Positions 1 to 64,000 of a stretch of 64,000 nt of DNA are shown here, piece by piece. The stretch is from Ulota crispa (Eukaryota > Streptophyta > Bryopsida > Orthotrichales > Orthotrichaceae). Below the pieces are notes generated by a model that was given only the letters and a program-made list of their open reading frames with translations, did no database searches and was not told where the DNA came from. Numbering within the stretch: the first letter of the stretch is position 1; every line of letters begins with the position of its first letter. The stretch lies in contig OY987249.1 of assembly GCA_963920765.1 (NCBI GenBank), positions 9,548,817-9,612,816 of the forward strand, in the 5' to 3' direction. Both the position numbers and the translations under genes were made by a program.

Positions 1-523
1 TTTGGATTGATATGAAATTTTAATCAAACTAACTAGACTAATATGCGCAAATTTTCCAAAAACAAATATTGAAAAAAAAGTTTCTATGAAGAAGTTATAA
101 GCCACCAAAGTTCATTGTAATGCAAAAGTGTGTGGATTTTGAACTTTGAGTTGCTCCCAAACATTCAAGAAAACTTAGATTGACGTGAAGATCTTAACAC
201 GATTACTAGACTTTAAGGGGAACAAAGCCCAACAAATTTTATTGAAAACAAACATTTGATGAAAAAGATACAAGCCTCCAAAGTTGCAGCCATCACAATG
301 CAATGTGGTGAACTCAAATTGACCATGTGAACTTTGAATGGCTTTCACAAAACCAATTTGTCTTAGATTGATTTTAAAATTCTATCATAGAAACTAAACT
401 AATACATGCAACTTTGTCAACAAATTTTACTAAATTTGAACAAAAAACACAAAAGTTAGAGCACTTCAAGTTGCAAAGATGGATTGCTAAAGGACAGAAT
501 TTGTCCCCTTAGGCAATGAGGGG
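1..523. repeat. ~180-bp tandem repeat array ending at a TTAA
   Basis: About 2.7 degenerate copies of a unit near 180 bp. The landmark 'TTAGATTGA' recurs near 3, 178 and 366, each time followed about 50 bases later by 'CAAATTTT' and then by 'AAGCCNCCAAAGTT' or a variant. The array ends in a tail (about 485-523) that resembles the right end of the 944-bp TTAA element at 8231-9174, including 'TTTGTCCCC', and stops exactly at TTAA (524-527). It may therefore be the body of a TTAA-type element that starts outside the window. The unit length is typical of plant satellites. No coding potential is seen. Confidence 0.5.
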
Positions 524-527
524 TTAA

Positions 528-889
528 ACGCCGACACATACAAATATTTGTCCTCTGGCCACTAAAAAACAAGTTGAGTTACAGATAAAAGTTGTTTTTT
601 AGCTAGTTTTTTTGTAGAAATGATCATAGACACATGGTGCATCATGTAAACACAAAAAACAATCTCAACAAATGCACTTGTATTTTTTAATATCCCAAAT
701 TGTGAGAAGATTTAGAGACATGGTGTTAAGTCTCATGCTACCCATCTTGCACTTTTCATGAGGGCACCATGCGCTGTTGACTTTTGCAATTGTAAAAAAC
801 AAAATTTTAATGGATGGGCACTTGCCACACCTCTGTAGGTAGAAACCATTGTAGAGGGCAGGCACGGCCACTCATCCGACGTTCAAGGG
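528..889 (+). mobile_element. TTAA-type non-autonomous element, family F, copy 1 (unoccupied)
   Basis: A 362-bp unit between TTAA at 524-527 and TTAA at 890-893. It aligns end to end with 7956-9266 once the inner insertion there is removed (363 bp). Shared blocks include 'GAGGGCACCATGC' and 'GTTGACTTTTGCAA'. The right end is CGTTCAAGGG, the inverted form of the family end CCCTTGAACG; the left end seems to have lost about 6 bases relative to copy 2. It has no open frame of note. It is the empty-site reference for the nested insertion in copy 2. Confidence 0.65.
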
Positions 890-893
890 TTAA

Positions 894-3321
894 GATGTTG
901 AAACTTGGGATTTGTGACAGTTTCACATTAACCCTTCAAAAACCATCAAACCATATTTTGGTTCAACATAGTGGTTTTTGGCTTATAGAGTAAAATTGCT
1001 TAACAATTTGGAAATTGTTCTTGAAGAATGCTTGTGGTCATAAGAATCTTGCATCCAACCAAGAAAAAAACAATGGAATTGGGTATATGAGTTGATAAAT
1101 AATGGTGTTTATACAACATGGCCTCAAAATACGTACCCATATTTGGTCAAAGATGGATCGAAGCAACAACACAATTTGTCAAACATCCAACAAGGATGGC
1201 ACATTTCAATTGTGTGGTTTAGAAAAACTCAAATTGCTTAAGAAATATGCTTGTATTGTTTTTCTATGGTAGTAGTATAATCATAGTATTTGAAGATCTA
1301 TTGAAATTGTGCTATCATTTCATCTTTTAAATTTGTCATTTCATATTTAGGGCCAATTCTTGATTGGTTTCACCAATTGGATTTTCTATAGCATTTATCA
1401 AAATTCTTGTAGAATTGTTTTAGGGTAGCAAAGAAAATGGGATTTTTTTACACTTTTTCCCATTTAGATACACCTTGTGATTGCTATTTTTATCCATTTT
1501 GTGTGAAACTAGTCTTGTTGGAAAGGTGGGAAAGCCTGCTTTCTAGAAATGTAAGGCTCTTCTCAAGCAAAGCTTGTATGAAGCAGTAAGATTCAAAACC
1601 ACACAAGCATGAAAAACTAAAAATTTTCCACCTACATCTCACTTAATCATTGTAATATTTCACCTCCAATAGTAGATCTAGTTGAAACTTTGATAATTTA
1701 TAGTAAATAAGATGTTATTCCCATTTATACAGTTGGATTATGCAAAGTAGGTCCACATTTTATTCAACTACACATTTCAGTTTACTATCCACGTTTTTGG
1801 TGAATTTTCTGAAAATGTGTGTGGACTTTAAAGAGTTAAGTTACGTCCAACGTCCTTGAAAGTTTAGGCACCGAGAAAGCTGATCTTTGCCCTCCAGAAT
1901 CAGGTCTAACAAAAATGCAGAAACTTAAATTGGAAGCCAACTTATGATACTTTGTTTATTTGAAATGTTCGTTTTTTTAATACTATATTACGCCTAATAT
2001 AAAAAAGGCCAAGAACAAGTTGCATCTAATTGTATTTGATTAATATTTTTGAGACTCTTCTTGAATTCAATTGTGAAACTTTGAAGTTTAAATGAAGGGA
2101 AGGTACTCTTGAAGAAAAAGTTTCTTATACTCTACGACATTCACGTTCAATGCATTTAAAAAAGTCACATATATACAACATATATTTTGTGGTAGAGAAC
2201 ACATTTAGAGCAAGGGCAATTATAGGAGGAGAACATTAAAATCTACCATGCTCTTAATTTAATTGATGTTTATGTACGTGGAGCATCTATTGCAATGCAC
2301 TATAGCAAAAATTACTAGAAAATTTGTCGACAGTGACACTTCCGAATTTACTAAAATGTCCAAATTGACAAAAATATGTCCAAACTAACAAAAAAAGTAT
2401 TTGAATCAAGATGCCATAATTGACAAAAAAATGTCCAAATTGACATTGCTCCCTTATGTGAAACTAGCAACATATAAGTTAATCTTCCAGAGGTAATGCA
2501 CCCTCATGTTGCCTATTGTGGTGATTTTTGTAGGCAAATGAGTTACGCAATTTGGGCAACCTTTCGTATATAATTTGTATAGATTTTAGCCAATGAAATA
2601 CATAGTATGTACCTTAAGTTCAATCATGTGTTGCTCTAACAGCCTTCCTGTGGGACTAAGTTGAATAATCTCCACTATTTTACAAACAATGATATAAGTA
2701 AGGATCTGCTCCTATTTTGAAGTTGATCAAATTTATATCCTTTCAAGGGTTTTGAAGTGAATTAGGGTCTTTGAATCCGATTGTGAATTCAAAACTTCCG
2801 GATTCAATCTCTTTCTGGTAATTTTATTGGTTTCTAACATTTTTTGGCATGGGGAGTTTTTTCACCTTGGCCTCTCAAAAAGGATGTCGTAGCAATTAAG
2901 ACCAATATGGATTTTGAGGCACCCGCCTTTGTACTGTAAAACACCAAGTTAGGGGGATCTTTAGATGAAAAGGGACCAATCAATGCATGGATACTTCAAA
3001 GTATTCTTTTTGGCTCAACAAAGATTACAATTTCCTTGTGCACGGCAACTCCTTCAAAGTCTATATTTTCTTCTACAATTAGTAGGTTGAATAATCAATG
3101 ATGAAGAATTTACTTGTTTTTGCAAACAAGGAGATCTGTTATTGGCTGAAAACTAATGTACCCAATTGGATTAGTGGGAGAAACATGTGGATAGCATGAG
3201 AAAAAAAAACATTGTGTTCCATGGTGATTAAGATTTTGAAGGTCTGGTGGAGATGCCCTTAGTGACCCTTGTTATATAACACTCCACCTAAATTACCCTA
3301 AAGTTCCAATAAAATACCCCA
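894..3321. other. AT-rich intergenic stretch without recognised genes
   Basis: No convincing coding frame. The one recognisable item is a run of degenerate repeats around 2340-2450 built on ATGTCCAAATTGACA, which recurs near 44560-44645 and 59150-59216. The rest looks like decayed repeat DNA. Confidence 0.5.
2340..2450. repeat. Degenerate ATGTCCAAATTGACA repeat cluster
   Basis: Three to four imperfect copies of ATGTCCAAATTGACA with A-rich spacers. Similar clusters lie at 44555-44645 and 59150-59216, so this is part of a dispersed repeat whose ends I could not fix. Confidence 0.45.
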
Positions 3322-4795
3322 CACTAAATAGTGCATTTAAGTTGTCCACACTCATTTCTTTGACATTTTATATTAAAGGTTTTACTTATTGATACTACAA
3401 TAACATTCATCAATGATTATTCCAATAAACAAATTTTAATAACACTAAGGACTCGTCAACAAACAATACTAAGGAAAAACAAACTAGCATTGTCTATGCC
3501 ATAAATCATGTGAAATCCTAATATTTAGAAGATTGCCCATTCCTCTAAGTGACGAGACAATGACTCATGACGTTGTCTTGATGGAAAGTATTCCATCATG
3601 TAGATATTCATAGCTTTATTAAATATGTTTGAATTTCAATAGGTAATATGTTTTGTTTTTGAATTAAATAAAACTATTAAAAGAAACGGATTTGATTTGG
3701 AAAGCGGGAGAGGATAAAAAGATAAGAATCTTGAGTGGAGGTTAAGTACAAGTTAGAAGATGAGCTAATGTGTACTACATACACTTTATTTTAGAAAAAG
3801 ATGAAAAGTAAAGGAAAGTTTCTTTTTAGCAAGTGTGAGTTGAGTGTGAGTGGTAGTTAACTGTCAATAGAGAAAGCTGAACCTTAAAGGGGGGATAACT
3901 CCTGGGTTTGTTGTTGTTGTCTATTGTATTTTTTGTTTATGAAATTTTGAGAGCTTGTTTTGGGTGAAAAGACATTTTTAAACTGTATTTGCAAGTTTTA
4001 TTTGGAGCTAGGATGTAAAAGATATGATTATTTGAATTTGAGAACAGCTAAGCCATATGAGGTAGAAAGGCTGAGACTTTGACAAGCCATAGCTGACATT
4101 TAGTCCATTATTTTGCAACAAGATTTGGAGGGTGTATTCTTCTTTGTCTTAGCTTTCTAGGAAGCTATTGGAGTGTTGAGATTTGAAGCTTTGGGGAGAA
4201 AGTTATGAAGGAGTAAAGGCGTGGAGGTTGGCTGTCTTTTATGAGAGGGAGGCTGTAACTTTGGAGAATCGTAACTTCTAATGAGGTTGATATTTTCTTT
4301 TGAAAATTTTATAGATGATAGCTTGTTGGGTTAGCTTTTCAGATTGTTATCACTCATTGTATTTGGAGGATTTTTGATAGAGTTGTATTGTTTGAAAGTT
4401 TGAGAGATTTTGGAGTTTTCATAGATTTTGGGAGTTTCATAGATTTGGGAGTTTGATAGATTATAGGTCTTGAGACTTTTGGAGGGATTAGGAGAATTGA
4501 AGAGAATCTCATTCTGCAGAGCAACTGCTCTGTAGAATTCCCTTTTTAGAGTCTGTAGAGGAAGAAGCTCTTTTTGGAGAGCAGCTGCTCTCCAAAATTT
4601 TACCTTTGAGTTGGTAGTAGGAGAGGCTCATTCTGCAGAGCAAGTGCTCTATAGAATTTTTGTAGAGTTTGCGTGAAGATTCACCAACCGCACACACAGT
4701 CGCAGCCAAACACCCCGAGTGTTCCCAAGGCGCGCGCCTCTCAACCCGACAACGTAATTTGTCAAGGTAAGGCAACCAAAATGCACTATTTAGTG
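3322..4795. mobile_element. TA-target MITE family T, long chimeric copy T1
   Basis: Bounded by inverted ends: CACTAAATAGTGCATTT at 3322 and its complement ending at 4795, next to TA. The ends match the shorter family members at 4798-5247, 15514-16077 and 56407-56709, but at about 1.47 kb the interior is longer and unrelated. The right subterminal part holds three evenly spaced palindromes (4511-4657). No transposase is seen. The left target dinucleotide is not TA, so the left end may be rearranged. Confidence 0.5.
4511..4657. repeat. Three regularly spaced GAGCAnCTGCTC palindromes
   Basis: Palindromes of 26-28 bp begin at 4511, 4572 and 4630, a spacing of about 60 bp. The middle one (4572-4597) is a perfect 26-bp palindrome centred on CAGCTG; the flanking two differ by a few bases. 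Each is set in related sequence (AGAAT.. or CCAAA..), so they arose by duplication of one hairpin unit. Confidence 0.7.
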
Positions 4796-4797
4796 TA

Positions 4798-5247
4798 TAC
4801 CAAATAGTGCATTTAGGTTGCCTTAATAATTAGGTTGCCTTACCGTGGAAAGTTACCTTATGACTCATGGCTTAATCACTTGGAGGCGCATGTAACTCTT
4901 TAGATACTAGGAATTCACACTGTGTACAACATGGACACCATGGCATTTGTTATTGTTTGCCAAATTATAATTGTCAATAGTGCATTCGCTAATAAATGAA
5001 AGGATAACGCAAGAGTGATGGAAATTTGTCAATTTGTCGCTAGTATGGCTCTAGTCCACCAAAAACAAAATGCGCTAATGGACATTGCTAATTTATTTTT
5101 CAACAAATGTGTTGTTATTGCCAAGGTCTTTAAATGTTGCTTATTACAGTAATTATTGTTGAAAATCACTGTAACAACTGTAAATATTTAAATAGAGTAA
5201 AATGTCAAAAAAAATAGTGTGAGCCAACCTAAATGCACTATTTGGTT
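4798..5247. mobile_element. TA-target MITE family T, copy T2
   Basis: A 450-bp element with inverted ends TACCAAATAGTGCATTTAGG and the complement at 5228-5247, flanked by TA on both sides (4796-4797 and 5248-5249). It abuts copy T1 head to head and shares one TA with it. A TA duplication is the mark of Tc1/mariner-class (Stowaway-like) MITEs. Confidence 0.7.
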
Positions 5248-5249
5248 TA

Positions 5250-5936
5250 GAACACTACGGAGTATTATTTAGCAAAAGAATGGGTCTGGGGGGGTGCGCA
5301 TTCCTAGACACTGAGATTGCCTTGGGGGCACCTCGAAATTTGAAGCGGATGTGGGTGGTGGAGTTTGACCACAGGAATTCGGGCATGTCTTGGATTGTGC
5401 AACACCCCAAGACCCAAGTCTCCCCATTCCACAATTTCTTCTGGATCATTGCCCCCTCTAATAATTTAATTTTGAATTTAATATTAATGTTAGTGGGTAT
5501 AGTAAGGCCACGGAGAAAGAAAAAAGCATCGAATTTTCCTTACCTCGGTAGGAGAGAAAGCAAAGTGATACAACATGGTGGTGATGGTAAAAAGTGTGTA
5601 CATCCATCTCTATTATTGGCAAAATAAAGGAATTTTGACAAGGCCCTTTTCCTTTGGCAAAACAGATGGAGCAGTTTCGAGTAAAATGGGGTTTTGCAAT
5701 ATTGGGAAGGTGCTAGAACGTTAGATTATATTTTTATTTGTTTTTATTGATTTTTGGCTTCAAAACAAAATAAACAATGTTGTGTTTATTATCAGGGCCT
5801 ACGTCTCTTTGCTTAACATGTATGTTTTAAATGAAAGTGAAGTATTTTATTAGATTTCGTCTATATTTATTTTCAGCCTATTTTATAATTAAAAGCTCTT
5901 TTTTGCATAGATTGTAGGATGTAACTGCTGCTTTAG
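5250..5936. other. Gap with an unrecognised open frame
   Basis: A plus-strand frame of 115 codons (5280-5627) is open, but I recognise no domain and its second half is basic and low complexity. A shorter minus-strand frame overlaps it. I see no splice sites or relatives, so I do not call it a gene. Confidence 0.35.
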
Positions 5937-5940
5937 TTAA

Positions 5941-6852
5941 CCCCTAAAGGCCCAAGGAACCCACTTTGGGCTTTATGAGAACTCGGGCAGGCTCTATTAA
6001 CTTCATAATTTGGAAAATTTTCATGAAATTTTTAGGATGGATGCTACTCATCATAATCTACATGTGAAGCTTTATTTCATGTCATTTGGATAAGTATTGC
6101 AAAAGTTAGAAGGCTTTTTCAATTTCAATGTCAAACCGGGCAACAAAAAATATTTTCTATTTTTTTATTAAATTTTTTTATATAATTGTATAGAATGATA
6201 CCTACTCAAAAAATATTGAATCACTCAATTCCAAATAATGAGGTAAGAGTTAAAAGGAGTTTTCTTTTGCAGGCAATGAAGGTAGGAAGAGGGTAGAAAA
6301 AACATATAAAGTTATCCTTTACTCTCAATTTTGAAAGATTACAAATGAAAATGAAAAAGAAAGTTACTAATTGTCTGTTAGAGCATTCTTACCATTGGGA
6401 TTAACAATTTTCAAATTCTTCCAAAACTTATTAGCATATTACTTATATCTTTCATTCATCACTACCTTTCACTTTACAATTTTTGTAAAAATGAATCCAA
6501 TTTTTTTTTGGTTAAACTTTTGTATATACGCTTTCAACCCATTTTCCAACATATTGCAAAAATTGCACAAGAAATACGACATATGTGCTTTTTTCTAAAA
6601 TTTTTGAAAAACAAAACTTCACCTTTTGGAAAGACTAGAAAGGCCTACATTTTGAAGTTTGGGCACATTGATCTTGCAGTTGGTGGGGATATTCATTCTG
6701 AAATTTTGGGGCAACATAGTTGTGCAAGTTAACCAAAAGATCCTGCGGCTGGATTTGTTAAAAAGTAAGTTTCAATGAAGACTTTGACCATGGTTTGAGG
6801 ACTAGCATTTTGAAGTAGTTTTGGGTCTCTAAACACAAAAGAATTTTAGGGG
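5941..6852 (+). mobile_element. TTAA-type element, family B, copy 1
   Basis: A 912-bp element between TTAA at 5937-5940 and TTAA at 6853-6856. It begins CCCCTAAAGG and ends TTTTAGGGG. An inverted copy of almost the same length (911 bp) lies at 23505-24415, with flanks that do not match. In a stretch of about 130 codons the two copies share a reading frame (start MSVRAF.PLGLTIFKFFQ); here that frame is shifted near 6508-6598, while in copy 2 it is open. No transposase domain is recognised in it. Confidence 0.75.
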
Positions 6853-6856
6853 TTAA

Positions 6857-7951
6857 CTTCACCCTTTATTCAAGCAAGTTTGAGAAAAAGTGTTTTTTGA
6901 AATTTGAGCATCGTTGTTTTGCAATTGGTGAGGTTTTCTTCCATGAAAATTTGAAAGATGTTACTTTGGAGAGGTGAATAAAGAGGTTCCAAAGTTGGAT
7001 CGATTCAAAACATATAAAGAAAAAAACAAGGCTCTATCATTGTTTTAGGAAAAAATGTGGGTTGCGGTACTTTTGGCATCAAGCGGCCAAATACTTCATA
7101 GTTCAATCCTAGAGATTTGAAGAGCTTACCTTGGAAGTTTTTGGCGGTTTTGAAAATGCACAAAGACAATATTGATTCTAAGCTTTTCTTAGGAAATTAG
7201 TAGAAATTCCTATTACCATGCTTTGGAATTGAAAGTCTTTTCTTTGCAATAAATAGAGAAAATATTGCAATATTCATAAGCAAATTGTGTTTCCTAATCG
7301 AAAGCAAATTGCAATTAATTCATTTTTGACTTAACTTTCTTAGTTTGGTTGCATACCTTGAAGTCTGCATAAGGCTATGAATCATCTTGTTTTCTTTTGA
7401 TAACAATGGAAAAACAACATGCATTCCTTTTTTATATCAACCCTCATTGATAACAAAAATAGCATAATATTTGCCTTGTTTATTATAAATTCTAAAGTTC
7501 ATAAATGAAAACCATGGCACAAGAATATTCACACTCTTATACGCTTAGGGTTTGACACATGCAATATTTGGATGATAATTGCTCAGGTAGTCAATGCCCT
7601 CAAAATGATCTCTTGACACTACTTGAGCATGTCAAAAAATGACCCTTCAAATCATTATTCATCCTAAGTTCACTGAGCTATATCCTATATTCCACTTGAC
7701 GGTTGGTCAATCAGCTATTTGTGGGGTACACTTGAAGAGTAGGGATGGAAGACAAAAAATTTGAGGGCTTTTTAAAAGTAGATGCAAACATTTGGAGAGT
7801 CAAATATCACATATAAGGCTGTGAATACTCTAAAGCAAGAAGAAAATAGAAAGTTTTACAAATTATTTTTGGACTACGCTACTTTGTGAGTGTAAAACAA
7901 TAAGCCATGAGCAATGCGCCATGATTCTATGAGCGGGAACCAATTTTGAGC
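6857..7951. other. Repeat-derived gap
   Basis: Sequence at about 6870-6970 resembles the interior of the adjacent family B element (around 6640-6720), as if B inserted next to or into an older relative. The remainder up to 7951 shows no gene. Confidence 0.35.
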
Positions 7952-7955
7952 TTGA

Positions 7956-9266
7956 CCCCTAAACGCTAAGGAAGATGTTTTTTGTCCTCCGGCTCCAAAA
8001 AAACATTGTGTATGCTAGGAAAAGGTTGTTTATCATTTGTTTTTTTTTTCCAGAAGTGATCATAAACACGTGGTTCATCATGGAAGGCAAAAAGGTACCT
8101 CATTAGATGCACTCATATTTTTAAGTGTTCCAAATTGTGAGATGATTCAGAGATATAGTGTTAGATCCCAAGCTGCCCTTGTTGCAATTTTCAAGAGGGC
8201 ACCATGCACTGTTGACTTTTGCAACTTTAACCCCTAAAGGACCAGGCCTTTTTTCTTCAAAATCATTAAAAACTGCCACTTTGGGGGAATGAGTAGAAAA
8301 TTAGGGAATTTTTTTTTGTTTTGAAAATTCAACCATAAGATCTTGCCCTAGACTATGGGAGGTACTTGTGGAAATAATTTCAGCTCATTCTAGAAGTAGA
8401 GGAGTGAGATATTGACATTTGAAGTGGAAAATAAGTTTTTTCCCCTGTTGCCCAATCATTTCAGAAGCCTTTGACGGCTCCTTTATCAAAAAAATTGCTC
8501 AACACAAAGTTGAGGTTTATTTTTTCCAAGTAGGAGACCAAGTTAGGTATGTGTGGGAGAATTTTCAAATGAATTGGAGGTGTGGATCATACTTTGTAAA
8601 AGATTGCAATGCCGTAAGGTCATGAGATTTGCATATACACTAGGCAAAATTGGAGGATGTATGTAAAATTCAAAAATGTGGATTACTTTGATCCAAATGG
8701 TAAAAACCAAGGAATCTTAGTCTACTAAAATTTGAAAAAAAAAGTCAACAAAAAATACACAAAGAGCTCAAAAAAGGAAAGCAACAAATTTTACTAGAGG
8801 CAAAAAAGAATGGAGGTTTGGGAGTCCCATACCTACCCGCAAACTAAAACTTCTCATAGGCTTTCATCTCATCAATCAAAATTGAATGATTTAAAGATTT
8901 CTACATTTTTATTAATCTAAAGAACCAATTTCAGATTTTTTTTTTAAATATGCAATTTTGATTTTTTTTGCGCTGCCCACCCTTGCCCTTTTTCAAAAAT
9001 TCTTGCATAACTTCTTCAATAAATGTCCAAATGAAAAAAAAATTAGGTGCCCACGTAGATTTTTGAATTCCCCACCTTCAATAAAAGTTTCAAAAAATCA
9101 CAAAAAGTAAATTAGATGTAGGTACATGCCCAAAATCCATTTGTCCCCCGAGGGAACAGTTGGTCCTTTAGGGGTTAAGAAATAATATTACAACTGCTAG
9201 GTACTTCCATAATAGTGTAAACATTGTAGCAGGGCTAGTCATGGTGACCAACCCGATGTTTAAGAG
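7956..9266 (+). mobile_element. TTAA-type element, family F, copy 2, interrupted
   Basis: Starts CCCCTAAACGC after TTGA (7952-7955) and ends before TTAA (9267-9270). With the inner element (8231-9174) and one TTAA removed it is 363 bp, matching the uninterrupted copy at 528-889. Confidence 0.7.
8231..9174 (+). mobile_element. TTAA-type element, family C, copy 1, nested in family F
   Basis: A 944-bp element starting CCCCTAAAGGACCA and ending TGGTCCTTTAGGGG, a perfect 14-bp terminal inverted repeat, with TTAA on both sides (8227-8230, 9175-9178). The unoccupied site is seen in the family F copy at 528-889. A second family C copy is at 59646-60572. The interior is AT-rich and has no long open frame, so it is non-autonomous. 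The target and the CCCC start fit piggyBac-type elements; Kolobok and Sola3 are alternatives. Confidence 0.85.
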
Positions 9267-9270
9267 TTAA

Positions 9271-10403
9271 ATATATGGAAAAACTAGAAAAACACTAAGT
9301 TTTTTAGAGATAAAAGTTTAAAACACACAATTTTAGGGCCCTATATATGGTTATAGGTGAAATTTAGTATTTCAACAAAAAAAACTAGGCTCAAGGTTCA
9401 TGGATCTCCGCTCTTAGTATAGCATTCCCCAATCCATGTTTATCTCTGGGTCATAGAGAGCCAACTTTCTCATCCATGATCATTTCCAATAGTGTAAAGT
9501 GAATTTATATCGGGCCCTTGGAGGTTTTATCATTTATTCTACTCTCTTCTTCATTTTGTCTTTCTTATTATTTTTCATTCCCTCTCTCTTTTCTATACAT
9601 CTTTTGGTAGATCAAAAATTTTGGATGCCAAGAAATGGAGGAAGAAACTTGTAACCAAAATGACTACATTATTTACTATTAAAGCTATAACCAATAATAT
9701 ATAAAGTGAAGAATACAAAAAATTGTCCATGCCATTGTTTTTGTGTATTCCTACAATGGAATCCGTTGCAAGAAATATAATGTTAAACAAAAAATTCATT
9801 TATTACAATAAGTATTCCAATGAGTCTTAATTACAACAATAAAATTGAAATTATTGCAATCAACTCATTTATTGCAATAAAAAAACATTATATCCATAGA
9901 AATTGTGTTAACTGCAATAAAATAATAGAAAAACAACAAGCTCGATAGTAAATAGCATTAAAAAATTAGTAAAAATAGGCCAATTAAATTTTGGGATGGT
10001 TTAGTCACCCTAAAAACTGGCCAAAGAACCTTTTGAGGTTGTTTCAATTAAAAATTTGGGTGTCCATGAAACCTTATCCATTTTATAGCATGTAGGATTA
10101 CACGTCATTTTATCATTTGTTTTGAGCCTTGGTCACTCTTCAATATTGAGGCTACTGTAAAGCAAACTTGGACCATCTCCTTCTCCTCCAATCACACAAT
10201 GCTCTAAGTGCTTTGGGTTAGAGCCATTATTCCTATACTAATAATGGTATTTAGTGTTGGCAACACTAATTACAAATTACAACACTCAATTTCAACAAAA
10301 GCACTAGTGATGTTATCAACACTAAATGTCAATATAATCACTATTTTTCAACTAAATTACCACCAAAAAATGTAAATTAGTACCATAACAATTTAACCCA
10401 TAC
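9271..10403. other. AT-rich gap without genes
   Basis: Only low-complexity AT-rich sequence and short fragments. The stretch about 10205-10403, with repeated 'CAACACTAA' runs, resembles 11370-11480 on the far side of the palindrome, suggesting that one older repeat was split by it. Confidence 0.35.
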
Positions 10404-10406
10404 TAA

Positions 10407-10926
10407 GAGCATTGCTAATGCAACCGTAACCATGCCCGGTATAACAAACCCGTTTGTTTTAAATAATAAAATTAATTGTGATATAAATTTATATGATTTG
10501 AATGGCATGACTTTTCTTGTTGTAAAAACACAATAATATTTAGGTTTGGGGTTTAGGGTGATCTAGATATATGGCATCAAATGTTAGCTAGCTTCCAAAA
10601 AATTTAGAGGCCTCACCAGATCAAGCCTTTAGAGGGAAAAATCAGCCAAGGGCACGGTATAAACGGTCACTTATACCTTGCCCTTGGCTGATTTTTCCCT
10701 CTAAAGGCTTGATTTGGTGATGCCTCTAATTTTTTTGGAAGCTAGCTAACATTTGATGCCATATATCTAGATCACCCTAAACCCCAAACCTAAATATTAT
10801 TGTGTTTTTACAACAAGAAAAGTCATGCCATTCAAATCATATAAATTTATATCACAATTAATTATTAATTGAAAAAAAAACGGGGTTGTTATATCGGGCC
10901 TAATTACAATTGCATTGGCAACGCTC
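10407..10926. mobile_element. 520-bp near-perfect palindrome, Harbinger/Tourist-like MITE
   Basis: The two halves are inverted copies around a centre near 10666 with a loop of about 8 bases (ACGGTCAC). Only scattered mismatches and small indels separate the arms, which run out to the ends GAGCATTGCTAATGCAA (left) and GAGCGTTGCCAATGCAA (right, complement). TAA flanks both sides (10404-10406 and 10927-10929), the 3-bp target typical of PIF/Harbinger. If transcribed it would fold into one long hairpin of about 255 bp, the form that feeds small-RNA production in plants. Confidence 0.8.
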
Positions 10927-10929
10927 TAA

Positions 10930-11494
10930 GGGCATCTCCAATCCAGCCAGAAAATAGGCTCTGGAAAACCTGTCAGCTCGTGTCTGATGCCGGCTCTCTT
11001 ACAGAGCAGGGCCATTTTCCAATCCACCACCTCCCAATGCACATACTTTATGACACTCACTAAACATAGTATTTTAATTGTTCATACTTTTTTAAGTGCG
11101 TATGAGAGGAGATTAGTGTCAGAAATTTCTGAAATTGCCTGAGATTGCGTTAGAGTCAAAGTTGGAGTAATGTGCATGACTCTCCAAATAGTGAAAATAT
11201 GCAGGGGAGGGGCTCTTATGTGGGGAGCCCTGAAAAATACAATATGGTTTAACTGTTGCAATGGAGCCCATGTTTTTGCTCAAGTCCGGCTTAAAGCATT
11301 GCACAAGCTTTTGCTTGCCTCTCTTACGGCTGCATTGGGGATTCCTTAAGATTGTATCTAGTATGAACACTAATTGTCAACACAAACAATAATTTTCAAC
11401 CAAACGAAAACTAGAGTGAGTCAAATGATGAGGTAAACAGCAATATTAGTACCACAACACTAAATATCACTATTAATACAGTGTAAAGAGGCCC
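10930..11494. mobile_element. Possible second TAA-target element
   Basis: Begins GGGCATCTCCAATCC right after the TAA that ends the palindrome and may end at GCCC (11491-11494) before another TAA (11495-11497). The start is the common 'GGGCATCTCCAA' end of plant Harbinger/hAT MITEs. The right end match is short, so the boundary is weak. Confidence 0.3.
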
Positions 11495-11497
11495 TAA

Positions 11498-12353
11498 ATA
11501 TAGGGAAAATAAAGGAGAAGGAAGATTTTTAACAAGGATCAATTTTTTCAAGGGGTGCCTAGTTGGGGGTTAGTTCAGATTAGCTGATTGCATGGCAGTT
11601 ACGAGAAATGTTCACGTGCAAACGGAGAATAGGATTTTCCAAACATTACGTTAAGATCCTCTGACACCTCCCACCAGCCAATCAGCTGCTGAGTTCCCAT
11701 TTAAATTGACCGAGATCAAGGAAATACAATTTATTTGCTGAACTTGCCTCCTTCCACATCATGGAACTGTCAGCCCCCGTACCAAGAATATTCTAAATAA
11801 TCTGGAAGTTATCTAACAAAAAAAGATTCAAAATTCTTGCCTAAAATAACCCATTTCCTTATGAAAATTGTACAACTGCCACAAGCTAGAAGCATCCAAA
11901 TACGAGCATCTTTATTAAGTGGGTTGTAATCATGGAAAGCTATATGATCAAAGTCTTATTTTTGATTTTTCTCTTTAGCATTCCTTTTTATAAGTTTGTG
12001 TATAAATGATGTTATTTTGTTTTGTGAAATTTGTACACATGGACTCAGCGAGACGGAGTCAATGCAGCTAATTTTTTCGAAAGGAGAATATTCACACGAA
12101 TCTTACCTCATTGGCTATCATAATTTGTTTGAAATAATGTGAAAATGGATGAAAATTTTGCCTAACCTCTCCTAAATTCGTTGGTATTCGGATGAATTAA
12201 TTAATAATAGCTGGGTTTGATGGATGGTTTTTGGATTTTTTTTACGCTGGGTTGGTTGATATTATTATAACAAGGAGCTCCAAACGTTTTATTTCCTTGA
12301 TGTATCCTCTTAGTGTGTGACTCCAATTTACCAAGTAAAGTTGCAAATTTTTA
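11498..12353. other. Gap without recognised features
   Basis: Mixed AT-rich sequence with no credible gene, RNA or repeat boundary visible. Confidence 0.4.
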
Positions 12354-12357
12354 TTAA

Positions 12358-14030
12358 CCCCTGAAGGATTATTGTCCCTACAGGGGACAAATGGGATTTC
12401 AGGCAAATATCTTTTGCCTCAATTTTTGTCCTCATTTTTTGAATTTTTTTGAAGATAGAAAAACACATTAGCTTTTGGGGAATATAATTTTTATTCCAAT
12501 TTATGTTTAGGAGCAAAAGTCATGCCTAGATAAGTAGAAATTTGGGGAGATGGGGCAGCAATTTTTTTACAAAAATGATTTTTATTTTAAAAAATTCTCA
12601 TAGTTTATAGTTTTTTTTGCATTTGAAGCTTTGATTCATTCCATTTGGACTAGTTATGAAAAAGTCATAGACAATCTTGTTCTTTGGGCAATTCAAGCAT
12701 CTTCTTGAAAAAATAACTTATAAACTTCATTTTTGAATGCAAATTTAACATTTAAAAAAAAAAAAACTGTTGGAAAGGGTGAAGTTTACTTTCTAGAACA
12801 ATCTCACCATTGGGATTATTGTGTTTCAATTCCTTTGGAGGGTTATTCACAATTTAAGTTTTTGTTCAATCTCATACCTTCTTCTACCTAATGTTTTTTC
12901 AAAGAACAAAATTACATATTTTTTTAATTTGTTTTTTTTCCAAAGATTTTCAACTCAATTTTTCACCATAAGGAAATAAACCTCAAAACTCTGTGGTGCA
13001 AAAATTTGAAGTCAAAAAGTTTGAAATCAAATAATCTAATCATGTAAGGTGCAAAAATTTGAAGTCAAAAAGTTTGAAATCAAATAATCTAATCATGTAA
13101 GGTGCAAAAAAGTTTGTTTTTTACACTTTAAACCCAAATATATTGCAATTTGTGCTATCAACACTTTTGAGTTTTTTTTTTTTTTTTGCACATTCATATA
13201 CTAGTCTAGTACAAGATCTTACAGTTAGATATGCAACAAGACCAATTTTCAAACTTTTTTACTCTTTGCAATAGAAATGGTAGTTTTGAGTGTCATTTGA
13301 CAAAATAAAGGCCCCAAAGTTCAACAAAAATATGATCTATAAAGATGAGTTCAATGTGAGTTGTCATACAAGTTATCTATGAAGATTTCATGCTCAAATG
13401 TACAAAATCAGTTATAGTTAATAATCAAATAACCCAATTTTGTTAAAATATAGAAACTTTTATTTAAAACTTACATTGAACACTTCATAGATCATATTTT
13501 TTACACTTTGTGCAGTGTTTTTTAATATGAAAGATGAAGATACTGATGTTTCCTACACATGTATGCAATCTCATTAAAACATTCATCACCAAGATTTTTC
13601 AGCCATCTTCCATATTAAACCATTAATGTAAAAAAAAATCGAAATGAAATTTGATTTCTTTTGAACTAAAATTTGGTATATTTGACTGAATTTGCATAGG
13701 AAATAAATGTTAATTACGTAAGAAAAAAATGCCGATTGGAAAAATCTTAATATCGTGACCTGACAAGCAATTTGTAAGATTATAAGCCTTGATTGTACAA
13801 AATTAAACTATGTTTTCTCATTTGTCATGCGCTTCTACAATGTACATTTTCTAGTATAGATTTTGTTTTGCTTTTGAAATTACAAATGTGGTAGTAGAAT
13901 TGTGAAAACTTAGTAAGATAAAAAAACATTCGTTCAACATTCAATTTGCCAAATAATAAACATTGAGATCATGGGTGCAAACTTTTGTTATTAGAAGAGG
14001 GTAACAAGTCTGCAACTCTTTGCCTTCAGT
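12358..14030 (-). mobile_element. Decayed TTAA-type element D with J-family body
   Basis: Starts CCCCTGAAGG after TTAA (12354-12357). The next bases, with 'GGGGACAAATGG', match the right end of family C read backwards. About 13310-13870 belongs to a repeat (family J) also found at 42600-43650 and 63150-64000, with the landmark 'GATGTTTCCTA'. The right boundary is not clear; 14030 is a guess from a decayed AAGGGTAA. A local direct duplication lies at 13003-13105. Confidence 0.4.
13003..13105. repeat. Short tandem duplication
   Basis: The phrase GGTGCAAAAATTTGAAG and the 40 bases after it occur twice in a row (about 52-bp unit), nearly unchanged, followed by the start of a third copy. Confidence 0.75.
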
Positions 14031-14429
14031 TGCGAAGGGTAAATATAATCCGTCCCACATGTCATAAAGTGTTTCACTGGCTCCCACATGGAAGTACCTT
14101 AATTCAAATATCACTGAATTCTCCCTCCATCAGATTACCGGGTGTGGGCAAAGGCTAAGAATAACCTTGCTCATCAATGCAGCATGGAAGGAGGCTCTTA
14201 CAAGCCTAGTTTGCAAGCTCTTTTACTACTTGTAAATAGGGCCTCACCATTGAGGCTGCTCTAACTTCTAACATTGCTCTAGATACAAGCATGCCAAGTG
14301 CTGCTAGTGAGGTTGCAAATTTTAGGTAAACTGTTGAATTTTCAGACCCTGATTTGCTATTTTTAATGACTTGCTCATCTTCAGCGTAGACTTATGCTCC
14401 TTAACCTCTACTCCTTATCCAACCTTTGA

Positions 14430-14549
14430 GCAAACAAGCTTGAAATCGAAGTGGATAAACTTATAGAAAAAGAGGCTACTTTCAAGCATGCTCAAAATTG
14501 GAGAGGGCACTTGAGCTTGTTGTCTTGAAGGACAAGCTTGACAAAGCCT
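14430..14549 (+). pseudogene. Possible coiled-coil gene fragment
   Basis: The plus strand reads KLEIEVDKLIEKEATFKHAQ, then after a one-base shift LELVVLKDKLDKA. Charged heptad-like spacing suggests a relic of a coiled-coil protein. It is broken by the frame shift and ends at the MITE at 14559. I cannot name a parent gene; it could be chance. Confidence 0.25.
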
Positions 14550-14558
14550 CACATAATA

Positions 14559-14966
14559 GGGAATTGATATATTTATCACACCCTTTTTACTATTCTATCA
14601 CACATATTAGATATGGCCTATGTTTTTGATATTATAGTAGGTGTGGATCAAGGATTGAACATCACTAAATTGAAAATACAACTTGATATAGAAATTGTAA
14701 CTTCAACTATGTTTTTCAACTCTATATTCCGCTCATAATATTCATTAAAAGATTTAAACTAAACCTAGCATACGTTAGATCTTTTGAATGATATTATGAG
14801 CTGGATCTAGAATTGAAAAACGTTGAAGTTACTTCTATGTCAGGTGCATGCTCAATTTAGTGATGTATTGTTTGTGGTGCACACTTACTATAATATCATA
14901 AATATAGGTCATATATAATACGTGTGGCGGGATAATAAAAAGGGTGTGGTACATATATCAATTCCT
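14559..14966. mobile_element. Mutator-type MITE family M, copy M1
   Basis: A 408-bp element with inverted ends GGGAATTGATATAT and AGGAATTGATATATG (complement), flanked by a perfect 9-bp direct repeat CACATAATA (14550-14558 and 14967-14975). A 9-bp target duplication marks Mutator-like elements. Other copies are at 26707 and 45062. Confidence 0.8.
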
Positions 14967-15513
14967 CACATAATATTGCAAATGAAGTATCCTGTTCAAC
15001 CTTGCTTTGAAAACCATTTGAACTAGGGCCCGATAGTCGCCCGTTTGGAGGGCAATACTGGAGATGTTCTAACAACCCAACTACACTAAGATTTTGCCTT
15101 GAGGTGGGACTTGCAGACTAGCCAAAGAAAAAACTATTGTCCCATTGCTATCGGTCCCAAAGATCCAAACATGATTTCCAAATATAAGTTTCTTAGCTCA
15201 AGTTTCTAGAAACACTCCCAACTGTGCCAAGTTTTCAAATCTAATACCGATGTTCTCATTTTTTCCCCCCTGTAGCAGGACAGTTTTTAGGCAGAAGTTT
15301 TGAAAAAAATAGCCATTCCACCAACTATTTCGTTACAAGCTTGCCAGAATTAATTCATAATAAGCCGAGTGGTGTTGAATACCAAATTTTTCCATTATTT
15401 AAGATCAATTCAAAGTAGTTTAAGTCTTTTCCCAGCCCCCAATTTTAATCTACCAATGCATTGGGACACTGGGGCAAGGCCACATTACCTGGATCTCAAA
15501 AAATATTTGCAAT

Positions 15514-16077
15514 TGGTTCCCTTTGCAATTAGGTTATCTTAGCAATTAGTTTGCTTTACCCTGAAAAGTTATCTCATGCTTGATTGCTTGACCACTTGGA
15601 GGCACATGCAGCTCTCTAAATATTAGGATTTTACATGGTTTAAAGCTTATACAACATTTGTTTATTATTCCTTAGCATTGTTGTTGTCAAGTTTTTGTTG
15701 TGAAAATTTGTTTATTGCAATAATTTTTTATGAAAATTATTGTAATATCAGTAAACATTTAAACACTATATTAGATAAATTGGGAGAAACAATTCATTTT
15801 GGGGCTTTCACTATTTCTGCTATTATGTATATATTAGCATATTACAAAAAAATGAGCGAGCATTTTCTTGTACAATAGTGAAGTCTCAGTGATTGCCTCC
15901 AAGAACTTCAATAATCACAACTTTTGAGCAATAGCTATGCCTACATTTATTTATATGGGATTAAGGTGGAGTACAAAATGGTCCCTCCGTTTTTCCCAAT
16001 TTACCTATTATGGTGTTTTTATGTAGTGTAAAATGTTGAGAAATTAGTATAGGGCAACCTAAATGCACTATTTAATG
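15514..16077. mobile_element. TA-target MITE family T, copy T4 (diverged)
   Basis: About 564 bp. The left end is degenerate but is followed by the family blocks 'AGTTATCTCATG' and 'CACTTGGAGGCACATG'. The right end is 'GGCAACCTAAATGCAC..' next to TA (16078-16079). The open 66-codon frame at 15678 is inside it and is not a gene. Confidence 0.6.
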
Positions 16078-16079
16078 TA

Positions 16080-16760
16080 GTTTGTCTCTTTTTCAATATT
16101 TGATTTTTTGGGATCAGATGCAAAGAAGAATTTATTGCCATTAGAGCCAGAGGGTTTCAAAGCCTAGTAGATTCTTCAACTAAAGTTGCTTTTGTGATTA
16201 AAAAAATCTTGATTTCTCTTGGTTGTTTCAAGGTTGATTGCTTTTTTATCTTTTCTGATTCTCTCATGAGAAAATTAAATTTTGCTTGATTTTTTTTCTT
16301 TTGTTATTTCCTACAATTATCTCCTAGCTTTGAAACCTCCTGTTACTTCAAGTTTTTTCAGCTGATAACAATCCTCCACTTTAGCTTGCAACGGTTTAAA
16401 GTTTTCACCTGCACTCAATTCCAAGCACATATTTTTGTGAAAGAAAAAATTATAATAAAAACCCCACTTGAACCTACACCAACCAAGTAGCCAACTATCA
16501 AATTGGTGCCAACTCCCTTTGCAAAGAATTTGTGTTAAAACTCCACCCAATGTGTTCCTTCATTCTAGACCAGGAAACCAAGTTGTGTCTATAGCAAGGG
16601 CTTCAATAGAGTCCATTACAAGATTGTTGCATGGACTAAATGGGGTTTCCAAATAGCTTCAATGGAACACATGCTTAACCTTAAACCAAAATAAATTGCT
16701 TGGGGCTTAACAAGGTGTGGTAAAAGATTTGCAAATGAGTCACCGAGGGGAGAACAAGTC
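16080..16760. other. Gap without recognised genes
   Basis: Two short opposing frames (16317-16656) overlap each other; neither has a recognisable domain. No repeat boundary is visible. Confidence 0.35.
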
Positions 16761-16763
16761 TTA

Positions 16764-17204
16764 GAGCATCTCCAACGGTCCGCTGAGAAAGAAATAGGCT
16801 GGAGACAATTGAGCAGGGACTCTATGGAGTTTTTTGTAGAACAAGGTTGCTAATGTCTACCGGTGCACAAGAGAAGTGCCTTGCTAGAGTGAATCTAGGT
16901 AGGGTTTCAGTTCCTAGCCTGCCACGTGAAGGTTGCAAGCTACGCCTCATCAAAGCTCTGACACCGATGCACCCACTTGCCCAAGCCAGACAATGTTGCA
17001 CACTCCAAAAATAGAGTAACATAGTTGAATTTAAGCTCGCTCAAAATCATTCAAATCCCAATAGCTAAACGTCTCGAGGCGCCCCTTTGGCAAGCCTGCT
17101 CATTTTTTTTCTCAGCACGTTGTCGGTGGAGATCTAGAGCACAACTTGGAGCCTTCGGCCCCGCTATCTCAACATTTTCCATCAACCAATGGAGATGCGT
17201 GCTC
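16764..17204. mobile_element. Possible TTA-target MITE carrying GC-richer sequence
   Basis: Starts GAGCATCTCCAACGG after TTA (16761-16763) and ends GGAGATGCGTGCTC before TTA (17205-17207). The ends are inverted with one 3-base difference in spacing. This is the usual look of plant Harbinger/Tourist MITEs. The interior is more GC-rich than its surroundings and may contain a captured host fragment, but I recognise no gene in it. Confidence 0.4.
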
Positions 17205-17207
17205 TTA

Positions 17208-18480
17208 GGCACTGCATGGGTGGTAACACTCCATGTAGGAGTAGCAGGATGGAGTGCTTTTGTACTGCAAGGAATGGTGTGTATTACTATACTGCCTTCA
17301 TTCTCTACAAATTTTCATTATTTTTAGAGACATGACTCCTAGTAGCCTGTAAGGCTTTTACCCTAGTGGTTAGATTTGAAGTAACAACAATAAACACTAG
17401 ATTTTTTCCCAATTTTGTACTTAAAAGATGTCATTTTTGCATTAGAAGTTTTGGGCAACTCCAAAAAAACTAGAAAATTCCATACTCATGTACGATCAAT
17501 CACAAATATCTTAAACTTTGCGTGACTTGCTTTGGGGTTTATTTTTGGCAACATCATCTAGAAGCCTAGAAGTTCAAGATTCCATAGCTACAATTTATCT
17601 CAATGTTTAATAATGATCTTACATCCATATTTCAAAAACTTCAAACCTGCCTTCCAAAATCAAAAAAATTATCCTTGGACAATTAGGGATTAAAATTGTT
17701 GACTATGGATTGCAAAAGAGGAGGAAATGCATCAAGATAAGCTACCATGAGGAAGTTCAAGTAATTGGCTTGGCTTGGCAAGCCAATGCTACAAGGATAA
17801 AGCCTCTCACAGCATATTTATTTATTTCTGACAAATAGAAAAATGTACTTGGTTGAAATCTTTCCAATTACATCAAAATTTCGAGAGCATGTTATTTTCA
17901 AATACCACGCCTACTAGCACCACCACAAAGAATAATAAAATTTGGTAGAATATTTTCAATGTTCAACCACATTTGTGATTTTTTTTGTGTGACTAATGAG
18001 ATGAATGGCAACCTCACAAATATCATGTCAATATCATAATCTTTGTGCAATTCATGTTGTTTCTATGCAACTCAAAAGTAATTAAGGTAGTCAGCTCCAA
18101 AAGCAACCATATTCTAAATAGGAATGCGTGACATATTTCTTCAAATATCTATTACTATCATTGATGACTTACGTAACTTAGGTAAGCTTAAATGGTTGCT
18201 TTTAGAGCCAACTACCCTAATAACCATGTGCTTTTTGAATAAGGTGTTAACTCAAACTTCTTTTTATACAAAACCAGCTCCCTTGCAGTTCAGAATTAAC
18301 AAAGTGAAGGTGCCAATGCTGGCCTATAGAGAAAGACAAAATTGAGAATCATGTTCTCAAACTTAGCAGAACCCACAAATTGCATAGCATTACAACTTTT
18401 GGAACCCTTTGATGCAAGACACAGAAATAAAAGCCTTTGCTAATGCAATACTGATGGAATCCAAGAAAAGGTAAGAGGTG
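17208..18480. other. Gap without recognised genes
   Basis: AT-rich sequence; the short frames at 18124-18345 and 17025-17327 show no domain or homology I can name. Confidence 0.35.
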
Positions 18481-18482
18481 CC

Positions 18483-18797
18483 ACTCACAAGTGAATACAA
18501 CTAAGAGCAAACTTTCATGCTCGTCGAAGATTGTAAAACTCAATATCAACAAACAAGTCTGTAACATAAAAATTGTTTGCCATATCTACGTTTTCCCATA
18601 AGGTAGGTATACCCATAGTGGAGCATGAACCTAATGTAGGGCATATGTAAACTCTGTGTCTGTGTACATATGCGCTACATTAGATTCATGCTCCACTGTG
18701 ATTATGTCTACCTTAGTTTAAAAAAAAAAAGCAGAACACTCACAAGTGAATGCAACTCTAAGAGCAAACTTTCATGCTTGTCCAAAATCATAAAACT
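18483..18797. repeat. Direct duplication split by a small palindromic element
   Basis: About 58 bases starting ACTCACAAGTGAAT occur at 18483-18540 and again at 18738-18797. Between them lies the palindromic element at 18599-18715. The sequence after the first copy (GTTTGCCATATCTACG) reappears after a second insertion at about 18932. So this is one locus duplicated and then invaded twice. Confidence 0.65.
18599..18715. mobile_element. 117-bp palindromic mini-element
   Basis: Inverted arms share TAAGGTAG, AGTGGAGCATGAA, CTAATGTAG and GCATATGT around a loop near 18657. It is short, hairpin-forming and without coding capacity; the superfamily is not determined. Confidence 0.6.
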
Positions 18798-18799
18798 TA

Positions 18800-18922
18800 A
18801 GGTATGTTTGCATTTCGTGTTAAAGGTGATGGTAGCAAAGAAAAATTAGATGCAATTGAACGCACATTTACACTGCATTCATATTGCTAATATCCCTCGT
18901 AACACCAAGTGTGAACATTCCC
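18800..18922. mobile_element. 123-bp Tourist-like MITE
   Basis: Flanked by TTA on both sides (18797-18799 and 18923-18925), with inverted ends AGGTATGTTTGCA and GGGAATGTTCACA (complement), followed by the shared block GTGTTA. TTA target and size fit Tourist/PIF-Harbinger MITEs. Confidence 0.65.
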
Positions 18923-19296
18923 TTAGGCAAAAATGTTTGCCATTTCTAGGTTTTTAAGTTCACTCTAAAGAGAAGAATCAAAGCAGACAAGTCATCCAGA
19001 AAGACTTTCAAATCAATCTACGTCCCGGGGTGCAAGGCTGCGAGTTCAGTGCCCTGCCCTCCATAAATAACCTACACACAAAATGAAAAACACTGTAACC
19101 TGATCCCACCTCCAACAGCGACTCATTTATCCGTTAACTCAATTGATCAGTACAACAAGTGGTGAAATCAAGATTTGTGGAGTTTCAGCCAAAAAAAAGT
19201 AAGCAAAAAAATCAATTACATTTACTTCCTACAACCACCCACTTTGATACTGCATATTTTTTTTTGAAAACTCAATTTCAACAGATTTAGCTCCAG

Positions 19297-19316
19297 CGCG
19301 CTCTCTCTCTCTCTCC
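19297..19316. repeat. (CT)n microsatellite
   Basis: A run of about eight CT units. Confidence 0.8.
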
Positions 19317-20005
19317 ACAACCATTAAAGTCTTCCGAAATCACATATTCAAACGAATAGCATTCTGTACATAAACATTAACTTTTAAGAGCACATTTGAC
19401 AGAAAAACACACAGGTAGATATTGATTGGAAACACGACCTTCACTTGTCACAATCGATAATGCAAAAATCTACTAGCAACTTACTAGAATACTTACATGA
19501 GTAAAAATACAAAATATGCTTTTTTTCACCACCCTCATACTCCTACTACCGAACACTTCGTCCAGCAGGAAGAGGCCTTAAGCTATTCTCTAATCTAATC
19601 TAACGCGCATCTCAAGCACAGACACGTGTTCCTATCACCTACAATTTTGATACACATGCAGCCAGCCAGCCGGTCCCTTCCACCCCGTGAAATACAAAAG
19701 TCAAATGCAGCTGTGCAAAATAGCCCTAGTAAGCAAATTCAAATTCCAAAGGATGGCCTAGTTACCAAACCCTAAAAAGCAAGATAGGGTAGGTCACCTG
19801 ACACAACCAAAGCCATTCCTCGGATGTTCCGCTGGTGCACACACCATGTTGTCGACGAAGCAAACTTCAAAACTAACCTCTCAATGAAAACTTGCAGATG
19901 TCACTATTCTCTGCTGCTGGCATTGGAAGTTGCTCCTTCAGGAATGGGACTAGGACTTAGACTTGTGGGGTTGTTGAGCAAAAGTGGCGGTTATGGGTGT
20001 GGTTT

Positions 20006-20127
20006 CAAACGTGAGCCGTCGATCACAGCAACTGGACAGCAGCGATCATGGGGATCTTTTCTCAGAGCTTTTGCGTGACAGACGCCGCGGGACCAGCAAG
20101 CCTGACCTTCACAACCAGCCCGTCGAT
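20006..20127 (-). pseudogene. Decayed tandem copy of the NFU 3' end
   Basis: 122 bases that repeat the last ~143 bases of the neighbouring NFU gene (20128-20271), head to tail. On the minus strand it reads [11 protein letters not shown], then VTQKL, a stop, then [12 protein letters not shown]. Compared with the gene it lacks 21 bp (seven codons), a loss that falls between two GACGG repeats in the parent, and it has one in-frame stop. Because it lies beyond the gene's own stop it is probably part of the 3' UTR or the downstream flank. It looks like a local duplication followed by slippage. Confidence 0.85.
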
Positions 20128-20144
20128 CAAACGTGAGCCGTTGA

Positions 20145-20861
20145 TCACAGCAACTGGACGGCGGCGATCATGGGGATCTTTTCTCGCAGCTTTTGCGTGA
20201 CGGCCACCCGGACGGTCATGACGGACGCCGCGGGACCGGCAAGCCTAACCTTCACCACCGGTCCGTCGATCTTCACGAGCTCGAGCTCGCCACCGCCAGT
20301 GCCAATCAAATACGGTCGAATCTCCGACAACACAGCCTCGACGTTCTCATCAATAAGTGCGAGCCCGGTCTCCTCGTCCATGATCTGCTCCACGGCGGCG
20401 ATCTCCGGTATCCTCTCAATCAAACGCCGCTCGATGCCCATGCGCATCGTCATCGTCGAGCTCGGGCAGGAGCCACATGCGCCTTGCAGCTTCAGCTTCA
20501 CCACCAGGCCGTCGATTTCGTATAAAGCCACATTACCCCCATCGGAGATCAAATACGGTCGTACCTCGTCCAGCACGGTTTCCACGTTCTCTTCTGTTAA
20601 TTCCAAGCCTTCCGTTAAGACATCCTCTGTCGCAACCGCTTCGGGTTTAAACCTAAACGTCCGAGATGCAATACTACTACTATTACGTCGCACTCCAAAC
20701 GCCGCCGCGACGCTTGTCTTTTGAATTCCCAGCCTATTCAATCTTAACTTCACAGATTGCTTCCATCCACCGAGCATGGCATCTTGGTATGAGCAACACG
20801 GCGCCCCATGCACCATCCCTGCCGCTCCTAAAACCGCTTGCGTCATCACCGCTGATGCCAT
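20145..20861 (-). CDS. NFU: Plastid NFU-type iron-sulfur cluster scaffold protein
   Basis: NFU proteins assemble Fe-S clusters and hand them to target proteins; in plants the two-domain forms act in plastids, for example for photosystem I and ferredoxin-type acceptors. The 238-residue product has an N-terminal stretch of about 75 residues, rich in Ala, Ser and Arg and poor in acids, that fits a transit peptide. The first NifU domain (about 83-155) carries the cluster-binding [13 protein letters not shown], with Cys-X2-Cys. The second NifU domain (about 165-238) has GPAASVMT in that place and so lacks both cysteines, as known for plant plastid NFU1-3. Length fits the family. The start is the first ATG in the spliced leader: the upstream frame is open but has no ATG, and the context is AAAATGG. 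The whole coding region is one exon. Confidence 0.93.
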
Positions 20862-21560
20862 TTTCGCAAACCCCTGTCCAAGAAAAACAACATCAGAAAC
20901 GAATTTTAACACACATGTCACCATAGCATATCAATTGCCATGATTTCGGACTTGAACAAAACAAAGCCCAACTTGCTGAATTTCAAAGCGAAAAGAAACG
21001 GGTTCTCCTAGAGGTTCTCTACCACGAGTCGGCAGAATTAGGGTTTGAAAAATGACGTATTGAAAGTGCCATTGAACTACATGCTTAAGAAACCACTAGA
21101 TAAATAAAGTCTTCGTAAAAAATGGATCTCTTCTAAGAAGTTCACGTCTAATTGCATGAACTGAGTCCAAGAGAAAACGCAGACCTCGTGAGAAAAACTG
21201 AGGAACCCAAAACTCAGAAACCCTAAGAAAGGCGAATGAGAGAGACAGCGATGGTTTCGAAGCGTATTACCTTCAGAGAAGTGGTGATTACGGCGATGCT
21301 TTTCGTCGGTTCGGCCTGCGAGGAGATTGACGAAGAGTTTGCTTCAAACGGCGTGCTTGCTGTGCAGATGTGCGGAGAGAGTTTCGGTGTTTGTGGGGAG
21401 GAATTGTGGGTTGGCGATAGGGGTGAGAGTGGAGTGTTTGTTTTGAGGAGAGTGAGGAGTGAGGAGGGAATTGGGGGTTTGTGTGGTTGCAGTGAGCGCG
21501 TGGTGTCGAAGCGACGATGAGATATTTGATAGGGGTGAGGGGTGAAGCCGGCGCTGGCCA
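20862..21560 (-). other. NFU 5' leader with one intron
   Basis: Read on the minus strand, a leader exon ends CTCTGAAG at 21271, followed by GTAATA. The intron (21270-20874, 397 bp) ends in a T-rich tract and GGACAG, and the coding exon resumes GGGTTTGCGAAAATGG. The leader exon (to about 21540) is Ser/Pro/Thr-rich in all frames and contains no ATG on this strand for about 360 bases, as expected of a translated mRNA's leader. The transcription start is not fixed. Confidence 0.6.
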
Positions 21561-21567
21561 ATCAGAA
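21553..21567 (-). promoter_or_regulatory. Inverted CCAAT box upstream of NFU
   Basis: GGCCAATCAG on the plus strand (CTGATTGGCC on the gene strand) lies just upstream of the presumed leader. CCAAT boxes bind NF-Y. Its position fits a promoter element, but this is inference from one motif. Confidence 0.3.
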
Positions 21568-21599
21568 TCTCGGGATTGCAGGGGTGCCACCTGGGTCTG

Positions 21600-23500
21600 A
21601 TCCGTCACTCCCGCGCTTCCTAGTTGGCGACGTTCATGGCGGTGCGCATGCCGGTTCGCATGCGGGTTTCTGCCACGTAGACTTCGTTTGGCGGTTCTTT
21701 ACTGTGACCCTTCGCTCTTTCTGGCAGTGGGCCTTGCCGCCGTCCCTTCCCTTCTTCCTGTTCCTCAAGGGCGGCGATGCCGGGCTATGTAGCGCGTCTC
21801 CAGCGTTGCACTTCAAACTTTGACACTTTTTGAGCGAAGAGCATCGGTTCAGCACTTCAGCCCAGGGGCAGGACGAAATTATCTCAATTGTCATTGGTTG
21901 AAGTATCAGTTTTTTCTGTCAAAGGGTTCACACTTAGGGTTTGTTTGGTATTTCAAATTGTCATGTCATCAACCTAAATGTCCACTTCAGCAGATAAGAT
22001 ATTGAAATTTTGGAGTTTGCTCTAAGGGTGCGTGCTACCAAACTTGTCTAGTAGAGAAACACTCTTGAAATGGCACACCCAACAACCGGATGATGTGGAA
22101 GTGACCCTAGCAGATGAACACCAGATTGGGTGCCAATTTTGTCTTTTGTCCAACTGCTAGTCTCAATCGGGCCTCGGTTCAACAAGTATATTGAGCAATG
22201 ACACTGTCATGGTGGGTCCTAGGTTGAGAATGGTAAACGTAGTCCAATGCACCTCACATGTTGGATGTCATCTCAAAGACAATAGCAAAACTTGGGCTGC
22301 ACCTAGTAGTTTTTAGAGGCCATGAAGAGTTCTTGAAATTACTTTGTATATTGCTAGTCAATGAAGTGATGACTATTGTGCAAGTCAAAAATAGAGATCT
22401 TGTAAAAAAAATTGATAAAAATGGATTGTACAATTTCTACTACTTGTGTGCATTACGTTGCACAAGTGAGTGTGTTGGTTGCAAAGTTGGAGGTTGTGCA
22501 ACAAAGCTTTGCTTGTACACCATTGTTGAGCTCCAATGCCAGTTGTGGATTGAAGATGCTTTAACATTTATTTTTGAAGAGCCCTCAAAATTTTTTTTGC
22601 CACCCTTGTACTTCAAACTTGTCGCACAAATAGTCATTTAATCATTCATTAAAAGGATTGTAGGATAAAGGTCATTAAACTTAGAACAAATAATGTTTTA
22701 AATGTCCATTGCTTGACACACTTGGATCTGGAGTGTCATGAAAATATTTTGAGTGACCTAGAGCACTTATCATCCATGCTTGAAGTGTGCCAAATCCTAG
22801 CAAGGTAATGCTAGAGATGCTTTAAAATCCATTGAAAGGCCACGTCACGACTTTATTGCATTGTAAAGGAAAAGAATAAGTAATTATTATAAAGCTTGAG
22901 TATTTTACTCAAAATCCAAAATTTGTTAGAGTTTAGGATCAACTTTCATGCTACATTGGAATTGGCGATGGTAATCAACCTGTTTTGACTTTGGGAAATT
23001 TGAATCTCTGAGATTCTTGTACTTTTTGTAAGAAACTTGTTGAAAAACCATTTCCAATTTACAATTTTATTGTTTTCTAATACTTTTTCATTTGCCACAT
23101 TTGACTAAATCTTGACTATATAAAGCTCAAAAATATTGACTAATTTGCAAAACTTTGGCATAATCTTCCAATGTTTAATTTGCATATATTGTATGCAAAG
23201 TACCGGGAGATTTTTAGAAAACATCAAGAGGTTGCAAAATATTCTGAGGTTTATGCTCCTCAACCTTGGGAGATCTCCTTGTGTTTGCATACAATGTCCA
23301 AGTTTACATGAATAGTTGAGATATAGTTGAGATTTAGTTAAATGTGGCATGCATAAATTTGTAACTCCTTTATTATTTTTGAAATTTTCAATTTTGATAC
23401 CCTTAGAGCAAAATTCCATGCTGGTTCACAATTGTAGAATCCATGAGTGTTAAACAAGTTTACTATACCCTGAAAAAGTCTAACCACCCAACTCAGGAGA
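21600..23500. other. NFU upstream flank and gap
   Basis: 21.6-21.85 kb is GC-rich and probably belongs to the NFU promoter region. A 127-codon frame at 22258-22641 has cysteine-rich patches but no domain I recognise, and opposing frames are equally open, so I do not call it. Confidence 0.35.
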
Positions 23501-23504
23501 TTAA

Positions 23505-24415
23505 CCCCTAAAATTCTTTTGTGTTTAGAGGCCCAAAACTGCTTCAAAATACTAGTCCCCAAACCATGGTCAAAATCTTCATTGAAACTTACTTTTTAAC
23601 AAATCCAAATGTAGGATCCTTTGGTTGACTTGCACAAGTACATTGTCCCAAAATTTCAGAATGAAAATCCCCACCAATTGCAAGATCAATGTGCCTAAAC
23701 TTCAAAATGTAGGCTTTCCTAGTCCTTCCAAGAGGTGAAGTTTTGTTTTTCAAACTTTTTAGAGAAAAACACAAATGTTGTATTTCTTGTGCAATTTTGG
23801 CAATATGTTGGAAAATGGGTTGAAAGCATACATAAAAAAATTTAACCAAAAAAAATTTTGGATTCATTTTTACAAAAACTGGAAAGTGAAAGGTATTGAA
23901 GAATGAAAAATATAAGTAATATGCTAATAAGTTTTGGAAGAATTTGAAAATTGTTAATCCCAATGGTGAGAATGCTCTAACAGACAATTAGTAACTTTAT
24001 TTTTCATTTTCATTTGAAAATTTTAAAAATTGAGAGTAAAAGATAACTTTATATGTTTTTTTACCCTCTTTTTACCTTCATTGCCCGCAAAATAAAACTC
24101 CTTTTAACTCTTACCTCATTATTTGGAATTGAGTGATTCAATTTTTTTTGAGTAGGTATCAATCTATACAATTCTATTAAAAAATTCAAAAAAAATTAGT
24201 ATATATTTTTTGCTGCCCGGTTTGACATTGAAATTGAAAAAACCTTCTAACTTTTGCATTACTTATCAGAATGAAATGAAATAAAGCTTCACATGTAGAT
24301 TATGATGAGTAGCATCCATCCTAAAATTTTCATGAAAATTTTCCAAATTATGAAGTCAATAGAGCCTGCCCGAGTTCTCATAAAGCCCAAAGTGGGCTCC
24401 TTTGTCCTTTAGGGA
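23505..24415 (-). mobile_element. TTAA-type element, family B, copy 2
   Basis: A 911-bp inverted copy of 5941-6852, between TTAA at 23501-23504 and TTAA at 24416-24419. On the minus strand it holds a 132-codon open frame (23987-23589) that is shifted in copy 1. The frame has no recognised domain; its conservation may only reflect young age. Ends: CCCTAAAGGACAAAGG (minus strand, start, one base changed) and TTTTAGGGG. Confidence 0.75.
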
Positions 24416-24419
24416 TTAA

Positions 24420-25026
24420 ATAAATAACAACTAGAGGCTAACCACCCAACTTGAGTAAGAATTTAGAAAAAAAAAAAGATTTCAAATGTCCCTTCTTGTT
24501 TTTAAGTCAAACTAGATTCACAGAAATACAAGTATGGCTTTGGTGGGTTCCAAACACTAATTCCTGATTTTAGAATCACTAATACAATGACACGTGTATT
24601 CCTTTCAATTTTGACGGAATGGCATGTGTTCCTCTTTTTCCTTCTATAAGGTAGGAGCACCCATAAATGTCAAACTAAGGGTTTTGAACATGATGACTAT
24701 TAATAACCAACTAGCAAATTATAAGATCTATTAGGAATAGAAAAAAAAAGAGTTTGCACTTTTGAATGTATTATTTGGATACTATGAGAATAAGTTGTGA
24801 ATTTTTAAAGAGCAAACTGCTGTTATACCCATAACCAACACTAAGGTTTCATGTTCACATGTTGCACATCCTTGTAATTACATCTATTCATTTCCACAAA
24901 TTTCCAAGATTTCACAGGTGACGGTTATGGGGACATTGACACTTATGGGTGTTCCTACCTTATTGACTTGTTTGATATGTAAGTTACATGATTCTAATTG
25001 ATTTTTTGCACATGCGCTCACTATGC
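24420..25026. other. Gap without recognised features
   Basis: AT-rich DNA, no credible gene or element boundary. Confidence 0.4.
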
Positions 25027-25184
25027 CACAAGTAGAAAACTCCGTCCAAAACAACAGAAAACCAACAGTTTCTTGTTGTTTTGGGCACTTGCCCACGCTA
25101 ATTGACTAATTTAACAGAATTCTATAAAAAACTAAATACGTTTTGTTGATTTGAACACCATTATCTAAATCAACAAAAAAATTT

Positions 25185-25750
25185 GGAATCTTTGAGAATC
25201 TTTTGGGAATCTTTATGAATCTTTATGAATCTTTTAGGGATCATTGATAATCTTTTCAGGATTTTTAAGAACATATAAGAATCTTTTCATGATTTTAGAA
25301 TCTTTGAGAACATTTGAGAATCTTTGAGAATCTTTTTGGAATTTTTGAGAATCTTTTAGGAATCTTTGAGAATCTTTGGAAATCTTTGGGAATAATTTCA
25401 AATTTTTTTGGAATCTTTGAGAATGTTTGAGAATGTTTGAGAATCTTTGGAAATCTATGAGAATCTTCTTGGAATCATTGAGAATCTTTAGGAATCTTTG
25501 AGAATTCTTGAGAATCTTTGAGAATAGTTTGGAATATTTGAGAATCTTTTGAAATGTTTTAGGAATTTTGAATTTTTTTGAGAATTTTTGAAAATCTTTA
25601 AGAATCTTCTTGGAATCTTCTTGGAAGCTTTGAGAAGCTTTGAGAATCTTTAAGAATCTTTGGGGATCTTTTTGGAAATTTTAAAATCTTTGAGAATCTT
25701 TGAAAAATTTCAAGTACCTTTTTGGAATCTTTGAGAATCTTTTTAAAATC
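25185..25750. repeat. GAATCTTTGA minisatellite inside the CACTA element
   Basis: Several dozen tandem, imperfect units of about 10-13 bp based on GAATCTTTGA, fading out towards 25995. Tandem subterminal motifs are usual in CACTA elements, where transposase binds. Confidence 0.85.
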
Positions 25751-26706
25751 TTTATGAAATTTGTTAAAATACTTCAAAATGTTTATAGAAATAGAATCTC
25801 TTAGACTGAATTAGAATCCTTTAGGAACCTTTTTGTAATTCATCAAAATAATGTAAAATATTTTTAATAAAAAAACTATTACAATAGTTTTGGTTTGTTT
25901 TTGAAATCTTTCTAGAATCTTTTTGGACCTCATTAAAATGTTTTGAAGTTTTAAAAAATAAAAGAAGTTTAAAAAAAAAATAGAATCTTTTAGAAGTTTG
26001 AGTGTACATTGACTTGTTTTATTTCTTTACTTTTCACAATTTGGTTAGATTTAAAATTAGCAGCCTTTAAAGTTAAGTAATAACATGACTATAATAACAA
26101 AAAAATCAACAGTTTTTTTATTGATTTAGACACTTTTGGACACAACTTCACTAATTCAACAAAATTTTATATAAAAAGTACAACATTTTGTTGTTTTAAA
26201 TACCAAAATTTCTTTACAAACAAATATAAAAGATGCTCCTCAATTCTTTGAAAAAATCATATATGTCTCTCAAAGACTAAAAGTACCAAAAATATCTTTC
26301 CATTTTGTATAAAAATCAACAATGCTTCTAATAGATTGGGAAAATATTAAAAATGCTCCTCATCTATTTTAAATTATTAACATCTTTGTGTTATATGATA
26401 GCCAAGTGTATAGTTTAATGCAAATTCTTACAAGAAACCAAAGGTGATTTTTATACTTCAAATAACACAAGGATATATTTATCATTTCAAAATAGAAGAG
26501 TTTTTTTATGATTTTTCCAAAATAATAGGAGTATAATTGATATTCCTACAAAAATAAGGAATACTTTTTATGTTTCAAATATTTTCGGCATAAACTTGAT
26601 ATTTTGAAAGACATAAAGGGTATTTTTAGTATTTTTCCTTCTATTACTAACCAAATGAATTAAAAAAAAACAATCTTATAAAACATTTTTATAAGCTTTA
26701 AAAGAT

Positions 26707-27118
26707 GGGAATTGATATGTGTACCACACCCTTCCAATTACTATACCACACCACGGGGTAAATTTTAGATTTCTACCATCAAAAAGCTGAATTTGAAAAT
26801 TTTAAATTCAAATTTGAACTTAGAGACCATGGTATTGTCTAGAACCATAAAAAAAGTTGTATTTCAACAACACCCAATGAAAAAGTTTAGTTAAGGAGAA
26901 AATTGTTAATTTTACTTTTGTTTGTAAAAAAAGGTAAGCTTTTTCATTGGGTGTTGTTGAATTGCAATTCTTTTTATGGTCCTAGACAATATCATGGTCT
27001 TTAAGTTCATATTTGAATTCAAAATTCTCAAACTCAAACTTTTGATGGTAGAAATCTAAAATTTACCTCAGGGGTGTGGTACAATAGTTCGAAGGGTGTG
27101 GTTTACATATTAATGCCC
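26707..27118. mobile_element. Mutator-type MITE family M, copy M2
   Basis: 412 bp; the arms are inverted copies over most of the length (e.g. TTCATTGGGTGTTGTTG with its complement). Flanked by TTAAAAGAT and TTAAAAAAT (26698-26706, 27119-27127), a 9-bp duplication with one mismatch. Interior matches copy M3 at 45062. Confidence 0.8.
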
Positions 27119-27629
27119 TTAAAAAATATCCAAAACCATTCAAAAGTCTATAGAATTATGATTTTATAATTGCAAGGTTTTAATTTCGTAACTTTTCACG
27201 ATTTCATGTTATTTAAAGCTATCAAACTATAGAGGCTATTTTAACAGAATAAGGTTTTTTTACAAAAAAACTAGTACTAAATAATAATTATTAATGAATC
27301 CAATCTTTGCCTGTAGTATTCTTTTTGAGATTTGTGAATTCCAATAAAAATTTATAAACAAAATTAAAAGGATGGAAATAAACAATTTTTTAAAAATTTC
27401 TAAACACCTTCTTTGATTTTAGTTCATAACTTTTGATAAAAAGATTGAAATCCAAAAAAATTGTTGAAGGTGAAAAAAAATACATTTACCAACTTTTCTT
27501 AGTTCTAAGTTTTTTGAAAAAATATCCTTTAATGGGCAAAAATAGCCTCCAAAATCTACTGGCTTACGATTAATATGAATATTTAATGTACAAATACAAT
27601 CATGATTCATTTGTGCACATGTGTGAGTG

Positions 27630-27757
27630 CATGTGTGCTAGTGGTTGTGAATGATGTGGTAGTCTTGTTGTTTGTAAACTCGGTGATGGGAGGTTCGAAC
27701 CCCACTGCCGGCAGCCTTGCTTGGCGCTGTGGGCAATTGATTGGTCCCTAAAAAAAA
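27630..27757 (+). mobile_element. SINE-like unit with tRNA-type promoter boxes
   Basis: GGTTCGAACCCC at 27692-27703 is a perfect RNA polymerase III B box, and GTGCTAGTGGT at 27635-27645 resembles an A box about 47 bases upstream. An A-rich run follows (27748-27757). I could not fold a proper tRNA from it, so a tRNA-derived SINE is more likely than a tRNA gene. Target repeats are not clear. Confidence 0.45.
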
Positions 27758-27971
27758 AATTCTATGAAAAAAAACAACGTTTAAATTTAAAAAAATAGAA
27801 TTGAATAACATAAAATAAGTGAAAATTATTAAAAAACAACAAATAATCAACAAAAAATCAATATATTCTTGTTGAAAAGTACCCAAATCAACTTGACCAA
27901 ATCAACAGAAAAAATCAACAGCTTTCGGTTGAAATTTTGTTGATTTTGTGATAAATTTTCTACTAGTGTGC

Positions 27972-28692
27972 ACTCAAAAACACTACAATCAGTGTTTGTT
28001 GTTATTGGGTTTTTTAATTCCAAGTCAGCATGGAAGTTTGCTCTCATGACAAACTTCCATGCGCCAACAAAGTTCCAAAGTCTTCAAGTTTAGTTTTCAT
28101 TTTTCACACACTTTTATGCATTGGTGGTGACCAAACTTCTTTTCTCTCTTCCCAATTTTCAAGTTGGATTTTGTTTGGTTGTTGGATTCCATTTTTAAAG
28201 TAAAACCTTGTTTTTCCTCAAAGAGTACACTCCCCGTTTCTTTTAGGTACACGTGCAATCAAATGAAGGGTTATTTTGATTGTCTTGGTCCTAAACTTTT
28301 GACATGGCTTGGAAATAAAATAGCATCACTTTAATAGGCGTGGGGTCTTTATAAATAATGAAGGTTGAGGTTTAATAATAGGTATTATTTGTTTTTTTTA
28401 GTTCTACAATAGGGTAGTTAATATTTTTTTTAAATGAATATTTTTATTAGGAGTAGTAGATGGAGCTAGGGTTTATTATAGTGCCAAAACTTTATGGTCT
28501 TGCAGGGTATCCAAAGTTGGATCCAATGTCCGCTATTTAAACTAGATATAGGGTAGTTTACCCATTTTTTACAAGACTTCTGTGATTAAAAGGTGCAACA
28601 TGGGTTCATTGATTTTGGATGAAAAATATTAGATGGACTAGAGGGGTTCATTTTTTTGCTGATTTTTCTTGTGCGTTATCTTCTTGCAAGAG
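27972..28692. other. Gap with one short perfect hairpin
   Basis: GCATGGAAGTTTG and its complement at 28028-28062 form a 13-bp stem with a 9-base loop. Otherwise AT-rich sequence with no gene. Confidence 0.45.
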
Positions 28693-29313
28693 CAATAAGC
28701 TCCGTTCTGCAACTTGTGATTTATCGCTTTTTCCTCTTGTTAGAAGTGCAACCGATTGGGGTGCTGTAGGTATTTAGAAAGCTCTGATCACAGCCTGCGA
28801 GAACAAGTTCGGTAGAATTAGAAACAGTTCTTTAAAGACTATTCTCAACAAGTTTTTGATTGTAGCCCTAAAAAACTTATAAGCACAACAAGGTCAAGTT
28901 CTCTTCTAGAGAGACTATTAAAGAACATCAATTAGTATGTTTAGAGCAGGGTGTATACACCCTCTTCCAAACATTTAGTTTAGCTCCAGGGAGAACTCTC
29001 CCTCTAGCGAGGACAAGCGTCAAACGGACGACTAAAGAATCTTCTTCGACGTGAAAGGCGAGTGTAGTTAAAGGGCATGTACAAGATTGTCAAGAGCAGT
29101 AATTAGAACAAGCACATGAGACGTAACACATACTCCAGTGCAAAACTTACACAGATTAGGTCAAACCTAGGTATCTGACACTTCTTATCACACGGTAGTG
29201 GCACTTGGCAGAAGAGCAGATCCATATCTAAGACAGGCCGTAAAGTATCACCCCTAATAATCCAGATAGTACGCAAGATACAAATTAGGGTTTAAAGGTC
29301 TTAGGGTTACGTA

Positions 29314-30459
29314 ATGGAAATCCTACCGCACACTTTTGCTCAGGCGGTTGCAAGTGGAGAGTCTGCCTATGAGCCAGAACATTCAGTAACACAGGAGTCC
29401 CTAGAGCCAAGAAGCAGTAGAGCTAAGGAGACGACACCACAAGAACTACAAGAAAGACCTGAGCAAAATGTCAAAGTGACTGCAGGAAACACGACACTGC
29501 CATATCGATCAACTGCAGACAAACCACCGAAGAGTGCAAGGGAACTCTTCAATCCTGAGAGAGAAGTCACACTGGAGTTTTTGGAGGAGGAACTAGTTGA
29601 GCTCAGGCTATTGCAAGAAGACTGCAAATGACGCATGATACTAGGGCAAATCCCGGGCTCATCCCTAGGATACTAAAACCTGCATGCGTATTTGAGCACA
29701 CACATGCAGGACAAGCTCATATTGCTCCAAGTACTCCCGAGGGTCTTTTTTTGCATGGAGTTTGCCAATGCAGACGCAACACTGAGATACTTACTTAGAG
29801 ATAATCTAACATGGGAAGGCAGGTTGGTGCGTTTCTAGCAATGGAAGAGCACTTTCATAGCTGAAAACCCGGAAGCATCAGTTAACATGGGAATTGTAGC
29901 CAAGGTGCAAAATCCAGATTTGAATCTAACATACAAGGGAGAAAAAAGCCTACGCAAACTTGAAGCATAAATCAAAGCAGTTGTAGCGATTGAAGGAAGG
30001 TACTTAGCCGTAAAGTAAATAGCAAGAGCAATAGTGAACATCATAATTGACCAAATTGAAGACTTACTTGTAACTATTTGCCTATCAAAGCTCCGCAAAA
30101 GCGACCCAGAGATACGTCAAAGGGTGTTTTATTTGGGGCTACCTGGGCAATGCAAGAGGTGCCGTAAATTCAAACACCTTACAAATGAATGCGGACTTCA
30201 ATTGTATAAGGAAGCAAAGATCAAAGCCCTGGGGGACAACAACAATCTTAAGGAAAAGAACACAGATACAACAAATGACCAATATGGGCAACAAGTTGCT
30301 CCACAACGGCAGAAAGAGGCGATCAGGGAGCAGGAAAAAGGGAAGGCACCAGAGACGGAGCAGCACAAGGAGGAGAGACAAAGATCCGCGCTAGCCTCAT
30401 CAATTCATCAAGAATTCCAGGTCATGACCTGCAACAATAAACAGATAACTGGACCATAG
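29314..30459 (+). pseudogene. LINE ORF1 (gag-like RNA-binding protein), decayed
   Basis: Begins with an ATG at 29314 and an open frame of 105 codons (to 29631), rich in Glu, then continues in broken frames. A zinc knuckle CKRCRKFKHLTNEC (CX2CX4HX4C) at 30151-30192 identifies the RNA-binding ORF1 of plant L1 elements. Stop codons and frame changes lie between the two parts. Product would have coated LINE RNA. Confidence 0.75.
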
Positions 30460-31604
30460 CCAGCTCAAGCAAGCTCTAGAATCTCCCCCGGACACAAGGA
30501 GGCCCTCGCTTAAGAGAAAACATCGGAAAGATCTACCAACAACCAATTGCCAAGCCCGCTAGAATAGGTAAACATGTACGCATGCCTCAAACCTGTAGAT
30601 CATGAAGACGGTCTGTCAAAGAGTGGAAACGAATAGACGACCCAAACACCAATTTTGGACAAACGCGATGGCAACCAAAACACGGAATCTTTGGAGACAA
30701 AGGAAGATTGGAGCATAAAGGAGACCTGCCGGAGTGCAGCTCAAGTCTCTAAGACCCCAAAGAAGACCCCCACATTGTTGTAGAAGCAGGTAGAAGAGTC
30801 AAAAGATGATGAAACAAGGACATCAAAGAAGGAGCAAGGAACCAAAATCATATTGACTAAAAATGACTTCTCTACACCAGACAGAACTACATAATCAAAA
30901 CCATCTGGCAGATTCTGGCAAAGCACGAGAGAATCAATTTGTGAAGAGAAGGCAACACAATCAACAAACCCGTCAGACTCCTTTTGGGAAACCAACAGCA
31001 TAGAGAAAGTGGACAAGAGGTTCAATTCAACGGGCGAGGTAGGACCACACATAGGAAAAAAAACAATCATCATCTAGCCATTGATCTACAAGATGATAGG
31101 ACCGTGGATCCTCCTCAAGGATAAAGACTCATCTTCTTCCCAAGCAATGGTAGAACCTATTCCAATGGCAACCATTGAGGGCCAAACAATAGCAGGATTG
31201 AAGATCTCACTATTGCAGATCATCAAGGAATATGTCGAGGAACACGTAACTCCAAAACCGCACAAGTCACTACTATGAGACTCTATTAAGTGGTCTAGCA
31301 GATGGGACGAGAGAAACCGCAGCCACAAGTTAATAATGCTTGCCGCAATAAAAGTACCGTAAAAGTCTAGTGTCACCAAATCTTGCTCGTACACGTGGAT
31401 AGAAAGTGCAGCAATGGAAAAGCTATTGATTGACCAAGGAAGGGCCAAAATTAACTACATGCTCAAGAATTGGCTAGGAATAGAAGGATGTGTTTACAAT
31501 TGTACAAGATGGACCACAGGCATGCATGCCTCACCATCTTGGCACAATGATCAGCTCAGAATCCCCAAGGCTGACAATTCAGACTAAGTACCCACTGATC
31601 CAAA

Positions 31605-33706
31605 GTGATGCAGACAACCCTTACGTTGGTCACCTTCAACGTGAGGGGCATGGGAACAGGGACAAATGGAGCCAAACGCCAAATTCACCTAGGAAGCATT
31701 TTTGAGCGAGCAGAGACTACATCTCAAATAATACTTATGCAAGAGCATTGGCTTCAACAAGGCCATTGCAACCATCAGATAAAAAGCTTACCCTTCAAGG
31801 GTGGAACACAACTATAAAATCCAACAATCATCTTAGAAGGAGGTTCTTGCTACCAAGCTGGAATAGCGATTCTGTTAGTGCCGAATCTTGTTCCAAAGAT
31901 CACTGTTCATGGAATCATTGTAGACGGAAGGGCTTACTATGTAATTTTAAAGAACAACCATATTTCCACCCTAACTATCATCAGTTTTTACGCCAACTCA
32001 GAGAGCCTAGAAAGACAAAACTTGTGGAGGTTGAACTACGCATTGGATATTAGGTCCGACGCATATATTCTTGCCGGTGACTTCAATATGACGGAAAGGA
32101 ACAAAAATAGGCAAGGAGGTGAAGGGTATCGCCCAGGTATGAATTGGAGGGAGAAGACGGAGTGGCACAGATTGACAAATGCATACGGCCTCCAAGATGC
32201 CCATTACAGTGACGGTATCAAGTGCAGGAGCGGTAAAAAGTTCACATGGGACAACAATAGATCAGGCATGGATAGAAGGACGGCTAGACTTGACCGGATA
32301 TATGTCAAAGTTAGCCTAGAAGACTAAGGAGGCTTTCTTGAGATCTAGCCGCACACTAAGTTCTCAGACCATTGTCCAGTTACAATGAGTACACTGCCAT
32401 CACCTACAACTAGAGCTAAAAGAAAAAACAGGTTCAACACATCAATCTTAAAAAGCTCTGAGTACAAGCAGACACTGATAAACGCGTGGAACGCTGCACC
32501 AGATCTGACAAGAGAAAAAAGTAGACACAATGGATGGAAGCAGCGTTAGAACGAGTCCAAGTTGAAGCAGCCGGTATTAGCAAATAGATACGGCCCAAAC
32601 GCTTCAAGCAAGAACAAGAACTCATGTTCAAGATACAAAGATGCAAAAACTACCTAATTTGATTCATAGGAGATGATGAGGTAACAACAGAAATCTTGAG
32701 ATGCAAAACCGATCTGAACACATTGACAATGTAGGACCTGGAACGCTACCACCATGAAACATTGGCCCTCTGGATGAAGTTTGATGACAAATGTAACCAA
32801 AAGTTTTTCAACTATCATGAGCCTATTAGGAGGAAAACCTTCATCTCCATTATATTGGACGAGGATAGAATCCTGACTTCACAAGAAGACAAGCTGGTAG
32901 TAGCAATTGCTTTATTCTCAAGGCTATACACCCAAGAAGACGAAACTCCCGAGATGATAGCTGCAACAAAGGAATTATGCTCCAGAGTTTTGAGAAAAGT
33001 CACTCTAGCCATGAACAAAGAATTAACACGCGAGCTGAACTACTTCAAACTTAGAAAAACACTCATGAGTCTTGCAAAAGGCAAAGCACCTGACAGTGAT
33101 GGTATTCCCACTGAGTTTTTATAGGAATGATTCAACGATATTTGAAGGCAGCTACTATTGGCAGTAAAAGAAGTTCTACGCACAAGGAAATTAACGCCGC
33201 AATTGAATACATGGTTAACAGCTCTAGTGCTCAAAGCCGCTGATCTCACGCTTCTAAAGAATTTTAGGCCAATTACACTCCTAGGATCTTTTTATAAGGT
33301 GATAGCTAAGATTCTAGCGTGCAGACTCAAATCCTTACTATCAATCCTAGTCAGGCCAAATCAAATAGCCTATATCTAAGGCCATTGCATTATTGATAAC
33401 CTCATCCTAGTACAAGAAGCACTAGGGTATGTAGAGAAAAACCAACAGGATTTGATACTACTGCTGCTTGACTATGAGAAAGCCTTTGATTGAATAAGTT
33501 GGAACTTTATGTGCTCGGTCCTCACACAGCTAGGTTTCAACGAAGTTTTTCTGTTTCACGTCATGACTTTATATAGTCACGCATCATCAGCAACTATGAT
33601 AAACGGCGAGACATGGCCCAACTTTCCACTCTCCCGTTTGGTACGTCAAGAGTGCCCTATAGCACCTTTTTTGTTCATCCTAGTATCTAATGCCTTAGGC
33701 TATATG
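31605..33706 (+). pseudogene. LINE ORF2, 5' part: endonuclease and reverse transcriptase
   Basis: The AP-type endonuclease reads TLVTFNVRGMGTG near the start, a region with MQEHWL, then AGDFNMTERN near 32076-32105, the usual motifs. The reverse transcriptase follows from about 32.76 kb: KGKAPDSDGIP, FRPITLLGSFYKVIAKILA, LLLLDYEKAFD (33455-33490) and RQECPIAPFLFIL. Frames change several times and stops occur, for example after LLLLDYEKAFD. The domain is cut at 33706 by the LTR element. Confidence 0.85.
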
Positions 33707-34492
33707 TGTCAGAAATGGAGTTAGTGACAAGAACAAGGTAGAAACGTAGAATAAAGACAAGAGCTCAGAAGTGTACTTAGAACCAAGGCTAGAGTAGTAT
33801 ATTAGAAAGTAACAATATAAGGCAAGACCATAATTGTCTTTCCTGACATGATGACAACTCGACAAATTTTACGTCATAGACAAACAAGAGACCCTCCGTC
33901 CGTATGATAAAGTCAATTTTAAAGTTAACGTTTCAATAAAACATTTATATTTTTAATTTTGACATATTAATGTTTCATTTCATTAAAGTATCTCAATTTT
34001 ATATACGCTTATTAAAATCTACAATTTGGATCATATTTAAAGTAGATTAAAATAATTATCTCAGCTGTTAAAAAGAACCTTATTAGACAAAATTGTCACT
34101 CGTACTTAATACTTGTCATGTGCGACATCAAATGTCCAATAGATAAGACGACAATCAAACCCCAAAACATGTCTGAAAAGACAACTCTGGACAAGGCTAA
34201 AGCTTGAAGGCCAAAGACTAAGGCAACAAAATGAGTTGTCAAGACTAAGGAACATCTTAGTCTTGACTCCTTTATATATTAGAAATTGAAGCTTGTCTGT
34301 CAAATTTGGAAGTTACTCGAGAAGCTTCTTCCGACTTATTCGTCAAATTTAGAAGTTGCTTGAGAAGCTTCTTCTGATTTTGACGGCACTTGAGTTGTTT
34401 CTACTAGATAGAAAGCTTCTTGAAAAGCTTTCAGCTTTTTAGAATCTTCTAGAAATTTTCTAAAACTAGTCAATCGATTCATGTCCATGACA
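33707..34492 (-). repeat. LTR, left (3' LTR of the minus-strand element)
   Basis: Aligns with 39384-39803 at both ends. It is longer by about 366 bp in one block (near 33826-34190), which is either a later insertion here or a loss in the other LTR; the block contains CTCCGTCCGTATGATAAAG, reminiscent of a Stowaway MITE end. Confidence 0.85.
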
Positions 34493-34869
34493 TTACCTCT
34501 TTTATACGCTCGCTAATTAGATAGTTGCGCCAATGACAAAATATTTGATTTGTCCTTTCTAAATCTTTGAATCTAAATTTTTTTTAATTTCATACTCTTT
34601 GATGCTATCTACTTCAATACAAAGCGTCGGGGGTTGAATTCTTATAAAAAAGTTAGATTCTCTATACATTTTCAAGAGTGAAACATGAAACACAGGATAT
34701 ATCTTTATTGCTGTTGATAGTTGTAGTCAATATGCAACAACATTGATTTGTTTTTCAATATTAAATGGTTTAATCCAGCAATAGTCAAGTTAAATGCTTG
34801 GACGAGTCGTCTTGATATTACATAATAGTAGCCATACCTTTTCATCCACTTGAAATTGTGGTTGCTCTT

Positions 34870-37800
34870 TTCTTCTCACATCGGCAAACTCCTTGTATCG
34901 TACTTGAGCTTTTTCTAAATGAGTTTTTTTTATTATATGTAGCTTTTGTAAACACATTGCCAAATTCTTTGCTGTAGAAATCTCTTTTCTCCAAGCTGAT
35001 AGTATATCAATTTTTGGATGATGTCCATAATTTGCATAAAATGGAGTTTTTTGAGTTGATGTATGTTTATTGTCTTTGTATACAAACTCTGCAAGCGGTA
35101 GTAAAGATACTCAATCGTCTTGTTGATAATTTATGGTGTACCGTAAATATTGCTCCAATACTTGATTTATATGTTCAGTCTGTCCATTTGTTTGAGGATG
35201 AAAAGCCAAAGAAAGCTTGATCTTCACTTGTAAGACTTCAAATAGTGATTGCCAGAATTTGGAAATGAACTGCGGGCCTTTGTCTGACATATATCTTCAG
35301 GTAATCCATGTTATCGATAAATGTTGTCAATGAAGAACTTAGCTGTTTTTTCTCCAGTGATTGTTTTCTTGCATGGAACAAAATGCGCCATTTTTGAAAA
35401 TCGATCAATTATCATACAAATAGAATAAAACTTAGCCAAAAGTGGTAAGTCTGTAATGAATTTTATAGAAATAGATGACCATGGTTGTTTTGATACTGGT
35501 AAATGTTATAAACGACCGTATGGTTAATGTCGCGGATTCTTGAAGCGAGAATATGTGTTACAAAATAGAACAAACTCTTTGATAGTCTTCTACATCTGTG
35601 GCTACCAAAAATCTTAAGAAATGATTTCCAACGTTTTATTGAAACCAAAATGTCTAACGGTTGGAAGGTCGTGGAGAGCTTGCATGATTTGAAGACGTTG
35701 TGGTTCATCCGGAATGTATAGACGTTCTTCGAAGTATAAAAGCTCATCTTCAATCTTAAATTCAGTGGAATCTTCTGTAGAGTTATTAGAACGTTGCTTG
35801 ATATCAAGCACTAATGCATCTGTAGCTAATATTGTTTGAATTTCGTCTAAAAAGTTAGAATCAGTTGGAAACAATATTTGAGCTGCTCGTAAACAAAAGC
35901 GTTTAGGATTCAAGAGCGTCATCCGTTGTTGATCATATGCTGTTTCTCATTCTTTAGGCATAAGATTGGATTTTCTAGATAAAAAATCAGATAACTCTTG
36001 TTGCTTTCCGGATTGATGTATGATGTTAAAGTTAAATCTAGATAGAGACATATTTCAACGGGCTTGATGACGGTTCAAGACACGAATAGATATTAAATAT
36101 TTAAGGTTTTTGCAATCAGTATATACTGTCACCTGGTGTGCAGCACTTTCAAGAAAATGACTCCATTCTTGGAAAGAATCCACGATTGCAAGCAGCTTTT
36201 TATTGTGGATTTCATAGTTAATTTCTGTTGTGCTAAATTTTTTTGAGTGGAAAGCAACTGGATGGAGTTTTTCATTTTTTTTTATTGCGATAATATTGCA
36301 CCCTATGCAAAATCTGAAGCATTTGTCTCTAAAAAGAATGGCTTGAAAAAATCTGAATGTCTCAAGATTGGAGCTGTAGTAAAGGTTTTTTTTAGTGTTT
36401 GAAAAGCCATATCTGCTACTTGACTCTAATCCAACTTATCTTTATGTGAATTGTGTAAGTGAAATGGCTATCTGGAAATAGTTTTTGATGAAAATTTGGT
36501 AGAAATTTGCAAAACCAAAAAAACATTGGAAATCACATACTATCTTTGAGGTTGTTCAATCTAATACGGCTTAAATTTTCTTGGAATCTATCAAAATACC
36601 GTCATTCAAAATGATATAGCCAAGAAACTCGACTTGAGCAGTGTGAAAATCACACTTTTTAAGCTTGGCATATAGTCCAGCATTGCGAAGCTTTTTAAGT
36701 ACTAGTTTTACATATTTTTCATGTTGAATTAGATCCTTAAAGTATATCAGAATGTCATCTAGATAGCAAAAAACAATGTCGTTTAGATAGCAGACAATAA
36801 TGCCATCTAGAAACTCTAGATATATATCATTCGTAATGTGTTGAAAAATTGCCGGTACATTTATAAGTTAAAAAGGCGTGACGTTGTATTCGAAATGGCC
36901 ATACGTTGTTCGAAAAGCTGTCTTCTATTTGTCACCTTCTTTGATTTGTATAAGATTATACGCTCCCTTAAGATTGATCTTGGTATAAATCTTTGCTTGT
37001 TTAATTTGGTCAAGAAGTCCGCTGATTAGAAATAATAGATATCGATTTTTAATTGTAACTTTGTAGAGGCTCCGGTAATCCACGCACATTTATAAAGATC
37101 CATCTTTTTTCTTCACAAATTAGATAGGTGCACCAGTTGGATTTTTGAAGTGTTAAATAAAATTCCTAGCCAAGTTTTCATTAAGATATTTTATTAATGC
37201 AGAGAGCTCGTTCTGCAATAGATTATAAATAGATCCAAAAGGTGATTGTGCACCTTGTTCAAGATCGATGGTACAGTCATATAATCGATATTTAGGCAAA
37301 ATATCTGCATTTTTTTTTTTTCAAAGATATCTTCATACTTTTTCAACATTTTTGGAAATGTAGTTGTCTTGGTAGTTTGCTTAAACATTTAAATAGTATA
37401 TGCCACAAATATATCACCATCTTTGGCAGCTTGTATAAACGCTTAAGCTTCAACAAATAAGAATTTAGACACTTTCTGGTTGGAACTTTCTAGAAATTTA
37501 ATCAATGAATAATTCGTAAAAATTTTTTCAAGAAGAAATGTAATATTACGGTTTGTCCAATCAATTTGGGAATTATACTTTTCAAATCAAGAAAGTTCTA
37601 AAATCACAGGACTGGAAGAAGAACGAATAACATTGTAAATTACATGGCTACTATGGTTTTCTGCTACTGTTTGTAAGGGAGTCGTTTTGTAGATAACATC
37701 ACCAGAAGATAGCGCTCGTCCGTCAATAATTTCAACGTGAGCGGCCTTTGATTTTTGAACTATGAGAATCGTATGTAGTTTTACGAATAATTCATTTATA

Positions 37801-39000
37801 AAACATGCTGAGGCTCCGGAATCTATTAAAGCATGGACTTTATTACTTTTATAACCTAAACAAACTGATATGATAAAACAAGGAGTGGGATCTGCAAATA
37901 ATACAGGACTTGAAAATGTCGACGATGTTGTAGGATCTAGTCGCACGATCTTTATTGTAACTAGACTTTGTCGTTTTTCTGTTGAACGTTGGTACTCCAA
38001 AGTTGTAAAGTGCATTGTTGCTTTTCAGGATAATCGCTAATTTTATGTCGTTTTTTTCTACAATAAAAATTTAATCCTCTTTTTATTTGGCGTTTCTTCT
38101 TTTGTTTTATAAAGAATTTGAATCAAACTGCATCAATTTGCATGTTTTCAGTTTTTGATTATTTTCCTGAACTTGGAGTTGAAAAAATGGTGGAATAGCC
38201 AGTGTAAAGCCGCGGCGTGCTCCGTGCTTGTTTATCTTGTTGCCGCTCAAATAGTTTATTGTCACACTTGATAGCTTGACTAATAACCTCGTTCAATGTT
38301 GCAAGGTTTGGTAACAAAAATAGTGAGTCTTTTACCTTGTCATGTAAGCCATAATAGAATTGATTTATCAAAGCTTGTTCTCTCTAGTTGATATTGCATG
38401 CAAGCTGGCAAAAATCTGAAGCGTAGATTGATACTAAATATCTTTTTTGTTGTAAACTTTGAATCTTTATTGTTGCAAAGCTTATTTTGTCATGCTCATC
38501 AAATGCTTTACCAAAAGCGTCTAGAAATACTTCAAAACTGTTGAATATTGGAGAATTCTTTTCAAAAAACAATATAAATTAAGAAAGTGCTTGTCCATAT
38601 AACAAAGTTCCCACCAATCTAATACAAGCTGCATCTGTCGAATATTGTTGGGGTTGAAAGAGCGTAATGAGTTAAACTTGATTGACAAAACTACAAAATT
38701 TGGAACGTGTACCATTAAATTTCTCCAGAAGGCTGACTCTAGGTTCTTTATTCTCGCTAGAACTTGAAGCCTGTAGCATAGAACTTGGAATAATGTTGGC
38801 TTGAATAGTTGGTGCAGATGTTGCAACATGTTCCTGCTTTAAAGATTGTTGCAGCCTTGCTTCAAGCCCAGAAAGCCTTGAGTTGAGTTTTTCGGTCTGC
38901 TTCAATATTTATTGTCGCTCTAGATTCATGGTTGTAATTGTAGATATGATAACATTGAACTTTGAATCATTCATAATGATTTCATTCTCTTCTATTATGA
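34870..39000 (-). pseudogene. gag-pol remains of the LTR fossil
   Basis: Recognisable parts on the minus strand: gag-like segment about 39.0-38.15 kb, aspartic protease about 38.0-37.6 kb (ALIDSGAS), reverse transcriptase and RNase H about 37.5-36.0 kb, integrase region about 35.9-34.9 kb. All are decayed and discontinuous. Confidence 0.75.
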
Positions 39001-39383
39001 TGATAACGTAGTATTCTAGTAATATACGTTGATAAAAATAACAAGATCACATACGCTTGGAAAGATAAACGGAGTAGATTGTGACAGTAACACTTTGAAG
39101 CTAGCTTCACCAAACTCTTGTATAACTTTCTCTCTAATTTTCTGTTTGGATCTGTTAATAATACGGATTTCAAGATTTGATTTGAATTCACAAACAAGAG
39201 GTCTATTCAGGTCCATAAACTTCAATAATAGAAAAAATCTATAGTGAAAACAGACAACACTATTAATTTGAAAGTGAGTAATCCGCAACTTTTAAAACAC
39301 TTTGCAGTTTTCAAATAAAAGAGTAATCCACGCTCTACTCAAAACCAAAAAGTTTTGATGATATTGAAGCAGTATTGACAAAT

Positions 39384-39803
39384 TGTCAAGGACGGACTCA
39401 GTAACAAGAACAAAGTAGAGAAAACGTAGAATCAAGACAAGAGTTCAAAAGTGTACTTAGAACCAAAGCTAGTGTAGTATATTAGAAAGTAACAATACAA
39501 GGCAAGGCTAAGCCTTGAAGGCCAAAGACTAAAGCGACAAGATGAGTTGTCGAGACTGAGGAACATCTTAGTTTTAATTCCTTTACATACTAGAGATCGA
39601 AGTTTGTTCGTTAAGCTTGGAAGTTGTTTGAGAAGCTTCCTTTGATTTGTCTGTCAAGCTTAGAAGTTGCTTGAGAAGCTTCTTGTGATTTGGATGGCAC
39701 TTGAACTGCTTCTACTAGGTAGAAAGCTTCTGGAAAAGTTTCTAACTTTCTAGAATTTTCTAGGAATTTTCTAAAACTAGTCAATCGGTTCATATTCGTG
39801 ACA
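39384..39803 (-). repeat. LTR, right (5' LTR of the minus-strand element)
   Basis: 420 bp, begins TGTC and ends GACA, followed by the target repeat ATATG. Confidence 0.85.
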
Positions 39804-39808
39804 ATATG

Positions 39809-42030
39809 CTGCAACATCTAACTTATGGTATTTGAAGACTAAAAATGTCAGGGGGAGGAGAACTCACAAATTCCTCTTTTGCCAACAATACTACACTATA
39901 TATGAAAGGTTCTCAGGTTAATATAATCCGTATGGAAACTGTGCTACAAATCTATTGCAGGGTCTCAAAATCCAACGTAAACTAGCAAAGACACAAGCCG
40001 TATAGACATCTAACAAATTACGAGACGTATCATGGGAAGATTTGTTTGGACTCAACTAGGTAGTCTAGAGCAAACTTGCCAAATACCTGAAGCTATGAGT
40101 AGGTTTTAAACTCCATCAACATGCTAATAACCTGCTACTTATCCAAATGTTAGAAGAAAAACTCCATAGATGGGCAGCATTACACTTATCCTTGGCGGGA
40201 CATATCTTGATCAGCAACCAAGTTCTATTGGCCACATGCTGGTACACGGCCTCAGCATGTGGCCTTAACAGAGGCAAATGTAACATGATCTACTTTTTGA
40301 TCTAGAATTTTGTTTGGTCTAGGAAGCAATCAAGTAATTGTTGGGCTCGAGTGAAATGGGACACATGCATCCAACCTCATGCAAAAAGAGGAGTTAAAAT
40401 AATTGACCCATATCTACAAACAAAAACACTACTTATCAAGCTGATAGTGCGTGGTTTGAGTCCTGGTAATGAGGCATGGAAGGCCTTGATACGATACAAG
40501 ATCAAAGCTCTCAAACCCTCAGGCAAGCTTATGTGGCCAGAGTCTGAGAATTGGATGTTTTACAGCCCAGCAATGACAAAGCAAAACAATTCAAGATTCA
40601 TTAACGATGCCATCACAGCCTTCATCTTGGTGAGACATAGCTTATAGCAAAAGGAACCCAAGTCCATGGCCACCATTTACAGACAACCCATCTTTGGAAA
40701 TCCCCTTATCCAAGACTCAACAAGTGCAGCGATGGGCTTTGGACAACACAACTACATGCATCGCTAGGCTATAGCAGGGATAACACTTGTAGATGATTTG
40801 TGGAATCATGCACATCAAGACTAAAAATTGCCTGAGGAGATAGCAAGCTGAATGCCAAGAATGCGAAACAAGCGATTCTGCGAAGAATACCGTATAACGA
40901 TTATCACCAAGATTCCCTAAAAGCCTCGGTATAGAGCTAGGCTGAAAGATGGAGACTGGTTAGGGGATGTAATTATACAAGGCCCTCATAAAGTATTTTT
41001 TATTACCCAAATCGACCTAATGAACTAGTTTGTGCGTACCGTAAGATTCTCCATCCATGAGACCTTAGAGTTCTTGACAAGAGACGAAGGAAGCCACATT
41101 CTGCAAGAATGAACCCATCTTGAGGTTAAGGTAGTGGTATGGTCCGCACAATTTTGTTGTTACACACGTTGCAATCCAAAAACACTATTGATAGCTAGTA
41201 ACATGTTACATCTAGTGGGAAGAGGCTACGCGGTAGACATGTTGTGGGATCCGGGGGACTAGAGTTGGAGGAAGCTAGGAATTTACGACAAAGTCCCATT
41301 TTAGTACACAATGAAGACAAGATACACAATAGGGCTTCTACTAAATGGAACCACTTCAGCAGCCTCACAAACCCTCACAGATAAGGAGTACAGTGAGAGA
41401 GACCAGAGAAAGTTTTATTACTTTCTTTGGCACAAGTCTAGGCCACAAAAATCACGCTTTTCTTATGGTCGCTCGCCAACAAGGGAGTGGCAACCGGAGC
41501 TTGGCTGTCACACATAGGCATGAATGATGTCCATGTATGTGACATGTGCAAACATGACGAACAGGAATCCAACGGACACCTCTTTTGGAGCTGCGACTTT
41601 GCAGCTGAAGTCTGGAGGAGATATCATCAAACTTCTTGACAACACAATGGCTCGCAATACGAGAACTGGGAAAAGGCCTTGCTCAGAAGATTCCGGGTGC
41701 CATGCTATGGTGCAAAAGAACTTCAATTTGTCTATGGGCACCACCCCTGGGACCAGTTTTGAGGTTTTGTTATCTCATATCTATGGGTAGAAAGATGAAG
41801 CGCAAGATTTTGACAAGTGGCGCCATCAACAAATCACATACTCAAACAGGTTTATACATTGACATTACACACCGAGCTTGCGGCATGGAGATCCATACAT
41901 CAGTATCCACGCAAAGACAACATGAGGCTTGCATTAGATGCAACCTTCAAAGTCGAATGGGTTACGATACCTCCCCTATTTTGCACAGCCAATGGCAGCA
42001 AAATATAGTGGAACTACTCACCGCTTGAGC
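39809..42030 (+). pseudogene. LINE ORF2, 3' part: end of reverse transcriptase and zf-RVT
   Basis: Resumes directly after the LTR element. Near 39868-39903 it reads TNSSFANNTTLY, the position of the catalytic F/Y-A-D-D box; both aspartates are asparagines here, so the enzyme would be dead even apart from the stops. Near 41540-41610 it reads VCDMCKHDEQESNGHLFWSC, the zinc-binding zf-RVT module found at the C terminus of plant LINE ORF2. Confidence 0.8.
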
Positions 42031-42192
42031 ATCTAGTACCACATGATGGTTTTTTCCCTTGAGAGGGTTTTTTTCTTCCAAATGTAACCATTCATTCTAT
42101 TCTTTATATTAATAAACAAAGCTAAGACTGCCGTTTGGGGTCAAGCCTTGTTTTTCCCCCGCAAGGGGTTTTTTTCCAATAAGCTCAGTTCT

Positions 42193-42772
42193 TTTTTTCT
42201 TTTTTTTACTTGTCATTTTGTATTTCTATTGAACATAGGGTATACAAAATGATAGCAAGAACTTTTATTAAATGAAGGTTAGGATACTTGAAATTCCTTC
42301 AATTTAGAAATTTAGGTAAAGATAGCCCTATAGAAATTTAACAAATTTACCTATGTAGCCCCCACTTATAGGGCCTTGCACACACGTTACCCACCAAAAC
42401 CCTATATAGTGTACTCTCTGAGTGTTTTTCATAACAAAAAATTTCAAAAAGGTACATGGTATAATATAACTGTTTTTAATAAATAGGGACTTGGAACTTG
42501 GGACTTGGGGATTAGTCCAAAGCTATACATCTAAATTTTGCAACTTCTTAACCATTAAGATTTTGGAAATTTAACTAGATTTGGGATTTGAAGATAGTGT
42601 GAGTTACCTCTAAAAAACACTTGATAACATAATATCATGTTCAAAGGTGCAAACTTAGTTGTAGTGTATGAGTCAAATAGAAAAAATTGATTATCATAAA
42701 GAAGTATCTATTTTACAAAATTTGGGCATATCACAAATCACACCAAATCATTTGTAGTTTACAATCTTTTAC
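42193..42772. repeat. Gap and left part of J-family repeat
   Basis: From about 42600 the sequence matches the window-end repeat (63790-63890 and 63900-63950), with the shared block GAGTCAAATAG and 'TATCTATTTTACAAA'. Before that nothing is recognised. Confidence 0.5.
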
Positions 42773-42776
42773 TTAA

Positions 42777-43318
42777 CCCTAAACGTTCAAGGGGATAAGG
42801 GCATAACATAGATGCCTTACAAAATGATATATATGTAAATTTAATGAAAGTTGCTTCAAAAGAGAAAACAAAAATAATAATGTTTATTATCCATGTAGTC
42901 AAACATTCAAAAAAAAATTTAGACTCTTATTTTATTTAGAAGCATTTACCACTTAATATTCATCAAAATTACAAATTTGATTCATAGAATTTAAAATTTG
43001 GTATGATTGCTTAAAAACAAACATTCTATTCAAAACTTCAAAAATGCAATCTTTTTGAAGGAAGGAACATCATTAGTTTCCCAAAATAATAAATTTTGCA
43101 ACACTAGCGAATATTGAAGTGCTTGTCTTTGAAAAATTCTCCTTCATGTAGTTTAACTTGGATTGACATGATACAAGTTGGGTTGGAAAGTAGACTTGCT
43201 TTCCTATATTACAAAAACGACAAAATATTCAAAAAGTATTTTTTTTTTTTTTTTTTTGTTTCCAGCAGACCAAAGAAAAGGGCAATGACCAAAAAATGGT
43301 TGATTAGACATTTAGGGG
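42777..43318. mobile_element. TTAA-type element E, nested in J-family repeat
   Basis: 542 bp between TTAA at 42773-42776 and TTAA at 43319-43322. Ends CCCTAAACGTTC and CCCCTAAATGTC (complement). The flanks together rebuild the J repeat; its unoccupied version is at 63935-64000, where the site reads TACTTAATG. Confidence 0.75.
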
Positions 43319-43322
43319 TTAA

Positions 43323-43650
43323 AGGGGTATTTTTTTAATGTGGAAAATGTGCATATGGATGTTTCCTATATACACGTGCAATAAAATCTCAAAAATTCAT
43401 CAATAATATTTTTCAATCAACTATTATGTGAAACTATGAATTTTATACAAAATAATTCACCAAAAATGGAGTTTTGGTTTTTAGAAACTAAAATTTGGTA
43501 TACTTGATTGGGATTACATGAGAATTCAATATCAATGATTGAGACAAAAAAAATGCCAATTATATTCTATGTTATGTGCAAAGTTCTTTGAACAACAAAA
43601 TATGATGTTGTATGTATACTTGATGTGCCCCATTGTACATGTTGTATGGA
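43323..43650. repeat. J-family repeat, right part
   Basis: Matches 13540-13870 and the complement of about 63150-63650; shared blocks GGATGTTTCCTA, AACTAAAATTTGGTATA and AAAAAATGCC. Confidence 0.6.
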
Positions 43651-44735
43651 GTTAGCATTCCATTGACCATTACAAGTAGTTTATCCTATTATTACTCTGT
43701 CCCTATTATCACTCTGTCCCTATTATCACTTCTCTATTTTCAAATTTTCATATTGTTAGGGTTTAGTTTCAAATCCAAATTTACAGGTATTGCAAGAAAA
43801 GTCTTTGAGTCCTTTACTAGTAGTGTAATTTTTGCTCCATTTAACCAAAATTTGCAAAATATATAGTGTATTAGTTATGAAAACCTTAGTTATATATACA
43901 ATTTACTGCCCCAACGCCTTAGCTATAGCAATGTCAGTTGAATACCAAAAACAATTGAAATTTGTCAACCAAGTTAGCACTTATGGATGACTACAGAGGT
44001 CAAGGAAAGGAAGAAGAGTTCAAAGATGAAAATGACAATATGATCATGTATGACAATGAAAACCTCTAAAAAAGTGATAAGGAAGTGATAAGGAAGTTAT
44101 AAGGAAGTAATAATAGGGCAATTACAAATTTGAGCATAACTTTGACCGTACCTTATTGAAACCTTGATAACTAACTCATGCTTTACTCATTTAAGAATTT
44201 GGAACATGATACAAAACCTTGACTTGATTATCTTTTAGATGATACCATAATCATAACTTTTAGTGTATTGCAGAATTTTTAAAATTAATACTTGAATTAA
44301 GCCCCAATGATAATAGGGTAAACTACCTATACACCAAAAGAAAACTTGTGTCCACAATGACTCATACTAGTCATAATTCACATTGTTCAATCATTGTGAG
44401 CACATTTTTTCTCCATAAGTTGCCTATAATTAAATATGGATAATCAAGAGTTGCAATCTTGAAAGTGAGTCATATGAAACTCACCAATAAACGTATGTAT
44501 GGTTTTTATCTTTTGCTTTTTCAATTCTTTCAAGACAAGCAAATTATCTGTTGTGATATGTCCAAATTGACTAAATGTGTCTGAATTGCCAAAAAAGAAT
44601 GACCGTTGACATATCCAAAATACAAAAAATGTCCAAATTGACAACATTCCCTTGTAATGTTTCATGGGTCTACAACAAGCAAGCAAATTATCTCAAATCT
44701 TATTCTCCTATTTAAAGAATTAAAAAAAAGTTAAC
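43651..44735. other. Gap with short repeats
   Basis: Two to three copies of CTGTCCCTATTATCACT near 43696-43735 and two of GTGATAAGGAAGT near 44075-44095. From 44555 to 44645 there are ATGTCCAAATTGACA-type repeats as at 2340. No gene. Confidence 0.45.
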
Positions 44736-44738
44736 TAT

Positions 44739-44869
44739 CACTACAAGAAAACATGGTCAAATTTACAAAAAAGTTGACAAAAATTATGACCTAATCTACA
44801 GTATAATGTAGATTAGGTCAAAATTTTTGTCAACTTTTCTCTAAATTTGACCATGGTTTCCTTGTAGTG
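44739..44869. mobile_element. 131-bp CACTA-type palindromic MITE
   Basis: Starts CACTACAAGAAAA, a well-known plant CACTA end, and finishes with its complement; arms pair almost completely around a loop GTATAA. The 3-bp target repeat TAT is on both sides (44736-44738, 44870-44872). Confidence 0.85.
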
Positions 44870-45061
44870 TATACTACAACCCTTTTTATACTCAAAGCTT
44901 TTTTAAAGTTTTTTATAATTTTTGCGCTATGGATTAACATTTTGCTGCCTAAAGCTTTTCTTAGACAACTCTCCCTTTACAACAATCTACCATGCACAAA
45001 TCTAAAAAGGTTACGGGTGTATGCAAGTGCGACTAAAAGAAAAAAAAGACATAGAATGATA

Positions 45062-45491
45062 GGGCATTGATATGTGTACCACACCTTTTGAACTACTATA
45101 CCACACTCCTGGGATAAATTTTAGATTTCTACCATCAAAAAGCTGAATTTGAGAATTTGAGGATTTGAGAATTTGGAATTCAAATTTGGACTTAGAGACT
45201 GTCATTTAGTACAGAACCACAAAAAAACATTGTAATTGAACTACATCCAATAACAAAGTACAGCTAGGGGGGAAATATTACTTTTACTTTTGTTTATAAA
45301 AAAAAATAAAAAAAATAATTCATTGGGTGTTGTTCAATTAAAATCTTTTTATGATTATAAACGAAACCAGGGTTTCGAAGTCCAAATCTGAATTCCAAAT
45401 TCTCAAATTCAGATTTTGATGGTAGAAATATGAAATTCACCATGAGGTGTGGTACAGTAATTCAAAGGGTGTGGTACACATATCAATTCTG
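45062..45491. mobile_element. Mutator-type MITE family M, copy M3
   Basis: 430 bp, arms inverted, ends GGGCATTGATATGTG and CAGAATTGATATGTG (complement). Flanks AGAATGATA and TGAACGATA match at 7 of 9 bases in the place where copies M1 and M2 have their 9-bp repeats. Confidence 0.75.
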
Positions 45492-46830
45492 TGAACGATA
45501 TTCTTTAAACCATAATATTTATCATTTTTGGATCGTTAATTACTTAACGGCACCTATGATATTATTTAAGGCATATTTTACATTAGGGGTCAACGTCATT
45601 TTGGGTTTAAAAAAACTCCTATCGTAGTCTCCATTTATTGAAGTTTTGGAATTAATTCCAAGGTTCTCATTGTTTCACATAAGTCGTAGTAGTTGGATAG
45701 AAATTAGATATTATGCCTGGAATTACTGTCGAGTTTCATTGAAATACAAATATTTCTATAAACAAAGCACTTATTTTGAAAAATCAATGCCTTATAGTGA
45801 AACTGAGAATCAATCAATTCTACTTGGTGTCCTTCATTTATTCTTGCCAAAGCCTAAAGTGATAGCCTCAAATCTATGGCACGTAGGCTTTTAGACATGA
45901 AACAACAAACCTACTTAATACTCTTGTGGTTAAAATTATTTGTGGTTGTTCTCAAGACAATGCAAGCTCAAAAAAATTGTGGATTCAAATATTCTAAGTT
46001 TTGATGACTTTAACTCCTAACTATAAATTATCATTTTACAAAAAAACTTTTGAAGTGTGAGTAAAAATTAAATAACTGACACTAAGAAAATTATACATGG
46101 TGGTATCCCAAAAGTGTCATTTCTTGGCCCCTTCCTATGCACCATTATTGAAAAAACAAAATTGAGCTTTACCAACCAATATCCTTCATTTCCCACTCCC
46201 AATTATTTTTTCACATGCACACCCTTGATATTTATACTATTAAGTAGGAGGATTTCAATTCTGCACCTTTTTTTAGCATCTTCTAGAACTTTTGGTGTAA
46301 CTTGAAACAATAAGGGTGCCCCAAATATAGAGCACCAAACGCCCTCCAACCATGTGTTGGAAAACCAACAAAATGTCAAGTACCCCCGTTAAAGTATTAA
46401 ATAATAGCATTGTGAATTTGTGATGAAGGCAATTACTATTTTTGATTTCAATCAAGGACCAAAATGACAATGCATCAAGCTTGGATTATAAACTAGTTGT
46501 GAGGTATGGATTTTTTGTAAAGTAGACTAGGATTAGATTCTAGACCAATTGATTTGGTTCTATAAAGTTGAATATTGCATTACCTATACATATCCAATTT
46601 GCGCAAAGCATATGCTTGTGTAGAAGTTGCTTATTTACATACACTGTAATTAGATGTGTTTTTGAATATTTGACCAATTCGGTTATTGTAGTTTAGCTTC
46701 TTTTCTTTTCTTTTATTTATTTATTTAAACATTAAAAAAATCACCATTTAGCAATACCTTAACTACTGGTTCTTCACAAATATTGCTCTACACTCCATAC
46801 TATCATCATAATACCAAAATTACAAGGCCT
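45492..46830. other. Gap without recognised genes
   Basis: AT-rich; short frames only, none with a known domain. Confidence 0.4.
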
Positions 46831-47062
46831 TCTGTAATATCACATCTTGACCTCTTTGATATCACATTTCCAATCTCTATGATACTATAGAGACAAGCAC
46901 GTTGACCTTTGTACTACCACATCTCCACTATTTGTGATATTATCACATAGATACTATTTGAAGACTTACTGAAATTTTTACTTTGCATTCTATCAAACTT
47001 GTGAAAATCCTCATAAGATTCAAAGTTGGTGGTGAATGCATAGAGTAGCAAGGGCCATCCAC
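46831..47062. repeat. Diverged relative of the element at 55588-56389
   Basis: Shares CTGTAATATCACATC, CCTCTTTGATATCAC and ACTTACT..A blocks in the same order as 56050-56260, without a clean end. Confidence 0.5.
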
Positions 47063-47082
47063 TAGTCTCAAATAAATTAATA

Positions 47083-47663
47083 ATCCCTCTGTCCCAATAT
47101 AAAACTCCAAATTAGGCATAGTTCTTGTCCCACTAAAAAGCTCCCTTTTGCCAATTTCAATTGTTGAGAAAGCAATTGTCATGTCTAATGACCTCGTGGG
47201 GGCAAGTTAAGCAATTAAAGAGCATTCCTCTCCTAACAAGCTTGGCCTTGGCCATATGAGGTACCATTGTTGCTACTAATCTTTGAATCATTAATAATGA
47301 GGAGCTAGCAACATGTACAAAGATGGTACTTTTTGCATGGAATTGGGTGCCTAGACAACAACATCAAAGCCAGAGATTTTGTACACATTTGGTAGATGGT
47401 ATATTGATTCTAGAACGCATGTGTCATAAATATTAAGTTTAAAATAATGAGGAGTCGGCATTCTTCACAAACTATGCACAAATATGGTACTTATCACATG
47501 GAGTTTGGATGTCTAAACATAAACATAAAAACTTGAGATTTTGCAAATACTTGGTAGGTGGTATATTGATTCTAGAATGCATTTTTCATTAGCATAATGA
47601 CTAAAAATACAGTTAATCCCTCATGGAGAAGTTTTTTGGAGCTTTATAATGGGAAAAAGGGAG
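47083..47663. mobile_element. Stowaway-like MITE with internal duplication
   Basis: Ends ATCCCTCTGTCCCAATATAA and CTCCCTTTTTCCCATTATAA (complement), flanked by TA (47081-47082 and 47664-47665). This matches the CTCCCTCYGTCCC end of plant Stowaway/Tc1-mariner MITEs. The interior holds a ~150-bp segment twice (about 47295-47440 and 47446-47600), sharing AATAATGAGGAG and GGTATATTGATTCTAGAA. Confidence 0.75.
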
Positions 47664-47665
47664 TA

Positions 47666-48076
47666 TATGTTATTGTGTCTTTGAGTGCATAGTAAGGGCA
47701 CGCGCAAAAGCAAAAATCAATTAGAATCATGTGCACATGGAAAATTAATTGGGGTACACATTCAGCTAAAACTGAAAGGGGTAAAAGTGGCATTATTTCA
47801 TTGGTCACATTATTTCATTGGTTCAATAATTTGAGACTGGTCATTGTGAGAAGATCCTAGCTTGCCCCAGAAGCTTACTTGTATTTGTGTGATATTAGTT
47901 CACCTTGCAAACAATATGGGATAACTTATTTGAAATTTGCACCAATAGGGCGGTTTTCTTCATTTATTTTTTGTCTACCAGCTGCAGGGTGTCTATTTAG
48001 CAGGATGGGGTTTTTTGATTGGCCTTTGGTTGGTTTTTTTTTTCCTTCAAGTTCTCCCAGTCGAGTGGTTGGCCTT
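47666..48076. other. Gap upstream of a gene-like segment
   Basis: T-rich tracts near 48030-48080 look like intron ends, but no matching donor upstream is recognised. Confidence 0.3.
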
Positions 48077-48082
48077 TTTCAG

Positions 48083-48208
48083 GAGATAATAAAGCATGTA
48101 CACTTGCATGAACACCACAGCTTTAAAAGCAATGGAAAAACTTATCCACCATGGGATGCTCTTGTTGCTGATTGGCTGGAGTATCCTGCTCCTGGTGATG
48201 CACCGATG
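48083..48208 (+). pseudogene. Gene-like exon fragment, family unknown
   Basis: After a T-rich tract and TTTTTCAG the plus strand reads EIIKHVHLHEHHSF, then GKTYPPWDALVADWLEYPAP and a stop. Codon use and base composition are closer to the two real genes than to the AT-rich surroundings, and the acceptor-like sequence suggests a terminal exon or a captured fragment. I cannot name a protein family and see no upstream exon. Confidence 0.3.
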
Positions 48209-50974
48209 TAGGTACGGTATCCTTTTTCTTTGCTTTTTTGTAATCTGTCTTTTTAGTTTTATTTTGAATAGTATAAAAATTAGAAAAAAAGGAAAAAGTT
48301 CCCTTACATGACCACAACTTTACAAACTACAAAAAGCTTTTACCTGCCAAGTGACTGTTCTTTGTGGATAGCTGGGTCCGAGATTTGGCAGAAAATCTTA
48401 AAAGGGACGTTATTTGGTGGGACGTGGATAAGGATTGGCTATGGCTATGGCTATGGCTACATTCACACAAATTCAATACAAATATGAATGATAATTGTTG
48501 CAAATGTAAATGGATAGGCTACCTTGGTTGTAAAATAAAACAAAACATGTGCCTACCCTAAAAGGAGCCCTTTCGGGGAGCATTTGAGTTTAATTGTATG
48601 GTTAAATGTTTACTGTTGAGTGGGATTTTGATATTGTAGATTAGGTAACTAGTGAAGGTTTTGTATCTATATATATTAGACTTAGGTGTCCGTATGTATT
48701 AGTTAAGAGAGGGGTTCCATGATAAAAAGGGGTTCCACAATAAAAAGGGGGGCATGAATCCCGTCATGCGTTTCTCATAATATAATTGCGCCATGGGGGC
48801 ATGCATGGGGCCATGAGCTCTCACCTGTCACACCATACCACTCTTAAGCAACAAGCGTGGTTAAAATAAACTATTAAAATAAACAAAGCAAGCAAACGTG
48901 GTTAAAATAAACAACATATGAATTATGATTACACCCATAGCGTGATTAAGCAAGCAAGCGCAATGAAAAATAAGCTACACACAAATCATGTTTACTCAAG
49001 CCAGAAAGCACAAATGAATCAAGCATATATGCACTCAAAAAGAACAATCAACTTGCAAAAACATGACAAATCTAAATGATTCCTTCAAATTCATTCTTGA
49101 ATTTGTTCTATCATCAAATTTTCTGAAGTAGGCCCATAGGGCGCACGGGTCGCACTAGTTTGAATATATTATGCCTAAGTCATAGAAGTGGTGCAAACTA
49201 TTGTTGCTACAATAGAGATTTGTTTTCAAATTACTAGACGTAAATTGAATAGTTAATGAGACTATGATTAATCATACTTAATTCTTAAAGGATGTTGATG
49301 TATTGTATACGCACTCTTGTGTTGTATACAAATGTAGTGTTTGGGTAGATGTAAATTTTAAACTAAGTCATAAATGTACTACCAATCAACTAGGATTATT
49401 TGGGGAATTTTTGACATTTGTCATGAAGCCATTTCTTCAAGTAGTAAATGGTCCTCATCATGGCTTATTTTTTTGCACTGTAGATGAACACTAAGAAGCT
49501 TCTTTGCGCATCCAAGAATGGAGAAATTGTGGAAAGATGCAGATGCATTGGCTGATATGGAATTAAAAAAATGGGAATCTAGCACCAGGAGGCTTTAAAA
49601 AAAGCCCTGGTCCTCATATGAATATAGCCAACACTTTTGGCAGGCAACATCTTTGAGGTAAGGGTTTAGAAAGAAGGACATTATAACACTAAAGCAAACC
49701 CATATTGTGGAAAATGTTGTGCTTCTCCTTAAGTCCTTATCAAGCAAGTGATTGCTATGTGTAGTTGTGTACACAAATGGATTTCCATTGGGGATACGAT
49801 GTATATGGGTTGAAGATTGTCCAACATAAATATGTGAGAGAACAACCATATTGTGGAGATACAGCCTTGAGGCTTTGGCTTGTAGGAGAAGAAAAGGGGT
49901 CAATAAAAATGACATTCCTAAAATAACACCATCTGTCATTTTCAATTGCCAATTGCTAAACATCATAGTAAGTTTGCTTTAATCAGAATTTTTGAATTAT
50001 GAACGACATTGTCGTTGTCACTGATCAATTCACATCCCAAAAATTTACAAACATTGTCATTCCAAAGGTGTCTTTTCTTGTTACACCAACTTTGTTTACC
50101 AAGTGATATTATTTACACTAGTAACCCAATACAATAATTTCACATTGCTTAAGCTTTTGTCGATTCAACAAACAACAATAATAAAACAATTAGTTCAAAT
50201 CATACATATAATTGTAACATCTTGAAAACATTACATTTGAGTGTGAGATTTATGTAACGCTTGTCAATTCCACCATACAGTCAATAGATTTGGTCCTTCA
50301 TTCCAATATTACTCATTATTTACCTCAAATGTGATATATATTTGTTAATTTGAGAAAGAAACACAATTTTGGGACTTTGGATTTATGTCTTTAAGAGATT
50401 TTTGCTGATTTAGAGTGGATTTTATGATAATTTCTTCAAAGCCTTACATCACGCTATAAATCACCAAAATATTCTCACCAATGCAAAATCCAATACCCCT
50501 AAAATCGGTTTTGGGGAAGATTTTTTCCCAAGTTAACAAATATTGTGTTCTCAACTAATGATTTCAATATCAACATGTTTATCATAAATCATAGTACACT
50601 TCCAGTTGATCACTATTTACAAATTGTCACCAACAATCCATGAAGTTACAAAAACATCACATATAATATTCACGCAAATAGTGTGACTTTTTTTTTGTTC
50701 ATGTTTTCCATGAATACGGTGTTACTGACACCTTGTCATTACAATAATAAAATCTTTACAATGCCATAGAAAAGATACCCACCTATGTGCAACTAACAAT
50801 CCTACATTTTACAACCCTCGCTTACAAGCCTGAAGTCCATACATCAAGAAAGACAACATTTTTTGGAAAAGGGATTCAACAATGTAGACAAAACAAAGGT
50901 TCATGTTATAAGTATATATTTTTTGTAAATAGAATTTATCTTGTGCAACAGAATGCAGAGTAGGCCCTTGGAAT
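48209..50974. other. Gap without recognised genes
   Basis: Mostly AT-rich. Contains a short GGCTAT repeat near 48437-48459 and duplicated 'GTGGTTAAAATAAAC' phrases near 48856-48912. No credible coding frame. The last few hundred bases probably include the cytochrome b561 gene's 3' UTR. Confidence 0.4.
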
Positions 50975-53900
50975 TTATGCTTCGGGGACGACCTGGATAT
51001 GAGCTTCATGATGATGGCCATGATCCATCTGCGCCACCTCACCATTCTTGTATTTGGAGTCATTCTCTGTAGGCGTGACCGCCTTGGAAAACTTGCCTTG
51101 TTCCTTGAAATACTGAAACCTGTCTTGCGTGAGGTACACAAACGCCACAATGCTGAGCTGAATGGAAAATAGAATGTTGAGCGTCCGCAGGCTCTTCTGA
51201 TGAATCTGCTCGTATGCGTGCATGCCCGTGTAGATGTTGTAGAATCCCAGAAGTACGCCACCAGTTCCGGTCAGCCAGTGCGCCGCATACCAAGCTGGCC
51301 TGGATGTGAGACCACTGCAGCACCAAGAAACAAACATATGATGAATTGTAAGCCTTTTGATAGAGTAGGGAAAAAAGAAGTGCTTCAAAATGCTTCATTT
51401 AGTGTAAAAAACGTGTGTGAAATGCTTCTCAATGTTCCCGTCCTCATGGTATTTTGAAGTAAAAAAAGAAGATGATAGGAAAAAAAAGAAGACATGCAAT
51501 ACCTCTAGAAGTCACTAAAAGGAGGTGATTCAAAACATAAAGTGTAATTAAGTGTTAGTGCAAGAATGTGCATTAAGACTTATAATTAATTGCAGCACAC
51601 GAGTAATCCCATATCTGACTATCATAACAAATAGCTCAAGTAGCTAGAAATCCACTGCTGAACATGCGAAAAACTTAATTTTAATAGCATAACAAAGTTC
51701 ACGTTTTTATTGTAACTTTAAAGAAAAGTTAGTACAAATTTGACTAAATTTAGCCACATTTGTGAGTACTACAACACATTATTGTCAGAAAAAGAATGAA
51801 AAACTAAATTTTACTAATAGCTCTTTGATCTCAAAAACGTTGACCAGTAAGTTACATGTTCTAATGATTTTTTTTTTCAAACTTGCAGATTGCTCTGAAG
51901 ATTGTTGATATAATGGAACTTTGATTTCAAGGGACTGTGAAGCAGCATTGAGAGAAAGCTTACTGCTGGGGACGAATGAAGCCTATCAATGGCGCAATCC
52001 ACACGAGTATCCACAGCGCCAGGCCGAGTCGCTCATGCGTGTAAGGGAATTTGTTGTCGAACTTCACGATGGCCACCACGGCGCTGCAGATCACCGCCAA
52101 CACCGCCACCACCTGCACGCGACGTCACCACACTTGAAGAATAATTTTTCTGATTCAAAGCAATGGTTCAACTGACACGAAATACTAAGGTAGGAGGTTC
52201 TAAAATGGTGCACCTTCTCAAATGTACTCAATTTGTGCATGTTATGCATAGCCTTTCAACAATGTACATGCAATGTATAATTGAGGAGGTGCACCGTTTT
52301 AGAGATCTATGGCCTTTTCACTTCAAAATTTCATAATTAATTTTAGAATATTTCAAAAAATATGAAGCACTTGGGTTAGATGCCAATTCCTCTGATCTTT
52401 CAAGAAAAATTTACTGAAAAATATTTCAAGAAGTTTCACATCCCCAAAATTCAGTTTCAGCCTTTAAGTGCTCCATTTTAGAACCTCCTACCACTTACAA
52501 CATTGAGGACATTTGCGCAAATAAAAAAGCAAGTGCAACCCGAAACCAATGCATTGCAATGGGCAACGTGACAGAAAAAAAAGCTGTCGAATTTTCAATA
52601 ATTAGCACGAAATGATCCATTATTCTTTTTCTAGCTGGGCCATTGATGGATTGTTACTTAATGATACAATGGGTCACCTCACACACACCTGAATGGCAAT
52701 ATGGGCGTAGACCAATGTGCGGACGGATTTCATGTCGCCGCGCTCACGAGCTTGCTTAGAGAATCGCACCAAAACGATGGCCACGGGCATGAGCAGCCCC
52801 ATGCCGAACCACATGAGCCATCCGTGCACCTTGATCCACAGATATGGAAACTTCTTCTGCATACTTGCCACGTCACGGCTGTAAATTCTCAAGTGAACCA
52901 GCAACAAATTCCGAAGCGGTACATGCACAAATTTCCTGCTTGCGAATTACTTCACAGCAAACTCTCTTAAGTTTTTTTCTGTTGGGATTTGCGTATGAAT
53001 TCCGTGTGTATTAACAGGAAATGTGAGACAGAAGAAATAATTATGCAGAAATGTTTAACAACTCACAGGGAAAACGTGAAGAATTCCTGAAATGAGATGA
53101 GACAGGGAAATTTACAAAATTTTGCTGAGCTTGCACCGGAGACAAGTGCAGTGCTGCGAACCGTGAAAAAAATTGGCTGCTTTTTAAAAGGTAACATGCC
53201 AAAATTCTGCACGTATCCGAGTTATGAAAGGAAAAACCACTTATGCATCCAATCTTGCTTCAGTCTCGTTTTTGGCAATCAGGAACTTGCTACTTTGTTT
53301 TAAACTTCTTAGTGGCATTCGCGTGCAATTATACAGGACATGACGCATTACGCTTGACCCGAATTTTGACTGTGTGTAATCAGCAGCTGTACAACAGAGT
53401 AAAGTGCACACTGGTATATATATTACAGTGGACCACCACATGGTTCAGTCGAAAGCACTCTACTGCAGTCTGTTGTGCAGAAATTCTGCTGCAAAAAGGT
53501 TGGTAGCAGTGATCTTTAATTAGCTAAACTTTGCAGGATTGCTGCCAAAAAAATTATGCAGTTAAAAAACTTGTGAAAGTTATCGGTGTTAAATTTGAGA
53601 ATTATAGCTTTTTAGCAGTGTTTTTTAGCCACTTGAGCTAAAAGTGAAATCATATCTGGGATCAATGGTTGTTAGTAGATGCGATAATGCTGGATATGAT
53701 CGACTTCATAGCCACGGTTATGATACAGAAATAGTAAATGTTTTAACTTACTCTCACAGGCGACGTAATACTTCAGCAAGAAGAGCAATATTTCACAAGT
53801 TTCTGTGGACTTTCTAAGTGAAGGAATAACTTCATGATGCAAAGTAAGAAAACAAGAGGCTGTATATACAGACTCAAATTTCTTGAATCATTTAACTTGA

Positions 53901-54092
53901 TTTCATGAAGGAGTATTGATTCTTGCAAGATTTCTCAAGTGACAGAGATTCAAGATTTGGTGCAATCAGAAGGAAATAAATGCATGCACTCACGGTTTCT
54001 GCTGTTGTTGTTGCTTGAGCTTCAGCAACAGACACACAAGATGCCAGGAACGCGATCATAGCAAAAGCGCACAAAAGCCTCAAAGTCGCCAT
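50975..54092 (-). CDS. Cytochrome b561 domain membrane protein, four exons
   Basis: Cytochrome b561 proteins are heme membrane proteins that pass electrons across membranes, often with ascorbate. Exons (gene order): 54092-53994, 52856-52689, 52112-51964, 51314-50975. All introns are GT-AG and the frame is kept, giving 251 residues. Residues 1-25 form a signal peptide (ending SVAEA). Hydrophobic segments follow near 43-65, 80-105, 117-135, 150-170 and 178-200. The four heme-binding histidines are present: H44 (KVHGW), H85 (YAHIA), H115 (THERLG) and H151 (AAHWLTG), with NIYTG after the last. The tail has MDHGHHHEAH. There is no DOMON domain, as in the short plant b561 proteins. The exon 2 acceptor is the least certain boundary: 52856 alone keeps phase with exon 1, but an extra small exon is possible. 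Confidence 0.92.
52189..52492. mobile_element. MITE in intron 2 of the cytochrome b561 gene
   Basis: 304 bp with inverted ends GGTAGGAGGTTCTAAAATGG on both sides and an inner inverted pair (GGTGCACC). Flanks ACTAA and ACTTA may be a 5-bp target repeat. It lies wholly in the intron between 52688 and 52113. Confidence 0.75.
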
Positions 54093-54194
54093 GGTGCTTT
54101 GTGTCCGCCACGCACATGCAGCTCGAGCAGAGCAGCGCAACGAACTAACTTCCTCCACCGAACTACTTCGGTCCGATCCTCAGCAGCTGCGTGT

Positions 54195-54207
54195 TCAAAT
54201 ATAACAG
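54195..54207 (-). promoter_or_regulatory. TATA-like box of the cytochrome b561 gene
   Basis: GTTATATTTG on the gene strand, about 105 bases upstream of the start codon, is at a suitable place for a TATA box. Between them is one ATG (54117-54115) in poor context and out of frame, which overlaps the true start. Confidence 0.4.
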
Positions 54208-54490
54208 CCACAACGCGGCTTATCCGTACATCTCAGCCTCTTTCTAGGATTTCCAAAAAGCTCGTTTCTCTTAGAATCTTCCATCTCAACGGCTACCCTT
54301 GACTCCCTAATGACGTACAGTTATCCCTCATGACGCACTCGGTCTCGTGAAAGCAAAGCAAAAGAAAGAAAAGAGGCAAAAGGCCACCTGATCTGCCGAT
54401 AGGATTCCGAGCATCAGCTGCCGTCCTCTCGCTGTACAATCACGGTACACCAGTTGTTGAAGATGATGTCTGCGTCCCACCATCTGCATC

Positions 54491-55195
54491 ATCACAACCA
54501 GCGCTCTCGAATGCAGCTAAAGCGAAACAGTTTCGTACACATTTTGTAGACTGAGATTTGCTTTTTGAAATAAATTACTATTCATGAAATCACGCATGGC
54601 CGGGACCTCCACTGATCAAGAAAATTAAGCTACTACATGTAACTATCATTTTGAATTCAAAAGATCACATTAACCAGCGTTCTCGAATGCGGCTCATTAA
54701 AGCGATCGAGTTTCTTACACATTTTGTACAGAGATTTTCTTTTTGAAATAAACTATTCAAGAAAATCACGCATGGCCGGGACCAGTGGTCAAGAAAATTA
54801 AGCTACTAACTTACATCTAACTATCATTTTGAATTCAAAATATCACAACCAGCGTTCTCGAATGCAGCTAAAGCGAGACAGTTTCTTACACATTTTGTAG
54901 ACTGAGATTTTTCTTTTTGAAATAAACTATTCATGACAATCACGCAAGGCCGGGACCAATGGTAAAGAAAAGCTACCTCATCTAACTATCATTTTGAATT
55001 CGAAATATCACATTAACCAGTGTTCTCGAATGCGGCGAATTAAAGCGATCGAGTTTCTTACACATTTTTGTAGACTGAGATTTTTCTTTTTGAAATAAAC
55101 TAATCAATAATGAAAATCAAGCATGGCCGGGACCACTGGTCAAGAAAATTAAGCTACAGACTACATCTAACTACTGTATCATTTTCAATTCGAAA
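54491..55195. repeat. Four-copy tandem repeat in ABAB order upstream of the b561 gene
   Basis: Units of about 165-190 bp start at 54491, 54664, 54842 and 55007. All share TTCTCGAATGC, ACACATTTTGTA, TCTTTTTGAAATAAA and GGCCGGGACC. Units 1 and 3 read CAACCAGCG..GCAGCTAAAGCG; units 2 and 4 read CATTAACCAG..ATTAAAGCGATCGAG. So a two-unit block was duplicated as a whole. It ends about 400 bp from the start codon. Confidence 0.88.
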
Positions 55196-55587
55196 GATTC
55201 GTCTCTATAGAATCTATTTAAGAGCTGTGAAAGCATCGCAGTGTTTCGGTTAAAATCAGAACAATTGATGTCGGAATAGGTGCTGCTGTAAATCGATCTA
55301 ATTTTAGTTTTCATGCAAGATCGTGTGAGATCCAGCTTCGCCAACAATTGCAACATGCACCGAAAAGCAGGATCTCGTAAACAGGTGATACTCATTCCGT
55401 GACAACGGGATTTAGACTGCGGGAAGCTCCTGACGAAGGTTCCTCCTCGTGTCAACTGTTGCTGCTGCAATGACGACGCCGGCTTCGAAGGTAACCTAAC
55501 CTTCTAGTAAGAGGACAGGCGAGAACGTTCTAGAACCTTCTTAACCCTTGAAGGACAGGCCTACAGCCATGGATTTCCTATGGAATT

Positions 55588-56389
55588 AGTGGGTGTCAAA
55601 CCTGGCTATTTCTCACCTGACAAGTTTGGTTGGTCCACCTCACAACTTAATCACTTTTTGAAATTATAAGGCATGATAACTTCATCACCCACCTTTAGAG
55701 GTGGTTGAAAACTTAAATTAGTTATGGGTTTTTTTTATAAAAGTTATCAAGTGATCTTGTAGCTCTCTTCTAGAGGGAGACTGTGATACTAAAGAGGGAA
55801 ACTATGATACTAAATAGGGAGACAATGATACTAAAGAGGGAGACTATGATACTAAAGAGGGAGGGTGTGACATTCAAAAGGGAGAGTGTGATATTAAAGA
55901 GGGAGGGTGTGATACTAAAGAGGGAGAGTGTGACATTAAAGAGGGAAAGTGTGATACTAAAGAGGGAGGGTGTGATATTAAAGAGGGAGGGTGCAACATT
56001 AAAGATGTTAGTGTTATTACTAATCATACTACTAAAATCTAAATCATCTCTGTAATATCACATCCTAACCTCTTTAATATCACACCCTCCCTCTTTGATA
56101 TCACGCCCTCCACACCCTCCATGTGTAATAGCACACCCTCCCTCTTTAATATCACACCCTCCCTCTTTAATATCACACCCTCCCTCTTTAGTATCACACA
56201 TCAATCTTTGTGACATTATCTCATACATAAGTTACAAAAACTTACTCAAACTTTTATCAAGTAGTTTGTGAAGCTTTGAAAGGGTGATAACTTTGGAGAA
56301 TTTGGTTTAGCCACCACCCCTTAACTTTACAAAAAAATCCGGAGAGAGTTATCTCAAAACCTTCAAATTTGCCAAGTTTGACACCCACT
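55588..56389. mobile_element. Foldback element P with minisatellite arms, nested in K
   Basis: 802 bp with inverted ends AGTGGGTGTCAAAC and AGTGGGTGTCAAAC (complement), flanked by ATT (55585-55587, 56390-56392). The empty site GGAATTGCAACC is at about 56856-56867. The arms carry inverted minisatellites: units GAGGGAGGGTGTGATACTAAA on the left and the complement on the right. The 3-bp target suggests a Harbinger-like origin, not proven. Confidence 0.75.
55771..56206. repeat. Inverted minisatellites, about 20-bp units
   Basis: About eleven units of AGAGGGAG.GTGTGATACTA at 55771-56010, then about seven complementary units at 56053-56206. They can fold on each other. The open frames on both strands here are produced by the repeat. 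Confidence 0.85.
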
Positions 56390-56406
56390 ATTGCAATCAT
56401 CTTCTA

Positions 56407-56709
56407 TACCAAGTAAAGCATTCAGGTTGCCTCAACAATTAGGTTGCCTTACCTTGGAAAGTTACCTCATGACTCATCACTTGCCCACTTGGAAGTGCAT
56501 GCAACTCTTTACATATCTAGATTTCACTTGACTTTACAGCTTGGATATTGCTAGTTTGTCTTTCTACAGCTTTGTAGTACTTGTCAAGTCTTTAAAAAAT
56601 GATTTATTACAATAATTATTGCTGAAAATTACTGTAGTGGCAATAAGTATTTAAATAGTGCGGAATGTTGAGAAATTAGTGTGGGGCAACCTAAATGCAC
56701 TATTTGGTG
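56407..56709. mobile_element. TA-target MITE family T, copy T3, nested in K
   Basis: 303 bp, ends TACCAAGTAAAGCATTCAGG and CACCAAATAGTGCATTTAGG (complement), flanked by TA (56405-56406, 56710-56711). The empty site, with a single TA (CTCGTAGGAG), is at about 56873-56882. Confidence 0.85.
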
Positions 56710-56955
56710 TAGGAGTTATTTTGGCAATGTAATCAACATCAAAATTCAATATTATAATTTTAGTAGAAGAAGGTACATGCATACTACATGTATAAAAATT
56801 CTTAACCCTTGAATGACAAGCCTACAGCCATGGATTTCCTATGGAATTGCAACCATCTCGTAGGAGTTATTTTGGTAATGTAACTCACATCAAAATTTAA
56901 GATTATAATTTTAGAAGAAGAAAGCATATGCATACTACATGTATAAAAAAGTTCA

Positions 56956-57547
56956 TAAATTTTGGTGAAAATTTGAAATTATTGTAATTTTTTGAAACAA
57001 ATGTTTGAAAAAAAATCATATTAATTACAAAATGTATTCAATCATGCCAATTGTTTATATCATGATGTGAATCACAATGAAGATCATCATGATGGAATTG
57101 TTTTTTCCATGTTGGTAAAATTAGAAAAAGTAACCATTCCATGGTAATAGGTATTCAACTTGTGATAGTAATAAAAATTTTAATACTTAAATTTTTTCAA
57201 AAACTTAAAGTACAAGGAGAAATTAGATTTGGTAAACATTCTATTGCTAGTTATGCTCAAACTAAAAACACATCATTTTAATAACTCAAACTGAGTTTTG
57301 GTAAGAAGATCTTCAAAATTCAAAATACACTACACGGTGGTGCATTTTTAGTACTCAAGTAGTGGCAAGTGGGACCCTTTTGTGAACATTGTGCCTCACA
57401 TTGTGCATGCAAAAACTATCTATCTACATGCTCTAAATTACATTATTCATATCCCAACAGAATCTTGGATGAAAAACAATGTTATTCCATTGTCAAAGCA
57501 AGATTCTGCCATCCAGAACCAGAAGCCGCAAATAGCTACAACGACGT
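56956..57547. other. Gap, probable remainder of element K
   Basis: AT-rich with no gene; a 60-codon cysteine-rich frame at 57369-57551 has no recognised domain. Confidence 0.35.
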
Positions 57548-57551
57548 TTAA

Positions 57552-57640
57552 CCCCTAAAGGACCACGGGGACAATTTTCATCCTTGCTCATACACGGGGA
57601 TTGTGTATCCACGGTGACCCCAGCGCTTAAGGGGTTAGGG
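57552..57640. mobile_element. Very short TTAA-bounded unit
   Basis: Begins CCCCTAAAGGACCACGG after TTAA (57548-57551) and ends GGGGTTAGGG before TTAA (57641-57644). Only about 89 bp; possibly a deletion derivative of family C. A further TTAA-CCCCTAAATGACCC start follows at 57672 whose other end I cannot find. Confidence 0.4.
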
Positions 57641-57671
57641 TTAAGCAGGGGGGAGGGGGGTGGTGGCTTAA

Positions 57672-58796
57672 CCCCTAAATGACCCAGCTTGCCGCTGCAA
57701 TCAAAATATGGTATTTTTCCCGTATTTAGAGGTGTTGTTGTTTTAAATTTTGCTTGGATTTTTGAGGGTTGTGTATTGTTGTTTGTCTCCACCTTTTGCA
57801 CTGTTTGGCATGTTTCTGCGATTGTTTTTCCAACTTTGCAAAGCGTTTGTATTGGAGGTGGGTTATGAATACGTAGCTAGAGCGTATCTGCGACTTATGG
57901 ATCCTTGCGGTGGATCCCAAAATGAACACGCTGCCGGAGCGCTAAGAGCAAGCTCTCTCGTCTAGCCGCTTGGATTCACAATCCGCGCTAAGAAAAGAAT
58001 GAAAATTAGATTTGTGTCACCGTAGAATTACAATATAGCCAGGATTTTACGATTCCCTGTGGTTGTTTATAGGTTAAGAAGGTCGTTTTCTTTGAATCTC
58101 CAGCGTCCCAATTTGAATATCTTGATTGATCGAAGGGTTCAGATTGAGTAGCAGGCTTACTGGTTTTGAAGTTTGTTGGCTATGATGGCTTAGCGGCAGG
58201 GGAGGGAACCCGGAGGCTTTTTGCATGGAGAATGAGCTATTTTGACAAAGTCAGGTTATTGGAAAAGCAAGATTATATTATAAGGATTTTATAGGGATAG
58301 AGTCTCTAGTAGAGTAGCTGTTTGTCTGATCATAAAGTGGCATGTTTGCTTTAGAGGTTCACCTTGGGAGTGTGCCAATAGTGATTGGAGTTTGAGTTTT
58401 GTAATGGAGATTCATTCAAACAAAATTACTTTTGAGTCAAATCCTCTCCCACACAGTCAATCCTCACCGAATTTTGAAAGCTGATGGGGGTAAACATGTG
58501 AGGCTTACTAAGCAATACATGTTCAAAATTATGTTCAAAAGGCTCATGAAATTCTTACAAGTTAATCACTATTCTACCACCATTCTATACTTAGTCAATA
58601 AAACACCTGATCAAGTTGAAGTGCTATTTTTTTCCTGTTTGCGGTCCTAATCCAAAAACGTTATTGAATATGGCATAGTTCCTCAAAGTTGTTGATGCAA
58701 AATTGCGCTTGGCCTTGAATGCAAGCACAATGCCTTGTTTTCAAGAAATGTAATTAATGTTAGATTTGGTGAGGAACAGATTGTAGAAGAAGCATC
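57672..58796. other. Gap after an unpaired TTAA-type left end
   Basis: Starts with the element-like end CCCCTAAATGACCC. The stretch 57.8-58.1 kb is somewhat GC-richer but I recognise no gene. Confidence 0.35.
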
Positions 58797-59100
58797 TAAA
58801 ATGCCATATTCATTAAATTGGGAAAATCAGATTCCCAAGCTGTATTTCACCTTAAACCTCTCCAGGTTTAAGGAGGTCACCTTAAACCTAGTCATTGAAC
58901 TTTGTGTCAAAAATTTCAGAAATATTGTTATTTTGTGGAACAAATAGGTCCCAATCTTGTCTTTTTGGGTAATAAAGAGCATATTTCTAAAAGATGTCTA
59001 TCTCATTTCATTGAAAAACAGTCAAGTGCACATCCAACAAAAAAGAGCAAGAATTCTCAAAATGTTCATGGATTCCCAAATTAATAAATATGGCGTTCTA
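58797..59100. mobile_element. TA-target MITE family N, copy 1
   Basis: 304 bp with inverted ends TAAAATGCCATATTCATTAA and TAGAACGCCATATTTATTAA (complement). The interior repeats ACCTTAAACC in both directions. Confidence 0.6.
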
Positions 59101-59268
59101 AGTGAAAACTCTAGTTGAAAAAAAGACCCAATCAAGTAGTCCCAACTAGCACAAACATGTCCTAATCATTACAACTTTGTTCAAAATGTCCGAATAAAAA
59201 CATCCAAACCAACAAAATAGTATTGATTTAAGTTCCATTTTCTGACAATGAGAGTGGATCCTTTCTAC

Positions 59269-59539
59269 TATAACGCCACATTCATTAAATTGGGAAAATG
59301 CGGTTCCCAAATTGAACTTCACCTTAAACCCAAAAAGTTACCTTAAACCAAATTTGAGGGTATCAGATTTAGTCCGAGCCACTAAGATTTTTTCCCTTGC
59401 AAATTCCTCCTTTCAGGTGAGGACACGTGTACCAAAAAAATGTTGCTTAAACCTAGAGCTTGGTTTAAGGTGATCACCTTAAACCTGTAGAAGTCCCAAA
59501 TTCAAACAAATTTCTCAATTTAATAAATATGACATTCTA
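59269..59539. mobile_element. TA-target MITE family N, copy 2
   Basis: 271 bp, ends TATAACGCCACATTCATTAA and TAGAATGTCATATTTATTAA (complement). It shares TTAAATTGGGAAAAT and ACCTTAAACC with copy 1, 170 bp upstream. Confidence 0.6.
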
Positions 59540-59645
59540 TGCTTCAATTTACAATTACTAGTTGCAAAAACACCAAAATATCCATATTTATACTTTTTAG
59601 TGGATCAAGGAGTTTACACTGATTAGAATGATTATGGGTATTTAA

Positions 59646-60572
59646 CCCCTAAAGGACCAACCCCTTTTTTCTATGAAAATCACTCAAAACTGCCACTTTG
59701 GGGGAATGAATAGAATTTTAGGAAATAAAGTATTTTTGGAAATCCAACCATAAGATCTTGCCCTAGACTATAGGGGTACTTGTGGGAAAAAAATCAGCTC
59801 ATTCTAGTTATAGAGTGAGATATTGACATTTGAAGTGAAAAAAAAAGTTTTTTCAGTGCTGCCCAAAAATTTTAGAAGCCTTTGACAACTCCTATATCAA
59901 AATAATTGCTCTACGCAAAGTTGAGCTTTATTTTTTTCATGTAAAAGATCAAGTTAGGTATGTGTGGAAGAATTTTCAAATGAATCAGATGTGTGAATCA
60001 TACTTTGTAAAATCTTGCAATGTCGTAACCCCATGAAATTTGCATATACACAAGGCAAAATTGGAGGATTTATGTAAAATTTAGAAATCTGAATTACTTT
60101 GATCCAGATGGTGAAAACCAAGGAATCTTAGTTTGCTACAACTTGCAAAAAAAAAGTCAAAAAAAAAAACACAAAAAGCTCAAAAAAGTTAAGCAACAAG
60201 TTTTACAAGGGGGAAATGGAATGGAGGTTTGGGAGTCCCATACCTACCCACAAACAAAAACTTCTCATACGTCTATCAGAATTGAATGATTCAAAGCTTC
60301 TAAAATATATAAAAATCTAAAGAACTAATTTCAAAATTTTATTTAAAAAAAACACAAAAAAATTTGGCTACCTAATTCTCCCTTGTTTTTCAGTTATTCA
60401 TGCAGAACTTCTTCAATAAATGTTGGAATGAAGAAAAAATTAGATGCCCACATAAATTTTTGAATTCCCCATCTTCAATAAAAAATTTTAGAAAATCACA
60501 CACTCTAGTTTAGCCATAGGTACATGCCCAAAATCCCAAATGTCCCCCAAAGAGACAATGATCCTTTAGGAG
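59646..60572 (+). mobile_element. TTAA-type element, family C, copy 2
   Basis: 927 bp, aligned over its length with 8231-9174 (e.g. AACTGCCACTTTGGGGG, AACCATAAGATCTTGCCC). Starts CCCCTAAAGGACCA after TTAA (59642-59645); the right flank is TTAT instead of TTAA. No long open frame. Confidence 0.8.
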
Positions 60573-60576
60573 TTAT

Positions 60577-62375
60577 CCTTTATTTGTCCTTTCCATAAAA
60601 GAGCAAAATGTCTGCCTCAAATTTTGAACTTGTCACTTGTCCAATTTATGACCTAAATCTGACCAAGTGGACCTAAATTTCCTATTTAAGTTGTATTAAA
60701 AAGTTGTGTAAATGCTAAAGAGCATCCAAAGAGATTTTGAGCTTTGTTGGCAAAAGTTTGGTATTTTATTTATTTTCAACCTGTTGTTTTTTTACTGCAT
60801 GCACGGATGCACCAGATACCACCTGTAAGTTAGTACTAAAATTAGACTCTCTTTTTTTTGAAAATTTGACCAAGTTTTATTTAGTGTGCTCAAATTTCTA
60901 CCATCTTTATTTGCCATTTAATTTGGCTAACTTTCTATTGTTATTTGGATCTCCCTATTCAATGGTGCCAAGTTCTATGAAGCAAAGAGAGGGCATTTCT
61001 AACGCAACTGATTGGGCGTTAGGTCAGCTTAGACCTAAATTTTCCTTGTCTGATGCTGCCATGGCAACTGCTGCGGATTTTGACATGACCTTTGAATGTC
61101 CGCGAACCCTCTCAGCAAAAACCAGGGAGCCTTGTCAAATTGTTCGGCGCATGACATTTATAACCAACAACTCCCAATTTTGAGCGGCCGTCCTAACGTA
61201 TGTACACTCAAAAGTGACACTTACTTTAGATATGGTAATTGGGAGGGTCTATTGAAAATCTAATTGCATGTGTTTGTTAGGAAATGAGTACAGGTTTAAG
61301 CAAAATTGTTTTTGGAACTTTCTGAGATTGTATGAATAAATTATGAATTGTTGAAGGTGACTCCTTAGATTGACCTACTGTGGACACCAAACTCCTAGAA
61401 AAGCGACAACAAAAAGACTTTGTCATGACAACAAAAAGTTCATCTCACACTCAATCATAAACTGTCACCTACACAATTTTTGTTTCCTTATGTCCACTTG
61501 CATGTTTGATTTGGATGCATGTGTGTCTTGTTTGGGTGCAAAAGTGCTACTTTCGGGTTTAATTTTAGATATTACTAAACGGTTGGTGTTACTAATGGGT
61601 GCACATACATTATTGCTTTGTCAAATAAAACTATCAAAAATCAAAAATCATCAAGATGAAGTTTAGATTTTGTTTTTCTTATTGGTGGAATTGATTTTGA
61701 GCTACAGTAATGGGTTTATGTACTGTGCTTTGGTATTTCTTCTTGTGGAAATAATTATTGGTTATAAATTCCTTGCACTATGTATTTTTAATGTTATGAG
61801 CTGAATGAGCAAGGAGATCCTAATAAATAAATAAAAATTCAGCTAAATGAAATGTCAAAAAAGTATGTTAAAATTTGAATGAATTGAAGAAAAACCAGTT
61901 ACATCTTGAGGATAATAAAAAATAGGACCTCAATCAACATAATAATGTTAATTTGGACACTTTTAACACATTTGTGTTAATTAAGACATTTTGATTAGGG
62001 TCCTACTTCCTACAAGTGTTAGAGTATAAATAGTTTGGTAATATCTAATACACGCACTCATAAAACGAGCTGAAAATAAGAAATATTATATTTTTACAAA
62101 GGAAGCTCAAGATCTCACCAGATACGTGCCTGGCCTCATGCTCATAACATGTTTCGTCCCTTAGTTTGGTGGGAGGAGTCGGGGGCGTTTTGGTGCATTC
62201 CATGAGTGCCATCCTAAAATGAGGGGGATAATTACCTAGTAGTGATCATTTGGGTCATGTAGTAAGCGTGATTACTGGGATGCCATAACTGCAATGTACT
62301 AGTCGGGAAACATTTATGTTTGCTACCCTTGGTTGGGTTGGGTCTTGTTTTTTTTCCCTTTGAGATGTGGAAGGG
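60577..62375. other. Gap with one unrecognised 148-codon frame
   Basis: The plus-strand frame at 60737-61183 is open; its second half (about 60960-61180) is less AT-rich and reads ATDWALGQLRPKFSLSDAAM and FDMTFECPRTLSAK. I recognise no domain. It could be a captured exon or chance. No other gene is seen. Confidence 0.3.
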
Positions 62376-62379
62376 TTAA

Positions 62380-62996
62380 CCCCCAAAGGGTGTTGCTTAC
62401 CAAAAGTGTTGTTTGTATTTGTACGAGGAATCATTTAGTACTTGAAAAAATGATTTTGAGATAAATGTCAAAAATTTCTCAAAAATCTTAGTTGATTAAC
62501 AGTATGCCTATGATTTGGTTTGAAATTTACAACTCCAATGGAATTCATGTGCTACCCAAATGTCCCATCTGTATATAGTCTATACACAAAACATCAACAT
62601 CCTTTACGGGCCACACAACCAATGGTGCACAATACATCCCCTTTTTTGTGTGTTTTGGGGAGGTGAGGGCTTGAGGGTGGTTTGCATTAGTACTCAATGA
62701 AAGGTTGTTTTGGAACCCAATTGGAGGACCCAATCCTTGCTTGTAGTTGGTTAATTTTCTAAAACCAACATTGACCCTTAAACAACCAAAAGGCCCTTTT
62801 GACCAGTACAATATGGGGTATTTTTCTTGTAGGAATGGATCCACACCTCTACTACATTTGAGACCAACAAAGAAGTTGGAGACTAGATCAATGCAATTCT
62901 AGTGAGCTACTTGAGATCCCATATTAAATTTTTTTATTGGTAACAAATAACAGTTATATGTCAGCGTATATACTATGCCCTATGGTCGTTCAAGGG
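62380..62996. mobile_element. Probable TTAA-type element, family F-like ends
   Basis: 617 bp between TTAA (62376-62379) and TTAA (62997-63000); left end CCCCCAAAGGG, right end CGTTCAAGGG as in family F. Ends match each other only partly. Confidence 0.45.
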
Positions 62997-63149
62997 TTAA
63001 GGCTTCACCTGTATGGGTGTTTGCCAAATTTTTTTAAGATATTTGAATGCTCAAATGAAAAAATGTGATGTGACCCCAATTTTTCCAAGAATTGAATCCA
63101 TTACAAATGAAATGCCAATTTTTTGCCCTTGTACAATTCCACAAAAATA

Positions 63150-64000
63150 TGATCATTTCAATAAATAAAAAATTCTGCTTAATCAAAACTATAGGATAGA
63201 ATTAAAATCTCAATGGCTCTACCTGAACTTGTTCTTCCTTCGTCTTTCTTCAAAAAAAATTTAAGCTCAACCATATGTCTTTGTTCAAGACCTTTCCAAA
63301 ACTCACTTGAAAGAAAAGGTCCCTATTATACTTTCAATGGGTGCTTGAGACCATTCTTGAGACTGTGCAATGCCCCTCAGTATGTTTACGTTCGGGCTCA
63401 TTTCGCTCTTCAAATTTTTTTGGTTAAATAGAGTATAATTGCATTTTTGAAACTTGAATCATGGTTTTGTGATTCTTATGCACTCCCAATCTAACAAATC
63501 AAATTTTAGTTCCAAAACATCAAAACTCCACTTTTGGTAAATTGTTTTGTATTAAAATCATGGTTTTACATGAAAACTAATTGAAGAAAATTGGTGATGA
63601 ATTTTGGAGATTTGATTGCATGGGTATGTAGGAAACATCCATGTACATCCTTTTCATGATGGGAAAATATCATTAAGTAACACAAACATGATTTGCAAAG
63701 AAATCAATGTCAAATCAACATGGGGTGTGGTAGGACCACAATTTGTGAAATAGATATCTCTATTTTTAACTAGCTTTTGGTTAAGAGAACATATTTTCAT
63801 GCTCATAGGTACAAATTTAGTCATAGCATATGAGTCAAATAGCAAAATATGACTAAAATAAAGAAATATCTATTTTACAAATTGTGGTCCTATCACACCC
63901 CATGTTGATTTGACATTGATTTCTTTGTAAATCATGTTTGTGTTACTTAATGATACTTTCCCACCATGAAAAGGATGTACATGGATGTTTCCTACATACC
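63150..64000. repeat. J-family repeat with large inverted repeat, cut by the window end
   Basis: 63624-63765 is repeated in inverted order at 63858-64000, with about 95 bases between; shared blocks include GTATGTAGGAAACATCCATG and TGACATTGATTTCTTTG. The outer part (63150-63620) matches J copies at 13540-13870 and 43330-43640. It contains the unoccupied TTAA site (63947-63950) matching the insertion of element E. Confidence 0.75.

Follow-up and report, generated by a model that had tools for sequence, protein, structure and literature searches.

Non-autonomous, piggyBac-like elements in TTAA targets of a plant-type genome

Which transposons lie in TTAA targets at this locus, and to which superfamily do they belong? 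The window, that is, the whole stretch of 64,000 bases analysed here (~35.5% G+C), was described in an earlier note as part of a plant-type genome that contains several families of piggyBac-like elements. The plant-type host is consistent with the ORF at 20148-20930 (minus strand), which contains two NifU stretches and has chloroplast NifU-like protein 2 as its best PDB match (E 5.6e-72). Searched against Pfam at E 0.01, the 128 stop-free ORFs of the window yielded no DNA transposase; this search is blind to transposase relics that are shorter, broken by stops or split by introns. The seven Pfam families found among these ORFs at that threshold comprise only NifU and retrotransposon or nuclease domains, and Rfam gave no matches for the window.

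Seven elements (B1, B2, F1, F2, E1, E2 and C) were found at TTAA, the exceptions being two mutated flanks and one lost tip, and their coordinates and lengths agree with those first proposed. They are listed here together with part of a further element, X.

5941-6852, plus strand: B1, non-autonomous element of 912 bp, with TTAA at 5937-5940 and 6853-6856
23505-24415, minus strand: B2, inverted copy of B, 911 bp, with TTAA at 23501-23504 and 24416-24419
8231-9174, plus strand: F1, non-autonomous element of 944 bp nested in E2, with TTAA at 8227-8230 and 9175-9178 and a perfect 14-bp terminal inverted repeat (TIR)
59646-60572, plus strand: F2, second copy of F, 927 bp, left TTAA, right flank TTAT
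7956-9266, plus strand: E2, interrupted by F1, 363 bp without it, left flank TTGA, right TTAA at 9267-9270
528-889, plus strand: E1, without an insertion at the place of F1, 362 bp, right TTAA at 890-893, left tip lost
42777-43318, plus strand: C, 542 bp, with TTAA at 42773-42776 and 43319-43322 and two paralogous empty sites
1-523, minus strand: X, right part of a further element whose left end is outside the window; its TTAA at 524-527 adjoins E1

B1, B2, F1 and C are each flanked left and right by an exact TTAA. The two B copies, which are inverted relative to each other, are identical at 840 of 910 aligned bases and the F copies at 755 of 923, with the similarity ending at TTAA in both families. 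The boundary of similarity between the E copies also falls at TTAA, and here 245 of 355 aligned bases are identical once F1 has been removed from E2. The copies have thus diverged to different degrees, which suggests that the B, F and E families arose in more than a single burst. X has the end TTAACCCCTCATTGCC, with 13/18 matches to the 18-mer TTAACCCCTAAAGGACCA, and appears to have inserted into the left tip of E1.

Further evidence on the target comes from paralogous empty sites. The host repeat of C recurs at 63441-64000, where it is inverted on itself, and both arms contain a single TTAA where C and its second TTAA stand.

63441-63767, minus strand: empty paralogue of the C host repeat, single TTAA
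63780-64000, plus strand: second empty paralogue of the C host repeat, single TTAA

At the place where F1 is inserted in E2, E1 has no insertion and GTAA in place of TTAA. Read from sequence, these paralogous sites support a 4-bp TTAA duplication twice, for C and for F1 in E2. Such comparisons reveal the look of an unoccupied site rather than excision, as the sites may never have been occupied, and no excision allele was seen in the window. The proposed TTAA target is thus borne out by the copy boundaries and by empty paralogues that carry TTAA (C) or a one-base variant of it (the F1 site). A 3-bp TWA target, as in PIF/Harbinger (Tourist-like) elements, was rejected, as the empty-site comparison gives the 4-bp TTAA. 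The two signs named beforehand as speaking against piggyBac, copies lacking TTAA flanks and a Harbinger TWA target, were not seen within the window.

We conclude that the elements are probably piggyBac-type DNA transposons of the non-autonomous kind, and that a piggyBac-family transposase with its gene outside the window would move them in trans. No transposase was found, so this assignment rests on the tips and the target: the TTAA duplication seen at the empty sites, the CCC tips and the perfect 14-bp inverted repeat of F1. With these, the combination of TTAA and CCC that had been taken as the piggyBac signature is the best fit here. Published piggyBac MITEs combine TTAA with 12-19-bp tips that begin with CC[C/T]T, among them a coral family with CCCCTCAGTGTCCG (PMC2872659). 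According to an animal survey, the first three TIR bases are often CCC and CCCTT is the most conserved motif (PMC10813416). CCC is not universal, as many bee piggyBacs are reported to begin with CAC, and the TIR of the T. ni piggyBac is given as 14 bp (PMC10140906), the same length as that of F1. The tips present in the main elements begin with CCC, TCC or CTC. The tip CCCCTAAAGGACCA is found in F, in the miniature element at 57552 (see below) and, with one change, at one B end, the other B end being CCCCTAAAATTC. E has the tips CCCCTAAACG and CCCTTGAACG, and the element at 62775 (also below) has CCCTTAAAC and CCCTTGAACG.

The target of Sola3 is also TTAA, and window ORFs that lack any transposase match would suit Sola3-type elements, or an undescribed superfamily that duplicates TTAA, as well. 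We regard such an origin as unlikely, as the tips here fit published piggyBac tips (PMC2872659, PMC10813416); Sola3 tips are presented in a figure of PMC5199201. Non-autonomous elements of the Kolobok type are a still more remote prospect. Kolobok also duplicates TTAA (PMC9587614, PMC6004289), but its termini are given as 5'-RR...YY-3' (PMC9587614), whereas the tips here are CCC, TCC or CTC. The ten Kolobok-related Xenopus copies with both ends found have AG tips (PMC6004289), and in the account of PMC9587614 the only plants named as containing Kolobok are chlorophytes and rhodophytes. The AT-richness of the genome, with TTAACCC or the CCCTAAA of plant telomere-like repeats turning up by chance, can scarcely account for the elements: although TTAACCC is not rare (21 in the window on both strands), the 18-mer TTAACCCCTAAAGGACCA with at least 15 matches occurs at 11 places on both strands of the window and at none in 10 windows simulated with a first-order Markov model, and for the seven main elements the copy boundaries at TTAA and the empty sites speak against chance.

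For the piggyBac reading, we examined the linkage between the tips and TTAA with the 14-mer CCCCTAAAGGACCA. With at least 12 matches, this 14-mer is found at 8 places, 7 behind TTAA and 1 behind ATAA (TTAA background 0.7%), so that 8/8 stand behind TTAA or a form of it that differs at one base (background 9%). The share behind TTAA is 10/14 at 11 or more matches and 16/56 at 10 or more. As this consensus was picked from the ends themselves, the test is mildly circular, TTAA itself being outside the consensus. In a generic scan of the window for inverted 14-mers of any sequence (at least 11 matches), TTAA did not stand out (10 pairs, compared with 16 for ATAT, 6 for TATA, 4 for AATT and 0-2 for eight other tetramers), and CCC-type tips occurred in only one of its ten TTAA pairs, that of F1. 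Between the two ends of one element, the tips match at 14/14 bases in F1 and at 12/14 in F2 and in the element at 62775, and at just 7-9/14 (5-8 of the first 8) in B1, B2, C, E2 and the element at 57552. Subterminal palindromes like those of the T. ni piggyBac were compared with shuffles, and 1 of 24 ends reached 0.05 or less (B2 left, 0.015). The palindrome at the 12354 end has a suggestive look and, at 0.06 of shuffles, was left out of the evidence. PiggyBat is likewise described as having no easily recognised subterminal pattern (PMC11707139).

The decamer GGGGACAAAT has three exact occurrences in the window (499-508, which is within X, 9139-9148 and 12383-12392), each inside a CCCCT end at TTAA and beginning 16, 27 and 26 bases in, respectively. 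It is possibly a subterminal binding motif.

Next, we focused on how the families are related. The earlier note held that they share only their ends. This may hold for E and C, whose profiles had no match to B, F or 12358 above the decoys, and fails for B, F and 12358, which are homologous (B and F over ~340 bp). As decoys we used the window in reversed order and five windows simulated with a third-order Markov model; the highest score that one of the four profiles reached in them was 8.9 bits. In the search with the F profile, the right 345 bp of F scored 45.8 bits against the left part of B1, 40.0 bits against that of B2 (reverse complement) and 46.0 bits against 12355-12650. In the search with the B profile, the left ~340 bp of B (339) scored 36.7 bits against F1 and only 4.0 bits against F2, and B 280-621 scored 19.6 bits against 12631-12973, in a register that agrees with the 12354 end. 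Arm identity among B, F and 12358 is 49-61%, compared with a median of 45% and a maximum of 54% in 40 random pairs aligned pairwise. The identities of B1, B2 and F1 to 12358 (50, 49 and 52%) are inside this random range, and their relation to it rests on the profile scores. We read B, F and 12358 as a single family that has diverged and perhaps recombined. The element at 12358 is as follows.

12358-13297, plus strand: G, related to B and F and diverged from them, with TTAA at 12354-12357; the far tip is decayed and the end was placed by eye

Judged by eye, the far end of this element looks like the left end of F, but the F profile reports no match there. Two low-scoring matches were also observed. 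The C profile matched 63438-63711 at 10.8 bits, slightly over the best decoy. The right flank of B1, at 6856-7009, weakly resembles the B interior (profile 681-828, 10.0 bits, E 0.0015; best decoy 8.9), and B1 possibly landed beside an older relative there.

Four weaker ends had also been proposed. That at 12358 belongs with B and F and is the end of a larger element that extends to ~13297. The end at 57552 probably pairs with one at 57634. No partner was found for the end at 62380; the right end at 62996 pairs with 62775.

57552-57634, plus strand: probable miniature element of 83 bp, left TTAA, right flank TTAG, 9/14 tip bases matching
62775-62996, plus strand: probable element of 222 bp, left flank TTGA, right TTAA, 13/16 tip bases matching

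The fourth end, at 55545, has a second copy of ~46 bp at 56806, and no far end was found for it. The ~46 shared bases begin TTAACCCTTGAA and have the same orientation at 55541-55587 and 56802-56848, the latter copy standing between two 90-bp direct repeats (56709-56798 and 56860-56949). Chance may explain isolated ends, for example those at 62380 and 928. The nine element intervals, with E2 counted with F1 inside, sum to 6,210 bases or 9.7% of the window. Without the less certain 12358, 57552 and 62775, the lengths of the remaining intervals sum to 4,965 bases (7.8%).

Other repeats are present in the window. A fold-back element at 10403-10930 has 260-bp arms that are 92% complementary and 8 bases apart, with tips GAGCATTGCTAATGC / GAGCGTTGCCAATGC and TAA at both sides; it resembles a Tourist-type (Harbinger) MITE. 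Three related inverted-repeat elements of ~400-430 bp (14559-14965, 26707-27119 and 45061-45489), with tips near GAATTGATATGTGTACCACACCC, form a further MITE-like family. A dispersed repeat with CCAAATAGTGCATTTAGGTTGCC-like ends lies at 4770-5250, 15512-16080 and 56405-56712; its copies differ in length, and the inversion is clearest in the first. Tandem repeats comprise a long array of degenerate, GAATCTTTGA-like 10-base units (25177-25800) and 21-base repeats in both orientations, face to face (55751-56204).

In the mechanism that we propose, a piggyBac-family transposase from another part of the genome would bind the tips, cut the element out and join it into another TTAA, which would thereby be duplicated. 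We see B, F and 12358 as descendants of a single ancestor whose interior diverged or recombined and whose tips were kept. E and C would each be a lineage of their own, perhaps served by that transposase or by a relative of it. The earlier proposal that one transposase moves all families is not shown by these data, as the tips vary and as what B, F and 12358 have in common is their descent and not just their ends.

These elements add well-supported new members to a known kind, and what sets them apart is above all their host and their local density. To our knowledge, common plant repeat pipelines do not seek TTAA elements, and such families may thus go unnamed. It is conceivable, although we put this forward tentatively, that a land-plant lineage has its own long-lived piggyBac system, with several non-autonomous families that make up ~8-10% of the region and act as a substantial genome builder. 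If so, piggyBac, a group best known from animals, would be a builder of plant genomes and not an animal or fungal element seen in plants just as stray annotations. The defined tips and empty sites allow the autonomous partner to be retrieved from the host genome. With that partner, one could ask whether plant piggyBac is old and inherited or horizontally transferred, and a plant-adapted piggyBac transposase could have practical use.

The statement that piggyBac is rarely reported from land plants was fair, with the qualification that it is already listed there. PiggyBac is among the superfamilies present in all taxonomic groups studied in Table 2 of PMC4438587, of which we read land plants as one, and passing mentions describe it as known from plants (PMC10813416, PMC10140906). 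Among the matches listed in our literature search, which covered titles and the first lines of abstracts and mostly not subscription journals, no land-plant TTAA/CCC families with empty sites were found. The 12 papers found by the tip letters included no transposon paper, by title, and a moss paper (PMC10619864) proved to be irrelevant, as it had matched through the word 'piggybacking'. The 17-mer tip had no matches in viral_contigs. The 18-mer tip had one match in genome_contigs, in a Denitrovibrio MAG, which we take to be chance; the 7,461 bases examined there contain no second site with at least 14/18 matches.

Among known systems, the T2-MITE/Kolobok elements share TTAA and non-autonomous copies with the elements found here, but their tips are AG/AGGRR and not CCC (PMC6004289). 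In the fern Ceratopteris richardii, a land plant, a repeat table lists PiggyBac with 1,230 copies and 122,417 bp (PMC6890710), which is a repeat-annotation label. The T. ni piggyBac and its relatives have the TTAA target and a short TIR in common with our elements (PMC10140906, PMC11707139); unlike these, the T. ni element is autonomous, with 2,472 bp and 19-bp subterminal repeats, whereas we found no transposase and no significant subterminal palindromes. The coral CMITEs of Acropora and their piggyBac-like partners (PMC2872659) are animal elements of ~100 bp with a conserved interior, whereas the elements here measure 83-944 bp in a plant-type host, with no partner transposase found in the window. 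Like them, the CMITEs comprise several TTAA-duplicating families with 14-bp tips that begin with CCC, and past movement is evident from an empty allele.
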